This document shows, piece by piece, positions 1-64,000 of a DNA stretch of 64,000 nt (positions are counted from its first letter, which is position 1; every line of letters starts with the position of its first letter). A program made the translations under genes and the position numbers. The notes under the pieces are model-generated. The model was given only the letters and a program-made list of their open reading frames with translations. It ran no database searches and was not told the DNA's origin. This DNA is from Acidipila sp. (lineage in GTDB: Bacteria > Acidobacteriota > Terriglobia > Acidiferrales > UBA7541), in the NCBI GenBank assembly GCA_010365215.1, contig JAAFGT010000004.1:1-64000 (forward strand), read 5' to 3'.

Positions 1-1843
1 TGCCGAGCAGGAAATCATGGAAGTTGGAGGCGGTGACGGTGCCCGCGGTTTCATTGTCCCCGCCGTTGGCTGGCTCCGTCTTGCGGTTCCAGCGGCTGCC
101 CGCGCCAACTTTCAAATTGTGCCGGCCGAAGATGTAGGAGATATCGTCCTTCAGCTGGAAGTTATCGGAATGATTTTCGAAAGGGGTGCGGTTATTGAGC
201 GGGCCAAACACATCAACCCCCGAGCCGGTACCGCCGTTCATCAGGGTGGGGAAGGAGCCGCTGGTTTCCGGGAAGAGCTCGGTGTAGGTGAAACCCTGGC
301 GGCCGGAAATCGCGGGGTCGGATGTAGCGCCGGTGTGGTGGTTGAGAAAGTTGCGGGAATATCCGAAATCAAAGTCGTTGACCAGCCGGGAACTGAGCGT
401 AGATGTAAATTTGATGATGGCGCTGCGGCCGATCCAGCTCCAGTCGGTGTTTACGTCAGGGAAGTTGTCGCCGGGGCCAAAGACTTCATTGTTGACGCCG
501 ATCAGAGCCTGCTTCATCTGGATGTAGCGCCCCATGAGCGTATGGTTGGAGCCGAAGTTGTGATCCCAGCGGCCCAGCCACTGATGGTCGTTGGTAGTCT
601 TATTGCCGCTGACAATGTAATTGTTGCCGGAGGCCGCCGGAGCATTGGGCATGGGGTAGCGCGCCAGAAAGGCCGCGGCGTTGGGGTCGATCATATTTGC
701 GGGAACGTTGAGGGCGCCGGCACCGCCATTGACGATGAACTCAAAGGGATCGACCGGGAGCACGGTGCAAGGCTGGGGAGTAGCCGTGCAGGCGGGATCG
801 AGAATGCCCATGCGCTGCCGCGCGGAGGGCACGTTGTCACTGAAAGCGCTGCCGCGGATTTCGCGGCGCCATTCGGCCGAGGCGAAGAAAAAGTCAGACT
901 TCTTCCCGGTGTTGAGTTTGCCGGGAATCCAGAAGGGGCCGCCGACGCTGAAGCCGAAATTGTTGTAGCGCAGCTTGCTCTTGGGGACGCCGCCGGCCCG
1001 GAGGAAAGGGTCGCTGGCATCGAGAGCGTCGTTGCGCAGAAAGTCGTAAGCCGATCCGTGAAATTGCTGCCCGCCGGTTTTGGTAATGATGTTGATGATG
1101 CCGCCGGTGGCGGAACCGAACTCCGCGCTGTAGTTGTTGCGCAGGATTTTGAACTCTTCAATGGAGTCGATGGATGGGGTGACCAGCAAGTTGCCGTTGC
1201 CGCCGCTGTCGAGGTTGTATTGACCGTCCAGCAAAAAGACGTTGGAGTTGGACTGCGAGCCGTTGACCGAGACGCTGGTGTCGCTATTGAGGCCGACTCC
1301 GCGGCCTACTTTGCCGTTGTCGGGAGCGACGCCGGGCATGAGGTCGACGAGCTGATTGAAGTCGCGGCCGTTGAGGGGAAGGTTTTGGGTCTGCGCGGCG
1401 CCGATGAGATTGGAAACTTCGGCGGTTTCGGTTTGCAGAGGCGAAGCATCGGCCTCGACGGTAACCGTTTCGCTGACCGAGCCTATGTTGAGCACGAAAT
1501 TGACGTTTAATTTATCGTTAACGTCGAGATGCACGCCGGTCTTCTGTTGCTTGGTGAAGCCGGTCTTCTCGACGGAGAGGGTGTAGTCACCGACCGGAAG
1601 CACGTTGAAAAAGAAAACGCCCGCGGGAGTGGTGGAAGTGGAGCGCGTGGCGCCGGTGGTGGCCTGCAGCACATTGACGCTGGCATCGGGGACGGCGGAG
1701 CCGGTGCCATCCGTGACCGTTCCGGAAATAGTTCCGGTAGTCTCCTGAGCGCGCAGGGCGGGAGGGAACACTAAGCAGAGGGCCAGAAGGCCAGCCGACA
1801 ACAGGGAGCAAAACGCGGACTGCAATCGTTGTGATGCGAGCAC
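1..1843 (-). CDS. TonB-dependent receptor, Oar-like (N-terminal part, cut by window edge)
   Basis: The minus-strand frame stays open from a GTG at 1843 to base 1, giving about 614 residues. The N-terminus reads as a signal peptide ending ALRAQ, then a carboxypeptidase-regulatory-like beta-sandwich (GTISGTVTD, AGVFFFNVLPVGDYTLSVE) and a plug-type region (LPLNGRDFNQLVDLMPGV, SIDSIEEFKI, AEFGSATGGIINIITKTGG). This is the layout of the large outer-membrane TonB receptors of Acidobacteriota. The beta-barrel C-terminus lies outside the window. The start is chosen because GAGGGGG lies about 7 nt upstream and the signal peptide begins at once. The neighbouring LacI gene on the same strand and a shared promoter repeat suggest a polysaccharide-uptake role; the substrate is unknown. 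Confidence 0.9.
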   Translation of the reverse strand, partial: MLASQRLQSAFCSLLSAGLLALCLVFPPALRAQETTGTISGTVTDGTGSAVPDASVNVLQATTGATRSTSTTPAGVFFFNVLPVGDYTLSVEKTGFTKQQKTGVHLDVNDKLNVNFVLNIGSVSETVTVEADASPLQTETAEVSNLIGAAQTQNLPLNGRDFNQLVDLMPGVAPDNGKVGRGVGLNSDTSVSVNGSQSNSNVFLLDGQYNLDSGGNGNLLVTPSIDSIEEFKILRNNYSAEFGSATGGIINIITKTGGQQFHGSAYDFLRNDALDASDPFLRAGGVPKSKLRYNNFGFSVGGPFWIPGKLNTGKKSDFFFASAEWRREIRGSAFSDNVPSARQRMGILDPACTATPQPCTVLPVDPFEFIVNGGAGALNVPANMIDPNAAAFLARYPMPNAPAASGNNYIVSGNKTTNDHQWLGRWDHNFGSNHTLMGRYIQMKQALIGVNNEVFGPGDNFPDVNTDWSWIGRSAIIKFTSTLSSRLVNDFDFGYSRNFLNHHTGATSDPAISGRQGFTYTELFPETSGSFPTLMNGGTGSGVDVFGPLNNRTPFENHSDNFQLKDDISYIFGRHNLKVGAGSRWNRKTEPANGGDNETAGTVTASNFHDFLLG

Positions 1844-1917
1844 TGTGCACCCCCTCACCAGAGTTCCCCGTGGGCCAACCTCAGAAAATGCCTTGGAAAA
1901 CCGGACGCTGCGCGTGA

Positions 1918-1937
1918 TTTATTAAAGTTTATTAAAC
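1918..1937. promoter_or_regulatory. Tandem 10-bp direct repeat upstream of TonB receptor
   Basis: Two adjacent 10-mers, TTTATTAAAG and TTTATTAAAC, lie 75-94 bp upstream of the receptor start. On the coding strand each reads NTTTAATAAA. A related pair occurs upstream of the next LacI gene. Repeats one helical turn apart suggest a direct-repeat operator or an UP-like AT-rich element; the binding factor is not known. Confidence 0.45.
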
Positions 1938-1964
1938 AAAAGGTACAGGCCAGCCGCTAGCGTG

Positions 1965-3110
1965 TCAAGAGGAAATTGGGAACGGCCGGGATGCGGGGTG
2001 GCCCTTGCGGGAAGGGGTTTTAGGCCACGGCCGGGTGGACTCGCGCACCACCAGCTCGGGCGCCAGCTTGCGATGAACGGCGGCAAATTCCTGGCCTTCG
2101 GAGGCGGCATTTATTCCTTCCATCACGATGCCCACTGCGGTAGCTCCCATGGCTTCCATGGGCTGCCGGACGCTGGTGAGCGAAGGAACAGACAGCGCGG
2201 CGGGGGCTACATCGTCAAAGCCGATGACCGAGCAATCGTCGGGAACCCGCAATCCGGCTTTGGCTAGAGCGCGAATGGCGCCGAATGCGGTCATATCGTC
2301 GAAGGCCAGCAGGGCGGTAAAGCGGCGCTTACGCTTCAGCAGCTCTTCGGTGAGTTTGAATCCTTGTTCGAATCCGGAATTGGGATCGAGCGAATCGGGC
2401 AGATCCACCACCAGCCGCGGATCGATGGAGAGCCGGGCGGAGCGCGCGAAAGAGTTGATGCCGCGCCAACGCGGCGAGCTATCGCCGAGCATTTTGGGGC
2501 CGCGGAGGAAAGCGATCTGGCGATGACCGAGAGAGTGGAGATGCTGAAGGGCGAGATGCGCGCCGGCTTCGTTGTCGACGAGCACAGAGCTAAGCGACTC
2601 GGTCTTGAGCTCCATTCCGACGATGGCTGCGGGAACGTTGCGCTTCTCGATGTCAGCCAGAAGATTGATATCCACGGAGAGCCAGTTAGCCACGACGATG
2701 AGGCCTTCAATTTTGTGATCGAGCAGCAGCTCGAGGCAGCGCTCGAAACGCGGGCGCTGGTTGTGCGCGTCGGTGAGCAGAGGAATGTAGGCCGCCTGGT
2801 AGAGAGCGTTCTCGATGCCGCGGAGAATCAAGGTGCAGAACGGATCGGTGAGATCGAAGACCATGACGCCCACGGTGCGATTGCGCTTGCTGCGCAGGTA
2901 GTGCGCCACCACCTTGGGACGGTAGCCGAGTTTTTTGGCGGCCTTCTCGATGCGGTCCTTGGTGGAAGCGGGAATGTAACGCGCCAGCGGGGCGTTGTTG
3001 AGGACAATAGATACCGTGGTGGCAGAGCAACCGCTGGCGCGCGCGACGTCGCGCATGGTGATTACTGCGTTGGCGGATCTGCGGGCGCCGGACTTAGGTA
3101 AGCGTTTCAC
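1965..3110 (-). CDS. LacI-family transcriptional regulator
   Basis: A 381-residue LacI/GalR regulator. An N-terminal helix-turn-helix (residues about 17-40, MRDVARASGCSATTVSIVLN) is followed by the hinge (YRPKVVAHYLRSKR) and a periplasmic-binding-protein-like sensor domain (TVGVMVFDLTDPF through SVIGFDDVAP). The GTG start has GAGG 4 nt upstream. The N-terminal extension MKRLPKSGARRSAN before the HTH is slightly long for the family. It lies upstream of and co-directional with the TonB receptor gene, which suggests local control of sugar uptake. The effector sugar cannot be told from sequence. Confidence 0.93.
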   Translation of the reverse strand: MKRLPKSGARRSANAVITMRDVARASGCSATTVSIVLNNAPLARYIPASTKDRIEKAAKKLGYRPKVVAHYLRSKRNRTVGVMVFDLTDPFCTLILRGIENALYQAAYIPLLTDAHNQRPRFERCLELLLDHKIEGLIVVANWLSVDINLLADIEKRNVPAAIVGMELKTESLSSVLVDNEAGAHLALQHLHSLGHRQIAFLRGPKMLGDSSPRWRGINSFARSARLSIDPRLVVDLPDSLDPNSGFEQGFKLTEELLKRKRRFTALLAFDDMTAFGAIRALAKAGLRVPDDCSVIGFDDVAPAALSVPSLTSVRQPMEAMGATAVGIVMEGINAASEGQEFAAVHRKLAPELVVRESTRPWPKTPSRKGHPASRPFPISS

Positions 3111-3160
3111 GTGGCCTCAATGCCCGAAAGCATACGCCGGTGCGGGGGATTGGCGCTTAC

Positions 3161-3180
3161 TTTTAATGATATTTAATGAT
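3161..3180. promoter_or_regulatory. Tandem 10-bp direct repeat upstream of LacI gene
   Basis: TTTTAATGAT is followed directly by ATTTAATGAT, 51-70 bp upstream of the LacI-type gene. Aligned with the pair at 1918-1937 it gives NTTTAATRAW repeated at 10 bp. It may be an autoregulatory operator, but its orientation relative to the gene is opposite to that of the other site. Confidence 0.4.
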
Positions 3181-3252
3181 TGTCCGCTTGGAGGCCATGG
3201 GCCGGTTCCGGGTCAGACGGCCGGATCTCATCGAAGCAACTTCCGGCGCATT

Positions 3253-3299
3253 GGTACCAATGGCCTATTGGGGGGATGCTGCCGGTCTCGTATAAATAG
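3253..3299 (+). promoter_or_regulatory. Conserved upstream element of secreted-protein gene, copy A
   Basis: The segment holds GGTACC, ATGGCCTATTGG, TGCTG and CGTATAA in that order. The same blocks in the same order and at nearly the same spacing lie upstream of the paralogous gene (4107-4156). Conservation outside the coding region suggests a shared promoter, possibly with GTATAA as the -10 box, or a 5' leader structure. It does not match sigma-54 spacing. Confidence 0.45.
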
Positions 3300-3364
3300 T
3301 ACGCGCAACCGGGGCCGTGCTGACGCAGGTACTCTGCCTGGAAAACGAGTTATCGGGACCAATC

Positions 3365-3940
3365 TTGAAGACCGGCAGGACAATTCGCGGCAGGAATTCT
3401 GCGTCGACCCGGGCGCTTGCTTTTGCGTTTGTGGCCGGGCTGATTTTGGGCCTGGCTTTGCCGGCGAGCGCGCAGAAGAACTCAAATTTCGGCACGGTGA
3501 ACCTGCAAGCGAACAAATTTGAATCGCTCTCCGTCACCGCGGCGCCGGCGCTGGTAAATTTCAACCTGGTTGCCGCAGGTGGGATAGCGGTAGGAAGCGT
3601 GCCGGTGACCATCACCACGAGCTGGGTGCTGTTTCCCTTCCGCACGGCGACCACTTACGCCTATTTCGTGAGTGCGGCCAGCGCGCTGACCAACGGGGCG
3701 GGCAGCAACATCAACTCTTCGCAGGTGCTGGGCAGCGTGAACGGCGGGCCGATGACGACTTTCACCGGAGTGAGCCCGTTTTCGGCGGCTGCCAGCCTGC
3801 AGATTTTTTCGACGTTCATCTTTTTTAATATTTTTGGCTCCAGCACGGACACGCTAAATCTCGAGATCAACACGACCGGCTTCCGATTGCCGGCGGGAAC
3901 CTATTCCGGGCTGCTGGTGATCCAGGCGCAGGCGATTTAA
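3365..3940 (+). CDS. Small secreted protein, paralogue 1, function unknown
   Basis: About 191 residues with an N-terminal signal peptide (LAFAFVAGLILGLALPASAQ). The mature part is rich in Ser, Thr, Val and Asn and looks all-beta. It shares NSNFGTVNLQAN, SLSVTA, GSVPV.ITTSW, ATTYAYF and the C-terminal LPAGTY.GLLVIQAQAI with the gene at 4228. The TTG start at 3365 is chosen because the resulting MKTGRTIR aligns with MEKTDRG of the paralogue; a GTG at 3317 is the alternative. The ending resembles subunits of pilus or spore-coat-U type beta-sandwich proteins, but this is only a resemblance. No function is assigned. Confidence 0.7.
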   Translation: MKTGRTIRGRNSASTRALAFAFVAGLILGLALPASAQKNSNFGTVNLQANKFESLSVTAAPALVNFNLVAAGGIAVGSVPVTITTSWVLFPFRTATTYAYFVSAASALTNGAGSNINSSQVLGSVNGGPMTTFTGVSPFSAAASLQIFSTFIFFNIFGSSTDTLNLEINTTGFRLPAGTYSGLLVIQAQAI

Positions 3941-4002
3941 GCGCGCGGCCCGATCGCGGTTTCGAGTTATGCAGCACCCACGGACATAAGGCAGGAGGGA
4001 TT

Positions 4003-4053
4003 TTTCGCTTCGCTTGGAATGACGGTCCCTCGTTTGTTCCGCTCGGAATGACC
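4003..4053. repeat. Dispersed repeat containing GGAATGAC units
   Basis: Reverse-complemented, this segment begins with GTCATTCC and carries GCGAAGCGA, as does the element at 59170. A second GGAATGAC unit follows 22 bp later. The GTCATTCC-nn-GCGAAGCGA signature suggests a dispersed non-coding repeat family. Confidence 0.45.
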
Positions 4054-4106
4054 GTCCGTCTCTCGCTACGGCTGTTCAGACTGGTCTGAAAAACTTTCCA
4101 TTCTTT

Positions 4107-4156
4107 AGTACTGATGGCCCATTGGCAGCAGTGCTGGCGTTCCGTATAACCAATAG
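4107..4156 (+). promoter_or_regulatory. Conserved upstream element of secreted-protein gene, copy B
   Basis: AGTACT, ATGGCCCATTGG, TGCTGG and CGTATAA occur in the same order as in copy A at 3253-3299, about 70 bp upstream of the second paralogue. The region between the two genes is otherwise a dispersed repeat, so conservation here points to function or to a recent duplication. Confidence 0.45.
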
Positions 4157-4227
4157 GGGACTCCGGGAATTCATGCCCGGATCGCAACGCCTGCCTGATG
4201 CGAACAAGAATCGAGCTACTTGTGAAA

Positions 4228-4797
4228 ATGGAGAAAACAGACCGCGGCATGATTTACCGGGCCGGCCAGGCGCTCGCTTATTTCGTTGTGTTGGCGGTGA
4301 TTCTGGGTGTGGCCGCGCCAGCACGCGCGCAGGTAAATTCGAATTTTGGAACTGTCAACCTGCAAGCGAATATGGCCGACTCGCTTTCGGTGACGGCCTC
4401 GCCGTCGCTGGTGAATTTCGCGCTGGTTCCCAGCGGCATCGCGGTGGGAAGCGTGCCGGTGTCGATCACTACCAGCTGGCGCTTGCACCCGCCACTGACC
4501 GCAACCACCTATGCCTATTTTTTGAGCGCCCCTGCGGCCCTCACCGACGGCGCGGCGAATAACATCGCTTCGTCGCGCGTGCTGGGCAGTGTGAACGGCG
4601 GCGCGTTCGCGACGTTTACGGCGGCCAATCCCTTCACCGCCGGCAGCGGGTTGCAAATATTCAGCGTGCGCATCAAGGGATTCAACCGCGTGGGTTCAAA
4701 TACGGATAGTCTCAACCTGGAGATCGACACCAGCGGACTGGGTTTGCCGGCGGGAACCTATACCGGGTTGCTGGTGATTCAGGCGCAAGCGATTTAA
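4228..4797 (+). CDS. Small secreted protein, paralogue 2, function unknown
   Basis: About 189 residues with a signal peptide (FVVLAVILGVAAPARAQ) and a beta-rich mature part closely similar to the product at 3365-3940, so the pair is a tandem duplication. The ATG at 4228 gives a short basic n-region; an upstream in-frame ATG at 4198 has no better ribosome site. Divergence is highest in the signal peptide and in the segment before NTDSLNLEI, while the C-terminal LPAGTYTGLLVIQAQAI is kept. Possible roles are a surface-fibre subunit or matrix protein (inference only). Confidence 0.7.
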   Translation: MEKTDRGMIYRAGQALAYFVVLAVILGVAAPARAQVNSNFGTVNLQANMADSLSVTASPSLVNFALVPSGIAVGSVPVSITTSWRLHPPLTATTYAYFLSAPAALTDGAANNIASSRVLGSVNGGAFATFTAANPFTAGSGLQIFSVRIKGFNRVGSNTDSLNLEIDTSGLGLPAGTYTGLLVIQAQAI

Positions 4798-4996
4798 GCG
4801 CGCCGCCAGTCGCGTTTTCTACTTCGGCAGGGCAGTCAGCTCACCTTCGTTAGTTTGCCAAAAGAACGGCGGAAATTTCTTCTCCACGGGCTATACCTCC
4901 TCGAGAATTTCTCCTTCGTACCCAATTTCATGCTTGACCACGTAGCGGATGTCGCGCGAAAAATTCAAGGCTTAGCCACGGCGCGCGCGCAAGCCC

Positions 4997-5533
4997 TCAA
5001 GGCACCGTCGGACGGGGAGGGATGGACTTCAAAGCGTAGTTGCGAGCGTCGCCGAATGCTCCCACCCCGATGTGAATGTAAGAGACCCAGCGCTCCAACT
5101 GGTGATGGCCCGTGCGATGCATCCAGTACGACGTGCCGACCGAGGCGGCGGTTGCGGCTAATTCAATGGCGGAAAACAGCGGGATGTTATCAACGATATC
5201 GTCAGTGAGCAGGCCTTCGCTGCGGCCCCGGCGCCGAAAATTGCGGGTGGAGGTGCCGTCGAGCGCGCGAACCACGGCCACGCCGCCGAAGAGCCAGCGG
5301 TTTTGAACATCCCAAAAGCGGTGCGGGGAGGTTGGTGACTTCATTGCGGGCAAAGGCGCGTCGGGTAACGGCGCCGCCTCGGGGATGGAGTTGGATGCGG
5401 GCGGGTCAGGAGATTGCGGGGAAGGTTTTTCTTGGGCACGGACATTGCCAGCAGCGAAGAGCACCGCAAGAAGGAAGAATGCAGATGTCCATCGCCGTGG
5501 ATAGAACGGCACCGTGAAGTTTGATGGCAACAT
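4997..5533 (-). CDS. Secreted or membrane hypothetical protein
   Basis: 178 residues. An N-terminal hydrophobic stretch (AFFLLAVLFAAGNVRAQ) looks like a signal peptide and is followed by a Pro/Ser-rich linker (residues about 35-70). The conserved-looking part is RFWDVQNRWLFGGVAVVRALDGTSTRNFRRRG, then NIPLFSAIELAATAASVGTSYWMHRTGHHQLERW, which may form one or two membrane-associated helices. I do not recognise the family. It converges on the preceding secreted-protein gene and is unlikely to be in an operon with it. Confidence 0.65.
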   Translation of the reverse strand: MLPSNFTVPFYPRRWTSAFFLLAVLFAAGNVRAQEKPSPQSPDPPASNSIPEAAPLPDAPLPAMKSPTSPHRFWDVQNRWLFGGVAVVRALDGTSTRNFRRRGRSEGLLTDDIVDNIPLFSAIELAATAASVGTSYWMHRTGHHQLERWVSYIHIGVGAFGDARNYALKSIPPRPTVP

Positions 5534-5662
5534 GACGCGCGGATTCTACCTTGAATTCTCAACCGGTGGCCAAGGAATGGTTCGAGTGGGGTCTCGACCA
5601 ATCAAGCTTCATGGGCTACAGCCCCGAACTGTAAGGACGGCAACGGGACTCACGTAGCGTAG

Positions 5663-5689
5663 TCGTTCGGCCGATATGTCGGATAACGA
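5663..5689. other. Imperfect hairpin upstream of Hpt gene
   Basis: TCGTT pairs with AACGA and CCGA with TCGG around a TATG loop. It lies about 100 bp before the Hpt start. It could be an operator or leader hairpin; support is weak. Confidence 0.2.
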
Positions 5690-5787
5690 CGAATGGCGTG
5701 GGGTAACGGCGTCGCAGGGTTTTAAGTTCCCAGCACAGGGGACAGCAAGGATCGCGGGGCGGCAGCACGTTTATGGAGGATGCGGAC

Positions 5788-6204
5788 ATGGCTCTCGAAC
5801 ATCAGATTTCCCATCCGGGGGATATACCCACGAACGAATTTTCAGCGGCGCTGCCCGAGGATGCATTAAGCCGGGAGAGTCTGCTGGAGCTTTTCGACCA
5901 GGATGCGCAGTTGCTGGCGGAACTGGCCGGGCTGTTCTTAGCGGATAGCCGTGGCCTTCTAAGCGGTCTTGCAGCCGGCGTTGCGGCTGGTGACGCCCTG
6001 AAAGTAGAGCATGCCGCGCACGCGCTAAAGGGCTCGGTGGGAAATTTCGGCGCCAAGCGCGCGGCGGAACTCGCCCGGCGGATAGAGACGATGGGCCGCA
6101 ACCATGACCTGGGGGGCGCGGCGCCGCTGGTGCAGGAGCTGTCGGAGGAAATAAGCCGCGTGAACATCCTGCTGACTGCGGTCGCTAGGGGGGAGCCGGC
6201 ATAG
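5788..6204 (+). CDS. Histidine phosphotransfer (Hpt) domain protein
   Basis: 138 residues, a single Hpt four-helix domain. The phosphoacceptor motif is AAHALKGSVGNFGA with His78, and the flanking helices (SRESLLELFDQDAQLLAELAGLFL; KRAAELARRIETMGR) match the family. The ATG at 5788 is preferred because GGAGG lies 8 nt upstream; an ATG at 5773 lacks such a site. It is a cytoplasmic phosphorelay intermediate. The next gene is a response regulator with GGDEF output 408 bp downstream on the same strand, so the two may act together, but no histidine kinase is nearby. Confidence 0.88.
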   Translation: MALEHQISHPGDIPTNEFSAALPEDALSRESLLELFDQDAQLLAELAGLFLADSRGLLSGLAAGVAAGDALKVEHAAHALKGSVGNFGAKRAAELARRIETMGRNHDLGGAAPLVQELSEEISRVNILLTAVARGEPA

Positions 6205-6612
6205 GCAATTGGGATGGCCCTGCTATTCGCGGCAGAAGGGAAGCGGGAGAGATCCCTCGCTGGGCGCTGGGGATGACGGGTGGTGGGTGGTGAGTGTGGC
6301 AAGACTGGGATAGTTGTCGCGCAGATTAGTGGGGACGAGTGATGAGACACAAGGGTTACGAGAGTTGCTTGCCAGTACGGGGGTGGTGCTTATAATAAGT
6401 GCGCTGATTCCTAGGAAGGGATTTTCGCCTGCGGGCGACCGGATTCGAGCTTGTGATGCGGGTTCTTCGGGGCCCCCGGAAATCGTGACGGCGTTAACCC
6501 CGGAGTCTAAGATCATACTGTGCGGATGGTGCTCCAGGCGAGCGCGCAGCGTGAAGCAAGGGATAGAGACAGACGTGAGTGCTAACGTGAAACGCGAGGG
6601 GCTGGCTAACGA
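6205..6612. other. 408-bp intergenic region with no recognised gene
   Basis: No convincing coding sequence: the open frame at 6314-6625 has no recognisable domain and overlaps the regulator start. There is a GC-rich near-palindrome (TTCGGGGCCCCCGGAA) and a GAGGGG about 11 nt before the next ATG. No riboswitch family was recognised. Confidence 0.4.
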
Positions 6613-7590
6613 ATGCGAGTGCTGATCGCTGATGACGATGCGGTGGCGCGCCGGCTGCTGGAACTGACCCTCACAAAATGGGGATACCAGGTTGTGCCCG
6701 TTGCCGGCGGCCTGGAGGCCCTGCAGGCGTTGGAGGCTCCCGATGCGCCGCCACTGGCCATTCTGGATTGGGAGATGCCGGGAATCGCAGGAGTAGAGGT
6801 GTGCCGCAGGTCGCGGAAGCTGGCGGAGGGGCGCTACACCTACATGATCCTGCTGACCGCGCGCGACAGAAAACAGGACATTGTGGAGGGCCTGCAAGCT
6901 GGGGCGGACGACTACATCTGCAAGCCGTTCGACAACTACGAACTGCAGGCCCGTGTGCGCTCGGCTTCCCGCATTGTGGAGCTGCAGAGTGAACTGATCG
7001 CTTCGCGCGACGCGCTGGAGGTTCTGGCTACGCACGATTCGCTGACCGGGCAGTGGAATCGCCGCGCGATATTCGACATTCTGAGCCGGGAAATCTCGCG
7101 CAGCAAGCGCCAGAAAGCTCCCGTGGCGGTGATCCTGGCGGATGTGGACCGGTTCAAGCATATCAACGACTCTTATGGGCATCTGGCGGGCGATCGAGTT
7201 CTGGCGGACATCGCCGTGCGCATGGCCACGGGACTGAGGACCTACGATTCCATCGGGCGGTTTGGCGGCGAGGAATTCATGGTGGTGGCGCCGGAATGCG
7301 ATAAAGCCGCAGCGCATTGTATGGCGGAGAGAATGCGCTCGGCCATCGAGGAGAACCCCGTACGGCTGGGAGAGAGCGATCTCAAGGTGACGGTCAGCCT
7401 GGGTGTTGCTTCGGGAGGAGCGGCGCTTCCTGACGTGCAGAACATACTACTCCGCGCCGCGGACGCCGCGCTCTATCGCGCCAAACAGAAGGGACGCAAC
7501 CGCGTGGAAGTGGACGACCAGGATGCGGTCGCGGAATCGGACGCAAACTACGGCGGTATGGTCTTTAATCCTCCAAAGACGAAGGCTTAG
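6613..7590 (+). CDS. Response regulator with GGDEF output (PleD-like diguanylate cyclase)
   Basis: 325 residues. An N-terminal receiver domain (1-120) has the acidic pocket DDD at 7-9, phosphoacceptor Asp52 (AILDWEMPG) and Lys104 (ICKPF). A short helix links it to a GGDEF domain (about 140-300) with the active signature GGEEF at 218-222. The RxxD product-inhibition motif (RTYD, 209-212) lies five residues before it. It should make cyclic di-GMP when phosphorylated and be feedback-inhibited. The Hpt gene upstream is a plausible phosphodonor partner. Downstream targets in the window could include the exopolysaccharide genes, but that link is speculative. Confidence 0.95.
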   Translation: MRVLIADDDAVARRLLELTLTKWGYQVVPVAGGLEALQALEAPDAPPLAILDWEMPGIAGVEVCRRSRKLAEGRYTYMILLTARDRKQDIVEGLQAGADDYICKPFDNYELQARVRSASRIVELQSELIASRDALEVLATHDSLTGQWNRRAIFDILSREISRSKRQKAPVAVILADVDRFKHINDSYGHLAGDRVLADIAVRMATGLRTYDSIGRFGGEEFMVVAPECDKAAAHCMAERMRSAIEENPVRLGESDLKVTVSLGVASGGAALPDVQNILLRAADAALYRAKQKGRNRVEVDDQDAVAESDANYGGMVFNPPKTKA

Positions 7591-7672
7591 GAAGTTCCCG
7601 CAGTCTTAAAACATTTCATCCGAAGTTCTGCAACGGTACTCGTGCGCGGCAGGCCTGCCAATCAAAGTTCAA

Positions 7673-10402
7673 TCAATGCGTTTCCGCCGAGACATTCCAG
7701 CCATCCACTGCGACCACCGGTTCGACAGTGCCCGCATCACTCGCGCGGTAGGAAACACGAATCTCGCGCGTCTCGCCGGGAAACAGCTCGAAGTAATTAT
7801 CGTCCCACCAGACCGGTAGAATTTCCTCTCCATCCTTGCCGCGCGTTACCTTCAGGCGGACGAGGAAAGCGATACTCGCACTTGGGTTGGTGATGCGCAC
7901 GTCGGTGGCCGATTCGTGGGCGGAAGTGTTGGCACTGTTGTCGGGGGCGCTTCCGTCCGCGGCCATGGCGTTGGCGGCACTCGCCGAGTCGGGAGTGAAT
8001 TTGCTGGTCCAGGTGAGCTTGACGGGGGTGAGCTTTTGCAGCGCGGTGAAATCCCCGAATGATTTTTCCGGCGTGTAGACGGTGTCGAAGGTCTTGCGGT
8101 AGTCGAGCACATCCGCTTTGGTGGACAGCCAGTAGAAATTGCGGCTGACGGTTTTCCCGGCGGCGTCGTCGAGGTTCAGGCGCAAGAAATAGGTAGTGGT
8201 TAGACCGGGGATAGCGGGCAAAACGAACGCCCGGAGGCTGCTATCGGCGGGAGAAGCGAGAGTAGTTTCCCTGGAAAAAACTTCTTTCAGGTTGAGATCG
8301 TAAACTTTCACACGTAGTTTCAGATTCTCAAAGCCGCGCGGGTAGTCGTTGACCACCACAACGGAGCCATCGTCGTAGGAGTACTGCGCGTGCAGCGGCT
8401 CGCAGGCTTTCCGGGTGCCGAAATAGCCCGCCGCGGGGCGCATAAAATAATCGTAGAGGTGCCAGATCAGCGATGGCCAGGCGTTATTGAGCATCCACTG
8501 GATCACGCCGGTGGCCTCATATTTATTCCGGCCGTAGGCTTCGAACATGGCGCGCTCGCCTTCATAGGCCATGGCTTCGGATTTCCAGACGTAGTCCGCG
8601 AGGCCGCGGGCGGGGCCATAGCGCTGGGCGAGAGCATTGTTAAAGCGTTGCGTGTCTTTGAAGCGTTCTCCTCCGGCGTGAAAGGCCCACATTTCATTGG
8701 GCGGCCAAAGCTTTTCGGCGGGAAACATCTTGTGCAGACTTTCCACCGGGGGAATCGCCGGGCCGGGACTGGTTTCGGTGTTAAAGCCGCGCGCTCCGCC
8801 CTGCTGCAATCCTTCATACCAATAGAGCGGAGGCACGTAGTCGTAGGGCCCGGTCATTTTCACTCCCGAAGGGCCGCTAAATTTTGCTTTCTCCTGGCTG
8901 GCGGAGGAAATCACCGGCCTGGTCCAGTCATATTTTTTCAAGATGCCCAGATACATCTGTTCGATATCCGCGGGAGGGGGGCCATCGCTGCCGTTCAGCC
9001 AGACGAAGACGCTGGGATGATTGCGCAGGCGGCGAATCTGGTCGGCCAGCGAGGCCGCGGCAATTTCTTTGCTTTCCGGATTCCACTTTTTCCACTGCTC
9101 CCAGTGGTCACAGCAGCACCAGCCGGGCATCAGAAGGATTCCGGCGCGATCGGCGCGGGCAAAGAAATCCTCGTTGCCGAGTTTGCCTTCCAGGCGGATG
9201 GCGTTCAGATTCATTTCGCGGACGTAGCGAAAGTCGGCGTCGAGCCTGGCAGAGTCACGGCGGAGGAGCATGTCAGGAGTCCATGCGGCGCCGCGAATCA
9301 GGATGCGTTTGCCATTCACGCTGAAAACCAGATTGTGATGAGAGTCCATCTCTGAGGTGAACTGGTCGATGCCGAAGGGCAGGACCTGAAGATCGGAAAT
9401 CTCGCCGCCGGATTCGAAAGTCAATTCCAGGTCGTAGAGGTTTTGATCGCCCATGCGGTAGGGCCACCACAGGCGCGGGTGGGCGAGATTGAGCTGCGGG
9501 AACTGCGCGGGAGTGAAGGAGACGGTTTTTTCGGCGAGTGGCTCAAGCGCGACTTCCTGCTCGAAGCGCACGCCTTCCACCCAGCCACGAAGAGTTCCCT
9601 GGACGGCGCGATTGGAAGCGTTGCGAAGCTCCGCGGTAACGGTGAGGTGAGCGACGTCGAGCGAGGGCAGGTCGAGTTTGGTAAGGACATGCGGGTGGCG
9701 CACGGCGACCGGGCCGCTCAGGGAGATCGAAACGTCGCGCCAGAGTCCCATGCTCTTATCGGGTGGGCCGGGATTCCAGTCGACGAAGGTGATGCCCAGG
9801 TCATTGACCTGGGGAGGAAATATTTCGATGGCCAGCGCGTTGGCTCCGCCGGGATGCGCCGCAACGGTGACGTCCAGCTCGTACATGCGCATGGCTCCGG
9901 CGATTTGTTGGGCGGAGGCGATTTTTTCTCCGTTGAGCCAGATGTTGGCGCGATAGTTCACGCCGTCGAGATGCAGCCAAACGCGTTTGCCTTGGGCCAG
10001 CGCGGTGAGCGGAAATTCCGTGCGGTACCACCACGAGACGCGGAAGGGACTATCCGCGGGCATGGGCAGGTTGGAGAAAAGACCACCGATGGGGTAGGTG
10101 ACGCCGGGAATTTTGCGCAGATTCATTCCAAAGTATGGGTCGGGATAGACTTTGTTTTCGATCAGGCCGGCAAAGACCGTGCCGGGCGCGGAAAGCGGAT
10201 ACCAACCGGCATGTTGGAAGCCGGTGAGGGAGATGGCGTGGCCAGTTTCTTGAACTTTGGAGGAAGACTGAAGGACCCAACCGGATTTCAGGAGCACGGC
10301 ATCACTGTGCGTTTGCGCGGCGAGGGGTCGCTGGGCGGCAGCGGTGAGAACCAGGAGACTGAAAATGTAAAAGTTCCGCAGAAACACGCATTGAAATATC
10401 AA
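7673..10402 (-). CDS. GH2 glycoside hydrolase, exo-beta-D-glucosaminidase (CsxA)-like
   Basis: About 909 residues, secreted (signal FYIFSLLVLTAAAQRPLAAQ). GH2 sugar-binding and Ig-like domains precede a TIM barrel. The catalytic signatures follow the exo-beta-D-glucosaminidase subgroup rather than beta-galactosidases: acid/base Asp473 in WLNGSDGPP (an Asp instead of the usual NE) and nucleophile Glu543 in GFNTETSPG. The predicted role is release of glucosamine from chitosan-like chains; a mannosidase-like activity is the alternative. The TTG start at 10402 has GGAG 8 nt upstream and gives a normal signal peptide; a GTG at 10438 would add 12 residues. The O-methyltransferase gene lies 76 bp upstream on the same strand. 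Confidence 0.85.
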   Translation of the reverse strand: MIFQCVFLRNFYIFSLLVLTAAAQRPLAAQTHSDAVLLKSGWVLQSSSKVQETGHAISLTGFQHAGWYPLSAPGTVFAGLIENKVYPDPYFGMNLRKIPGVTYPIGGLFSNLPMPADSPFRVSWWYRTEFPLTALAQGKRVWLHLDGVNYRANIWLNGEKIASAQQIAGAMRMYELDVTVAAHPGGANALAIEIFPPQVNDLGITFVDWNPGPPDKSMGLWRDVSISLSGPVAVRHPHVLTKLDLPSLDVAHLTVTAELRNASNRAVQGTLRGWVEGVRFEQEVALEPLAEKTVSFTPAQFPQLNLAHPRLWWPYRMGDQNLYDLELTFESGGEISDLQVLPFGIDQFTSEMDSHHNLVFSVNGKRILIRGAAWTPDMLLRRDSARLDADFRYVREMNLNAIRLEGKLGNEDFFARADRAGILLMPGWCCCDHWEQWKKWNPESKEIAAASLADQIRRLRNHPSVFVWLNGSDGPPPADIEQMYLGILKKYDWTRPVISSASQEKAKFSGPSGVKMTGPYDYVPPLYWYEGLQQGGARGFNTETSPGPAIPPVESLHKMFPAEKLWPPNEMWAFHAGGERFKDTQRFNNALAQRYGPARGLADYVWKSEAMAYEGERAMFEAYGRNKYEATGVIQWMLNNAWPSLIWHLYDYFMRPAAGYFGTRKACEPLHAQYSYDDGSVVVVNDYPRGFENLKLRVKVYDLNLKEVFSRETTLASPADSSLRAFVLPAIPGLTTTYFLRLNLDDAAGKTVSRNFYWLSTKADVLDYRKTFDTVYTPEKSFGDFTALQKLTPVKLTWTSKFTPDSASAANAMAADGSAPDNSANTSAHESATDVRITNPSASIAFLVRLKVTRGKDGEEILPVWWDDNYFELFPGETREIRVSYRASDAGTVEPVVAVDGWNVSAETH

Positions 10403-10478
10403 CGGTCGCTCTCCTGAAAAAGAATGCGAGTTCCGCACGGGTCATTCGCGCAAAAAATTGTGCCATGCGGATGAGTGA

Positions 10479-11516
10479 TCACTTCCGGGACATTAACATA
10501 TGAGAGAACGAAGGCGGGAGCGCATGGACTTCGCTGGAGCGGAATCCGGAGTTGCGAAACATTTTCTCGAGCTCCGGAAACGTGTAGGCATCGCCTGCCG
10601 GAGTGCACGCCAGCATCACCAGACTGAAGGTGGCGGAGTCCGGCGGAGAGATGCGATCTTCGTTGGGGACGAACTCCAGGGTCACCGCGCGACCGCCCTC
10701 GCGCAGAGCGGCATGCACTTTGGCGAGCAGGTGTTCGTTGGTTTCGGCATTGAAATGGTGCAGGAAATTGGTGAGTAGGACGAGGTCGTAGCCGCTGCCG
10801 TAATCGACGTCGAAGGCGCTTCCCGGAATGGTGTGATACTGCGCGGCAATGCCCGCGGCCGCGGCATTTTCCTTGGCTACTTCGAGCACGCCGGGCCAGT
10901 CCACGGCGGTAATTTCGCAGCCGGGGAAATGCCGGGCCAGGGTGATGCCAAAAACGCCGTGGCCCGCGGCGATATCGAGGATGCGGCGGACCGGCGCGCC
11001 ACCGGACTGTTTCACATCGGCGGCTACGCGCTGCGCCATAAGCTCTGCCGGCAGACGCATCAGGTTGGCCATCCCGCGAGCAAACTTTACCCACACGGGA
11101 TTTTCGGGGGAGACGGCGCCGCCTCCGCCGACGGCGGTTCCACCTTTGCGGCAGGCCTCGGTGAGACAGCCGAAAGCGGATTCCATAAACGATGAGGTCA
11201 TGAAGTCAATGGCGCCCCCAATGTAGGTGGGGGAATTGCGATCGAGAAAAGCTGCCGAGTCGGCGGTCAAGGAATAGGAGCCGGAGTGCTTGGTCAGAAA
11301 TCCGAGGACCACCAGTGTGTCGCAGAGGATGCGCGCGCCGCGCTCGGCGCCGTTCCAGTGGTGGGCGATATCGGCCGGTGTGGAGTTGCCTTCGGCGATG
11401 GCGGTGAAAAGACCCAGCTCAATCGCGGTCTTGAGCGCGGCCGTGGACTGATAGGCCCTGGCGGTGTTGAAGAACAACACGGGCGATGGTTGCGAGGTTT
11501 GTTCCGGCTTGGCCAT
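10479..11516 (-). CDS. SAM-dependent O-methyltransferase
   Basis: 345 residues. An N-terminal winged-helix dimerisation domain (residues about 10-105; AIELGLFTAIAEG, GARILCDTLVVLGFL) precedes a class I Rossmann methyltransferase domain. Motif I is ILDIAAGHGVFGI, followed by the acidic residue in ITAVDWPGV, then FLHHF and GGRAVTLEFVPN. This is the O-methyltransferase family that includes hydroxyneurosporene and small-molecule methyltransferases. The substrate is not evident. ATG has GAGG 5 nt upstream. The promoter (-35 TTGACG, 17 bp, -10 TAGCAT) overlaps a palindrome, which suggests specific repression. Confidence 0.9.
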   Translation of the reverse strand: MAKPEQTSQPSPVLFFNTARAYQSTAALKTAIELGLFTAIAEGNSTPADIAHHWNGAERGARILCDTLVVLGFLTKHSGSYSLTADSAAFLDRNSPTYIGGAIDFMTSSFMESAFGCLTEACRKGGTAVGGGGAVSPENPVWVKFARGMANLMRLPAELMAQRVAADVKQSGGAPVRRILDIAAGHGVFGITLARHFPGCEITAVDWPGVLEVAKENAAAAGIAAQYHTIPGSAFDVDYGSGYDLVLLTNFLHHFNAETNEHLLAKVHAALREGGRAVTLEFVPNEDRISPPDSATFSLVMLACTPAGDAYTFPELEKMFRNSGFRSSEVHALPPSFSHMLMSRK

Positions 11517-11556
11517 GGGATCCTCTCTGTCTGCGGCGATCTACGGAAAGATGCAA

Positions 11557-11585
11557 ATGCTAGGCTGTTGACGTCTGGACGTCAA
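11557..11585 (-). promoter_or_regulatory. Sigma-70-type promoter overlapping an 18-bp palindrome
   Basis: On the minus strand TTGACG and TAGCAT are separated by 17 bp, ending 41 nt before the O-methyltransferase start. The -35 box lies inside TTGACGTC-TG-GACGTCAA on the plus strand (11568-11585), an inverted repeat with 8-bp arms and a 2-bp centre. A repressor bound there would block the -35 region. The repressor is unknown. Confidence 0.6.
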
Positions 11586-11597
11586 GGGCGAGCCACT

Positions 11598-11921
11598 GTG
11601 CACATATCTGCGTTCAAAGAAAATCGCTTGATAAGGCTCGCCGAGCCGGTGATGATCACCAGCCCGGCAATCTTCCCGAACGCGTGTGCCGGGCGGCCAT
11701 ATACTTTCACGGTCCAAACTAGCGGAGGCGTTCCACCGCTGCAGTTCAGCTTTAGCTCGAACGCCTGGATTGCCATAAACCTCGACCCGGCCACGGGGAC
11801 TTTCAGCGGCACTTCCGCCGGCGTAGGCACGTTCACGGGCACGCTTGGCGTGCTGGATTCAGCGCAACCGATTTCAACTCAAGGCCAGAATGTCAGCCTG
11901 ACTGTAGTCAATTGCCCGTAG
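11598..11921 (+). pseudogene. Orphan Ig-like (He_PIG-type) domain fragment
   Basis: About 107 residues with the signature of putative Ig domains found in large secreted proteins: SGGVPPLQFSF, INLDPATGTFSGTSAGVGTFTGTLGVLDS and a terminal VSLTVVNCP. No signal peptide and no convincing ribosome site precede it; possible starts are GTG 11598 and ATG 11652. It is probably the remnant of a larger surface protein, though a short expressed protein cannot be ruled out. Confidence 0.4.
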
Positions 11922-11998
11922 GAATAGCGTGAAGTTTCAAACCCCGGCGGAAACTCCTTCTCGATATTAAGCGCCGTCAGCTTAGTGGCAGCGAAATC

Positions 11999-13429
11999 TC
12001 AGCTAAAATCGGGCAGGGGAAGTGGACCACGAGATGCTTCTATGCGTTCCGCGACGGCAAGAACCAGTTCGTCTTCGTAGGGCCGGCCAATTATTTGTAC
12101 GCCGATAGGTAATCCGTCCGGGGACTTGCCTACTGGAACTACGGCACCCGGGAATCCGGTGAGATTGAGCCACTGGGAATGCCGCATGGTGTCGCGGTAA
12201 GAAATTCCGCCCGAGCCCGACTTCCATGTGCCTTCACCGTGCCGGAACGCCGGGGTCAAGGAAACTGGCGACAAGAGCACGGGAACTTTCTCCATCTGCT
12301 GAAGAATACTGGTGCGACAGATATCGCGCTCGGCGCAGGCGCTGAGAAATTTATCGAGGGTTGGGGTGGGCTCTCGCGCGGTGACGGCTAGATACTCGCG
12401 CAGAATAGGACTTAGATCAGGGCTGGGGCCGCGACTTGCACTTACATGGTTGGCCGCAAGGCCGGCGTTGAGAAGATATCCGATCGTTGGGCCGAAGAAA
12501 AACCACCAGAGCTCCAACGCTTTGTCCAGCCCGGTGAGATTCGCCGGTTCGACCCTGAAACGCTGGTCAGCAAGAGCGGTCGCGGCGCGATGGACGGCTG
12601 CTCGTGTCTCTGGTGTTGCCGTCCCAAGCGCGTCGTTCTCGAGGATGCCAACGCGCAGTCCGCGCAGGTCGGCTTCGCTTGGGCGTCGAGCAGGAACGGG
12701 TGCCGCCAACGGATCACCGGCATCGGGGCCAGCCATCACTTCGAACAGTAAGCGAACATCGGCGATGGTGCGAGCCATGGGTCCGACAACTCCCAACCAT
12801 GGAAATGCGCCGCCGCCGGGAGGGAAGTGACCGGTGATGGGAATACGTCCGGGCGTGGGCTTAAGTCCGCAGATACCAGAAAAATGCGCTGGGACGCGGA
12901 TGGAGCCGCCACCGTCACTGCCCACGCCTCCAGCCGAGCAGCCCGCAGCGATGGCGGCCGCTTCACCACCGCTGGAACCGCCCGGCGTGCGCTCGAGGCT
13001 CCAGGGATTGCTGGTGCGGCCGTGGAGCGAATTGTTGGTCTCGTAGGCCATGAGGAACTCGGGCGTATTGGTGTTGCCGAGAATGACGGCACCGGCAGAT
13101 TTCAGTCGGGAGACGAGTGGCGCATCTGTCAGCGGAATGTAATCGCGACGCAGGGCCGATCCGGCGGGGCAGCGCAGTCCGGCGACGTCGATGCAGCTCT
13201 TGATGGTGAGAGGCACACCGTGCAGAAGTCCCGTGCTCTGCTTTTTTTGCACGGCGCTCTCGGCGGCGCAGGCCTGTGCCATCGCGCGCTCGGCGTCAAG
13301 AGTTACAAACGCGTTCAGCTTCGGCTGGAGGCCGGCGGCGCGGCGCAGATGCGCCTCGACAACCTCCACGGGCGAACACTTTCTACGCCGAATCGCCTCG
13401 GCCAGCTCAATCAGAGAAAGATAGTGCAC
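11999..13429 (-). CDS. Amidase-signature family amidase
   Basis: 476 residues, with the Ser-cisSer-Lys triad of the family: Lys77 (GVPLTIKSC), Ser152 in TPGGSSGGEAA and nucleophile Ser176 in SDGGGSIRVP, followed by FSGICGLKPTPGRI as in fatty-acid-amide and GatA-like amidases. Length fits. It would hydrolyse a carboxamide in the cytoplasm. The GatB/GatC partners of tRNA amidation are absent nearby and the sequence looks like a stand-alone amidase, so a broad small-amide role is likelier. It stands alone, convergent with the Ig-like fragment and divergent from the cytochrome operon. Confidence 0.92.
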   Translation of the reverse strand: MHYLSLIELAEAIRRRKCSPVEVVEAHLRRAAGLQPKLNAFVTLDAERAMAQACAAESAVQKKQSTGLLHGVPLTIKSCIDVAGLRCPAGSALRRDYIPLTDAPLVSRLKSAGAVILGNTNTPEFLMAYETNNSLHGRTSNPWSLERTPGGSSGGEAAAIAAGCSAGGVGSDGGGSIRVPAHFSGICGLKPTPGRIPITGHFPPGGGAFPWLGVVGPMARTIADVRLLFEVMAGPDAGDPLAAPVPARRPSEADLRGLRVGILENDALGTATPETRAAVHRAATALADQRFRVEPANLTGLDKALELWWFFFGPTIGYLLNAGLAANHVSASRGPSPDLSPILREYLAVTAREPTPTLDKFLSACAERDICRTSILQQMEKVPVLLSPVSLTPAFRHGEGTWKSGSGGISYRDTMRHSQWLNLTGFPGAVVPVGKSPDGLPIGVQIIGRPYEDELVLAVAERIEASRGPLPLPDFS

Positions 13430-13742
13430 GCTTGCCGCCTTGCGCCGGAGCGAAGGAGAAGAAAGGCGGCCAGTCTAACATGCAGAGTCGGAGGGGAACG
13501 AGATGAGCTGCGTTTGCGCGCTTGCGGCGAGGAGGATAGAGTGTCGCCGCGATGCTTGTTGAGTTCGGCGTTGTTCTCCCTCACAATCAAATGCGCCGCT
13601 GGGTTTAATGCTTTCGATTACTCGTGTGCTCGTGCTTCGCGGCTGAATCAAGTGCGGCCTGTGATTGTTGCGTGCCTTACGCAGATGTGGGCAGCAGGCA
13701 ACCGACGTCCGGGCTGCTGTCGTCGGGGAGAGAAGCGATCTG
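13430..13742. other. 313-bp divergent intergenic region
   Basis: It lies between the amidase gene (-) and the cytochrome operon (+), so it should hold both promoters. No clear -35/-10 pair or operator was found. GGGGAGAG just before 13743 is the likely ribosome site of the cytochrome gene. The open frame at 12827-13912 runs across this region and the amidase gene and is a shadow. Confidence 0.4.
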
Positions 13743-16604
13743 ATGAAACACTGGCAATCGGGCTGCGTGGCCCTGCTGTCTGTGACGGGTGTATGCCTCT
13801 ACGCGTTTCCCGCTGCGAATCTGCTGTACGGTGGAACGGTTCTCCTGCATTTGGTTATTGGCGCTCTCTTCACTTTGCTGCTGGCACCGTTTCTTTTGCG
13901 ATTGTTGCGTGAAGCGAACGCGCTGGCGCGATACGGCTGGTGTTTCCTCGCGGGCGGAGGCGCGCTTGGCATTGCGCTGATTTTCATGGGCACGCCGAAC
14001 CGGCTGCGCGGCTGGCTCTACGCACACATCCTTCTCTGCGTACTTGGCGTGATTTTCCTCTTGGCCTCATGGATGAAATCGACCGGATGGTTGGGAGCGA
14101 GCGCCACTCAGCATGCCCTGGGGTTTCTGGGGCTGTTCATTGTGACTGGAGCTGCTGGCGCGGGCGCGCATTATCTTCGAGTGGAAGTATGGAACAACGC
14201 CTATCGCATTATAAATCCCCTGATGCCAGCGGCAACAATGGAGGGCGAGGGCGACGGGCCCAAGGGCCGCTTCTTCCCGAGCTCGGCACAGACTAAGCAC
14301 GGCGGCGCCATCCCGGCCAAGTATTTTATGCAATCAGACGCTTGCCAGCGCTGCCACGCAGATATCTACAAGCAGTGGTACAGCTCGGCGCATCACTTTT
14401 CTTCGTTCAACAATCAGTGGTACCGCAAGAGCATTGAGTATATGCAGGACGTGGCGGGCGTAAATGCCTCGAAATGGTGCGCGGGATGCCATGACCCTGC
14501 GCTGCTCTTCAGCGGAATGTTCGACACGCCGATCAAGCAGATCGTAAACCGGCCGGAGTCGCAAGCCGGGCTGGGCTGCATGATGTGCCACAGCATGGTG
14601 GCGGTGAAGAGCACGATGGGGCAGGGAGACTACGTGCTTGAGTATCCGAAACTCCACGAGCTCGCCGCCAGTGAAAATCCCGTGGTGCGGACGGTGCACG
14701 ACTTCATGGTGCGCTTGAATCCTGAGCCGCACCGCAGAACGTTTTTAAAGCCATTCATGCGCAACCAGACGGCGGACTTTTGCTCGGCGTGCCACAAGGT
14801 GCACCTCGATGTGCCGGTGAACAGCTACCGCTGGGTGCGCGGCTTCAATGAGTACGATAACTGGCAGGCCAGCGGCGTTTCGGGGCAAGGCGCGCGATCG
14901 TTTTATTATCCGGCGACGCCGCAGAAATGCATGGATTGCCACATGCCCTTGGAGCCTTCGAAGAATGAAGGCAGCGTGGATGGATACGTACACTCGCACC
15001 GCTTTCCGGGGGCAAATACAGCGTTGCCCATTGCGAATGAAGATCAGGCGCAGCTCGAAATTACTCAGAAATTCTTGAAAGACAACAATGTGAGCGTGGA
15101 TATTTTTGCCATATCTCCGGCCGGATTGGAAACCACGGCAGGAGAAGCGCCGCGAGCCGATTTCACGACTACGTTTGGCGTTGGCGAAGAGGCAGAGATT
15201 GCGGGGCCCACGGGGCCAGCGGGCGCGGAGCGTCCGCTGACCGCTCCGCTCAGCCGTGTGGATGCGGCGCTGCGGCGCGGTGATACAGCGCGCGTGGATG
15301 TGGTGGTGCGCACGAAGAAAGTAGGTCACTTTTTCCCTGGCGGAACGGTGGACGCATTTGATGTGTGGCTGGAGCTGCAGGCCACGGACGAGAAGGGGCA
15401 GACGCTATTCTGGAGCGGCGCCGTTCTGAAGGACAGCCAGAATGGCGTTCAGAATGGCGGGAACGGACCGGTAGAGCCCGGCGCGCACTTCTACCGCTCG
15501 CTGCAGGTAGATGCGCACGGCAACATGATCAACAAGCGCAACGCATGGGCCACGCGCGCAGTGGTCTATGTGCGGCTGATTCCACCCGGTGCGGCAGATA
15601 CAGTTCACTACCGCTTGCGCGTTCCAGAAAATGCCGGCGAGCAGATCACCCTGCACGCCAAGCTGAACTACAGGAAATTTTTGTGGTGGAACACGCAGTT
15701 TTCTTTCGCCGGGGAGCGCGACCCGAACCAGCCCCATCCGGATGTTACCCCGCACTACGATGACGGTCGATGGACGTTTAGCGGAGATGTGACCGGCGTG
15801 GCAGCAAAGCTGAAGAAAATTCCCGATTTGCCGATCATCACGCTTGCCGAAGACACGAAAACGCTGCGTGTTCTGCCGCGAACGGCGCCGGAGCCCAAGC
15901 CGCAAGTGGTTCTGGCCAAAGAGGACTGGGTGCGCTGGAACGACTACGGCATCGGGCTTTTTCTGCAGGGAGACCTGAAGGGCGCGGAAGCCGTTTTCCA
16001 AAAAGTGGCACAGATTGATCCACAGAATCCGGATGGGTGGGTGAACATCGGGCGGGTACGCGTTCAGGAAGGCGACATCGATGGTGCGCGGGAAGTATTG
16101 GGGAAGGCGCTTTCGCTTCAGCCCAATCTGGCGCGCGCGAATTACTTCTATGCGCGGGTGCTCAAGGCTGAGGGGAAGTACGACGATGCGATCAGGCGGC
16201 TGCGCGCGGTGCTGGCACAGTATCCGCGGGATCGCGTGGTGCGCAACGAGCTTGGGCGCATCCTCTTTCTGCAGAAGCAGTATGCCGAAGCCATTCGAGA
16301 ATTAGAGGAAGTTTTGCGCGTAGACCCTGAGGACCTGCAGGCGCACTACAATTCGATGCTCTGTTACAACGGCCTCGGCGATGAGCGCCGGGCCAATGAA
16401 CACAAGGAACGCTATTTGCGCTTTAAGGCGGATGAATCCGCCCAGGCCATCACCGGCCCGTACCGGCGCAACCATCCTGAAGATAATAATGAGCGGCAGT
16501 CAATCCATGAACATGTTTCCGTGGCGCCAGACCCAGGGCGGGCGAAAGCGATGGCGTCGCGCGCAGTAGGAAGACGCTCAGCGCGCCCCGGCGGGTCCCA
16601 GTAA
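13743..16604 (+). CDS. Membrane-anchored pentaheme cytochrome c with TPR domain
   Basis: 953 residues. The N-terminal 145 residues are hydrophobic and form about five membrane helices. A periplasmic domain follows with five CXXCH heme sites at about 201 (CQRCH), 246 (CAGCH), 279 (CMMCH), 347 (CSACH) and 396 (CMDCH), in the style of the cytochrome c554/NrfA superfamily. A beta-rich region (about 480-720) and a C-terminal TPR array (about 745-900; AEAVFQKVAQIDPQNPDGWVNIGR) complete it. It probably passes electrons across the periplasmic face of the inner membrane; donor and acceptor are unknown. ATG 13743 is chosen because GGGGAGAG precedes it and the helices start at once. First gene of a four-gene operon with the AhpD-like and CRTAC1 genes. 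Confidence 0.88.
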   Translation: MKHWQSGCVALLSVTGVCLYAFPAANLLYGGTVLLHLVIGALFTLLLAPFLLRLLREANALARYGWCFLAGGGALGIALIFMGTPNRLRGWLYAHILLCVLGVIFLLASWMKSTGWLGASATQHALGFLGLFIVTGAAGAGAHYLRVEVWNNAYRIINPLMPAATMEGEGDGPKGRFFPSSAQTKHGGAIPAKYFMQSDACQRCHADIYKQWYSSAHHFSSFNNQWYRKSIEYMQDVAGVNASKWCAGCHDPALLFSGMFDTPIKQIVNRPESQAGLGCMMCHSMVAVKSTMGQGDYVLEYPKLHELAASENPVVRTVHDFMVRLNPEPHRRTFLKPFMRNQTADFCSACHKVHLDVPVNSYRWVRGFNEYDNWQASGVSGQGARSFYYPATPQKCMDCHMPLEPSKNEGSVDGYVHSHRFPGANTALPIANEDQAQLEITQKFLKDNNVSVDIFAISPAGLETTAGEAPRADFTTTFGVGEEAEIAGPTGPAGAERPLTAPLSRVDAALRRGDTARVDVVVRTKKVGHFFPGGTVDAFDVWLELQATDEKGQTLFWSGAVLKDSQNGVQNGGNGPVEPGAHFYRSLQVDAHGNMINKRNAWATRAVVYVRLIPPGAADTVHYRLRVPENAGEQITLHAKLNYRKFLWWNTQFSFAGERDPNQPHPDVTPHYDDGRWTFSGDVTGVAAKLKKIPDLPIITLAEDTKTLRVLPRTAPEPKPQVVLAKEDWVRWNDYGIGLFLQGDLKGAEAVFQKVAQIDPQNPDGWVNIGRVRVQEGDIDGAREVLGKALSLQPNLARANYFYARVLKAEGKYDDAIRRLRAVLAQYPRDRVVRNELGRILFLQKQYAEAIRELEEVLRVDPEDLQAHYNSMLCYNGLGDERRANEHKERYLRFKADESAQAITGPYRRNHPEDNNERQSIHEHVSVAPDPGRAKAMASRAVGRRSARPGGSQ

Positions 16605-16637
16605 TTCTTCCGGGCGAAGAAGGTAAAAAGGAGCCGT

Positions 16638-17207
16638 ATGACCTGGATCAAGACCATTCGCATGGAGGAGGCCGGCGAACGGCTCAAAAAGGCGATGGAG
16701 GGACAGGCGAAACTCTATCCCGTCGAGTACGCTTCGCCGGTGCATACAGCCGCGGGAGAAGAGACGGCGGAAATCGTGGCGTCGCACACGCTGATTCCCG
16801 AGGCGCTGCATCACGCGTTCAGTACGTTTGGCGTTTTGATGTCGCCGGAGCTACCGCTCACGCGAAGCCAGCACGAAATGATCACGACCCTAGTGTCGGT
16901 GACCAACCGCTGCCACTATTGAATTGAATCGCACGCAGAGTTTCTGCGTCGAGTGACTTTGGACGAGGCGATGGTTGAGGCGCTGAAGAAGGATTACCGG
17001 ACCGCTCCCATTTCCGATCGGGACCGCACCATGCTGGACTACGTGGTGAAGCTGACCAAGGACGCGACACAGTGCTCGCGCGAAGATCATGCGCGGCTTC
17101 GCGCTGCGGGCTTCGATGATCGCGGAATCCTGCAAATTACGCTGATCGCATCCTGGTTCAACTACATCAACCGGGTGGCCGATGCGCTGGGCGTTGGACG
17201 CCCGTGA
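16638..17207 (+). CDS. AhpD-like (carboxymuconolactone decarboxylase fold) selenoprotein, Sec encoded by in-frame TGA
   Basis: One reading frame of 189 residues is interrupted only by TGA at 16920-16922 (residue 95). Joined, it carries the AhpD catalytic tetrad E80, C92, U95, H99 (spacing 12-3-4), the same as Glu118/Cys130/Cys133/His137 of mycobacterial AhpD from memory, so the TGA replaces the peroxidatic cysteine in a C-x-x-U motif (CHY-U-IESH). Both halves keep family-like sequence ([18 protein letters not shown] before; [27 protein letters not shown] after). AAGGAG lies 5 nt before ATG. A hairpin 16 nt after the TGA fits a bacterial SECIS. The next gene overlaps the true stop by 4 nt (GTGA), as expected if ribosomes translate to 17207. 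Predicted role: cytoplasmic thiol/selenol peroxidase or reductase. A nonsense mutation is the alternative. Routine annotation would split it into 94- and 84-residue proteins. Confidence 0.82.
16920..16954 (+). promoter_or_regulatory. Candidate bacterial SECIS element with Sec TGA codon
   Basis: After the TGA, 16 nt lead to the loop. ACGCAG (16933-16938) pairs perfectly with CTGCGT (16944-16949) around AGTTT. The lower stem continues G-C, C-G, T-A with a single bulged C. A G at the second loop position and the TGA-to-loop distance match the bacterial SECIS rules, and the loop resembles AGGTCT of E. coli fdhF (from memory). The hairpin lies wholly inside the coding frame. Confidence 0.7.
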
Positions 17208-18919
17208 AAACGGCGCGCACGGCTGCAAGCTCATGGAGGGCGGTTTTTCTCGGGGCCCTGTTTGTGCTGCTCGTCGTCGCCACCAGCGCAGGCGAGGCGC
17301 AGCCGGACGCAAGGATCCAGTTTCGCGAGGTTACGCAGCAGGCGGGTATACGCTTTGTGCACAACAATGGAGCATTCGGACAGAAGTATCTGCCCGAGAC
17401 GCTGGGTTCGGGCGTGGCTTTTATCGACTACGATAATGACGGTTGGCCGGACATTTTTCTGGTCAACGGAATGGACTGGCCGGGGCATCAGCAAAAGCAC
17501 ACGACGCCGAAGCTCTATCACAACAACCATGACGGCACATTTACGGACGTAACACACAAGGCGGGTCTGGACATCGAGATGTTCGGGCTGGGAGTGGCGG
17601 TCGGCGATTTTGACAACGACGGTTCTGATGACCTCTTCCTGACGGCACTGGGGCAAAGCCGGCTGTTCCGCAACAACGGAAACGGCACGTTCACCGACGT
17701 GACCCAGAAGGCCGGGCTCAAAGGCGTCAGTGAATTCAGCACCGCGGCGGCTTGGGTGGATTACGACAGGGATGGCAAGCTGGATCTGGTAGTTGGCAAC
17801 TACGTGCAGTGGAGTCAGGCGAGGGACATATACTGCACCCTCGACGGCAAGAGCAAATCCTACTGCACGCCGGAATCGTACCAGGGGACGGCGGTGCGGC
17901 TTTGGCATAATCGCGGCGACGGAACATTTGAAGACGCCACGCAGAAGGCCGGTCTAGGCGACCCCACCTCGAAGACATTGGGCGTCGCCGTGCTGGATTA
18001 TGACCAGGACGGATGGCCCGATCTCCTCTTTGCCAACGATACGCAGCCCAACAAACTTTACCGCAACAACGGCAACGGCACCTTCAGCGAGCGCGGGGTC
18101 ATTGCCGGCGTTGCCTTCAGCGAGGATGGCGTGGCGCGCGCCGGGATGGGCGTGGACGCGGCCGATTACGATCGCTCCGGCTATCCAAGCATTCTCATCA
18201 GCAATTTCGCGAACCAGATGCTCGCGCTATACCACAACGAGGGGAAGGGGTTGTTCGTTGACGCGGCGCCGCAGTCTGAAGTGGGCCGCGCGACGTTGCT
18301 TACGCTGGGATTCGCCTGCTTTTTCTTCGACTACGATTTGGACGGCTGGCCCGACATATTGGTGGCGAACGGGCACATTGACCCGGACATTCAGCGCGTC
18401 CAGGCGAATGTTCACTATGCGGAATCTCCGCATCTATTCCGGAATCTCAGCAAGGGAAAATTCCGGGAAGTGACCGCAGGTCTCGGCAAGGCATTCAACA
18501 CGCCGCGCGTGGCGCGGGGGGCGGCCTACGCGGATATTGATAATGACGGGCGCTCCGATTTGCTGATCTCCAGTAATGGCGGTGCGGCGGTGCTGTTCCG
18601 CAACGAAGGCGGGACGAACCGGAGTTTGCGGGTGAAGCTGACCGGCTCAAAATCGAATCGCGACGGGATCGGCGCAGTGGTTCGCGTCACTGCCGGCGGC
18701 GAGAGCCAGTCGCAGGTGCTGCGCAGCGGATCCAGCTATCTTTCTGCCAACGAACTCGTGCTGACATTTGGCCTGGGCCAGAACGCCAAGGCCGATGCGG
18801 TGGAGATCCACTGGCCCAGCGGACAAGTCGACGGTTTGACAAACGTCGCGGCCGGACAGACGATAAGTGTGACAGAAATGAAAGGCATCACTTCCGCGCG
18901 ACCGTTCGGAAAGAAATAA
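17204..18919 (+). CDS. CRTAC1 family protein (FG-GAP/VCBS repeats, ASPIC/UnbV)
   Basis: 571 residues with a signal peptide ([19 protein letters not shown]). Repeated FG-GAP/VCBS blades with calcium-type loops ([44 protein letters not shown]) form a beta-propeller. The C-terminal ASPIC/UnbV domain ([17 protein letters not shown], then [14 protein letters not shown]) is diagnostic. It acts outside the cytoplasm; its biochemical function is unknown in the family. GTG 17204 overlaps the stop of the selenoprotein gene, so the two are translationally coupled. Confidence 0.92.
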
Positions 18920-18927
18920 CTCTAACC

Positions 18928-21900
18928 ATGAAACGATTCCAGGTATTTTCCATGTGGCCGCTCTTCTTTAGCGTTCTATTCCTGCTGGCCGCCGTTTCTT
19001 TCACCATGTCTTCCACGGAACAGCACACGAGCAGCTCCCGGAACCCTGGTAAGGCGAAGGCCCCCTCTGTTACCGCATACGACGCGGCGCGCCTGAACAA
19101 CCTGGGCGTTGCCTATATGGGCCAGCAGCGCACCCAACAGGCTCAGAAGTTTTTCGAACAAGCCCTCGACGCTGATCCTAAGTTTTTCCTCGCGCGTTTG
19201 AATTTTGGGATCTGCCTGTACAGCCAGCGCAAGCTCGAGCAAGCGCGCGCGGCGCTCGAAGATGCGGTAGAGAAGCTGCCGTCTGATCCTTATGCTGGCT
19301 TTAATCTGGGTCTGGTCTTGAAAGACCTGAACGAAACGGACAAAGCCATCGCTGCGTTCCTACGGGTAGGCGATGTGGCGCCGGAGGACGCTGACACGCG
19401 GTACTTTCTGGGAGTTCTTTACTCGCAAGAGCAGAAGTACGGGGAGGCCATCACCGCTTTCGATCGCGCACTGGTGTTGAATCCCTTACACGCCTCCGCC
19501 GAATTTGGGCTGGCGCGGGCGTATCAGCGCAAAGGTGATGCTGAGAGCACCCGCGTACACCTAGCGAAATTTCAAAAAATTGTTGAAAAACGGCTGGGCT
19601 CGCCGGTAGGGGCAGGATATGGGGAGCAGGGCCGGTATTCCGTTGTAGAGTTCGCGCGTGTCGCGGCCATTGAACCACCACCGGCGATTACGGTGAAATT
19701 TGTCGAGCTGCCGATCTCGGATACCCTGAAGACCACGGGAACCTCCACCATTGCCGGTTCGGCCATTGGACCGAGTACCGGCGCATGCTTCTTTGATTAC
19801 GACGGCGATGGCCGCCCGGATCTCTTCCTGGTGACCGCCTCTTCAAAAGGGACGAGCCGGCTGCTGCGGAATCTCGGTGGCGGGCAGTTCCAAGATGTTA
19901 CGGAAGCCGCCGGGCTGAAATTGACGGGAAGCGGGTTCGGCTGCGCCGCGGGAGATTTTGACAACGATGGGCACACCGACTTGGCGGTGTGTCTGACGGA
20001 CGGCGTGCGACTGCTTCGCAACCAGGGAGACGGCACCTTCGCGGATGTAACGGAGAAGGCCGGTATCCGCCGCGAGACCGGCTGCGTCAGCGTGACGTTC
20101 GTGGATTACGACCACGACGGCGACGTCGACCTTTATATCGTCAATGCGGCGGCCGAAGCCGCGAACTCCAGTCCCCAGCGCAACGTGCTCTGGCGAAACA
20201 ATGCGAACGGCACTTTCACTCAAGTTAGCGGGGAGACGGGGCTCGACCTCGCCGCCACCGGCGCAGGCGTGGTCACCAGCGATTTCAACAACGACCGCGC
20301 TATTGATTTCGTGGTCGCGGGAGGCGCCAGCGGCGCGCAAATGTACGTTAATCCTCGCGAGGGAAAATTCCTGCCGCTGCCGGCGATTGATTTTCATAAG
20401 GAGAACCTGCCGCCGGCTGTGGGAGTGACCGCATTCGATTTTGACAAAGACGGCTGGATGGATCTCGCGTTCACGCACGCAGGAGCGCCGGGAATCAGCC
20501 TGTGGCGCAACATCGAAGGCAAAAAACTGGCGCGCGTTCCATTACCCGGCTTCGATTGGCAGCGGGGATGGGGACTTGCCGCCATCGATTACGATAACGA
20601 CGGCTGGATCGATCTGATGGCGGCGGGCGAATCTGCGAACGGCGGGGAACTGCGGCTGCTGCGCAATTTGGGGCCGAGAGGTTGGTCGGACGCAACAAAG
20701 GATGTGCATCTCGACGCGGTTCGCGTCACGCAACCGCGCGCCGTTGCTGTCGCAGATGTGGACGGCGACGGCGACGCAGATCTGGCGGTTACCCAACTCG
20801 GTGGTCCACCGCTCCTGCTGCGCAATGACGGCGGCAATAAGCGCAACTGGTTACGGATCGACCTGAAAGCGCTGGCCGACAACAAGAGCGCCATTGGTAC
20901 AAAGATTGAGATGTACGCCGGGCCGCTCTATCAAAAGTGGGAGATCCAAGGCGCGTCGGGCTACCTGAGCCAGAACGCGGCGCCAATTCTGGCTGGCTTG
21001 GGGAGCGAGACTGAAGCGGAAGCGGTCCGCGTGCTGTGGCCGACCGGCGTGCCGCAGGACGAAGTGAAGCTGGCCGCGCGCAGCGCGCGAACGCTCGAGG
21101 AAATAGACCGGCGTGGCAGCTCCTGCCCGGTTCTGTTCGCATGGAACGGGCACGAATACGAATTCATTGCCGACATGCTGGGGGCGGGGGTGGTGGGCCA
21201 CTGGGTAGCGCCGGGTGAACGCGATGTGGCCGATTCGAGCGAGTACTTGAAGGTTTCTGGGCGCAGCGCAAGGCTGCGCGAGGGCATGCTCAGCTTCCGC
21301 TTCATGGAGCCGATGGAAGAGACCGTCTATCTTGATCAGGTGCGACTGCTGGCCATCGATCATCCCGCGGCAATTGATGTGTATCCAAACGAACGGTTCG
21401 TGAGCGCGCCGCCGTTTCCGGAATTCCGCGTGATCACAAGCCGCGATGCACATCCACCTGTGGGCGCTTGGGACGATCATGGGACTGGCGTCCTCGGCCT
21501 CGTCACCAAGAAGGACCGCAAGTACGTAACAGACTTCGAGGGCTTGCCGTTCGCTGGTTTCGCGAAGCTGCACTGGCTCGAACTTGACCTTGGCGCGGGG
21601 GACGCACAACCGCCCCAGCGGCTGCTGATGCACGGTTATACGGACTACTTCACTGCCACGTCGATGTACGCGGCGGATCAGGCGGGGATTAAAGTGATTG
21701 CGCCCTATGTGGAGGCGCTTGGCGTTGACGGGCGTTGGATTCGAGTGGTCGAGGATATGGGTTTTCCGGCAGGGCTGGCGCGGACGATGGTCGTCGATCT
21801 GACGGGAAAGCTGCCGCACGGAACGCGGCGGATCCGCATTGTTACCAACCTGAAAATCTATTGGGACCAGATCCTGATTGATACCACTCCCAAGCAACAG

Positions 21901-22416
21901 CCGTACCGGGTGAACGAAATCCCGCTCGCCAGTGCGGCGCTCGATTTTTTCGGCTACCCAAGGGAAATTCGTCTTAACCCTGCCAGTGATATGACCTATT
22001 CCTTTACAAACCGCAGTCGCACGGGCCCGTATGCGCGGGCTGCGGGTAATTACACGCGGTACGGAGATGTTCGGCAATTACTGCGCGCCGCCGATGACCG
22101 GTTTGTGGTGTTCAGCTCGGGCGAAGGTGTGAAGCTCGATTTCGATCCGCGCGGGTTGCCAGCGCTTCCGGCTGGCTGGATTCGGGACTACTTCTTCTTT
22201 GCCGATGGATTTGAGAAGGACCTGGATTTCTATGCGGCGTACGCGTACACCGTGGAGCCGCTGCCGTATCACACCTTGCTGGCCTACCCATATCCGGGCG
22301 CGGCGGGATATCCCGCAGACGCGGAGCACTTGCGCTATGAGTTGGATTACAACACACGGCCGGTGCCGGGGGGCTTGCCCATGAACCTGCGGTACAACTT
22401 CAAATCGCCCAAGTGA
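18928..22416 (+). CDS. TPR-CRTAC1 fusion with large unknown C-terminal region
   Basis: 1162 residues. A signal peptide or anchor (FFSVLFLLAAVSFTMSS) precedes TPR repeats (about 50-225; LNNLGVAYMGQQRTQQAQKFFEQ), then FG-GAP/VCBS blades (about 285-640; DYDGDGRPDLF, DFDNDGHTDLA, DYDNDGWIDLM) and an ASPIC/UnbV-like segment ending VLWPTGVPQDEV near 715. The last 430 residues, starting at CPVLFAWNGHEYEFIADMLG, match no domain I recognise and are rich in aromatic residues. It starts 8 bp after the preceding gene and is the last gene of the cytochrome-selenoprotein operon. It could be a periplasmic scaffold or an unknown enzyme. Confidence 0.9.
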   Translation: MKRFQVFSMWPLFFSVLFLLAAVSFTMSSTEQHTSSSRNPGKAKAPSVTAYDAARLNNLGVAYMGQQRTQQAQKFFEQALDADPKFFLARLNFGICLYSQRKLEQARAALEDAVEKLPSDPYAGFNLGLVLKDLNETDKAIAAFLRVGDVAPEDADTRYFLGVLYSQEQKYGEAITAFDRALVLNPLHASAEFGLARAYQRKGDAESTRVHLAKFQKIVEKRLGSPVGAGYGEQGRYSVVEFARVAAIEPPPAITVKFVELPISDTLKTTGTSTIAGSAIGPSTGACFFDYDGDGRPDLFLVTASSKGTSRLLRNLGGGQFQDVTEAAGLKLTGSGFGCAAGDFDNDGHTDLAVCLTDGVRLLRNQGDGTFADVTEKAGIRRETGCVSVTFVDYDHDGDVDLYIVNAAAEAANSSPQRNVLWRNNANGTFTQVSGETGLDLAATGAGVVTSDFNNDRAIDFVVAGGASGAQMYVNPREGKFLPLPAIDFHKENLPPAVGVTAFDFDKDGWMDLAFTHAGAPGISLWRNIEGKKLARVPLPGFDWQRGWGLAAIDYDNDGWIDLMAAGESANGGELRLLRNLGPRGWSDATKDVHLDAVRVTQPRAVAVADVDGDGDADLAVTQLGGPPLLLRNDGGNKRNWLRIDLKALADNKSAIGTKIEMYAGPLYQKWEIQGASGYLSQNAAPILAGLGSETEAEAVRVLWPTGVPQDEVKLAARSARTLEEIDRRGSSCPVLFAWNGHEYEFIADMLGAGVVGHWVAPGERDVADSSEYLKVSGRSARLREGMLSFRFMEPMEETVYLDQVRLLAIDHPAAIDVYPNERFVSAPPFPEFRVITSRDAHPPVGAWDDHGTGVLGLVTKKDRKYVTDFEGLPFAGFAKLHWLELDLGAGDAQPPQRLLMHGYTDYFTATSMYAADQAGIKVIAPYVEALGVDGRWIRVVEDMGFPAGLARTMVVDLTGKLPHGTRRIRIVTNLKIYWDQILIDTTPKQQPYRVNEIPLASAALDFFGYPREIRLNPASDMTYSFTNRSRTGPYARAAGNYTRYGDVRQLLRAADDRFVVFSSGEGVKLDFDPRGLPALPAGWIRDYFFFADGFEKDLDFYAAYAYTVEPLPYHTLLAYPYPGAAGYPADAEHLRYELDYNTRPVPGGLPMNLRYNFKSPK

Positions 22417-22582
22417 ATATTGATGGCACGCCCGAGACTCCGTCGCCTAATTCATCAGGAGCGCTTGTCGTGAGGTGGCATGCTTCCCCTGGCGACGAAA
22501 TATGTGAGCTTGTTTCGCGCAAAAATCCGATGTACTCGTCTACAATCGCTGCGACGCTCGGCACCGGCCATGGGGAGGATAA

Positions 22583-23728
22583 GTGATAACTCACAAAGTG
22601 ATTCTGGGGATGGCGCTGTCTATCGTCTTCGTTTCAAGCCCGAGTTTCGGCTCACCGGGAACTGGGAGGCACAACGTGAAGAAGGCCACAGCGGCCAAGA
22701 GCGTGTTCGGTAAAATGGCAGATGGGACGACTATCGATCTCTTCTCGCTTACCAATGCCGGCGGGACAACCGCAAAACTGATTAGCTACGGTGCCTCGCT
22801 CGAGAGCCTCTCGGTGCCGGATCGAAATGGAAACTTCAACGATGTAGTTCTGGGTTTCGATGATTTAAAGGAGTACCTGGGCGAACACCCCTACTTCGGC
22901 GCAACCATCGGGCGCGTTGCCAATCGAATTGCCAAGGGCAAATTCACCTTAGGCGGCAAGGAGTATTCGCTGGCGATCAACAACGCGCCTAATACGCTGC
23001 ATGGCGGTAAAGAAGGATTCAGCCGCAAAGTCTGGAAGGGCGAAATTATTGGAGGATCGGCCGGAGCGTCGGTGCGATTCACTTATGTCAGTCCGGATGG
23101 CGAGGAAGGATATCCCGGAACATTGAAAGCTACAGTCGTTTACACGCTCACCGATCAGAACGCGCTTCAGATTAAGTACACGGCAAGCGTGGACAAAACT
23201 ACCATCGTGAATCTAACCAATCATAGCTACTTCAATTTGGCAGGAAGCGGAAGCATACTTAATCATGTGTTGTACCTGAATGCAGACAAGTACACGCCCG
23301 TGGATTCAACGCTGATTCCCACCGGAGAAATTGCGCCGGTTAGGGGGACGCCATTCGACTTTACCGCAGCCACAGCGATTGGGGCGCGCATCAGCCAGGT
23401 GGCCGGCGATCCAGGCGGGTACGACCACAATTTTGTGCTGAACGGCCCGGCTGGCAGGTTGAAGCTCGCCGCTCGGGTGAGCGAGCCGACCTCAGGACGC
23501 CAAGTGGAAATGTGGACGACAGAACCCGGAGTACAGTTTTACAGTGGGAATTTTCTGGACGGCACAAATAAGGGAAAGCAAGGCGCCATATATGCGAAGC
23601 ATGGCGGGTTCTGCCTCGAGGCGCAGCATTTTCCGGACTCCGTGAACCATGCGAACTTTCCCTCGACTATCCTCCGGCCGGGCTCGCTGTACAGACAACA
23701 GACGGTCTACAAATTTTCCACGAAGTAG
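22583..23728 (+). CDS. galM: Aldose 1-epimerase (mutarotase), secreted
   Basis: 381 residues with an N-terminal signal peptide (KVILGMALSIVFVSSPSFG). The mutarotase fold is clear: ISYGASLESLSVPDRNG, FGATIGRVANRI, His140 (TLHGG), catalytic His214 (LTNHSYFNLAG) and catalytic Glu346 (GFCLEAQHFPDS). It converts beta- to alpha-galactose or glucose. Its export suggests it acts on sugars released outside the cell. GTG 22583 has GGAGG 4 nt upstream. It converges on the galT end of the Leloir operon and is probably functionally linked to it. Confidence 0.95.
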   Translation: MITHKVILGMALSIVFVSSPSFGSPGTGRHNVKKATAAKSVFGKMADGTTIDLFSLTNAGGTTAKLISYGASLESLSVPDRNGNFNDVVLGFDDLKEYLGEHPYFGATIGRVANRIAKGKFTLGGKEYSLAINNAPNTLHGGKEGFSRKVWKGEIIGGSAGASVRFTYVSPDGEEGYPGTLKATVVYTLTDQNALQIKYTASVDKTTIVNLTNHSYFNLAGSGSILNHVLYLNADKYTPVDSTLIPTGEIAPVRGTPFDFTAATAIGARISQVAGDPGGYDHNFVLNGPAGRLKLAARVSEPTSGRQVEMWTTEPGVQFYSGNFLDGTNKGKQGAIYAKHGGFCLEAQHFPDSVNHANFPSTILRPGSLYRQQTVYKFSTK

Positions 23729-23784
23729 AGTGGGACGGCGTTCACGCGATCTTAGTTTGAAAGCATCTGAAAAGTGGATTGCTC

Positions 23785-24882
23785 TCATCGTGTGCCGCTC
23801 ATCTCACGCAGCCGGGCGGCGGCGGCCTCCGCAGTAATATCGCGCTGGGGTGTTCCCAGCATCTCGAAGCCCACCATAAACTTTCGCACCGTTGCGGAGC
23901 GCAATAGAGGCGGATAGAAGTGTGCATGCAGATGCCATTCAGGATGCGATTGTCCGTCAGTGGGACGCTGATGAAATCCCATGGAATAAGGGAAAGAAAC
24001 CTGGAAAAGGCGATCGTAACGCGTGGTCAATTCTTTTAGCGCATCGGCCAATGCATCTCGCTGCTCGACGGCGAGATCGGTCATCGCCCCCTGGTGGGCT
24101 CGTGCCAGGATGATCGTTTCAAAGGGCCAGACCGCCCAGAACGGAACTAGCACGGAGAAGTGCTGGTTTTCGAAGACCATGCGTCCTCCCAACGCACGCT
24201 CCAACGCAAGGTAGTCGCAGAGCAAACAGCAATTACGGGTGGATCGATACTCACCCTGGGCAAGCTGTTCCTTGGCAGGCTCGTCAGGAATACTTGCGCT
24301 GGCCCAGATCTGGCCGTGCGGATGAGGATTGCTGGCACCCATTAATGCGCCGCGATTTTCGAAAATCTGAACGTAGTTGATCGAGGGGATCTGGCCAAGA
24401 TCCTGGTACTGCGCAATCCATACGTCCACCACACCGCGAATCTCGGGCGCGGTCATTCGCGCCAGCGTCAAATCGTGACGCGGCGAAAAACAGACCACGC
24501 GGCACACTCCGGATTCGCTGCGGGCCACAATTAAATCTTTCTGATCAATGCTACCCGCCGGGGTGTCACGCAGCAGCGCTGGGTAATCGTTGTCAAACAC
24601 GAGCGTGGCGTGGTAGGCAGGATTGCGCGTGCCGACGGCGCGAGTGTTCCCCGGGCACATGTAGCAAGAAGGGTCGTAGGCCGGTTGTGCGTCGGTTGAG
24701 AGCTGCTCCACCTGGCCAAGCCAGGGCCGCTGGGTGCGATGCGGAGAGACCAAAACCCACTCCCGGGTTAGTGGATTGAGACGCCGGTGCGGGTGCTCGA
24801 CCAGATTAAGAGTTGCCGTCCTGACTTCCGCAGCGGAGGAATGGGGAACCCCTGGCTTGTCGTCAATTGGACCTGTAACCAT
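23785..24882 (-). CDS. galT: Galactose-1-phosphate uridylyltransferase
   Basis: 365 residues, HIT-superfamily GalT. The active site NPHPHGQIW has His189 as the covalent nucleophile. Zinc ligands include Cys73 and Cys76 (CYMCPGN), and the C-terminal [14 protein letters not shown] is also conserved. It transfers UMP from UDP-glucose to galactose-1-phosphate. The start overlaps the end of galE by 20 nt, so the pair is co-transcribed. It ends the long minus-strand carbohydrate operon. Confidence 0.97.
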
Positions 24883-25846
24883 TCGGATGGCTCCTATGCC
24901 AGTCCCACGCGCCCCGCACGATGTTCTCGAGATCGGCGAAGCATGGCTTCCAGTTGAGCTCTAGCTGGATTTTCTTCGAACTGGCCACCAGCACGGCGGG
25001 ATCCCCCGGACGGCGCGGTCTTTCGACAGCGGGAATGGGATGCCCGGTCACGCGGCGGGCCACTTCTATCACCTCGCGCACGCTGAAGCCACGACCGTTC
25101 CCCAGGTTATAAATCAATTGTTCGTGCCGTGACAGAGCGTCGAGGGCCAGCAAGTGCGCGGCGGCCAAATCGACCACGTGGACGTAATCCCGGATGCAAG
25201 TGCCGTCCGAAGTCGGATAGTCGGTTCCGTAGATTTCGATCTGCTGGCGCTGGCCCAAGGCTACCTGCAAGACCAAAGGGATTAGGTGGGATTCCGGATT
25301 ATGAGCTTCACCGCGCTCGGGAGTGGCGCCGGCTGCATTGAAGTAACGCAAGCTGGCGTAGCGAAAGCCATGGATGCGCTGGAACCACTGCAGCATGCGT
25401 TCCACGAGAAGTTTTGATTCTCCGTAGGCATTCGTCGGGCAGAGGGGATCACTCTCCTCGATGGGGATACGCAGTGGATCACCGTAGAGCGCAGCGGTGG
25501 AGGAGAAGACAAATCGCTTCACACCGTGTTCCAGCATGGTCTCCAGAAGGGTCAACGTGGTAGCGGTATTGTTACGGAAGTAGCGCTCGGGAAACTTCAT
25601 CGATTCGCCGGCTTCAATCAGCGCCGCGAAGTGCATGACCGCTTGCGGCTTCGCAGAGCTGAAGACGCTGCTCAAGGCCTGGTGATCGGCAAGCTCGCCG
25701 ACCACCAATTTGGCGCCCGGGGGCACAGCCTCGAGCGCGCCATGACTGAGGTTGTCATAAATCGTTACGCCATGGCCCGCCTGCAGCAATTGGAATGCGA
25801 CTACACTGCCGAGATATCCAGCCCCACCTGTGACGAGAACGTTCAA
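24863..25846 (-). CDS. galE: UDP-glucose 4-epimerase
   Basis: 327 residues, extended SDR. The NAD site is GGAGYLGS (7-14), the catalytic Ser/Thr lies in FSSTAALYG (about 115-117), and Tyr141/Lys145 lie in YGESK. The C-terminal [17 protein letters not shown] is typical of GalE. It interconverts UDP-galactose and UDP-glucose, closing the Leloir cycle with GalK and GalT. It starts 8 bp after the GH43 gene and overlaps galT. Confidence 0.97.
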
Positions 25847-25854
25847 ATTGAAGC

Positions 25855-28407
25855 CTACTCCTTGAAAAGGTAGAAGTCGTCAGCGGCGGCATACCCGCCT
25901 GAACCTGAGCTTATCTTGGCGCTAAAACGAATGACCGCAGAGGAATGCCCCTCAGGAACAGTGAACTGGACGTTCACTCGGTGCCATTGCTCTCCACCGG
26001 CAGAAACTTCACTTGCGGTACCGCCGAAGTCGCTCACCGAGAGCAGAGGCGCTGCTCCAGACGTGGAAAGTACCCACGCATGGAGGGTATATTGTCCGCG
26101 AGAGAGGCCCGTGATCGTCTGTTGTGCCGCACCGTCGCCGCCTGCCATCAACAAACGGCGCAAGCCCGAGTGGGCGCAACAGTCATTGGGCCGTGCGCTG
26201 CCAGAAAGAACCCAGGGATTATCTTTCGTGGCGCGGACGCCGTCCCACTGTTCAGTCTCGAATCCTGGATTCAGAATCAGATTCTGCGGCACCACAATAT
26301 ACTTCATGGATGCATCGCCGAACGCCGCGCGGGCGCCTTCGGTGAACAGTCCGGGCCGCGAAGCGTTCATCGGAAAACGGGCCGCGGCGATTTCTTTGCC
26401 ATCGAGCGAAAAAGTAAATGCTGTGCCTTGCTTCACCACGCGAATGGTGTGATAGACGTCGTACTGAAATCCCCGCGGCAGGCCTACAGAAAACGCGTCG
26501 AGAAGCTGCTCGCCCATAACGTGCTGCACCCAGAATCGCGCGAAAGGCCAGATGTTTTTGTCGAAGCCGGCCAGAACCAGCTCATTACTGGCGTTTGCAG
26601 CAGCAACAATTCCGGCTTTGGACGCCAGGGAATCATTGTCTCGCCATAATAGGCTAGCTGCGGCCTCGTAGTTTTCTGTGGCATCGCCCTTTAAAGCCAC
26701 GGAACGGCTTGGTCCCCCGCCAACCTGGTGAAGCGCACCCTCCTGAGCAATCCAACTGCCGGATCGTTGTTTCCACGACAGAAGGGAATCCGTGGTCGCA
26801 AAAACGTCGTCGTAGAACGGCGTGAGCGCCTGATAGCCGAACTCGACTGGCATATTCCTGGAAAACAATTCCAGGCTGCTGCGCTGTTCTCCGATGGCCA
26901 AAGAACCCGATAAAACGTTGACTCCATCGAGCGCCACTTGAATATGGGAACCGTTCCGCGTAACCAGAAATTGGTGAATGGCCTCCGGCACAAAGTCCGA
27001 AGGCAGATCACGGACGATAGGAGACACAACTTTGCCATCGAGAGTGGCCTTGAGCGCTATGGTCTTTTCATCGAGGGACACGCGCACGCTGTGTTGACTG
27101 TCTTTTTCAAGGACGATGACTCCCGCGCCGGCCTCTATTCTGTCTTTCTGCGAAGTTTTCTTCGAGACCTGCTTCCTTTCATTCGGAAATATCCGGAGGT
27201 TGAGCTCATAGAGGAAGTTCGTATACTGCCCGGTTTGCGGCATGGCCTGTGTGGTCTTGCCGGAACGAAATTCAGCCGCGATTTGCGCATCGTTTCCGTT
27301 GCCGGAGGCGTCGAAGACGGGCCTGTCAGGAGGGGCGAGATCGCCGGTGGTAGGTTGCGGCGTGAAGATGCGATCGTGATTCCAATATAGGCGGTCCACA
27401 AAGGGAAGCCGGTTCCAAGGATCCACGAACGGGACGACACGCGCGTGGTAAATGTTGATGTCGTCGACATTGTTGGGCGCCTTCACCAGCGCATTATGTC
27501 CCGGGCCGTCGACCAGAGGCGTGCTCCGCAGAAACGGAGGCACGATTTTCCGCCATCCTGGCCCATCGAGCCCCCCGTGAGGAGGTTCATCCGAAGTCGC
27601 ATAGGCGAGTGCGTAGCTGGGCAAATCCCAAGAGCCGCCGCTGTAGATCAGGTAATAGCGTCCGTGGTGTTTGGTTACCGTGGGAGCTTCATTCGTGTAA
27701 CGCAGACTGCCGTTGTTGGGGTCGCCATCCTTGTCCTCCCAAGGCTCACTCCCGCGGGTGACATGTGAGGGTTCTCCCGCAACTGTGTTCCACGAAGTCA
27801 AACGGTCAGCGACAATACCGGCTCCCGGAAGACGCGGCTCGTATAGGTAACTGTAGAACAGGTACTCCGCGCCGCCATCCGGGTCTTTGAAAACAGTGCC
27901 GTCGATTCCCCATCCGGGAGTGACCGGCTGGCCTGAATCCACGAAAGGGCCGCGCGGGCTGTCGCTCACGCCAACACCTATGCGCCGCGCCATTTCTCCC
28001 ACGCGCCAGTCGTCGGATTTCCGGCTAGCCGTGTAATACATATAAAATTTTCCGTTACGGTAGGCCACCTCCGGCGCCCAAAGGTCTGCCTGATTCCAAG
28101 CGTCGGGATTTTCTGACGGGCGCAGGACCGGACCGACCGCATCCCAGTGCACAAGATCAGTGGAGTGGTACGCCAGGATAGGCGAGCCGCTGACGTAAAG
28201 GTAGTATTCGCCATTCCACTTCAGCACAAACGGGTCGGGCAACTCTTGGTCGACATGGTGAGGGTTTCCGATCACCGGATTGGCGTAAGGGGATTGCGCG
28301 CCCAGGGGAACAGGCGCGCAAGCGAGTACCAGGAAACACAGCAAGCTGGCGATTGACTTCGTGATGCGTTCCTGATTTTGCCGCTCGAAACGCCAGCGCA
28401 GTGTCAT
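25855..28407 (-). CDS. GH43 family glycoside hydrolase with accessory beta domains
   Basis: 850 residues, secreted (LLCFLVLACAPVPLGAQ). The five-bladed GH43 propeller (about 40-370) shows the catalytic triad: general base Asp58 (LPDPFV), Asp169 (GWGIDGTVF) and acid Glu240 (TNEAPTV). After it come two jelly-roll-like regions with low-specificity motifs and a C-terminal carbohydrate-binding-type domain ending GSGGYAAADDFYLF. Within an operon with galactose genes and a GH51, the likely activity is alpha-L-arabinofuranosidase, beta-xylosidase or exo-galactanase. Its ATG overlaps the galK stop by 4 nt, so a secreted hydrolase is embedded among cytosolic Leloir genes. Confidence 0.9.
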   Translation of the reverse strand: MTLRWRFERQNQERITKSIASLLCFLVLACAPVPLGAQSPYANPVIGNPHHVDQELPDPFVLKWNGEYYLYVSGSPILAYHSTDLVHWDAVGPVLRPSENPDAWNQADLWAPEVAYRNGKFYMYYTASRKSDDWRVGEMARRIGVGVSDSPRGPFVDSGQPVTPGWGIDGTVFKDPDGGAEYLFYSYLYEPRLPGAGIVADRLTSWNTVAGEPSHVTRGSEPWEDKDGDPNNGSLRYTNEAPTVTKHHGRYYLIYSGGSWDLPSYALAYATSDEPPHGGLDGPGWRKIVPPFLRSTPLVDGPGHNALVKAPNNVDDINIYHARVVPFVDPWNRLPFVDRLYWNHDRIFTPQPTTGDLAPPDRPVFDASGNGNDAQIAAEFRSGKTTQAMPQTGQYTNFLYELNLRIFPNERKQVSKKTSQKDRIEAGAGVIVLEKDSQHSVRVSLDEKTIALKATLDGKVVSPIVRDLPSDFVPEAIHQFLVTRNGSHIQVALDGVNVLSGSLAIGEQRSSLELFSRNMPVEFGYQALTPFYDDVFATTDSLLSWKQRSGSWIAQEGALHQVGGGPSRSVALKGDATENYEAAASLLWRDNDSLASKAGIVAAANASNELVLAGFDKNIWPFARFWVQHVMGEQLLDAFSVGLPRGFQYDVYHTIRVVKQGTAFTFSLDGKEIAAARFPMNASRPGLFTEGARAAFGDASMKYIVVPQNLILNPGFETEQWDGVRATKDNPWVLSGSARPNDCCAHSGLRRLLMAGGDGAAQQTITGLSRGQYTLHAWVLSTSGAAPLLSVSDFGGTASEVSAGGEQWHRVNVQFTVPEGHSSAVIRFSAKISSGSGGYAAADDFYLFKE

Positions 28408-29567
28408 CGCAGCACCTCGGCGACACCTTCGGCGGCCGTAGTCGCAAAGATCCGCGGCACAAGACTGGTGGACTTCTCATACGCACTGGCCACGTGGCGC
28501 TGAAATTCCGCCACAGATTCATTCGCGACCATGTTGATGGTGCATCCGCCGAACCCACCGCCAGTCATCCTCGCGCCAAACACGCCTGGAAATTTTTCAG
28601 CAAGCTCGACCATCAGGTCAAGCTCGGCACAGCTCACTTGATAATCATCACGCAGACTAACGTGAGAATCGTGCATGAGCCTTCCGAACATGCTGAGATC
28701 GGCGCATTCCAGGGCGGCTGCAGCTTCGGTGACGCGAGAATTCTCGCTGAGTACGTGACGGCATCGTTTGAAAATTGCCTCGGGGAGATGGGCGGAATAT
28801 TTTTTTAAGTCTTGCAGGCTGACGTCGCGTAATGCTCGCAATTGCGGCAGGAAGCGGGAAAGCAGGCGCACTCCTTCTTCGCATTCCGCGCGTCTGGTGT
28901 TGTATTCGCCGCTCGCCAATTCGTGCTTGACCATGGTATTGCAGATGACCAGGCTGACCTCGCCGGGCAGCGGAAGCGGGCGGTAATCGAGCGAACGGCA
29001 GTCCAGCACCAGTGCATGCCCAGCGCGTCCACAACAGGAAATAAACTGATCCATAATACCGCAGCGCGCGCCCACAAAATCATTCTCTGCGCGCTGGCAC
29101 AGCTTGGCGAGTTCCACGCGGTGCACTGTCAATCTGGAAGCTTCCAGTAAAGCGAACCCGGTAGCGACCTCGATTGCCGCTGAGGAGCTTAGTCCGGATC
29201 CGATGGGCACTTCACCGTGCACCAGCAGACTGGCGCCGCGCAGATGATGCCCGGCGCGTTGCAACATAACGGCAACTCCAAACACGTAGTCACTCCAGTG
29301 ATTTCGAGGGCGCGGCTCGTCACTTTCCAAATCGATCTCAGCGCTCTCCAGGAAATTAGTGGAGTGGACCAGCAGTTTGCGGTCTTGGCGGGGGGCAATG
29401 GCTATCCAAGTATAGAATTCGATGGCCGCCGGCATGACGAAACCGTCGTTGTAATCGGTATGTTCTCCGATCAGGTTGACGCGGCCTGGAGCACGATAAA
29501 TCTTTGGCGTAGCGCCAAAAAGTACCTGGAACTTTTTTGCTAAATCCGCCGCTGTAATGTCGCCCAC
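28404..29567 (-). CDS. galK: Galactokinase
   Basis: 387 residues, GHMP kinase. The galactokinase signature GRVNLIGEHTDYNDGF is at 29-43, the ATP loop PIGSGLSSSAA at 121-131, catalytic Asp173 in GIMDQF, and the third GHMP motif is RMTGGGFGGC near the C-terminus. It phosphorylates alpha-galactose at C1. The likely GTG start has AGGA just upstream. Operon order on this strand is symporter, small membrane protein, galK, GH43, galE, galT. Confidence 0.97.
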   Translation of the reverse strand: MGDITAADLAKKFQVLFGATPKIYRAPGRVNLIGEHTDYNDGFVMPAAIEFYTWIAIAPRQDRKLLVHSTNFLESAEIDLESDEPRPRNHWSDYVFGVAVMLQRAGHHLRGASLLVHGEVPIGSGLSSSAAIEVATGFALLEASRLTVHRVELAKLCQRAENDFVGARCGIMDQFISCCGRAGHALVLDCRSLDYRPLPLPGEVSLVICNTMVKHELASGEYNTRRAECEEGVRLLSRFLPQLRALRDVSLQDLKKYSAHLPEAIFKRCRHVLSENSRVTEAAAALECADLSMFGRLMHDSHVSLRDDYQVSCAELDLMVELAEKFPGVFGARMTGGGFGGCTINMVANESVAEFQRHVASAYEKSTSLVPRIFATTAAEGVAEVLR

Positions 29568-29598
29568 GCTTCCTTTGCTTTCTCGACGAAGTGAAACT

Positions 29599-29805
29599 TC
29601 AGCGCTTTAAACGCCGGTCCGCACGCTGGCCGAACGCGATCATGATCAACCCGAAGGCGAGCATCACCAAACCCCACCAGAGGTTGACGTTGATCCCCAG
29701 GGATTTTTGATAGATGGCCTTGTCGGCCATCAGTCCATAACCGACTAACAGGATACCGATGATGGTGAACAGCCCGCCGATCGGTAACCGTATATCCAGG
29801 CCCAT
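29599..29805 (-). CDS. Small two-helix membrane protein
   Basis: 68 residues with two hydrophobic helices (GGLFTIIGILLVGYGLMA and LWWGLVMLAFGLIMIAFG) and a basic C-terminus (RADRRLKR). It lies between the symporter (13 bp) and galK (31 bp) genes. It may be an accessory subunit of the symporter, as small proteins beside transporters often are; the function is unknown. Confidence 0.75.
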   Translation of the reverse strand: MGLDIRLPIGGLFTIIGILLVGYGLMADKAIYQKSLGINVNLWWGLVMLAFGLIMIAFGQRADRRLKR

Positions 29806-29818
29806 GAGCCCTCCGTCT

Positions 29819-31630
29819 TTACCAGAAAATTAAATTCAGCATCAGCGTGAGAACAATGACGGCGACACCCAGCGCAGCAGGCCGCTTGTACCACGGCAAA
29901 TGCTCTTCATTGGGACGTTCGGTCATGGAGTAAACCAGACCGACCAATTCTTTTTCGTCGCGTGCCCGGGTGAGCAGGCTGACGAGGATGGTGACGAGGA
30001 AGCACGTGGTCCAAGCCCAAATGGCGGTCCAAAAGTTCTGCGCCATCTCGCTTGGATACGCATGGAGAATATGGCCCAGCCATGCGCCCTTGATTCCTGG
30101 CGCCGCCCCGGCCGGGAGAGTGAGTCCATGATGCACAGCGGCGGCGGTGGTGCCCGAGATCAGCCCAACAAAGGCTCCATGACCCGTGGCGCGTTTCCAG
30201 AACATGCCCAGCAGGAAGGTTGCAAACAAAGGTGCGTTCACAAAGGCGAATACCAATTGCAGCATATCCATGATGTTGTTGAAGCGAGTGGCGGCATACG
30301 CGGCGATAATAGACAGCGCGATGCCAAATACAGTGGCCACTCGACCCATCCATAGATAATGTTCGTCACTGGCCTTTGGCCGGATATAAGATTGATAGAT
30401 GTCATAAGTCCAGACGGTATTGAACGCCGTGACATTGCCAGCCATTCCGGACATGAAGCTGGCGAGCAACGCAGTGAGGCCGAGCCCCAGGATCCCGGTG
30501 GGAAAGTAGTGCAACAGCATGTTGGGAATTGCCAGGTCGTAGTCGAGGACGGCCTTGCCATTCGCGTCCAGTAGAGGCTGCCCCGTGGCTTCGTCGATTT
30601 TGGCGGGGATGAGCCCTTTGCCGTACGCTTTATGTTGGGACGACGCGGTTCCCGAAACCGTAGTCGAAGTCGAGGGAGTGGAAACCAGGTCGGTGCTGAG
30701 CCCAACAGCGATCAGCCCAGGCAGAATCACCAGAAAAGGAAACAGCATTTTGGGAATTGCGGCAATCAGAGGTGTGCGGCGGGCTGCGCTCATGGAGTCG
30801 GCAGCCATAGCCCGTTGCACGACGAGAAAATCCGTGCACCAGTAACCGAAAGAGAGCACGAAACCCAGACCCATCACCAATCCGAACCATTCCACACCTA
30901 ACGGATTGGTTTGCGGACTGCCCATGCCCACCCAAGAGTGGGAGTAACTGCTCGGCAGCTTCTCCACGAGCCCGTGCCACCCGCCGACGTTTCTAAGGCC
31001 GAGCCATACCAGAGGCAGAAAGCCAGCGACGATCAGAAAAAATTGTAGAACTTCGTTGTAGATTGCACTGGTGAGCCCGCCGAACAAGATGTATCCCAAG
31101 ACGATCAGCGCGGAAAACCCAATGCTGAAATGAAATATCCACTGCTGCGGGATATTCATGCGGCGAAAAGGGACATCCAGAATGTGCAAGATCTGAATCA
31201 GCCGGGCCATGGCGTACATGGATATCCCGGAGGAGAAAACCGTCATGACCGCGAAGGAAATGGCATTGAGCCCGCGTGTTTTTTCGTCGAAGCGCAGACG
31301 GAGATATTCAGGCACGGAGCGGGCGCGCGAGCCGTAGTAGAACGGCATCATGAAAATTCCCACAAACACCATGGCGGGAATGGCGCCGACCCAATAGAAG
31401 TGGCTGGTAGCGATGCCGTATTTCGCCCCCGAGGCCGCCATGCCAATCACTTCCTGTGCGCCGAGGTTGGCGGAGATAAACGCGAGCCCGCAGACCCACG
31501 CCGGGATGGCGCGTCCCGCGAGAAAGAAATCCGTGCTGGTCTTCACTTTGCGTTTGAGCACAAACCCGATGCCCAGCACAAAGACGAAGTACACGAACAT
31601 GATGGCCCAATCGATGCTAGTCAGGTTCAC
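29819..31630 (-). CDS. Sodium/solute symporter (SSS family), probably sugar
   Basis: 603 residues with about 13-14 membrane helices. Family features include TSTDFFLAGRAIPAW, LGAQEVIGMAASGAKYG, the segment FGYWCTDFLVVQRAMAA and a large helical C-terminus. This resembles the vSGLT/SGLT sugar branch of SSS. Co-location with galK/galE/galT suggests galactose or arabinose uptake. The GTG start has GAGG 7 nt upstream. A long loop (about 305-350) is somewhat unusual. A 13-bp palindrome lies 35 bp upstream and may regulate it. Confidence 0.93.
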   Translation of the reverse strand: MNLTSIDWAIMFVYFVFVLGIGFVLKRKVKTSTDFFLAGRAIPAWVCGLAFISANLGAQEVIGMAASGAKYGIATSHFYWVGAIPAMVFVGIFMMPFYYGSRARSVPEYLRLRFDEKTRGLNAISFAVMTVFSSGISMYAMARLIQILHILDVPFRRMNIPQQWIFHFSIGFSALIVLGYILFGGLTSAIYNEVLQFFLIVAGFLPLVWLGLRNVGGWHGLVEKLPSSYSHSWVGMGSPQTNPLGVEWFGLVMGLGFVLSFGYWCTDFLVVQRAMAADSMSAARRTPLIAAIPKMLFPFLVILPGLIAVGLSTDLVSTPSTSTTVSGTASSQHKAYGKGLIPAKIDEATGQPLLDANGKAVLDYDLAIPNMLLHYFPTGILGLGLTALLASFMSGMAGNVTAFNTVWTYDIYQSYIRPKASDEHYLWMGRVATVFGIALSIIAAYAATRFNNIMDMLQLVFAFVNAPLFATFLLGMFWKRATGHGAFVGLISGTTAAAVHHGLTLPAGAAPGIKGAWLGHILHAYPSEMAQNFWTAIWAWTTCFLVTILVSLLTRARDEKELVGLVYSMTERPNEEHLPWYKRPAALGVAVIVLTLMLNLIFW

Positions 31631-31664
31631 AGTCAGGCCTCGATTTTAGATTTGAGATTCCGCT

Positions 31665-31677
31665 GCATAAATTATGC
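31665..31677. promoter_or_regulatory. Perfect 13-bp palindrome upstream of the symporter/Leloir segment
   Basis: GCATAA-A-TTATGC lies in the only sizeable gap (131 bp) inside the carbohydrate operon, 35 bp before the symporter start. It could be an operator for an internal promoter of the transporter and galactose genes. No second copy was found in the window. Confidence 0.3.
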
Positions 31678-31761
31678 TTACTGCTCGGTAATCACCCTCA
31701 CTCTTTGTGCCCGTCCCCGGTAGCAACGTCTATGCGCCTTCGCCCAAGTATTTGTACCGCA

Positions 31762-33768
31762 TTACTGGGTGATGGCCAGGGTTATAACGGAAACTGAATA
31801 CGGGGGCAACTCCACGACGAATCGCGAATTCGCTCTAACCGCGCTCCGCCGCGTAGAAACAGCTTCTGGAGATGCGAAGCTGTTCGCTGCCGTAAGAGAA
31901 TCAGCGGTGATTGTTTCCATTTCTGCTTCGGGACGGATGCCGGCGCCTGAGATCTGCACGGTAGTTTTCAGCGCGTGCTTTCCGTCCGTGTTGACGGCCT
32001 TGATGAAAATCTGTTTTCCATCCGCGGTGCGGCTCGCGGTGACATCCAGGGTAGGCAGTCCTTTGCCTTCGAGGCTGGTGTCAAATGCCGGGCCGTCGGC
32101 GCGGACGGCCAGGCTTTGCGTTCCCAGACGCCGGTTGTAGAGCTCGTTGACAAGGTAGATGGGCGTCACAAACAGCCCGTGCCGACTGGCTTGCACTACG
32201 CCGCCAGACCAGCCGTTCACCATATCCGAAACCGCGGTCATAGCCACGGCCGGACTGCGTTCAAAAACGTTCATCAGCCGTGCCGCATAAAGCGCGGACT
32301 CCATGGAGTGCTGCCGCGGCACCGGAAGCGACGTATTCCATTCGTTTATGCTGAGCTTGATGTCGCGGCCGGGAGTGAGTTCATGAATCAACTGCACCAC
32401 CTTATTATAAAAAGCCTCGTAATGGAGTGGGTGGGCCATTAGATTGCGCGGGTCATCTCCCATCTCCGCGGTGCCGTAGTAATGGTGAATGGCGAGATAG
32501 TCCAGATTGGTTCCGGCGATGCGAAGAACGGTGCGGTCCCAATCCAAGTCATTGTCGCCGACAGCGATCAGGCGTATGGAGGGATCAACAGCGCGCATCG
32601 CCGCGGCGTAGAGATTAAAATTCCGCGCGTAGGTCTGCGCGTCGCTGTGAGCGCGCACCCAGCTCCCCCAAATCTCGTTCCCAATTTCCCAATATTTTAC
32701 CTTGAACGGTTCGGGATGGCCGTTAGCCTTGCGCATGGCGCCGTATTTGGAGCTCGCGGGGCCGTTGGCATATTCCACCCAGGCTGCGGCCTCGGCGGAC
32801 GTGGCTCCGCGGCCTTCCACGTTCACGGTGAGTGACGGCTCCGCCCCGAGATTGCGGCAGAATTGAATGAATTCATCGGTGCCGAAATCGCTGGGCTCAT
32901 ACTCATTGGCCCAGGAGAGATTCACCCAGGTGAAACGTTGATCACGCGGCCCAATTCCCCACATCCAGTGATAATCCTGAGCCACATTTCCGCCCGGCCA
33001 GCGAACGAAGGCCGGATGCAGCGCTTTTATTTTTTGAAAGACATCGGCGCGGACACTGTCAACGGCGTCACCCGGGAGCAAAGAAACCTGGTCCACCCAC
33101 ACGCGTCCGTGTCCCGGGAACAGCACCACAAACTTGGCCAGCGGATCGGTCTTGGCAGGTGAAAGAGTGAATTCGTGTTTCGCCCAATCGCCTGCAATGT
33201 CGGATATGCGGGCCTGCGCGTAAGTGGCGCCGCCCGTTTGATCCGCCTCCAGCGCAACGGCTATCTCGCCGGAGTAATCGGCTGACTTTATCCAGAGATA
33301 ACCGTGGTAGGAAATACCTTGCCTTACTGGAATGCCCGCCTGACGAATGCCGCGCCGCTGGCCATCGTTGTAGGCCACATCCACGCGCAAGGAATGCTCC
33401 ACACGGTCAGCCTGAAAATCCCGAGCCGCAGGATAAAATACGGAATCGTCCCAGCGGAAATGTAGCGCTGGGTCGTCATTGCGATCGTCGGGCTCCCGCT
33501 CCCAATCGCGTGGCAAGCCAATCTGGTTGGGTGAGTCACTGAAGCTGCGGTCGCGGATCAGTTCGGCATACAGGCCACCCTTTACGCCTTCGAACATGAA
33601 TTCGTCAAACTGACCGTAAAGGAGTGGACTGATCTGCCCCTGTACTTTGCCGGCGTCGATGGAGATCGTCGCGGGAAGGGAAGCGTCCTGCGCCAGAACG
33701 GGCGGGCCGCAAAGCGCGACCACAAAAAAAAGCAGCTGGCACGCCGCAGTTCTTGGGCGCATGGTCAT
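31762..33768 (-). CDS. GH51-type alpha-L-arabinofuranosidase
   Basis: 668 residues, secreted (LLFFVVALCGPPVLAQ). It begins with the GH51 opening GQISPLLYGQFDEFMFEG, then a beta-sandwich insert (about 105-230), and a TIM barrel with RWPGGNVAQDYHW, acid/base Glu365 (WEIGNEIWG) and nucleophile Glu476 (LSINEWNT). The C-terminal beta-sandwich (about 560-668) is usual. The expected reaction is release of terminal L-arabinofuranose from arabinan or arabinogalactan. It lies 8 bp downstream of the GH2 gene. Confidence 0.92.
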   Translation of the reverse strand: MTMRPRTAACQLLFFVVALCGPPVLAQDASLPATISIDAGKVQGQISPLLYGQFDEFMFEGVKGGLYAELIRDRSFSDSPNQIGLPRDWEREPDDRNDDPALHFRWDDSVFYPAARDFQADRVEHSLRVDVAYNDGQRRGIRQAGIPVRQGISYHGYLWIKSADYSGEIAVALEADQTGGATYAQARISDIAGDWAKHEFTLSPAKTDPLAKFVVLFPGHGRVWVDQVSLLPGDAVDSVRADVFQKIKALHPAFVRWPGGNVAQDYHWMWGIGPRDQRFTWVNLSWANEYEPSDFGTDEFIQFCRNLGAEPSLTVNVEGRGATSAEAAAWVEYANGPASSKYGAMRKANGHPEPFKVKYWEIGNEIWGSWVRAHSDAQTYARNFNLYAAAMRAVDPSIRLIAVGDNDLDWDRTVLRIAGTNLDYLAIHHYYGTAEMGDDPRNLMAHPLHYEAFYNKVVQLIHELTPGRDIKLSINEWNTSLPVPRQHSMESALYAARLMNVFERSPAVAMTAVSDMVNGWSGGVVQASRHGLFVTPIYLVNELYNRRLGTQSLAVRADGPAFDTSLEGKGLPTLDVTASRTADGKQIFIKAVNTDGKHALKTTVQISGAGIRPEAEMETITADSLTAANSFASPEAVSTRRSAVRANSRFVVELPPYSVSVITLAITQ

Positions 33769-33775
33769 CGAGCGA

Positions 33776-36664
33776 TCACTCTTTCACCTTGTCGAGCACG
33801 ACGTTGAGCCGCGGCATGAAGCCCGGACTGGCCGCGTAGCGAAGAATTGAATCAAGCAACTGCGTGGCGTAGGGGTCTTTGCCATAAGCGTCAAACCGAA
33901 ACGTGGTCGCCAGGAGCTTGCCCTTCCCCGCGTTCATCTGCACGGCTAGCGCGGCATTTTGATTCAGCCAGCCGTAAAAAACTCCCGACAAAACGTCGTC
34001 ATAATCATGGGGGGCAACACCCTGAATGATGTAGTGAGGCACGACGCTAGCCGATTCGAGCCCTAGCAGCCGGCCGAACGCAACCGCATCGAACGGCGCC
34101 GCATTTGCGCGAACCCAGTTGAAGTTGGTGACCCAGTTGCCGTCGAGATCAGAGCCATCATGGGCAGCCACTTTGAGAGAGGTACCTGCCGGCAGCGCGT
34201 CAATAGAATCGATGAGAAGCACAACACGTCCGCCCTGGTTAATTTGAGCCTCGACTTGAGCGTCATAACGCGCGGCTAGCATTACGGTATGGGCGTCAGG
34301 GGTATCAGCAGTTCCAGTGGAATATCCGGCCGCGAGCAAGGACTGCCCCAGCTCTTTTAAGTGGCGGGCCGGATCGTGGAACTTCAACACACCGCGATTA
34401 ACCGTAGACCGGTTCGGAAAAACAAAATAATCGTAGTGATTTTCTGCGAGCAGGGCACCGTCCGGTCCGCGCACTTCAAGGTGCACTCGCTGGCGCTGAG
34501 GCTTCTCTACAGCGGCCGCCGGAAAACTGATGTGCTGCAACGCGGTGACATCCCCGCGCTGTATCGCGTGCTGGTACTGGTAGCGGCCACTCGCGCCAGA
34601 GTCCGTAAACCACGTGACCCACGCCCCGCGCAAATCATTTTCGCCATAATGCGAAAACTTAACGTCCAATTCGACGTTCTCGCCACTTTGAAAGTTATGA
34701 CGGGCAAATTGTCCCAGGACGGCATCCGCTTGCTGGATATGCGCCAATTCGGTGGCATATACCTTTGGCTGGCGCCACATATCCATCAGGCCATTGGCCT
34801 CCCAGTTGATGTCAGTGAATTCGGTGATGACGTAGCCCTGTATGGCGGAATGGCTGCGGATGTCCTCAATTTCATGTTTGAGAGAAAGGAATTGATGCCA
34901 CTGGCTCTCCTCCGCCAGTGAATCGAATGAATTGAAAATGTGGTCCAGGCGAAAGTCCTGGAAACGACCCAGCACGCCGGCGGGCCGCGTCACCTCACGC
35001 CCTTCGAAGTCGCGGCCATACCACCACGGCCATTCCTGGGGAAGTTTGGGCAGCCCCCAATTCCCGAACTCGGAAACAATCAGCGGTTCTCGACCGGTCG
35101 GCTTGGCGTCGCCGAACGGGCTGAAAATCCATTTAGGGCGCGACGCAAAGTCCGCCGTCCACTTGTCCCATTTATCAGAATTATCCGGAATCGAGTAATA
35201 CTGATGAAAATCCGCAAGATCGCTTTTGATGTGAAAATTCTCACAGCAGGCGCTGTTGTCATCGATGACGCGGCCGAGTGGCGCCGTAAGCTGCTTGGCG
35301 CGCTCGAATGCCGCACGCAGCCATGCGCGCTGATCCTGTTGCTTCAGGTCGGAGCCCCACGCTTCGTTAATGACGCTCTGGATCACGATGGAAGGATGGT
35401 TCCAGTCGCGATCGACCATCGCCGCGAAAATCTGTTCGCCGCGTTCCGCCGCCACCGGAGCGAAATGATGCGCATCGTTCCACGAGGGAATCTCATACCA
35501 CACCAGCATCCCTACCTCGTCCGCAGCCCGCAGATAGAGCGGGTCGGGAACCTTAATATGGCAGCGCAGCATATTCAGGCCGAGGCGTTTGCCTCTGCGC
35601 ATCATCTCGCGAACATACCGCTCTGACGGCGGAGTGTAGACACCTTCAGGATAGAAATCTTGATCCAGCGCCGCGCGCATATAAAACGGCTCGCCGTTCA
35701 GATAGAGCATGCCATTACGGGCTTCGAAACTGCGAAAACCGAACCGGTCGTAAACTGTTTCTCCCTCAGAACCAGCGAGAGCAATCTCCACCGAGTAAAG
35801 CACCGGATGGTCAGGACTCCACAGGCGCGGCGAATTGATATGTCCAGTGACCGTTTGCTCAGGGCCAGAGCCGACCTGTAGCGTCTGGTGAAAATCTGCA
35901 TGGCCACTCTCATCGCGCACGAAGACGTCCAAGGGGATGGCATGCGCCGCATTCCCCCGGCTTCCCGCTAATCGCACCTCGATTTTGAAATCGCCATTCA
36001 CCTGGGGAGTGACGTGCACTCGCTCGATGTAAACGCTGGGACGGAACTCGAGCGAAACCGGCTGCCAAATTCCTCCGGTCTGCACATACCAGTTCTGCTT
36101 GCCGTGAGGAATTTCGTTGTACATCCATTTCGGAAAGCGCGCGCGGTTTTCCGCCTCATTCATGGGGGGATCCACCACGCGAACCAGAACCTGATTCGCT
36201 CCCGGGCGAACGGCTTCTGTGACGTCGAAGCTGAAAGGCGTGTAACCGCCTTCGTGTTGTCCAACCGGCTTTCCGTTCACAAACACTTCACTGAAGTAAT
36301 CCACGGCCCCAAAATGCAACAGCGCTCTACGCGCTTGTGAAAACTGCGGCGCCACGAAACTCACTTTGTACCAGGCGACTCCCGCGTAATCGCGCAGATC
36401 GGGGAATTGAGCATTCCAGGAGAGACCCGGCTGGACGGGGCGCCAGCCGGCCGCGTCAACCGAATTAGCCGTGGTCAGGCTACCGGAGGGGTCGGTCAAG
36501 AACTGCCAAGAATCCAAGCGGGCGGTTTGGGCGCTGGCGCTGCTTGCGAGGAAAAGGAAGACTGCCATTCCGACGAAGCACCGCCCTCCGAGCCGTGGCA
36601 GGCCGTCACCGAAAATCATTCTGAACTTCAGCTTGAACTTCCTGTGAAATGTGATCGATTCCAT
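33776..36664 (-). CDS. GH2 glycoside hydrolase (beta-galactosidase/glucuronidase-like), secreted
   Basis: About 962 residues with a signal peptide (FVGMAVFLFLASSASAQ). The sugar-binding domain (AGVAWYKVSF, GAVDYFSEVFVNG) and immunoglobulin-like domain precede the barrel with acid/base Glu434 (SVINEAWGS) and nucleophile Glu532 (IVSEFGNWG). A C-terminal region of about 300 residues includes a glutamine-amidotransferase-like segment (GGRVVLLIDSIDAL). Within the galactose locus, beta-galactosidase activity is likely. ATG 36664 has AGG 6 nt upstream; a GTG at 36691 adds nine residues. Confidence 0.87.
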   Translation of the reverse strand: MESITFHRKFKLKFRMIFGDGLPRLGGRCFVGMAVFLFLASSASAQTARLDSWQFLTDPSGSLTTANSVDAAGWRPVQPGLSWNAQFPDLRDYAGVAWYKVSFVAPQFSQARRALLHFGAVDYFSEVFVNGKPVGQHEGGYTPFSFDVTEAVRPGANQVLVRVVDPPMNEAENRARFPKWMYNEIPHGKQNWYVQTGGIWQPVSLEFRPSVYIERVHVTPQVNGDFKIEVRLAGSRGNAAHAIPLDVFVRDESGHADFHQTLQVGSGPEQTVTGHINSPRLWSPDHPVLYSVEIALAGSEGETVYDRFGFRSFEARNGMLYLNGEPFYMRAALDQDFYPEGVYTPPSERYVREMMRRGKRLGLNMLRCHIKVPDPLYLRAADEVGMLVWYEIPSWNDAHHFAPVAAERGEQIFAAMVDRDWNHPSIVIQSVINEAWGSDLKQQDQRAWLRAAFERAKQLTAPLGRVIDDNSACCENFHIKSDLADFHQYYSIPDNSDKWDKWTADFASRPKWIFSPFGDAKPTGREPLIVSEFGNWGLPKLPQEWPWWYGRDFEGREVTRPAGVLGRFQDFRLDHIFNSFDSLAEESQWHQFLSLKHEIEDIRSHSAIQGYVITEFTDINWEANGLMDMWRQPKVYATELAHIQQADAVLGQFARHNFQSGENVELDVKFSHYGENDLRGAWVTWFTDSGASGRYQYQHAIQRGDVTALQHISFPAAAVEKPQRQRVHLEVRGPDGALLAENHYDYFVFPNRSTVNRGVLKFHDPARHLKELGQSLLAAGYSTGTADTPDAHTVMLAARYDAQVEAQINQGGRVVLLIDSIDALPAGTSLKVAAHDGSDLDGNWVTNFNWVRANAAPFDAVAFGRLLGLESASVVPHYIIQGVAPHDYDDVLSGVFYGWLNQNAALAVQMNAGKGKLLATTFRFDAYGKDPYATQLLDSILRYAASPGFMPRLNVVLDKVKE

Positions 36665-36706
36665 CTTTAACCTGAAAATTCTGAAACTCACCTATCCGGG
36701 CAAGAA

Positions 36707-37384
36707 TTAAGGCCGCGCCGGCTTGGTGGTGACCACACGCGTCGAGCTCCAGTGGTTCTCCGATGATCCGTAGCCATAAAGCATCACCCAAAAATCGTGG
36801 GGCAAATTCTTCACGGTCTTCTGGAGACCCGTCTGCCCGTTGAGCATAAAAAGAAAATCATCGCCGCGGCGCACAATTCCGATCGTGGGGTTGCGTATCT
36901 TGGTGGCCAGTTTACGATTATCCAGCCGTTCGCCCTGGCCATTCACTACGGCCCAGGCCTCAAACGTTCCTTCGCTGGTGTAGATCCATTCGACGCGGTT
37001 GCGCCCGGAATCGTCGAACAGGATCGTAAGATTGGCATCGCCGGGAGTTAAGCCACTACCGCCCGCCTCCGGCAGCGCGGCCCCGACTTTGGCAACGGTG
37101 GCTTCGACGATGAAATGGTCGCCAGTAAACTTTTGCTTGGAGCGCACACCCGAGCGCGAGCCACTAACGCTGCGCATTCGCAACTCCCCGCCTTCGACTT
37201 TGAATGTGCCGCCATTCGCGCCTTCGAAGCTGAAGCGCTCCCATTTCGAGGAGTCAAGCGAACTTCCCTCAAAAGCGGCATTCCACTCTTCGACCGCTGG
37301 ATTTGTTTGCGAAGATGCGCGCACGAGCGAAAACAGCAGGCAACAGCCCAGCGTCAGCGCACGCCAGAGTCTCTGTCTAACCAT
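36707..37384 (-). CDS. Secreted concanavalin/LamG-like domain protein
   Basis: 225 residues with a signal peptide (LWRALTLGCCLLFSLVRASSQ) followed by one jelly-roll-like domain: FEGSSLDSSKWERFSF, GGELRMRSV, SKQKFTGDHFIVEATV, IGIVRRGDDFLFMLNGQ. The pattern fits sugar-binding or DUF1349-like ConA folds. No catalytic signature such as the GH16 ExDxxE was seen. GGAGG 6 nt before ATG 37384 decides the start. It is likely a carbohydrate-binding accessory protein. Confidence 0.75.
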   Translation of the reverse strand: MVRQRLWRALTLGCCLLFSLVRASSQTNPAVEEWNAAFEGSSLDSSKWERFSFEGANGGTFKVEGGELRMRSVSGSRSGVRSKQKFTGDHFIVEATVAKVGAALPEAGGSGLTPGDANLTILFDDSGRNRVEWIYTSEGTFEAWAVVNGQGERLDNRKLATKIRNPTIGIVRRGDDFLFMLNGQTGLQKTVKNLPHDFWVMLYGYGSSENHWSSTRVVTTKPARP

Positions 37385-37404
37385 GAAAAACCTCCATTGC
37401 ATTA

Positions 37405-39051
37405 CTAATACCGCACCTCGGCCAGGCGACGCACGATCTCTCGCCGCTCGTTTTCTGACTGTTGTTTTTGCTCGCTGCTGAGTTGCTCGAATCTTGTGGC
37501 GGCCGCCTGCGCATCCTCACGGCGCTTGAGTCGCGTGTAGACCCGGCTCAACTGGTAGTACGCTTCCGCGACTTTTGCATCGGCTTTCACCACGCTCTCC
37601 AACTCACCGGCCGCGTCCTGCAGGCGGTTGGCTCGCAGGTAGAGTTTTCCTAAAGCCAGGCGTGCCTGCAGGAATCCTGGATCCAGTTCCAGTGCGCGCT
37701 TCAAGTGCTCTTGCGCTTGATCGATATTGGCTGGGGTGAGTTTTGTGAAAGACTCCGCAAGCAGATAGTGATTGACCGCGGAGGGCTCCTCAACGCCTAT
37801 CGCTTTCTGATAATACGCAATGGCGTCCGTCATTCTGCCTTCGTCGTCGGAGATCATCCCCAGGTATGCCAGCGCCGGCGACATTTTGGGATCGTGCTCC
37901 AAGGCGCGGGAAAAAGCGTCCGCTGCCAGGTTGTTTTTATTATCGGTGAATTGGGCCACTCCCAGTGCGAACCATAGCTTGGAGGAGCTTGGAAAATCAT
38001 CGAGAGCCTCGCGCAGACGAATCACTGCGGCTTGGGGGGCATTCGCACTGGTTAATAGCATCGCATAGCGAAAGCGCAACGCCTCGCTCTTGGGATCCAG
38101 CTGGATTGCCCGTCGCATGGCCGGGATGGCTTTATCGATTTGACCGCTCGACTCGTAGATCTCAGCCAGCGCCGCGAACAGAGGGGCGCTTTCCATTCCG
38201 CGGGCCAGTGCGGATTCCAGCGTGCGACCGGCAGCCTCATCGTCCTTGTTTTCGTGATAAGCGCGGGCCAGCAGGAGGATTTCCTCTAGGTTAGAAAGAT
38301 CGGCCTTCACCACCGCATCCAATTCGACGGCAGCTTCCTTGGCGAGGCCCGCTTCGAGCAAGGCAGCTCCCAACTCGGCGCGGGCGGCCGGCGCAGCGAC
38401 AGATTCCGGCGCAGTGTCCAATCGGGCGGAGTAATCGGGGAATTCCGCTGCGGCAGCGGCAGGCTCATGAAGACGCAAGGCAATCACGACCAGAGCACGG
38501 GCAGTTTCCGCGTCAGGCGCCAGCGAGCGCGCACGCTCGAATAACTGCCGTGCCGCCCGCAAGTTTTCGGGACTTCCTGTTGCATAACGGATTTGCGCCA
38601 AGTTCACTAGCGCACCGGGCTGTTTTGGGTCGAGACGCAGAGAGGTTTCAAACTGGCCCGCTGCCTCCTGTTTGCGTCGCAGCTTCAGCAGGATTGCGCC
38701 GTAATTGTTGCGAGCTTCCGGAGAGTCAGGCGCGCCCGATACCGCTGCCGCAAACTGGCGTTTGGCTTCTTCCAGCTCGCCGGCTTGGTCGGCCAGAATC
38801 CCCAGATAGGTCCGGGCGGCGAGATTCTTTGGATCGGCAACGAGCGCGCGCCGGAAAAAGGTCTTTGCTGCCAGAGAATCGCCGCGATCCATCGCCGCGA
38901 CACCGCCGGCGATCAAGCCAGCAGCAGCTGGCTTGTTGGTAGGGAGCGACTTGCGCTGGCCCGCAAGTATCGGCGTCAGCGCTCCGCAAACACCGCCCAG
39001 AGCGAGCAGCAGGACAAGAGGCATAGCCGGAAGTCTCGAAAACTGCTGCAT
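37405..39051 (-). CDS. TPR-repeat protein, exported
   Basis: About 548 residues. A signal-like N-terminus (MPLVLLLALGGVCGALTPILAG) precedes TPR units across most of the length (AKTFFRRALVADPKNLAARTYLGILADQAGELEEA, AIPAMRRAIQLDPKSEALRFRYA, AQEHLKRALELDPGFLQARLALGKLYLRANRL). It ends with a Gln/Glu-rich helix. It would work in the periplasm as a scaffold, perhaps for the neighbouring TonB receptor, 74 bp upstream. ATG 39051 is chosen over a TTG at 39066; no strong ribosome site is seen. Confidence 0.85.
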   Translation of the reverse strand: MQQFSRLPAMPLVLLLALGGVCGALTPILAGQRKSLPTNKPAAAGLIAGGVAAMDRGDSLAAKTFFRRALVADPKNLAARTYLGILADQAGELEEAKRQFAAAVSGAPDSPEARNNYGAILLKLRRKQEAAGQFETSLRLDPKQPGALVNLAQIRYATGSPENLRAARQLFERARSLAPDAETARALVVIALRLHEPAAAAAEFPDYSARLDTAPESVAAPAARAELGAALLEAGLAKEAAVELDAVVKADLSNLEEILLLARAYHENKDDEAAGRTLESALARGMESAPLFAALAEIYESSGQIDKAIPAMRRAIQLDPKSEALRFRYAMLLTSANAPQAAVIRLREALDDFPSSSKLWFALGVAQFTDNKNNLAADAFSRALEHDPKMSPALAYLGMISDDEGRMTDAIAYYQKAIGVEEPSAVNHYLLAESFTKLTPANIDQAQEHLKRALELDPGFLQARLALGKLYLRANRLQDAAGELESVVKADAKVAEAYYQLSRVYTRLKRREDAQAAATRFEQLSSEQKQQSENERREIVRRLAEVRY

Positions 39052-39125
39052 GGCAGACGAAACCAATGCACGGTCGGAGGGCGGCGGATGAATTTTCCCG
39101 CCGCTGCGCGCAGTGCCAGACTCGA

Positions 39126-42100
39126 TCAGAAAATCAATTTTAACCCGAACTGGATGACGCGTGGATCGTATACGTAAGGCACATTTACCACGCTCGATTT
39201 TCCGAAGTTTACGTTGTCCTTCAGGTCGATGTTGGGCTGGAAATAGCGGTGACGATTGAACGGATTAAACAGCTCGGTGCGAAACTCGAGCGTCAATCTT
39301 TCGGTCAACGAAGTCTTTTTCAGCACGCTGAAGTTCTCGCTGTAGAACGGCAAGGCTCGTGCGCCGGAAAGGACGGGAGGTGCATTCCCGAAAAACACCT
39401 TGGGATTGCTGTAATAAGCGGCATATCCGGGATCCCCGGGCTGGAAGGGTTGATTGCTGAACGCCGGTGGCGGGGCAAAAGCCGCGGGATTAACGAGTTG
39501 GAAAATCGTTCCCGAGGGGCTGTTCTTTGTCAGGATCGGCTGCCCGGTTAGATTCGGTCGGATGCTGCCGTCATATCCGGCCAGATTCAGAAAATCGGTA
39601 TAGGGCCGATCCGAATCCAGGACCAGAGTCGGCAATCCTGCCTGATAGCGGTGGATGCCGTTAAGTTGCCAGCCTCCGACGAACCAGTTGAGGACGCCAG
39701 AGTGGGAAAGGAATGCCTTGCCCCTTCCGAAAGGCAGTTCGTAAAGATAACTGAACACCGCCACGTGGGGAGAATTGTTAGGCGAAACGCTCCGCAGCGA
39801 GCGGGTATCGAACGGGTTCTGGACGACGTTTTCGATCGGCGAGCGTCCCAGCAAATCTTCGGACGCATCCGTAATCAGCTTAGAGAACGTGTAGGAGAAG
39901 CCGAACTGGAATCCTTGAGAAAAGTGCCGGTCCAGCTTTACCTGTAGGGCGTTATAGAGGCTGCGTCCTTGGCTCTCCAGTTGTTGATTGATCCGGCCGT
40001 ATTGCGGGAATGGCCGAAGCGCCTGGGCAACGCTGCCAGTAAAACCCGGGTATACGGCGGCGGGACTGCTGGGCAAAGTAACGCCTACGCTGTTCGCGTA
40101 TGCGACATGCGTAGGATTGGCCAGCGCAGCCGCTAGAGGTTCATTCAATATTACGAATCCTAGCTTGAGATCATTCAGCGGCAGTGCGTTAAGTCTCTGG
40201 AAATTGGACCGCAGGCGCGTGCCGTGGCTTCCGACGTAACCGACGGTGAGCGCAAAATTGCCGGGGATCTGCAGTTGGTAATCCAGGCTGTACTGCACCG
40301 TGCGCCCGAGTTTGAAATTCGGATTGAAGTAATCGACGTCGCCACCGAGAAACTGGCCATTGGGGTCAGGTACGGGCGCAGCAGGGTAGGTGGACAAGAA
40401 GACAGTAGACTGCCGCCCTTGCGGTTTAACCAGAGGATTGTCGGGCGCCCGCGTGGTGTTGTAACCCTCCAGTCCGGAGGTGATATCGCTGGCAAGAAGC
40501 GGCGCATAGTAAAGCCCGATTCCTCCGCGGACGACGCTCTTATTGTTGATCGAGTAAGCGAGTCCGAGGCGTGGTCCAAAGTCGGTGTAGTCCGGCTTGA
40601 CCAGTCCACGCCGAGACGCTTTCAGCCCGCCTTGACCAGCCGCACCGACGAGCGCGCCGAGCCGGGTTCCAGCGATCTGCGGATCCGGGTTGGGTACCGT
40701 GGGATCGAACCCACGAATGTAATTGTGAGATTCCGTGCGCGGGTAGGGGATTTCATAGCGGATGCCGACGTTCAGGGTCAACCGGGGCGTGACCTTAATA
40801 TCGTCGTTCGCATAAAATGCAGGCGCGAAGTAACGCCAGGCTGGCTGAACCGAGTGTATGTTCACGAATGAGAACTCGGTGGCGCCGGTAATCAGGCTGG
40901 CAATGGGCCATCCCATATTTCCTTGTCCAGCGGCATCGGACGCCGTTTGATCGTTGCGGAAATTGAACGTGCCTCCTGGATCGATGAATTGCGTCACATT
41001 GAGCTGCTGCCATTTGAAGTCGCCACCAAATTTAAACGTGTGCCGGCCTTTCACCCACGTCGCGCCGTCGCTGATCTCCACGGTATTATCGGGTAGGCGG
41101 TCGGTAAAGAACGTAGATCCGATGTTCTGACCGGCGCGAGGATCCGCGGACGTTTCGATAGGACCGTAGCCAGGAAAGCCAACGCGAGGAAATGCGGCGT
41201 TTTGCGTGGCGTTTGCCGGGAACCCCAGTTCGACGGAGGGAATGTGGCCAATTCCGGTGTTCATATTGGCTACGGCAGTGCGGCTCCACGCCAGATTCAG
41301 ATGATTCAGTAGCGTCGAAGAAATCGTGTAGTCGTATTGTGCGCGGGCAAAATGCGAATTGAACGTCTGATGCCAGACGTCCTGAGCGATGAAAGGCAGG
41401 GGGAATCTGGGGAATCCGCCCTTGAACGCGTCCTGGGCACGGTAGGTGTAGCTGCCGGACAGATGCTGTTTCTCCGTTATGACCTGATCGACCTTGGCCA
41501 CATAACTGTTCATCGTGGTGGGCGTCACCGTGGAGGCTCGGTAGTTGTGAAAGACTCCCGGGCCGGTGGGCATAGGGAACCGATTCAGTATGGCCAGCCC
41601 CGCGGGATCGATCACGGAGCGGCCCGTTATCGGATTGACGTACTGGTCCAGCCGATTGCCCGGAATCGGATTGCGTGTAGCCGGGGGCATGGTAGGGTCG
41701 AAAATCTGCCGTGGGCCGGTGTCAATACAGGTACCGTTATTAAACTCGTAGCAGAAACTGGTGACATAAGGATCCGTAAGCAGCTCGGAGAAATCTCCGG
41801 TATGCATCTTGGCGGTGGGAACCGTTACGATGACATTTTCACCCTGCTTGAAGCGGTATCCTTCGTAATTGAAGAAGAAAAAGGTCCGATTGGCGCCGTT
41901 GTATACCTTGGGAATAGTCACCGGGCCGCCGACGTTGAAACCAAAATCGTTCTCTCTGTCCAAGTTTCGCGGCAAATTGTTGGCATTATTGATGTAGCTG
42001 TTGGCGTTCAGCGCGGTATTGCGCAATAGATCATACGCTTCGCCGTGATAGCCATTACCGCCCGACTTAATCGTAAAGTTGACCACGCCACCGGAAGAAT

Positions 42101-42824
42101 TGCCATATTCCGCCGAATAACTGCTGGTGCTCACAGTGAATTCCTGAAACGCGTCGGGCCCCGGCGCTACCTCAGAGAAGAACGTGCCGTTCTGCGCGCG
42201 CTGCGTTCCAGCGCCGTCAATAAGGATGCTCGTGCCTAGAGCTTGTCCGCCATTCACGCGAAAATTCGAAGCATCAGTGCCGCGGCTGCCGTCGGCAGCC
42301 GTCCCCGAAGTCACGCTGCTATCCAGAAAGATGAATGAGAGGGGTGTGCGCCCGCCAAATTCGGCGCTAACTTGCAGGGGCAGTTCCCGAACCTGTTTTT
42401 CAGTGACGTTGGTCTGCTGGACCGCGCTTTCTGTCTGAAGAATCGGCGCGTCGGCAGTCACCGTCACCTGCTCGCTGGCAGCGCCCAAAGTCAGCGCGAA
42501 ATCCACACGCCTGGTGACCTGCACAGGAAGCTGGATGGTCTGCGAGGTGACTTTAAATCCAGCAGCTTCCACGGAAACTTTGTAAGGCGCGGCAGGCAAC
42601 TCCGGCAAGGTGTAGCTGCCTTCGTTGGTAGTCGTGGCTTCATGCGACGCTTCCGTATTGGTATTGACAGCGGTTACTTTCGCATTGGCCACCGAAGCGC
42701 CGGAAGGATCGGTCACCGTGCCGGTGATCGTGCCGCGATCGCTCTGCGCACTCACCAGCAGCGCGCTGGCGCAGATCGCCATCAGCAGCAGGCACCCCAT
42801 TCTGAAAAGTTGGCGCGTGGTCAT
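39126..42824 (-). CDS. TonB-dependent receptor, Oar-like, full length
   Basis: 1232 residues, outer membrane. A signal peptide (CLLLMAICASALLVSAQ) is followed by a carboxypeptidase-regulatory-like domain (GTITGTVTDPSGASVANAKV, about 30-110), the plug (ETESAVQQTNVTEKQVRELPL, NFRVNGGQALGTSILIDGAGTQ, AEYGNSSGGVVNFTIKSGGNGYHG) and a large beta-barrel closing with DPRVIQFGLKLIF and its terminal aromatic. No SusD partner is nearby, as usual in Acidobacteriota. GAGG precedes ATG. It heads the minus-strand arabinogalactan-type operon and is divergent from a LacI gene with a shared operator. Confidence 0.95.
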   Translation of the reverse strand: MTTRQLFRMGCLLLMAICASALLVSAQSDRGTITGTVTDPSGASVANAKVTAVNTNTEASHEATTTNEGSYTLPELPAAPYKVSVEAAGFKVTSQTIQLPVQVTRRVDFALTLGAASEQVTVTADAPILQTESAVQQTNVTEKQVRELPLQVSAEFGGRTPLSFIFLDSSVTSGTAADGSRGTDASNFRVNGGQALGTSILIDGAGTQRAQNGTFFSEVAPGPDAFQEFTVSTSSYSAEYGNSSGGVVNFTIKSGGNGYHGEAYDLLRNTALNANSYINNANNLPRNLDRENDFGFNVGGPVTIPKVYNGANRTFFFFNYEGYRFKQGENVIVTVPTAKMHTGDFSELLTDPYVTSFCYEFNNGTCIDTGPRQIFDPTMPPATRNPIPGNRLDQYVNPITGRSVIDPAGLAILNRFPMPTGPGVFHNYRASTVTPTTMNSYVAKVDQVITEKQHLSGSYTYRAQDAFKGGFPRFPLPFIAQDVWHQTFNSHFARAQYDYTISSTLLNHLNLAWSRTAVANMNTGIGHIPSVELGFPANATQNAAFPRVGFPGYGPIETSADPRAGQNIGSTFFTDRLPDNTVEISDGATWVKGRHTFKFGGDFKWQQLNVTQFIDPGGTFNFRNDQTASDAAGQGNMGWPIASLITGATEFSFVNIHSVQPAWRYFAPAFYANDDIKVTPRLTLNVGIRYEIPYPRTESHNYIRGFDPTVPNPDPQIAGTRLGALVGAAGQGGLKASRRGLVKPDYTDFGPRLGLAYSINNKSVVRGGIGLYYAPLLASDITSGLEGYNTTRAPDNPLVKPQGRQSTVFLSTYPAAPVPDPNGQFLGGDVDYFNPNFKLGRTVQYSLDYQLQIPGNFALTVGYVGSHGTRLRSNFQRLNALPLNDLKLGFVILNEPLAAALANPTHVAYANSVGVTLPSSPAAVYPGFTGSVAQALRPFPQYGRINQQLESQGRSLYNALQVKLDRHFSQGFQFGFSYTFSKLITDASEDLLGRSPIENVVQNPFDTRSLRSVSPNNSPHVAVFSYLYELPFGRGKAFLSHSGVLNWFVGGWQLNGIHRYQAGLPTLVLDSDRPYTDFLNLAGYDGSIRPNLTGQPILTKNSPSGTIFQLVNPAAFAPPPAFSNQPFQPGDPGYAAYYSNPKVFFGNAPPVLSGARALPFYSENFSVLKKTSLTERLTLEFRTELFNPFNRHRYFQPNIDLKDNVNFGKSSVVNVPYVYDPRVIQFGLKLIF

Positions 42825-42919
42825 CCCTCACCTCGTGTGACCTTGCCCCCGGCAGTCGCAATGGCGGGCAAAAGTTGATTGGCAAGCTGCGATGGCAGCC
42901 GCCTGATAATCCTGGCGCA

Positions 42920-42937
42920 AATGTAATCGATTACATT
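42920..42937. promoter_or_regulatory. Perfect 18-bp LacI-type operator
   Basis: AATGTAATCGATTACATT is fully palindromic with the central CG typical of LacI/GalR operators. It lies 96 bp from the TonB receptor start and about 138 bp from the LacI start, in their shared divergent promoter. Its core TGTAAnCGnTTACA recurs at 45901. Confidence 0.75.
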
Positions 42938-43074
42938 CCAACTGCAGGAGAACGTACTCTTGGCCATCTAGCATTGTCAAGCAAATTTGTGATAAAACCT
43001 CATCATGGCGCGACTCCCAGCCCAGTTTGCGGCACGTTGCGGCCCCCCCTTCGGCCCAGGGCCCCGACGAGCTA

Positions 43075-44094
43075 ATGAATATTAAGCAAGTGGCCAAGAA
43101 GGCCCGAGTGTCCACGGCGACGGTCTCACGAATCATCAATGATTCATCGCTAGTGAGCCCAGAGACGGCGCGGCGCGTCTGGCGGACGATCCGCCAGCTC
43201 AATTATCATCCGGATAGCCAGGCCCGCAGCCTTGTCTCCGGGCGCAGCCGCATCCTCGGGCTTATTATTTCAGACATCACCAACCCGTTCTTTCCGGAGT
43301 TAGTAAAAGGGTTCGAAAATCTGGCCCTGCAGAACCATTACGAAGTCATACTCAACAATACAAACTACGATCCCGCTCGAATGGCCACTTGCGTCCGCCG
43401 CCTGCTGGAACGCAGAGCGGAAGGCGTGGCCATCATGACATCCGAAATGGATCCTGAGTTGACCGACGAGTTGGCCAAGCGCGGCATTCCGATCGTCTTC
43501 CTCGATGTAGGAAGCGTCCGCAACCGCATCAGTAATATTCGCGTCGATTATGCGCAGGGCATTCGCGAAGCGGTGGACCATCTAATCACCGGCGGTCATC
43601 GCCGCATCGGATTTATCAGCGGTCCGATGAGTCTGAAATCCGCGTGCACACGGAAATCCGCATTTCTAAAGTGCTGGAGGGCGTACGGCTTTGCGGAGGA
43701 CAACGGGCTAATCGTGGAGGGCAATCACAAGATCGACGGCGGCGAATCGGCCATGTCCCGCCTTCTACAATTGAAGCCACGCCCCACGGCAATTCTGGCT
43801 TCCAACGACCTCAGTGCCATAGGAGCTCTCGGGGCGATCCGTCTCGCGGGCCTGCGCATTCCCGAGGATATTTCCGTAATCGGCTTCGACGATATTGATT
43901 TTGGCCAGTTCACTCACCCACCTCTGGCGACCATCCGGCTCTCGCGAACGGAACTGGGAGGCAAGGCGTTCAATGCCCTGTACCGAATTCTTCACGGCGA
44001 TTCAAAAAAAGGCGAGGAGTATAACGTCGAGACCCATTTTGTAGCTCGCGAGTCGACCGGCCCGGCTCCCCAGCCCGGTCGGCAAACACAATGA
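43075..44094 (+). CDS. LacI-family transcriptional regulator of the carbohydrate locus
   Basis: 339 residues. An N-terminal HTH (IKQVAKKARVSTATVSRIIN) is followed by the hinge (YHPDSQARSLVSGRS) and a sugar-sensor domain (ILGLIISDITNPFFPELVKG, ITGGHRRIGFISGP, SVIGFDDIDFGQFTHPPLATIR). The ATG at 43075 places the HTH at residue 2 as in LacI proteins; an upstream TTG at 43027 would add 16 residues without a ribosome site. It is divergent from the TonB-led operon and followed by a convergent CRTAC1 gene. It probably binds the sites at 42920 and 45901; the inducer would be a galactose- or arabinose-derived sugar (inference). Confidence 0.95.
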   Translation: MNIKQVAKKARVSTATVSRIINDSSLVSPETARRVWRTIRQLNYHPDSQARSLVSGRSRILGLIISDITNPFFPELVKGFENLALQNHYEVILNNTNYDPARMATCVRRLLERRAEGVAIMTSEMDPELTDELAKRGIPIVFLDVGSVRNRISNIRVDYAQGIREAVDHLITGGHRRIGFISGPMSLKSACTRKSAFLKCWRAYGFAEDNGLIVEGNHKIDGGESAMSRLLQLKPRPTAILASNDLSAIGALGAIRLAGLRIPEDISVIGFDDIDFGQFTHPPLATIRLSRTELGGKAFNALYRILHGDSKKGEEYNVETHFVARESTGPAPQPGRQTQ

Positions 44095-44112
44095 CGCTTG
44101 TGACGGCCTGTC

Positions 44113-45873
44113 TTAGGGCTCGCTGGCCGCGGTTTTCGGCTCGGTAATTGTCAGAATCTGGTTGGCAGTGACGTTTTCGATGCGCTGCGCTACGCCGCTC
44201 GGCCACCTGATTTCCAAGTATTTTGCCGATTTCTCGCTGGCCAGGCCGAAGTGAACCCGGCGGTCGCTTGCGGAAAGATAACTCCCTGCAGTGCTCGCCG
44301 TTGCGTATTGTTCCTTCCCCGAGGCGGATACCAGCTTGATTGCGGCACCGATGCCGTCACGGTTGCTTTTCCGGCCGACCAGGCGAATGAGCAGCCAGTT
44401 GTTCGCGGTGCCGCCCTCATTTTTCAGCACGTAGGCCGGACCGTTGTTGGTAGTAACCACCGCGTCCAGGCTTCCATCGTTGTTGATATCCCCGATCGCC
44501 AGGCCCCGGGCAGCCCATGGCCGCTGGAATACTGCGCCAGACTGGGCGGAGACATCTACAAACTGCTTACCGGTGTTGCGCAATAGCAGGAGGGGCTGGA
44601 GGTAACGAAGGTTGGGGAAAGTAAGCTGAATTGTATCGAGAACGTGGCCCTGTACGATGAATAGATCTTTCCAACCGTCGTTGTCATAATCCATGAACTT
44701 AACCCCCCAACCGGAGTAAGGTCGGGAGATCGCACCCACGCCGGAATTTCGCGACTCGTACGTGAACGTGCCGTCTCCTGAGTTGTGATAAATCGCATAT
44801 TGCTGACCGGAAAGATTTGTCGTGACGATGTCCGGCCAGCCGTCGTTATCGTAATCGGCGAAATCCACTCCCATGCCGGCGTAAGTTTGTCCGTTGTCAT
44901 CCAACCCGGTGCCTGCGAGCAGCGCGATATCTTCGAAAGCTCCATTTCCCTTGTTGTGGTAAAGCGATTGGCGGACTGAATCATTGGCCACCGCAACGTC
45001 GATGTGGCCATCCCGGTCAAAGTCAGCGATTGCTATACCTAGAGCTTTGGCGCTCCCGGCAGCCATGCCTGCCGTCTTGGACACTTCGGTAAACCGTCCG
45101 CCGCCCTCGTTCTTGAACACCACCAGTGACACAGGGCCGAATACGTCCGGGTGGCAATACGCCCGGTACCCCGGACGGTGCTCACCGCAGTAGATGTTCT
45201 TGTCAAATGCCCAGTCCAAATAGCGCGCCACCACCAGGTTCAGCAGTCCATCATTATCGAGATCGACGAAGGCAGCGCTAGTGGACCAGCCCGCGCCAGC
45301 TACGCCGGCGGCGTCGCTGACCTCCGTGAAGGTGCAATTTCCATTGTTGTGATACAGGCGATTGCGCGGGTAGCCGGTTACGTACAGGTCTTCGTTGCCA
45401 TCGTTGTCGTAATCGCCCGCGGCCACTCCCATCCCGTACTCGATACCCGCGAGTCCTCTCTTTTCTGTAATGTCTTCAAACGTGCCGTCTGATTTCTGGT
45501 GGTAGAGACGGTTGGAATAACGCGGGCCGTCCTTGCGAGGGATGGCGCCCCTGGGCATGGGATCCTCGATGCGGGCGCCATTCACGAAAAATATATCCAG
45601 GCGTCCGTCGTTGTCGCAATCGAATAGCGCCACGCCTGCCCCCATTGTCTCCAGCAGATATTTCTCGGTAGTTGCCGAGGACTCATGCTTGAAGTGAATT
45701 CCTAACTCTTGCGTGACGTCCACAAACTTGACTGCTGCCGCGGAGCCGCCTCGCACGCCGGGCAAAGAGGCTGGCAAAGCAAGAATTTGCGGCAATGCTA
45801 GAGACGTCCAGAAAACTAACGGCCACACGAGCCGCAACCTACGCACGGCGATTTTAGCGGGGTATCGGTTCAT
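44113..45873 (-). CDS. CRTAC1 family protein (FG-GAP/VCBS, ASPIC/UnbV)
   Basis: 586 residues. A signal peptide (LVFWTSLALPQILALPASLPG) precedes FG-GAP blades with calcium-type loops (DCDNDGRLDIF, DYDNDGNEDLY, DFDRDGHIDVA, DINNDGSLDAV) and a C-terminal ASPIC/UnbV domain ([33 protein letters not shown]). Its promoter faces the second GH43 gene and the operator at 45901 lies 28 bp upstream, so it may be sugar-regulated. This links a CRTAC1 protein of unknown function with polysaccharide breakdown. Confidence 0.92.
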   Translation of the reverse strand: MNRYPAKIAVRRLRLVWPLVFWTSLALPQILALPASLPGVRGGSAAAVKFVDVTQELGIHFKHESSATTEKYLLETMGAGVALFDCDNDGRLDIFFVNGARIEDPMPRGAIPRKDGPRYSNRLYHQKSDGTFEDITEKRGLAGIEYGMGVAAGDYDNDGNEDLYVTGYPRNRLYHNNGNCTFTEVSDAAGVAGAGWSTSAAFVDLDNDGLLNLVVARYLDWAFDKNIYCGEHRPGYRAYCHPDVFGPVSLVVFKNEGGGRFTEVSKTAGMAAGSAKALGIAIADFDRDGHIDVAVANDSVRQSLYHNKGNGAFEDIALLAGTGLDDNGQTYAGMGVDFADYDNDGWPDIVTTNLSGQQYAIYHNSGDGTFTYESRNSGVGAISRPYSGWGVKFMDYDNDGWKDLFIVQGHVLDTIQLTFPNLRYLQPLLLLRNTGKQFVDVSAQSGAVFQRPWAARGLAIGDINNDGSLDAVVTTNNGPAYVLKNEGGTANNWLLIRLVGRKSNRDGIGAAIKLVSASGKEQYATASTAGSYLSASDRRVHFGLASEKSAKYLEIRWPSGVAQRIENVTANQILTITEPKTAASEP

Positions 45874-45900
45874 TTCTCGTTCATAAGTTGTTCGCTCGAC

Positions 45901-45914
45901 TGTAACCGCTTACA
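45901..45914. promoter_or_regulatory. LacI-type operator, near-perfect
   Basis: TGTAACCGCTTACA has a central CG and one mismatched pair between its arms. It fits the core TGTAAnCGnTTACA of the site at 42920. It lies between the divergent CRTAC1 and GH43 genes, 28 bp from the former start, and could control both. Confidence 0.65.
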
Positions 45915-45951
45915 ATATTCCATGCCCTTCGTTTTTAGGATATTCCCTTCT

Positions 45952-47814
45952 ATGGAAACGAAAAAGATCATAGGTTTTAGAATGGTTCATTGGCGGTCAC
46001 TTGCCAGGCTTCTCTTCGCGACCGCCACACTCGTTTTGAGCAGCTGCGGCACGGGCAGTTACGTGCCGGCTCCTCCGCCGCCTCCTCCACCATCTGCAAA
46101 CACCTTCACCAATCCTCTGATGATTCAGATTCCCATAGGCGGCACGGTGCAGGATTGCCCAGACCCCTCCATCATCCGGGGACAACAACCCAATGACACA
46201 TACTGGTATATCTACTGCACCACCGATCCCTTGAACGACTCCGACAAAGATGCCCTGGGAAATTTCAACTTTCATCTGATCACGATGCACAAATCCTCAG
46301 ACCTTGTGCATTGGACCTATGTGGGCGACGTATTCAGCTTGCGCCCAGGCTGGGTGGCACCCAGTGCCGGACTGTGGGCTCCGGCAATCAAGTTTTTCAA
46401 CAACAAATACTTTCTGTACTACGCGGCTTCCGACACCAGCCTCCCGGGCGGAGGCGCGGCCATCGGAGTCGCTACGAGTATGAGCCCCACCGGACCATGG
46501 ATTGATAGCGGGGCGCCCGTGGTAATGCCTGAGGATAACTCCTGTTGTCCGGGCACGCGGCGGGCGGCTATCGATCCGGAAGTCATACAGGCTAGCGGCA
46601 AGAACTACATTTATTTCGGCAGTTTCAACGGCGGAATTTCTGCTCGCACGCTTTCCGCGGATGGTCTGACGTCCGATCCTGCCAGCGAAAAGCCTATCAC
46701 CATCGATAATCGCTACGAAGCCGCTAATATTGTGCTCCACGGCGGATTCTACTATCTCTTCGTTTCCGCGTCGAACTGCTGCAATGGGCCGCTCACCGGG
46801 TACGCTGTATTCGCAGGCCGGTCGCCAAATCCCCTGGGACCATTCCTCGATAGCCAGAACATCTCATTGCTTGATAGCCGCGTGGGTGGCACTCCCGTGC
46901 TGCGCATGAACGGCAACCGCTGGGTTGGGCCGGGCCACAATGCAGCATTTCAGGACCTGGCCGGGCAGGATTGGTTTGTGTACCACGCCGTCGATCGTGC
47001 TGCGCCTTTTTTTGCAGGCGCGGTGGGATTAACCAAGCGCCCAGGAATGCTGGACGCACTCGACTGGGTGAATGGATGGCCGGTGGTACGCGGCGGATTC
47101 GGACCTTCCGAGCTGCCACAACCCGCCCCGGCGGCGCAACCGGGGGATAAGAATCTGTACACCCCCACATTTGCAGCGCCGGACCAGCCGGGTCCGTTGA
47201 TGAGCTCTTTTTCCGATGAGTTCGACAGCTCCACGCTCAGCCCGCAGTGGACCTGGGTGCGCGCGCCAGCCGCGGGAACTTTTGGCCTTACCGGCCAGAG
47301 TTTTCGTTTTGATACGCAGAACGCTGATCTTTTTGTGGACAGCAATAACGCCTCAGTGCTTATCGAAGACCCGCCAAGCGGCGACTACGTCGTCGAGACT
47401 CGCGTAAACTTGAATGTTCCGGCTACTGGATGCTGCCAGAATTTTGTGCAGGCGGGCTTAGTGGTCTACGGAGACGACGACAATTACATCAAGCTCGTCA
47501 ATGTATCGATTTTCGATACCCGGCAAACTGAATTCGCCAAAGAACTTGCTCCGGTGCCCAGCGGGTACCCGCGCTATGGAAGCACGCTGGCAGGGCCGCC
47601 CGCGGATTGGACTTGGCTGCGCATCGTAAAGCGCACGGCCGCCGTTGGAGAGACCTACACCGCTTATAGCAGCAACGATGGACTGACCTGGGTGCGCGGC
47701 GGTACCTGGACGCACAATCTGGGATCGAGCGCGCGCATTGGTCTGGTTTCCATGGGCGGGCCAGGGTTCACTGCGCAGTTTGATTACCTCCATGTGAGCG
47801 GCTTGGCGCCGTAA
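45952..47814 (+). CDS. GH43 lipoprotein, arabinanase/arabinofuranosidase-like
   Basis: About 620 residues. A lipoprotein-type signal (LLFATATLVLSSCG, Cys32) and a polyproline linker precede a GH43 propeller with base Asp71 (DCPDPSII), Asp208 (AAIDPEVI) and acid Glu256 (NRYEAANIV). A C-terminal ConA-like domain (about 420-620; SFSDEFDSSTLSPQWTWVR, GDDDNYIKLVN) follows, as in endo-arabinanase-type enzymes. It is likely anchored at the cell surface or periplasm. ATG 45952 leaves room for the operator at 45901; ATGs at 45922 and 45982 are alternatives. Confidence 0.88.
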   Translation: METKKIIGFRMVHWRSLARLLFATATLVLSSCGTGSYVPAPPPPPPPSANTFTNPLMIQIPIGGTVQDCPDPSIIRGQQPNDTYWYIYCTTDPLNDSDKDALGNFNFHLITMHKSSDLVHWTYVGDVFSLRPGWVAPSAGLWAPAIKFFNNKYFLYYAASDTSLPGGGAAIGVATSMSPTGPWIDSGAPVVMPEDNSCCPGTRRAAIDPEVIQASGKNYIYFGSFNGGISARTLSADGLTSDPASEKPITIDNRYEAANIVLHGGFYYLFVSASNCCNGPLTGYAVFAGRSPNPLGPFLDSQNISLLDSRVGGTPVLRMNGNRWVGPGHNAAFQDLAGQDWFVYHAVDRAAPFFAGAVGLTKRPGMLDALDWVNGWPVVRGGFGPSELPQPAPAAQPGDKNLYTPTFAAPDQPGPLMSSFSDEFDSSTLSPQWTWVRAPAAGTFGLTGQSFRFDTQNADLFVDSNNASVLIEDPPSGDYVVETRVNLNVPATGCCQNFVQAGLVVYGDDDNYIKLVNVSIFDTRQTEFAKELAPVPSGYPRYGSTLAGPPADWTWLRIVKRTAAVGETYTAYSSNDGLTWVRGGTWTHNLGSSARIGLVSMGGPGFTAQFDYLHVSGLAP

Positions 47815-47877
47815 CGAGATTTGGACTAAATTTTCGGGTTCTTTTCGCGACGGGAAATCACAGCTCGCTCGGCAGCT

Positions 47878-49713
47878 TCAGCGATGCCTGTCCTCGACGA
47901 CGCCTTTACCCTCTTCTACGGTAAAGATCCGGTTCAGTCCAGGCACGAGAACAACCTCGTCTTTACCACTCGGCCAACGAATGACCAGTTTCTCCACGCG
48001 CGCCGCCTTGCCCAACCCGAAATGCAAACGGAGGTCGTTGCTCGAGCAATAACTCCCGCCGCTGATGACGTCGGCGCGCTGAGTCATTCCGTTGGCGGTG
48101 AGATAGGCCTTAGCGCCGATGCCGTCGCGCGGACTCTTGCTCCCGCCCACCAGTTTTAATCCTATCCAGTTATTTTCACGGTCGACCACGTTTCGCAGAA
48201 GAGTAAGCGGGCCATCAATGTTATTCAGCACGACGTCGATCTTTCCGTCGTTGAACAGGTCACCGAAAGCCGCACCCCTCGCGGAAATCACCGCGGCGAG
48301 GCCGCTGCCGGTCGCCGCCGGAACCGTCTCGAACCGCTTTCCCTGAAGATTGCGAAATAACAGGGGACGCTGGCGGTAGGTTATGCCCCACTCGTTTTGA
48401 TCTACCCCGGGGTACACGTGGCCATTTGCAGCAAAGAGGTCCTTCCAGCCATCATTATCGAAATCCAGGAACCCAGTGCCCCAACCGAGAAATGGAATTG
48501 TAATTGCGCCTATACCGGCTTCGAATGTGACGTCGTCAAAGTTGGCATCGCCTTCATTTCGGTAGAGTGTGAAGTAATCGTCCGAGAAATTGGTGACATA
48601 GAGGGACAGGTGACCATCGTTTCGATAATCACCGACGGCGAGCCCCATCGAAGCTTGTTCGCGGCCGTCTCCGTTCAGCGCGAAGCCGGAGGCTAAACTA
48701 TCGTCCTCGAACGTTCCGGCTCCCTTGTTTATAAACAGGTAGTTAGGCGTGGAATCATTGGCTACGATTAAGTCCAATAGCCCATCGTCGTTGACGTCAG
48801 CGAACGCAGTGCCGAACCCATAGTAGCCTTTCTGGTTGGCTACCCCGGCCTTCTCGCTCACATCCGTGAACGTGCCATCCCCGTTGTTATGGAACAGATA
48901 ATTCCGCTCGCCTGGCAATCCCCGCGGCCCGCACATGGTCGGCTTTCCACGATAACTGCAGTTGTCAAATCGCCCGCCTGCCGTGCCGGGTGCGGGGGGA
49001 TTGTCCACATCGAATTTCACGTAGCCGGTGACGTAGAGGTCCAGGCGCCCATCGCCGTCGAAATCACCGAACGTTGCGCCGGTCGACCACCCGCCCAGTG
49101 CGACCCCGGCTTTCTCGGCCACGTCATTGAACGTGCCATCGTGGTTGTTGTGGTAGAGGCGATTCTTCCCGTAATTCGTAACGTAGATGTCCGGCCAGCC
49201 ATCATTATCGTAGTCGCCGACGGCAACGCCGAAGCCCCACCTCTCGTTACCGAGCCCAGCCGCAGCCGTAACATCCGTGAACGTGCCATTGTGGTTGTTG
49301 CGAAAAAGCGCCGCCCGCGGAGGCTTCTGTTTTCCACGCAGCGCCTCGAACGTGGATCCATTCACCAGATAAATATCAGGCCAACCGTCGTTGTCGAAGT
49401 CGAGGATAGCGACCCCTGAACCCGGAGCCTCCAGGATGAATTTTTTCTCCGGCGTTCCGGAAACGTGTTGAAAGCTTTCAAGTCCGGAACTTTTCGTTGC
49501 ATCGACGAAAACCACCGGCGCGCCATCGACAAATCCGCCCGCGGTTATGGGGCGTTTCTTATCATCCATCACAGGTGCGTAGGGCCCACCAGTCGACGCT
49601 CCACCCATGGGACTCGCGGTGGTCTGTTTAGGTTTTTCCTGGGGCGGGCTGGCCTGGGTGAAGGGCAAATATAGCGTGAGCTGAACGAACCAGCAGAGTA
49701 TCCACAAACGCAT
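47878..49713 (-). CDS. CRTAC1 family protein (FG-GAP/VCBS, ASPIC/UnbV)
   Basis: About 611 residues. A signal peptide (LWILCWFVQLTLYLPFTQAS) and a low-complexity linker precede FG-GAP blades ([57 protein letters not shown]) and an ASPIC/UnbV domain (SKSPRDGIGAKAYLTA, LVIRWPSGKDEVVLV). Start ATG 49713 is set by the signal peptide; ATG 49782 has a better AGG spacing. It converges on the GH43 gene and diverges from the polysaccharide-export operon. It is the fourth member of this family in the window. Confidence 0.9.
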   Translation of the reverse strand: MRLWILCWFVQLTLYLPFTQASPPQEKPKQTTASPMGGASTGGPYAPVMDDKKRPITAGGFVDGAPVVFVDATKSSGLESFQHVSGTPEKKFILEAPGSGVAILDFDNDGWPDIYLVNGSTFEALRGKQKPPRAALFRNNHNGTFTDVTAAAGLGNERWGFGVAVGDYDNDGWPDIYVTNYGKNRLYHNNHDGTFNDVAEKAGVALGGWSTGATFGDFDGDGRLDLYVTGYVKFDVDNPPAPGTAGGRFDNCSYRGKPTMCGPRGLPGERNYLFHNNGDGTFTDVSEKAGVANQKGYYGFGTAFADVNDDGLLDLIVANDSTPNYLFINKGAGTFEDDSLASGFALNGDGREQASMGLAVGDYRNDGHLSLYVTNFSDDYFTLYRNEGDANFDDVTFEAGIGAITIPFLGWGTGFLDFDNDGWKDLFAANGHVYPGVDQNEWGITYRQRPLLFRNLQGKRFETVPAATGSGLAAVISARGAAFGDLFNDGKIDVVLNNIDGPLTLLRNVVDRENNWIGLKLVGGSKSPRDGIGAKAYLTANGMTQRADVISGGSYCSSNDLRLHFGLGKAARVEKLVIRWPSGKDEVVLVPGLNRIFTVEEGKGVVEDRHR

Positions 49714-50175
49714 CGTAGTCGCGTGAGGGGGTTTCACTTCCCCTGCAATGCTGCAGGCCGTTTGTAGGGATCTAAAGCTCATCGAAAACCTGTACTTTAG
49801 CACGCGCCGATTTCTGAGAGGAGAGTAAGGCCAGGGAGTTAGCTGGCAAAGGCGGGCTGGTGACCGACGGGAGGTCTGGAATTTGCGTTGACGTTGCCTT
49901 GTTTTCGCGAATGCGGAGACTGTAGTGGTCGTCGCAAACACCCATTGCTTCCATGCGCAATCCAAGGGAAGGCTGGAGAACTGTCTGCGCACTAAGCGCG
50001 ACGCTTCGGGCGATCAAGTGGGCGCGAGTCCCGCATCTTGACTTTTCTAGGTCGCAGTGCAAGACTCCGCGAGTTCCCGGCCAATCTCAGGGCCACAGGT
50101 AACGGACTCGAGTCCGGATCCCGTGTGACTCCTTTCGGACCAACACCGGACTTGCTTGAGCATCCCGGAGTTCCC
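49714..50175. other. 462-bp divergent intergenic region before the export operon
   Basis: No gene is supported here; the frame open from 50038 lacks any domain before the ATG at 50176. A weak promoter-like pair TTGACT (50038) and AAGACT (50061), 17 bp apart, points toward the export operon. No riboswitch or operator was recognised. Confidence 0.4.
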
Positions 50176-51321
50176 ATGAGGACAGGAAAAAACTCTATTG
50201 GGCGGAAACCCGGTGCAGGGGTCTGTGCAGTTTTCCTGGCTGTATCGCTCGTTCCTTTCGCCGCTCTCACTCCCCAGGCCCAGTCGCCTTCAGAGACGCA
50301 AACTCCTCCTTTCACCTCAATCGGCGAGACGACCCAGGACTACAACCGTCGCCTGCGTGAATTGACGAGGCAGCTCCCTGCACAGGGGCCGGGCGCGGCG
50401 ACGAGTGAATACCGCATCGGTCCGGAAGATCTGCTTGAGCTATCTATCATTGACGCACCGGATATGAGCCGCACCCTGCGTGTTACCGGAGGCGGGGAGA
50501 TTTCCATCCCGCTGCTTGGCGTGGTGAAGGCGGCCGACCTGACACCAAGGGAGCTGGAGATTGTCTTGCAGGAACTGCTCCGCCACATCTACATGAAGGA
50601 CCCTCACGTGGGCGTGTTTGTGCGAGAGCTGCAAAGCCACCCGGTGTCGGTGGTTGGCGCCGTCAAGAAGCCGGGCGTATTCCAGATTCGTGGAGCGAAA
50701 ACAGTGCTGGAAATGCTGTCCATGGCAGAGGGGCTGGCGGAGGACGCGGGAGACACCGTGTATGTCATGCACGGTGCGGAATTGGAGGGGCCGGAGTTGT
50801 TCGTCGCGGAAAACGCGGAGCCGGGCAAAATCACAAAACCTCGACCGAGTGAAGGCAGCAATTCCGCGGGAACGCCTCCCCGAATGCCAACCCGCGAGAT
50901 CAATCTCAAGGAGCTGCTCGAGTCCACTGACCCGCGCAACAACGCGGTTGTCTATCCGGGAGATATCGTCAAGGTGGCGCGTGCCGGGATCGTCTACGTG
51001 GTCGGTGAGGTGAAGAAACCGGGCGGATTCGTGATTAGGACCAACGAGAATATTTCCGTTCTGCAAGCCATCGCGTTGGGCGAAGGGTTGACCCGTACTG
51101 CCGCCACCGGCAAGGCGCGAATCATCCGCACCAAAGAGTCCGGGAAGCGGACTGAAATTCCGGTGGACCTGGGTCAGGTGCTTTCTGGGAAGGCATCCGA
51201 TCCGCTGCTCCACCCTAAAGATATATTGTTCGTGCCCAACAGCGGCGCCAGGAGCACGCTTTATCGCGTCGGCGATGCGGCGCTTTCCATCGTGAGCGGC
51301 GTGATCATCTTTCGGAGGTAG
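50176..51321 (+). CDS. Polysaccharide export protein (Wza-like, SLBB)
   Basis: 381 residues with a signal peptide (GVCAVFLAVSLVPFAALTPQAQ). The Poly_export domain (EYRIGPEDLLELSIIDAPDMSRTLRVTGGGEISIPLLG) precedes two SLBB domains (HPVSVVGAVKKPGVFQI; IVYVVGEVKKPGGFVI). It forms the outer-membrane or periplasmic channel for capsule or exopolysaccharide. No lipobox is evident, unlike E. coli Wza. GGAG 5 nt before ATG 50176 sets the start. The kinase gene follows one base after the stop. Confidence 0.93.
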   Translation: MRTGKNSIGRKPGAGVCAVFLAVSLVPFAALTPQAQSPSETQTPPFTSIGETTQDYNRRLRELTRQLPAQGPGAATSEYRIGPEDLLELSIIDAPDMSRTLRVTGGGEISIPLLGVVKAADLTPRELEIVLQELLRHIYMKDPHVGVFVRELQSHPVSVVGAVKKPGVFQIRGAKTVLEMLSMAEGLAEDAGDTVYVMHGAELEGPELFVAENAEPGKITKPRPSEGSNSAGTPPRMPTREINLKELLESTDPRNNAVVYPGDIVKVARAGIVYVVGEVKKPGGFVIRTNENISVLQAIALGEGLTRTAATGKARIIRTKESGKRTEIPVDLGQVLSGKASDPLLHPKDILFVPNSGARSTLYRVGDAALSIVSGVIIFRR

Positions 51322-51322
51322 T

Positions 51323-53680
51323 GTGAACGAGGAAGCAAATCTCGCGCGCCGCGATCCAGTAATCGGCACGCTAACCCGGCGGGCGGCGACTGCGGTCGCT
51401 CCGATTGAGCTCAGCGACACGGAGGAATCACCCGATCTGCTCGCCTACTGGCGAACCATCCGCAAGCACCGCGGGACCATCCTCATCATCCTCGTAATCG
51501 TTTTTGCCGTCGCTTTGATCGGCACGCTGAAGCAGAAGCCGATATACCGCGGCAAAGCCCTGTTGGAAATCCAGAAAGAAAACCCGGATGTGGCCAGCCT
51601 GAAAGAACTGTTCGAGCTCGAGAGCGTGTCGGATACTTATCTGGAAACGCAGTTTCGCATCCTGGCCAGTGAAAGCCTTGCACGTCGAGTGATCGAGCAG
51701 TTGCAACTGGAAAAGCTCGAGGAGTTCGATCCGCCGAAACCCTGGTGGTCGTTCGGCGGGCAACCCAAGGCCGCCACGCAAGCATTCCGCCTGGGAGCCG
51801 CGCCCGAATCTGACCCCGACACTCGCCAACAGGTGCTGCTGCATTTTCAGGAGGCGCTGAGCATTGACCCGGTGAAGCGCAGCCGTCTTGTCGGCGTGAG
51901 CTTTGAATCCACGGACCCCGAACGGGCCGCCCGAATCGTCAACACGCTGGCAGCGAACTACATCGAGCAGAGCCTCGAAGCGCGCTGGAAAGCCACGCAA
52001 AAGGCCACCGAGTGGCTCTCCCAACAGCTCCTGGGACTGAAGTCGCGGCTGGAAAAGTCCGAGGACGAACTGCAGAAGTACGCGCGCGAAAACGGCCTCC
52101 TTTTCCTCGAATCCGAAAAAGGAAAAGTAGAAAACATCTTCGATGAGCGCCTGCGTCAGTTGCAGGAGGAGCTCACTCGCGCCCAGGCCGCGCGATTCGA
52201 AAAGGAATCGTTCTACCGGCTCGTCCAGACTGGCGACTACGTTTCTCTTCCGGGGATTGCTGAAAACAAGCTCATCCAGGATCTCGCTGTGCGCCTGGCC
52301 GACCTTCGCCGCGAACACGCGTTGCTCTCCACCACCTTCAACCCCGAATATCCCAAGGTGAAGCAGCTCCAAAGCCAGATTGACGAGGTGGAGGGAATCC
52401 TCACCAAGGAGTGGCAGCATACCGCCGAACGCATCACGAACGAGTACATTGCCGCGGAGAAGCGCGAAGGTTTCGTGCGCGCGGCGTTCGAGCAGCAGGA
52501 GAAACAGGCCAACCAGATTGCCGAACGCTCCGTGCAGTACAACATCCTCAAGCGCGAGGCGGATACGAATAAGCAACTATTCGACGGCCTGCTGCAACGA
52601 TTGAAAGAAGCAGGCGTTTCAGCCGGCCTCAAGGCCAGCAACGTCCGCATCGTCGACCCCGCGGAGCCGCCGCGAAAACCCGTCAAGCCGCGCATCCTCC
52701 TCAATCTCTCGCTGGCCTTGCTCTTCGGCCTGGCGTTTGGCGTGGGCGCGGCGTTCCTCCAGGAACACCTGGACAATACTCTGAAGACCTCGGAAGACGT
52801 GAGCCGCTTCATCCAATTGCCCACTTTGGCGATGATTCCCTCGGTGGAGTCGTTGAACGGGCATTCCATGAGAGCGTACGGCTTCCAGGAGCGCATGAAG
52901 CTGCTCTCCAACGGCAACGGCCAGCAGCATAATCCCCGGCGGTCTCCGACGCAGTGGTACAGGATCGACTCGCCAGAAATGGAACACTCGGTGTTGTCGG
53001 AGGCATTCCGCGGTTTGCGCACCTCTGTGCTGCTGTCTTCCGGGGCGCACCCGCCACGCACTTTGATTGTCAGCAGCGCGCAGCCCACCGAAGGCAAGAC
53101 CACGGTCTCCACCAACTTGGCCATCTCCCTCTCCCAGCTGCGCCACAAGGTCCTCATCATCGACGGGGACATGCGCCGTCCTGCGCTTCAAAAGGTGTTT
53201 AATTTGCCGGAGTCTCCCGGTCTGGTGAATTACCTGACCGGGGAGCAGGGCTGGCGCGACGTCGTGCAGCCAACCACCGTTCCGGGTCTCAGTGCAATTG
53301 TCACCGGACAGATCCCCTTCAACCCGGCCGAGTTGCTCTCCCTGGAGCGCATGCGCTCACTGATTCTGGAGGCAGCCGATGAATACAATTTCGTCTTGCT
53401 GGATTCGCCGCCGCTGGTAAACGTCGCGGACAGTCGCATCCTCTCCACAATGGTCGAGGGCGTGATCCTGGTGGTGCGCGCGGGTTCTACGCCCCGCGAT
53501 CTCGTCCAGCGGGCACGGGTTTACACCAGCAGTGTAGGAGCAAACGTTTTCGGAGTCGTGCTCAACAATCTCGACATCCGCGAGGACGATTCCGAATATA
53601 AATACTATCGGGCTGGCAATTACGGCCCGCGCCAAGATTCCACAGGCCCAGGTAAGGATGCGGAGCTGAGCGGCCGCTGA
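51323..53680 (+). CDS. Wzc-like polysaccharide co-polymerase / tyrosine autokinase
   Basis: 785 residues. A Wzz-type chain-length domain with TM1 (TILIILVIVFAVALIGTL), a long coiled coil (about 220-420), a GNVR-like region and TM2 (ILLNLSLALLFGLAFGVGAAF) lead to a cytoplasmic BY-kinase. Walker A QPTEGKTT is near 590, Walker A' IIDGDMRRP near 612 and Walker B FVLLDSPP near 690. The C-terminus has a short Tyr cluster (SEYKYYRAGNYG), the expected autophosphorylation site. It controls assembly and export with the Wza-like protein. GTG start with GGAGG 4 nt upstream. Confidence 0.95.
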   Translation: MNEEANLARRDPVIGTLTRRAATAVAPIELSDTEESPDLLAYWRTIRKHRGTILIILVIVFAVALIGTLKQKPIYRGKALLEIQKENPDVASLKELFELESVSDTYLETQFRILASESLARRVIEQLQLEKLEEFDPPKPWWSFGGQPKAATQAFRLGAAPESDPDTRQQVLLHFQEALSIDPVKRSRLVGVSFESTDPERAARIVNTLAANYIEQSLEARWKATQKATEWLSQQLLGLKSRLEKSEDELQKYARENGLLFLESEKGKVENIFDERLRQLQEELTRAQAARFEKESFYRLVQTGDYVSLPGIAENKLIQDLAVRLADLRREHALLSTTFNPEYPKVKQLQSQIDEVEGILTKEWQHTAERITNEYIAAEKREGFVRAAFEQQEKQANQIAERSVQYNILKREADTNKQLFDGLLQRLKEAGVSAGLKASNVRIVDPAEPPRKPVKPRILLNLSLALLFGLAFGVGAAFLQEHLDNTLKTSEDVSRFIQLPTLAMIPSVESLNGHSMRAYGFQERMKLLSNGNGQQHNPRRSPTQWYRIDSPEMEHSVLSEAFRGLRTSVLLSSGAHPPRTLIVSSAQPTEGKTTVSTNLAISLSQLRHKVLIIDGDMRRPALQKVFNLPESPGLVNYLTGEQGWRDVVQPTTVPGLSAIVTGQIPFNPAELLSLERMRSLILEAADEYNFVLLDSPPLVNVADSRILSTMVEGVILVVRAGSTPRDLVQRARVYTSSVGANVFGVVLNNLDIREDDSEYKYYRAGNYGPRQDSTGPGKDAELSGR

Positions 53681-53735
53681 GTTTCCAGGATTCTGCGGCT
53701 GCCGCTTAGTGGCGTCGCCGGAATGTTCGTTCTCT

Positions 53736-55076
53736 ATGACCAGGACCCTCGAACTCGCACTGGTGGGGATGATGGCGCTGGCGGTGCTCGCCTTCGGAGG
53801 AACGGAACCGATCAGCTATGCCTCCCTGCAGGTGGTGTTATTTGCCGCGGCGATCTGCCTTATTACCTCGGGTCCGGTTTCCCTGCCGCCAGAATCATTG
53901 TTGTTTGTCTCGGTCCCTTTGGGACTTCTGGGAATTGTCCTGCTTCAGTTTGTTTCCTTGCCGGGCGCCGGGCACGTCTCGCTGAGTATTGCTCCGGGGA
54001 ATACGCTCGCGCATCTCCTCGTCTTGCTCACCTCCTTGGCAGCTTTCCTTTTGACCCTCTCGCTCGGCGGGCGGCCGCGCGCGCGGCAGAGAATCGCTTA
54101 TGCGCTGTTGGCCATCGGTGGTATTGAGGCTCTCTACGGCCTGATTCAATACCTCACCGGCTGGCAGCAGATCTTCAGCTACGTGAAAATCTACAGTCAG
54201 AATGCAGCATCGGGAACCTACATCAACGAGAACCACTTCGCCGGGTTGCTGGAGATGATCCTACCTTTCGCGCTCGCTCTCAGCTTGAGCCAGCTCGAAT
54301 CGCTCGGCGGGCCGGGCAAAACCGCTGGGTTGGGTTTAAGGCGTCTGCTCGGTCGCGCGGAATCGCCCAGATTTCTGTTCTGGCTCGCAGCTTCAGCGAT
54401 TCTTTTCCTGGCCTTGATTTTCTCGTTCTCGCGAATGGGCATACTTGCCGCCATCTGCTCGCTGCTTTGGATCTTCGGCATCGCCGCGAGTCTTCGGCTG
54501 CCGCGCCGCATGAGCGCGGCCCTGGCCCTCCTGTTCGGTCTAGTGGGGGGGGCGCTGGTGCTATGGGTGGGACCCGGCCCGGTCATCAAGCGCTTCGGCT
54601 CGCTGGGGCAGGAAGCCGCAATGAATGGCGAGAGCCGACTCGCCATCTGGCGCGACACAACTACGCTGATCCGCCGCCATCCCTGGCTGGGCACGGGGCT
54701 CGGGACCTTTCCGATCGCCTACACCTCAGTGCAAACCGCCTTCTTGGGCAAGTTCGTCAACCACGCCCACAACGATTATCTCGAGCTGGCCAGCGATCTG
54801 GGCATCCCGGCCGCGTCTGTTCTGTTCGGCGCAATCCTGTACGTTCCCCTGAGGACCGTGCGCCGCCTGCACGGGATTCAACGACCGTTTGACCGTGCCA
54901 TAGCGCTCGGCTCTTCGGGAAGCATCGTAGCGATCCTTCTTCACAGCCTGGCAGACTTCAACCTCTACATCCCCGCAAACTCGATGATCTTATGCGTGAT
55001 TCTTGCACTAGCGCTGTCCGTGTGTCCCGCACAGACCGCGCAGGCCGGAGCGGCGCAGGTTGGAGCCGCGCAATGA
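53736..55076 (+). CDS. O-antigen ligase/polymerase family membrane protein
   Basis: About 446 residues with roughly 11-12 membrane helices and the Wzy_C signature region (GESRLAIWRDTTTLIRRHPWLGTGLGTF, then FVNHAHNDYLELASDLG). It polymerises or ligates lipid-linked glycans at the periplasmic face. The C-terminus is a short Ala/Gln repeat (QAGAAQVGAAQ). ATG 53736 is chosen; GTG 53709 is possible. Its stop overlaps the next gene's ATG by 4 nt. Confidence 0.88.
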   Translation: MTRTLELALVGMMALAVLAFGGTEPISYASLQVVLFAAAICLITSGPVSLPPESLLFVSVPLGLLGIVLLQFVSLPGAGHVSLSIAPGNTLAHLLVLLTSLAAFLLTLSLGGRPRARQRIAYALLAIGGIEALYGLIQYLTGWQQIFSYVKIYSQNAASGTYINENHFAGLLEMILPFALALSLSQLESLGGPGKTAGLGLRRLLGRAESPRFLFWLAASAILFLALIFSFSRMGILAAICSLLWIFGIAASLRLPRRMSAALALLFGLVGGALVLWVGPGPVIKRFGSLGQEAAMNGESRLAIWRDTTTLIRRHPWLGTGLGTFPIAYTSVQTAFLGKFVNHAHNDYLELASDLGIPAASVLFGAILYVPLRTVRRLHGIQRPFDRAIALGSSGSIVAILLHSLADFNLYIPANSMILCVILALALSVCPAQTAQAGAAQVGAAQ

Positions 55077-55690
55077 TCCTCGCCTTTCAACTCGCCATCA
55101 AGCGCCTCTTCGACTTGGCAATTTCTTTTTCCTGCTTGATCCTGCTGTTGCCCTTGTTCGCGCTGATCGCCCTGGCCATCCGCCTGGATTCTCCGGGCCC
55201 AGTTTTCTTCAGAGTACGCGCTACGGGGCGAGAGAAAAAGGCATTCTGGGAAAGAAAGTTTCGAACCATGATCGACCACGCGAACGAGAAGGGGCATCGC
55301 TTCGAAACGTCGGCAGATGACCCGCGAATCACCCGCGTCGGGCGAATCCTGCGGCGCTGGAGTCTTGATGAGCTACCTCAGCTCTGGAACGTGTTCGTAG
55401 GCGAGATGAGCCTGGTCGGGCCACGACCCACTTTTACCGAGGTCACCGAGCGGTACACGCCCCAGGAGGCCCGCAGACTCGAGATGCGTCCCGGTCTCAC
55501 CGGCTGGGCTCAGATTCACGGGCGCAATATTTTGGCCTGGCCAGAGCGCGTGAAGCTCGATATCGAATATCTGGAGCAGTTTTCTCTCTTGCTCGATTTG
55601 AAAATTATTCTGCGGACCATCCCAGTGCTTCTCCGCAAGGAAGGCGTCTATGGCGAGGGCAGGAAGGTGCGTATGCATCACACCGTTTGA
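55073..55690 (+). CDS. Undecaprenyl-phosphate phosphoglycosyl transferase (PglC/WcaJ-type)
   Basis: 205 residues, the short monotopic form. One membrane-inserted helix (LFDLAISFSCLILLLPLFALIALAIRLDSPGPVFF) is followed by the catalytic core with WERKFRTM, DDPRITRVGRILRRWSLDELPQLWNVFVGEMSLVGPRP and RPGLTGWAQI. It starts lipid-linked glycan assembly by moving sugar-1-phosphate to undecaprenyl phosphate. ATG 55073 overlaps the previous TGA. The length matches PglC rather than full WcaJ. Confidence 0.93.
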   Translation: MILAFQLAIKRLFDLAISFSCLILLLPLFALIALAIRLDSPGPVFFRVRATGREKKAFWERKFRTMIDHANEKGHRFETSADDPRITRVGRILRRWSLDELPQLWNVFVGEMSLVGPRPTFTEVTERYTPQEARRLEMRPGLTGWAQIHGRNILAWPERVKLDIEYLEQFSLLLDLKIILRTIPVLLRKEGVYGEGRKVRMHHTV

Positions 55691-55698
55691 AGAACCCG

Positions 55699-56364
55699 AT
55701 GGCGAATCGTCGACAGCGCGTGGTCCTGTTGGGTGCCGGAGGTCACGGCAAAGTGGTTCTCGATGCGTTGTTGGCCGCTGAGGAACATGAAGTTGTCGGA
55801 GTTTTGGACGATGATCCTGCTAAAGCGGGACTCTGTTTACTCGGCATTCCCATAGTGGGCACGAGCAGGGATTTGCGTGGACTCGCCGGCCGGCTCACAT
55901 TCGAAGGCGTCGTTGTGGCATTAGGCGACAATTACTTGCGCGACCGGAAAAGCCGCGAAGTCCGCGTCGCGGGCCTGCAGCCGGTTACGGTAATCCATCC
56001 AGGCGCGACCGTCTCGCGCTTCGTCGAACTCGGAGAGGGAATTGTGATTCTAGCTGGGGCTGTGATAAATCCCGGCACCAAACTGGCGGACAACGTGTGT
56101 GTGAATACCGCCGCCTCGGTCGACCATGACAACGTCTTGGGGCGAAGCAGTCATGTTTTCCCGAATGCGACGCTGGCCGGCGGCGTCAGCATCGGAGAGT
56201 TTACGCATATCGGATCTGGTGCGGTGGTGAATCCAAATCTGAAGGTTGGAAAACATTCCTACGTCGGTTCGGGAGCCGTGGTGACCCGCGACGTCGCCGA
56301 AGGCGTGATCGTTGTCGGGGTTCCCGCGCGCGAGGTCAAGAAGCAACTCAAGCGGCCGGATTGA
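55699..56364 (+). CDS. Sugar O/N-acyltransferase (PglD/NeuD-like, left-handed beta-helix)
   Basis: 221 residues. An N-terminal nucleotide-sugar-binding half (VVLLGAGGHGKVVLDALLA) precedes a hexapeptide-repeat beta-helix (IVILAGAVINPGTKLADNV, VFPNATLAGGVSIGEFTHIG, HSYVGSGAVVTRDV). Catalytic His is probably in DHDNVLGRSSHV. With the PGT and aminotransferase neighbours it resembles PglD of bacillosamine biosynthesis. An upstream TTG at 55687 would overlap the preceding stop. Confidence 0.9.
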   Translation: MANRRQRVVLLGAGGHGKVVLDALLAAEEHEVVGVLDDDPAKAGLCLLGIPIVGTSRDLRGLAGRLTFEGVVVALGDNYLRDRKSREVRVAGLQPVTVIHPGATVSRFVELGEGIVILAGAVINPGTKLADNVCVNTAASVDHDNVLGRSSHVFPNATLAGGVSIGEFTHIGSGAVVNPNLKVGKHSYVGSGAVVTRDVAEGVIVVGVPAREVKKQLKRPD

Positions 56365-56378
56365 CTGCGAAAAATGAA

Positions 56379-57575
56379 ATGACTCAAGTGCTCACAGAAC
56401 GACCGGCCATCGTGGGTGGAAAACCGTTTTTCGCCGAGCGCCTTCCGATCGTGAGTCCGGAAGGCCTTCCGGGCGAATCGTTCGTCGAAGCGGTCCGCCA
56501 GGTGCTTTCCTCGCGCATGCTGACGAACGGCGCGCGTGTACGCGACTTCGAGGAGGCTGCATCCGCTTACCTTGGCACGCCGCACTGCGTCGCAGTGTCG
56601 AGCTGCACTTCGGGTTTGCTTCTCGCTCTGCGTGCGCTAGAGCTTTCCGGCGAAGTCATTCTGCCCAGCTTCACCTTCTACGCCACCGCGCACAGCGTAT
56701 TGTGGAACGGTCTAAAGCCGGTCTTCGCGGACTGCGACCCGGACACCTTCTGCATCAGTCCGGCGGACGTGTCCAACAAGCTGACGTCCCGCACCGCAGC
56801 AATCCTCGCCGTGCACATGTACGGTCATCCGGCGGACGTGGAAGCGCTCCAGAAAATCGCCGGCGAGCGCGGCATACCGCTGATTTTTGACGCGGCACAC
56901 GCCTTCGGGAGCAAATTTAACGGCCAGCGCGTCGGCGGGTTTGGCACGTCGGAGGTCTTCAGCTTCTCGCCCACCAAGCTCCTTGTCGCCGCTGAAGGCG
57001 GCCTGGTCACCACTCGCGATGGCGCGCTCGCGCGCAAGCTTCGCGCCGGCCGCAATTACGGAGATGCCGGCAACTACGACCCCGAAATGGCTGGCCTGAA
57101 CGCGCGGATGAGCGAAATCCACGCGGCTCTCGCGCGGCTGGGCCTCGACGGCATTGACGATCGTATCGCGCGGCGAAACGAAATACGTCTGCGCTACGAA
57201 TCGCGTCTCGGCGATCTGCCCGGAATCAAGTTTCAGCAGATTCGCCCCGGATATTCCACGACGTGCAAAGATTTTTCGGTGCTCGTGGATGAGGCCGAGT
57301 TTGGCGCGCCGCGCGACTGGCTCTATGAAGCGCTGACGCTGGAAAACATCCAGGTCCGGCGCTATTTCTGGCCGCCCGTTCACCGCCAGAAACTCTACCG
57401 CACACTTTGGGATGGCAGTCCACTGCCGGTCACCGATCATGTTTCCGGCCGGATTCTGAGTTTGCCCATCTATTCCTCGCTCAGCGACGCAACCGTGGAC
57501 AAAGTCTCCGATGCCATCGCCCGTTTGCACGCCTACGTCTTAAGAGGCGCAATCCGCATGGAGCAGTCCGCATGA
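56379..57575 (+). CDS. DegT/DnrJ/EryC1/StrS aminotransferase (PglE-like)
   Basis: About 398 residues. PLP-dependent sugar aminotransferase with the cofactor Lys200 in FSFSPTKLLVAAEGG, the Asp in LIFDAAHAFGS, and CTSGLLLALRAL near the phosphate site. It would aminate a keto-sugar nucleotide that the acetyltransferase then acylates. TTG 56361 would overlap the previous stop by 4 nt and is an alternative start. The usual 4,6-dehydratase partner may be the downstream fusion protein. Confidence 0.92.
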   Translation: MTQVLTERPAIVGGKPFFAERLPIVSPEGLPGESFVEAVRQVLSSRMLTNGARVRDFEEAASAYLGTPHCVAVSSCTSGLLLALRALELSGEVILPSFTFYATAHSVLWNGLKPVFADCDPDTFCISPADVSNKLTSRTAAILAVHMYGHPADVEALQKIAGERGIPLIFDAAHAFGSKFNGQRVGGFGTSEVFSFSPTKLLVAAEGGLVTTRDGALARKLRAGRNYGDAGNYDPEMAGLNARMSEIHAALARLGLDGIDDRIARRNEIRLRYESRLGDLPGIKFQQIRPGYSTTCKDFSVLVDEAEFGAPRDWLYEALTLENIQVRRYFWPPVHRQKLYRTLWDGSPLPVTDHVSGRILSLPIYSSLSDATVDKVSDAIARLHAYVLRGAIRMEQSA

Positions 57576-59143
57576 AATCTCTCTCCACAGACGGGCTGCT
57601 GGATCGCCTTCGCGCGGAATCGCGCGCGTTTCTCTGGAAAGAAGCTTTCTTGCGCATGGGCGCCGATTTCCTGCTTGTAAATGCCGCGATGGTTCTGGCC
57701 TTCGTAAGCTGGCTGCTTTTCTATGTCGTCGTTCTCGAAATTCCCCGGCCCTACGAGCTCGCCGCCGTCTTCCGCAATTTTGTGAAGAGCTACTGGATTT
57801 TCTGGTCGTGCCTCGCGTTGCTGGTGTTTCACATCCACGGTTTCTACACTCGTGCGCGAGCCTACACGCGCCGCTATAAGAACTGGATCATCTTCCGGGC
57901 CAGCAGCCTGTTCATCGTTAGCTTCATCTTCGCGGATTATTTCATCCTGCGCAGCGAGCTGATCCCCCGCGGTGTCGCCGTGCTGGGCTGGGTGTTCACG
58001 CTTCTGGCTGTGGGCGGCACGCGCATGGCTAGGGACTTCGTGGTCATGCAGTACCGCATCGAGCCCAAGCATCGCCCCAAGAAAGTTGAGCGTGTCCTCG
58101 TTGTGGGCGGCGCGGGCTATCTCGGCGCGCACCTCGTCCCTCAGTTACTAGAGCGCGGCTACCGCGCCCGCGTTCTCGATCTTTTCATGTTTGGAGAAGA
58201 GCCGCTCGCCGCTGTGAAAAACCACCCGCACTGCGAGCTGGTGCGCGGCGACGTGCGGGACATCACCGCCGTCGTCCGCGCCATGCAGGGCTGCGATGCG
58301 GTCATCGACCTGGCCGCCATCGTCGGTGATCCTGCCTGCGATGAGAATAAGCCCCTCGCTACGGAAATCAACCGCGCCGCCACGCGCATGATGCTCGATA
58401 TCGCGCGCGGCTACGGCACCCGGCGGTTTCTTTTTGCCTCCACCTGCAGCGTCTACGGCGCCTCCGAGCTGCTCATGGACGAGCACAGCGCCGTCGCGCC
58501 CCTCTCCACCTACGCGCAGACCAAGCTCGATTCCGAAAACATCCTGCTCGAGGCCGCCGGCCCAGAGTTCCATCCCACCGGCTTTCGCCTGGGCACGCTC
58601 TTCGGGCTTTCGCCGCGCATGCGCTTCGACCTCGTCGTCCACCTGCTCATCATCCGCGCCATCACCGAGGGCAAAGTAACCATATTCAACGGCCATCAGT
58701 GGCGGCCGTTCCTGCACGTGCGCGACGCCGCGCGGGCCTTCGTCCAATGCCTCGATGCCAAGCCCGAAGTGGTCTCCGGCGAGCTCTTTAATCTGGGCGA
58801 CGATCGGCTGAACCACCAGCTCTCGGAGATCGGTGAAGCGCTCGCGCGGCTCATACCCGGCGTGCAAGTCCTGCGGGTAGATAATGACGATGCGCGCAAC
58901 TACCGCGTCTCGTTTGAGAAAATCCGCACCCGCTTGGGCTTCACCTGCCGCGCCACGCTGGCCGAAGGCATGAAGGAAATCCACGAAGCCATCACCGCCG
59001 GCCATATCCGCGACTTCGGCACCGCGCAGTTCAACAACCTTGCCGGCGTCCGAGCATTTTCGGCCGCCGCCGGCGCCGCACCCTCGTCCTTGGGCAAGCT
59101 CGTCGCGCTCGCGGGCAGCGGGAAATCGTCTCCCGCTGCCTAA
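57572..59143 (+). CDS. Membrane-domain/SDR fusion, CapD/PglF-like N-terminus with GalE-like dehydrogenase domain
   Basis: 523 residues. Residues 1-160 form four membrane helices ending IPRGVAVLGWVFTLLAVGGTRMARDF, as in CapD/PglF dehydratases. The enzyme part (173-470) is instead an extended SDR of GalE type: GGAGYLGAH (179-187), ASTCSVYG and catalytic Tyr314-x3-Lys318 (YAQTK), not the PglF-type Thr-Met/Asp-Lys active site. The last 50 residues are low-complexity Ala/Ser. It starts by ATGA overlap with the aminotransferase. The likely role is modification of the nucleotide sugar for this cluster, either epimerisation or dehydration. Confidence 0.87.
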   Translation: MKSLSTDGLLDRLRAESRAFLWKEAFLRMGADFLLVNAAMVLAFVSWLLFYVVVLEIPRPYELAAVFRNFVKSYWIFWSCLALLVFHIHGFYTRARAYTRRYKNWIIFRASSLFIVSFIFADYFILRSELIPRGVAVLGWVFTLLAVGGTRMARDFVVMQYRIEPKHRPKKVERVLVVGGAGYLGAHLVPQLLERGYRARVLDLFMFGEEPLAAVKNHPHCELVRGDVRDITAVVRAMQGCDAVIDLAAIVGDPACDENKPLATEINRAATRMMLDIARGYGTRRFLFASTCSVYGASELLMDEHSAVAPLSTYAQTKLDSENILLEAAGPEFHPTGFRLGTLFGLSPRMRFDLVVHLLIIRAITEGKVTIFNGHQWRPFLHVRDAARAFVQCLDAKPEVVSGELFNLGDDRLNHQLSEIGEALARLIPGVQVLRVDNDDARNYRVSFEKIRTRLGFTCRATLAEGMKEIHEAITAGHIRDFGTAQFNNLAGVRAFSAAAGAAPSSLGKLVALAGSGKSSPAA

Positions 59144-59169
59144 TAGCGTGCCTAAAAAATTGTGTCAAT

Positions 59170-59257
59170 TGTCATTCCGGGCGAAGCGAGGAATCTGCTT
59201 TTTGCAAAAAACCAAGAAAAAGCAGACCTCCGGGGCAAGCCCCGCCCTCGGAATGAC
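59170..59257. repeat. Palindromic MITE/REP-like intergenic repeat
   Basis: Ends TGTCATTCCGGGCG and CGCCCTCGGAATGACA are inverted, and inner arms CTGCTTTTT/AAAAAGCAG pair around a short loop. It lies between convergent genes. The GTCATTCC-nn-GCGAAGCGA motif also occurs at 4003-4024, so it is a dispersed family. It may also act as a bidirectional terminator. Confidence 0.6.
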
Positions 59258-59283
59258 ACGTTCAGGAGTTTTTCCACAACTTG

Positions 59284-60504
59284 CTAGCGAACGCCCCGAG
59301 GTGTCGCGCGGTCTCGCACCGCACGGTAAAATTCTCTCCGGCCCTCGTCCAGAATTTCCGAACGGAACTCCTGCGCCTTTTCGAAATTCCGCCGGGACAG
59401 TTCCTGCAGCCGCTGGGGATCCCCCAGGATGGCAGCAATTTTCTCCGCCAACGCCTGCGGGTCATTTGGGGCAACGAGATCCTCTTCCCTCAGTAGTTCC
59501 GGAATGCCTCCCACCGCCGAACCGATGCACGGGCAGCCCCGCGCCATGGCCTCCACCATCGCGCGAGGCAGGCCCTCGGTCCGCGACGGCATAACGAACA
59601 GATCCACCGAATCCAAGAACTCCTGCACGGCTTTACCATATGGCAGTACGCCGAGAAAACGGACCCGGCACTCCAGTCCCAGCCTCCGGCTGAGTGTTTC
59701 CATGTCGCGGCGAAAGCGGCCGTCCCCCACGAAGCTGGCTTCGAACGCAAGCCCCCGCCGCGCGCATTCAGCCAGCGCCTCCAGAAGCACGTCCGGCGCT
59801 TTGTAAAGCTGCGCAAAGCTCCCGATGAAGCCGATGTGCCGTGGCCGAAGATCCCCCATGTTTTCCCGCGCACGGATGCGCTCGCTGCGCGCAGCGAGCG
59901 CATCGGGAGCGGCGAATCCTTTCTGCAATTCCACGTCGGAAAAAGAAGTGACGAAGGCAGCCGGCGCGGCCGGATAACGTTGCGGGAGAACCCTGCGAGT
60001 AACGTACCGCGCTGCCGTCGCGTCGCGACACATCGCACGCAGATTGTGCGACGCCACTTGTTGGAACACGGGGCGAAAAATGCTGCGCCATGTGCCCTTT
60101 CCAAACGCTTCCCACGGATCGCCAATCACATCGAGTGCATATGGTTTTCGCCGGCGGCGGAGCTCGAACCACACTAGGCGGCCCACCAGGCCTGGCACCC
60201 GAAGGATGTACGCGTCTGCGGCGCTCACCGTGTCTCGCACACACCGTTGGAGTGCCGGCAGGCAACGCAGGTAGTGCCAGGGCCCGCGGTAGTCTGGCAG
60301 GGCGGCGAAAGACACGCCCGGCCCGTCCGACCGCTCTTGCTCGCCGCGCGCTACGGCCGTGTCACGCACCCGCGCAAGTACAATCACCTCTTCAAATACG
60401 TCCAGGTAACGCGACCAGAAGGCGTAGTTGGGCGGCCCATCCGCATAGATGTGATTGTTTGGTCCCCGCTCGAAGTGATTCTCCAGCGCGACCAGAACCC
60501 TCAT
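59284..60504 (-). CDS. Glycosyltransferase family 4
   Basis: 406 residues with two Rossmann domains. The C-terminal half shows GFIGSFAQLYKAPDVLLEAL, FVGDGRFRRDMETL and the EX7E-like donor motif MPSRTEGLPRAMVEAMARGCP. It transfers a sugar from a nucleotide donor onto the growing lipid-linked glycan. It is on the opposite strand from the export operon and ends next to the palindromic repeat. Confidence 0.92.
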   Translation of the reverse strand: MRVLVALENHFERGPNNHIYADGPPNYAFWSRYLDVFEEVIVLARVRDTAVARGEQERSDGPGVSFAALPDYRGPWHYLRCLPALQRCVRDTVSAADAYILRVPGLVGRLVWFELRRRRKPYALDVIGDPWEAFGKGTWRSIFRPVFQQVASHNLRAMCRDATAARYVTRRVLPQRYPAAPAAFVTSFSDVELQKGFAAPDALAARSERIRARENMGDLRPRHIGFIGSFAQLYKAPDVLLEALAECARRGLAFEASFVGDGRFRRDMETLSRRLGLECRVRFLGVLPYGKAVQEFLDSVDLFVMPSRTEGLPRAMVEAMARGCPCIGSAVGGIPELLREEDLVAPNDPQALAEKIAAILGDPQRLQELSRRNFEKAQEFRSEILDEGRREFYRAVRDRATPRGVR

Positions 60505-60606
60505 AAAGAAGCAAGTTCCGTTGGCTTGTGAGCGCGCGAGTACTTCACTTGGCTAGTTCTCCACTGAGTGTCCTAGAATCACTCAATCACAAGGCGAACG
60601 AAGAAT

Positions 60607-61896
60607 TTATTGTGCAATGACCGGTTCTTGCACTTCAGTTTGTCTCTTTTTCAGTAGCCAAGCCCAACAAACCATCAGCACCCAGACTGCGGCAATCGAT
60701 GCAAAGGCCGCAAGTTGTACAGTCAGAAAGAGAGTGGCCACTAAAACCGACAGCATACGAACAAATCGATCATTCCTCACGTCTCCAATTCTACATATTA
60801 GAGCGGGAAGGAGAGGCCCAAGGAGAAATCCAAACCAGCTAAAATTTGCAATCGCCTCTTCAAGCCAACTGGTTGTCATTCCCCAGCCAAGTATCCGCGG
60901 GGATATAAAAAGCATGGCAGAAGTGAAGTACTGACTGTAAGGATACGGTTTGTCCGGCCACAACTCCCGGGGCACTATTAATGTGGACCAAAAAATAAGA
61001 CTCTCACCCCGATAGTCCAGAATCTCCATCCTTGTGGGATGAAGCTCTGCATAGATTGTCATCTTCACAACGGCATCCCTGCCGTAGTCGATTCGAGCAT
61101 TTTGGTAGATCTCACTGTAATCACGCAGTTCACGCACGAAGATTTGATAGCCAAACGAGAAGAAAGCCAAGACAAGAAAGAGGATAAGGCCGGTAATGAG
61201 GGTGTTGAATCTCTTGAAGAACCCTCGCTGTGCCACCAGTATCCAGAGAAGAATGACGAGAATCGCGAAAATGTAACGCTTCCCGTTCAGGTAAACGGCC
61301 GCAAAAAGCCAAGGAGAAATAAGGACAAACCGTGAAAGAAGTTGTCTTTGTGCGAGAGCCAGGAGCCCCACAGCCGAGAGTATGCTCAGCTGGCAAAAGA
61401 TGGCCACGATCACGTGAAATTCAAGGGACGATGGTTCGGCGTCAATACTTGTAACCCAACCATAATCCAGATACACCGACGGACTCGGAGCCAATAACAC
61501 CACGATGATGGGGCTGACGACGAGGATCTTTAGAAGCGGCCTCAACCGCTCCAAGGACTCGTAAGACAGAACCAGGTCCGGGGTTGGATCGTCAAGGTGA
61601 CGTTGAGGCCTGCGCGTTTCTCCGACGATCCACCAGATGACGGGAACTGCCCACATATACAAGCAATAGAGAACTACTGTGAAGTGGTCTCCCGTAGCGA
61701 GTCGAAGGCCCGGTTGATAAGTGTAGAACGGCGTTCCGAAAAGCTCTTCCAGGAAGAGAGGAAGCCCATTGAAAAAGAAAAGGACGGTGTATAGAAAATA
61801 GAGGGACGATTGGCCCCCTAGGGCAATGCGCCTTCCAGATCTTACGGCCCAGAAGCCAAGCCACGCGCACGTTACTAAATTAAGTAAAGTCACCAT
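60607..61896 (-). CDS. Wzy-like oligosaccharide repeat-unit polymerase
   Basis: 429 residues with about 11 membrane helices and a large periplasmic loop (EIYQNARIDYGRDAVVKMTIYAELHPTRMEILDYRGESL). The pattern fits O-antigen polymerases of the Wzy type, whose sequences are poorly conserved. The coding sequence is visibly richer in A+T than neighbouring genes, common in Wzy genes and a sign of transfer. Function is inferred from topology and position between two glycosyltransferases. Confidence 0.8.
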   Translation of the reverse strand: MVTLLNLVTCAWLGFWAVRSGRRIALGGQSSLYFLYTVLFFFNGLPLFLEELFGTPFYTYQPGLRLATGDHFTVVLYCLYMWAVPVIWWIVGETRRPQRHLDDPTPDLVLSYESLERLRPLLKILVVSPIIVVLLAPSPSVYLDYGWVTSIDAEPSSLEFHVIVAIFCQLSILSAVGLLALAQRQLLSRFVLISPWLFAAVYLNGKRYIFAILVILLWILVAQRGFFKRFNTLITGLILFLVLAFFSFGYQIFVRELRDYSEIYQNARIDYGRDAVVKMTIYAELHPTRMEILDYRGESLIFWSTLIVPRELWPDKPYPYSQYFTSAMLFISPRILGWGMTTSWLEEAIANFSWFGFLLGPLLPALICRIGDVRNDRFVRMLSVLVATLFLTVQLAAFASIAAVWVLMVCWAWLLKKRQTEVQEPVIAQ

Positions 61897-61967
61897 GAAG
61901 ATAGGTTAGGAAGATCAAGATAAACGCCTGACCCGTGCAAGCTTTCGTGCTTCACATGCCTCTCTGG

Positions 61968-63104
61968 TCAGCCAGCGAAAGGCGTCAGCGAATAGAAATC
62001 GGCCAACTCCCTTGCTGAAAACTCAATTGAAAATAGATCCATGGAATCACAGCGTGACACGCTCGATTCGCGAGCCAAGCCACGATTCATGATCAGAATG
62101 ATATCGTCGGCCCATTTGTAGGAGCGTTTAGTCAAGGGCAGAAAATGAATGCTCCGCTCACTGGCTTGAACTTCTCCACTCACGCTATCGGATACCACGC
62201 AGGGGAGCCCGGCAGCCTGAGCTTCAAGCAAGGCGATCGGCAAGCCCTCCCAAATTGATGGAAACAAAAAGAGATTCATCCCGCCCAGCATCAGCCGCGG
62301 CACGTCATGTCGTGCGCCTGCGAAGTGTATATTCCCATACAAGTCAAAAGATCGAGCGCGCGCCTCGATGGCCGGTCGGAGCGGGCCGTCGCCCACCAGC
62401 AGAAAATGGAACGTAGGATGTTTCGCAAGCACCGTGTGCGCGATTTCCAGTAGAAACGCGTGGTTTTTTGCTTCGACGAAGCGGCCCACATGTCCGATGA
62501 CGGGTGCATCCAGCGGAATCCCAAACTCACGGCGCACTTCAGCCCGGTCCACCGGCTGTTCAAACGGTTTCAAGTCAATCCCATAATAAAGGACGCGAAG
62601 GCGGATGTCGCGCTCCCAGCCATCACCGAACAGGCCCGCCGCTGCTCCCCTCGACGCTCCTAGGCCGTGCGTGGCGTAGCGATGAATCCACGCTCGCGTC
62701 ATTTCCCGGTACAACGAGCGGAATGGAGCAGACGCTTTGTCATCTTGAGTGGTGTGGCTGTGGGCAATTCGCATCGGAACGCCCTCAAGCTGCGCCCAGC
62801 GCAAAACTGCGCCGGAGAAATAATGCACATGACTGTGCACCACGTCGTAACGTCCTTCGCGGAGAATCCCCCTGAATCGCCGTCCGAGCGACCAGACATT
62901 TTTCCCTTTCGGGCAGGGAATCACGCGCCCGCCAAGGCGCTCCGCTTCAGGCGCGAATACACCCGGCTCGGGACCAAACGTGCAGAACTGCATTTCAAAG
63001 CGCTCGCGGTCCATGTGCCGGAGAATATTTATGAGCCAGGTCTCCACCCCGCCGGGGTTGAGCGAACCAAGCACGTGCAGGACGCGGATTGGATGCCGCG
63101 TCAC
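61968..63104 (-). CDS. Glycosyltransferase family 4 (EpsF-like)
   Basis: 378 residues. The N-terminus (RVLHVLGSLNPGGVETWLINILRHM) and the acceptor motif VVHSHVHYFSG are typical of exopolysaccharide GT4 enzymes. The C-terminal donor domain holds IGHVGRFVEAKNHAFLLEI, FLLVGDGPLRPAIE and PSIWEGLPIALLEAQAAGLP. It is predicted to add a sugar to the lipid-linked repeat. It lies 21 bp downstream of the flippase gene. Confidence 0.93.
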   Translation of the reverse strand: MTRHPIRVLHVLGSLNPGGVETWLINILRHMDRERFEMQFCTFGPEPGVFAPEAERLGGRVIPCPKGKNVWSLGRRFRGILREGRYDVVHSHVHYFSGAVLRWAQLEGVPMRIAHSHTTQDDKASAPFRSLYREMTRAWIHRYATHGLGASRGAAAGLFGDGWERDIRLRVLYYGIDLKPFEQPVDRAEVRREFGIPLDAPVIGHVGRFVEAKNHAFLLEIAHTVLAKHPTFHFLLVGDGPLRPAIEARARSFDLYGNIHFAGARHDVPRLMLGGMNLFLFPSIWEGLPIALLEAQAAGLPCVVSDSVSGEVQASERSIHFLPLTKRSYKWADDIILIMNRGLARESSVSRCDSMDLFSIEFSARELADFYSLTPFAG

Positions 63105-63125
63105 GCCTCAGCCTCTCTGCCCGTT

Positions 63126-64000
63126 TTAAGGATTCTCATCAGGTTGCCGCTCAGCGTGCTCCATCGCGGGCGTGCGGACCACTCGCACCAGAATGCCCGC
63201 GCTGCCCACGCAGCTCACCACGCCGCCGATCAGCACGGCGTACGCAGCCCCCGTCAGTTGCTCGCGCGGCACAAACCACCAGCACGCAACGGCAATCGCC
63301 AGGCAGGCCGCCGTGTAAAGAGGCACCTGCACCCGGAAAAAATGCGCGGCGGTGATCCCGTAGCCGAGCATGGATACCACAAAATTGACCACGCCGGCGG
63401 CCATCAGCCACACGAAAGTATCCGCGTACTCGGCGTACTCGGGCCGGTAGAGAAGAGTGAGCACGGGGCGGCTGAAAAGCAACGCGACCAATTCACCGAG
63501 CGCTCCCAAACCCACCGCCAGCGCGGTCATTTTCAGGAGCAGGCGCGTGAAAGCGGGGCGGTCGCTGTGGTAATAGCGCGCCAGCCGCGGTGACGCCGAC
63601 TGTCCGAGCGCGTTGATCAGCGTGCTTCCCGCCACCACCACGTAGCCCAGCGCCGCAAAATAACCAAGTTTTGCCTCGCCCAGGTAGTGCTGGACGAAGT
63701 AGCGCGGCACGTTGGCGTTGAGCGACCCCACCAACGCCACAACGCCCAGCGGCAGCGCCAGCCACGCCAGCGCCCGCAACCGCGATACATCCCACTCCGC
63801 GCGGAGAAATTCCCGTGGCTCGGAAGCTACCAGCATGCGCCGCGCGACGCCGCGTTCGTAGGTCAGCAGAAAGCCCAGCCACACCGCCGCCATCGCCAGA
63901 ACGGCCATCATGATGTCGCGCGTGAAGAAAAGAGTCAGCGCGACCGCGGCGAGCGCCCCCATCCCGCGGCAACTCATGGCAATAGAAATTTTGTCGAGGC
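63126..64000 (-). CDS. Wzx-like polysaccharide flippase (3' part, cut by window edge)
   Basis: The minus-strand frame is open through the window end, so the first ATG seen (63977) is internal. At least eight membrane helices are visible (MAVLAMAAVWLGFLLTY, ALAWLALPLGVVALVGSLN, LGYFAALGYVVVAGSTLINALG). The motif YFVQHYLGEAKLGYFAALGYV is typical of MATE-like oligosaccharide flippases. It would move the lipid-linked repeat to the periplasmic face for the polymerase. Confidence 0.88.
   Translation of the reverse strand, partial: LDKISIAMSCRGMGALAAVALTLFFTRDIMMAVLAMAAVWLGFLLTYERGVARRMLVASEPREFLRAEWDVSRLRALAWLALPLGVVALVGSLNANVPRYFVQHYLGEAKLGYFAALGYVVVAGSTLINALGQSASPRLARYYHSDRPAFTRLLLKMTALAVGLGALGELVALLFSRPVLTLLYRPEYAEYADTFVWLMAAGVVNFVVSMLGYGITAAHFFRVQVPLYTAACLAIAVACWWFVPREQLTGAAYAVLIGGVVSCVGSAGILVRVVRTPAMEHAERQPDENP

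Follow-up and report, generated by a model that had tools for sequence, protein, structure and literature searches.

A LacI-family protein encoded in the 64,000-nucleotide stretch of Acidipila sp. DNA analysed here (contig JAAFGT010000004.1, positions 1 to 64,000; hereafter the window) is very probably a local, sugar-responsive repressor. Judging from the sequence, it would bind two palindromic operators and control a TonB-receptor-led operon, a CRTAC1-like gene, a GH43 gene and probably its own gene. The operators and the features closest to them are the following.

39126–42824, minus strand: TonB-dependent-type outer-membrane receptor of 1232 aa with a CarboxypepD_reg domain, encoded by the operon's first gene
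42920–42937, no strand assigned: operator 1, AATGTAATCGATTACATT, a perfect 18-bp palindrome, with its 14-mer part at 42922–42935
42976–42981, minus strand: TTGACA, probable -35 element of the promoter of the TonB-led operon, 46 bp ahead of the core of operator 1
43075–44094, plus strand: LacI-family regulator, 339 aa, recognition helix VSTATVSR
44113–45873, minus strand: CRTAC1-like protein with FG-GAP repeats and an ASPIC/UnbV domain, divergent from the GH43 gene at operator 2
45901–45914, no strand assigned: operator 2, TGTAACCGCTTACA
45952–47814, plus strand: lipoprotein-like GH43 enzyme, most similar to endo-arabinanases; the start codon may be at 45922, 45952 or 45982

The two sequences sharing TGTAAnCGnTTACA, which a sequence-only reading had placed at 42920 and 45901, were both found there. 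Operator 1 is situated between the divergent TonB (minus strand, start 42824) and LacI genes (plus strand, starting at ATG 43075 and not at the mechanical ORF start 43027), its 14-mer being about 97 bp from the former start and 139 bp from the latter. Operator 2 is located between the CRTAC1 gene (minus strand, start 45873) and the GH43 gene (plus strand, start 45952 or 45982), which are also divergent; it is 27 bp from the CRTAC1 start and about 37 bp from position 45952, where GH43 probably starts. These gene starts bear out the proposal that the sites lie in divergent promoters flanking the LacI gene. As to the layout of the flanks, the divergent regions stand, but the CRTAC1 gene runs convergently towards the LacI gene and only its 5' end is at operator 2. 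Both operators have a central CG and the half-site TGTAA.

The whole host genome (4,118,028 bp) contains two exact matches of TGTAAnCGnTTACA, at window positions 42922 and 45901, and no match of the reversed control pattern. Since about 0.10 matches are expected genome-wide from base composition, the excess is approximately twenty-fold: both sites are far above chance, and exact copies are confined to the two divergent promoters that flank the LacI gene. Frequent occurrence of the motif at random sites, named by the sequence-only reading as the case against a local regulon, was thus not observed. When up to two mismatches were allowed, 59 sites were found genome-wide versus 83 for the control; among the matches listed, the two exact ones were followed directly by two-mismatch sites, with no one-mismatch copy. 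Because they are fewer than in the control, the two-mismatch sites are background and not further operators, and those at 22531 and 36650 in the window, together with the others in the genome, were rejected as such. A third genomic copy of the 12-bp core GTAAnCGnTTAC (G000:C20:49217) was rejected too, being inside an open reading frame and devoid of the outer T...A pair. That both exact matches are chance palindromes without function is hardly credible. The background level of the two-mismatch sites would agree with this explanation, but the exact matches are clustered and about twenty-fold over expectation, and the comparative enrichment, residue-22 co-variation and conserved promoter spacing described below would be left unexplained.

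Homologues of the window LacI protein are common in Acidobacteriota. In 37 LacI loci of the same family, GTAAnCGnTTAC occurs 20 times versus 0–5 times for eleven permuted half-sites, and in 42 loci from named genomes 13 times versus 0–2, although the loci share ancestry and are not independent samples. In the relatives these sites are mostly intergenic and precede TonB, arabinofuranosidase, symporter (SSF) and lacI genes. One genome (G012, locus L039) repeats the window layout with an exact 14-mer on each side of lacI. The locus of the closest homologue (L036 in G019; 64% identical) has two sites: a perfect one precedes an operon whose last genes are GH127 and lacI, and one with a single mismatch lies about 50 bp ahead of the TonB start of a set of TonB-TPR-CRTAC genes. 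Directly behind the exact operator of this locus, before GH127 and lacI, a 990-aa protein without a Pfam or NCBIfam match is encoded (L036:12120-15092); it may be a glycoside hydrolase not recognised as such. No exact core is present in the DNA covered for roughly half of the homologue loci, in particular for most of the Acidobacteriaceae with Ile17, so the operator of these loci either has drifted or is situated beyond that DNA. Most of the distant homologues have no exact 14-mer nearby; only the 12-bp core is general, whereas the outer T...A pair is not a general feature of the homologue group.

When the promoters were aligned on the operator, TTGAC(A) preceded the operator core by 42–47 bp in nine cases, namely in the window and at eight sites in relatives, two of the loci behind these eight being near-identical. 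The same alignment revealed no -35 box towards lacI, CRTAC1 or GH43, only on the TonB side of operator 1, and a consensus promoter scan at both operators gave nothing useful. With the -35 box 46 bp before it, operator 1 would be just downstream of the transcription start on the TonB side, so that the bound repressor would block RNA polymerase at the start of transcription.

The operator base contacted by the recognition helix provides another comparison. An arginine of this helix contacts G at operator position 6, and regulators lacking the arginine have T there (PMC2329647; PMC2978694). By E. coli LacI numbering, residues 17, 18 and 22 of the window protein are T, A and R. In the T17/R22 group of LacI proteins, none of the 256 half-site palindromes is more strongly enriched than GTAAnCGnTTAC, which ranks first (25 sites observed, including the window's own two, versus 0.42 expected). 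In the T17/N22 group, the best palindrome is TTAAnCGnTTAA (5 observed in 7 loci versus 0.04 expected), situated 138–145 bp before lacI, and the window operator 1 is at 139 bp. The change of operator between R22 and N22 proteins agrees with the arginine-guanine(-6) rule; since the N22 proteins form one clade, this co-variation counts as one evolutionary event. This switch of operator between natural Arg22 and Asn22 proteins independently confirms the LacI recognition code. In the His22 group, the GTAAnCGnTTAC core is retained; several His22 homologues (L056, L058, L063, L091, L094) have CGTAAnCGnTTACG sites 84–94 bp before TonB genes, a third flavour of the operator. Two genomes, G012 and G019, each hold Arg22, His22 and Asn22 versions. 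It is about as likely as not that the window belongs to a set of paralogous LacI regulators spread across Acidobacteriota. Each member would be attached to a separate TonB-receptor/TPR/CRTAC/hydrolase locus, and substitutions at residue 22 (Arg, His, Asn), together with operator changes, would insulate neighbouring sugar regulons within one genome.

The window protein possesses the N-terminal LacI helix-turn-helix domain (PF00356, 55.5 bits versus a cut-off of 27) and the C-terminal periplasmic-binding-protein-like sugar domain (PF00532 and PF13377), and matches PurR and CcpA structure chains over nearly its full length. As in the LacI/GalR family, a leucine is read in its hinge helix (ARSLVSG) and both operators have a central CG. 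Arg22 is found together with G at operator base 6, as seen from TVSR in the helix, the TGTAA half-site and the co-variation in relatives. The scores against the NCBIfam equivalogs GalR (160.2, cut-off 557) and GalS (174.3, cut-off 555) place the protein outside both; it may work like E. coli GalR, though by score it is not GalR. The protein ends at 339 aa, presumably without a tetramerisation tail of the E. coli LacI type, none being evident. DNA looping between the two sites, which are 2,979 bp apart, is therefore not favoured.

The operators could be real LacI-family sites bound mainly by another regulator, e.g., one of the genome's other two LacI proteins. The motif is a generic LacI/GalR/CcpA-type palindrome, to which similar proteins could bind, and one of the two further LacI genes is itself in the window (1965-3110, helix TVSI, without Arg22). 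However, these proteins read TVSI and SVSL at the recognition helix, with I or L in place of Arg22, which goes with T and not G at operator base 6 (PMC2329647). Their genes adjoin no copy of the motif, while the only two copies in the genome flank the gene at 43075–44094. Binding mainly by another regulator is thus very improbable, and the neighbouring LacI protein is the best candidate by exclusion, as the other two lack Arg22.

Downstream of the TonB receptor gene, the minus strand carries a further ten genes.

37405–39066, minus strand: TPR-repeat protein
36707–37402, minus strand: 231-aa protein without a Pfam or NCBIfam match
33776–36691, minus strand: GH2 glycoside hydrolase, galactosidase-like
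31762–33768, minus strand: alpha-L-arabinofuranosidase with an Alpha-L-AF_C domain
29819–31630, minus strand: sodium:solute symporter, SSF family
29599–29805, minus strand: small membrane protein, 68 aa, read from the sequence, filling the gap between symporter and galK
28404–29567, minus strand: galactokinase (galK)
25855–28407, minus strand: GH43 enzyme with a carbohydrate-binding domain
24863–25846, minus strand: UDP-glucose 4-epimerase (galE)
23785–24882, minus strand: galactose-1-phosphate uridylyltransferase (galT), last gene of the run

This run of 11 genes, which extends from 42824 to 23785, is nearly gapless and, by strand and spacing alone, is predicted to form one operon. The TonB-led operon had been assigned to operator 1 before, and this assignment is supported; the operon itself is larger than described, as it includes galK, galE and galT. 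The presence of these Leloir genes with galactosidase-like and arabinan-type enzymes suggests arabinogalactan, or the arabinan/galactan side chains of pectin, as the substrate. A galactose mutarotase (galM-like) gene at 22583-23728 is convergent with the end of the operon and has no operator copy.

Operator 1 could alone be functional, in autoregulation and in control of the TonB operon. Operator 2 would then have matched by chance, and the regulon would not extend to the CRTAC1 and GH43 genes. Operator 2 is less symmetric than operator 1, and few relatives show a second site beyond the LacI gene. On the other hand, operator 2 is placed in a short divergent promoter 3 kb from operator 1, when about 0.1 matches are expected genome-wide; its GH43 gene suits the pathway, and in relatives arabinofuranosidase genes are preceded by such sites. 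We consider a regulon restricted to operator 1 improbable. Four CRTAC1-type proteins, one of them with TPR repeats, are encoded in the window (17204-22416, 44113-45873, 47878-49992). In many relatives, homologues of these CRTAC1-type proteins are again encoded next to LacI and TonB genes, which suggests a role in polysaccharide use.

The single regulon of the TonB operon, LacI, CRTAC1 and GH43 genes anticipated by the sequence-only reading is supported by the enrichment in homologue loci, the promoter placement, the co-variation of residue 22 with base 6 and the -35 spacing; the uniqueness and placement of the sites, the comparative enrichment and the match to the recognition code are established by computation. 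According to the proposed mechanism, the LacI protein (43075–44094) would bind operators 1 and 2. Bound to operator 1, it would repress the 11-gene TonB-led operon and probably also lacI itself in the divergent direction; bound to operator 2, it would repress the divergent CRTAC1 and GH43 genes. The inducer freeing LacI from DNA would be a sugar released from plant polysaccharide of the arabinogalactan type, with galactose, arabinose or a short oligosaccharide as the likeliest candidates.

In the gal regulon of E. coli, the LacI/GalR-family repressors GalR and GalS control the galactose (Leloir) genes through TGTAAnC-type half-sites. The window system resembles it in the repressor family, the half-site type and the Leloir genes controlled; in contrast to the gal regulon, the operon that holds the Leloir genes of the window also encodes a TonB receptor and polysaccharide hydrolases. 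An outer-membrane TonB receptor, hydrolases and a transporter under local control also resemble the SusC/SusD-type loci of Bacteroidota; unlike in those loci, no SusD-type protein was found among the scanned window genes. Polysaccharide utilisation loci of Bacteroidota are usually controlled by hybrid two-component or ECF-sigma regulators, whereas the window locus would be controlled by a LacI protein.

Local regulons of the LacI family typically have even palindromes with a central CG, most of them 30–140 bp upstream of a start codon, and autoregulation is the case for over three quarters of the local regulators (PMC4052901). The window fits this RegPrecise survey closely, the lacI side of operator 1 (139 bp) being at the edge of the range. 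Regulators of the GanR/BgaR type are LacI-family regulators of galactoside utilisation (PMC4052901, Table 1), and the window protein may resemble them in this control. The main text of the survey does not mention Acidobacteria (PMC4052901), and no description of a LacI regulon of Acidobacteria was found in open-licence papers. The predicted regulon is a local, probably autoregulated one of the LacI/GalR type, a new member of a kind of regulation already known.

For Acidobacteriota, which are abundant soil bacteria, it offers an operator and a regulon that can be tested, at a TonB-receptor-led polysaccharide locus in which no SusD is evident. The regulon would also link CRTAC1/ASPIC-UnbV proteins, which are poorly understood in bacteria, to the use of plant polysaccharides.
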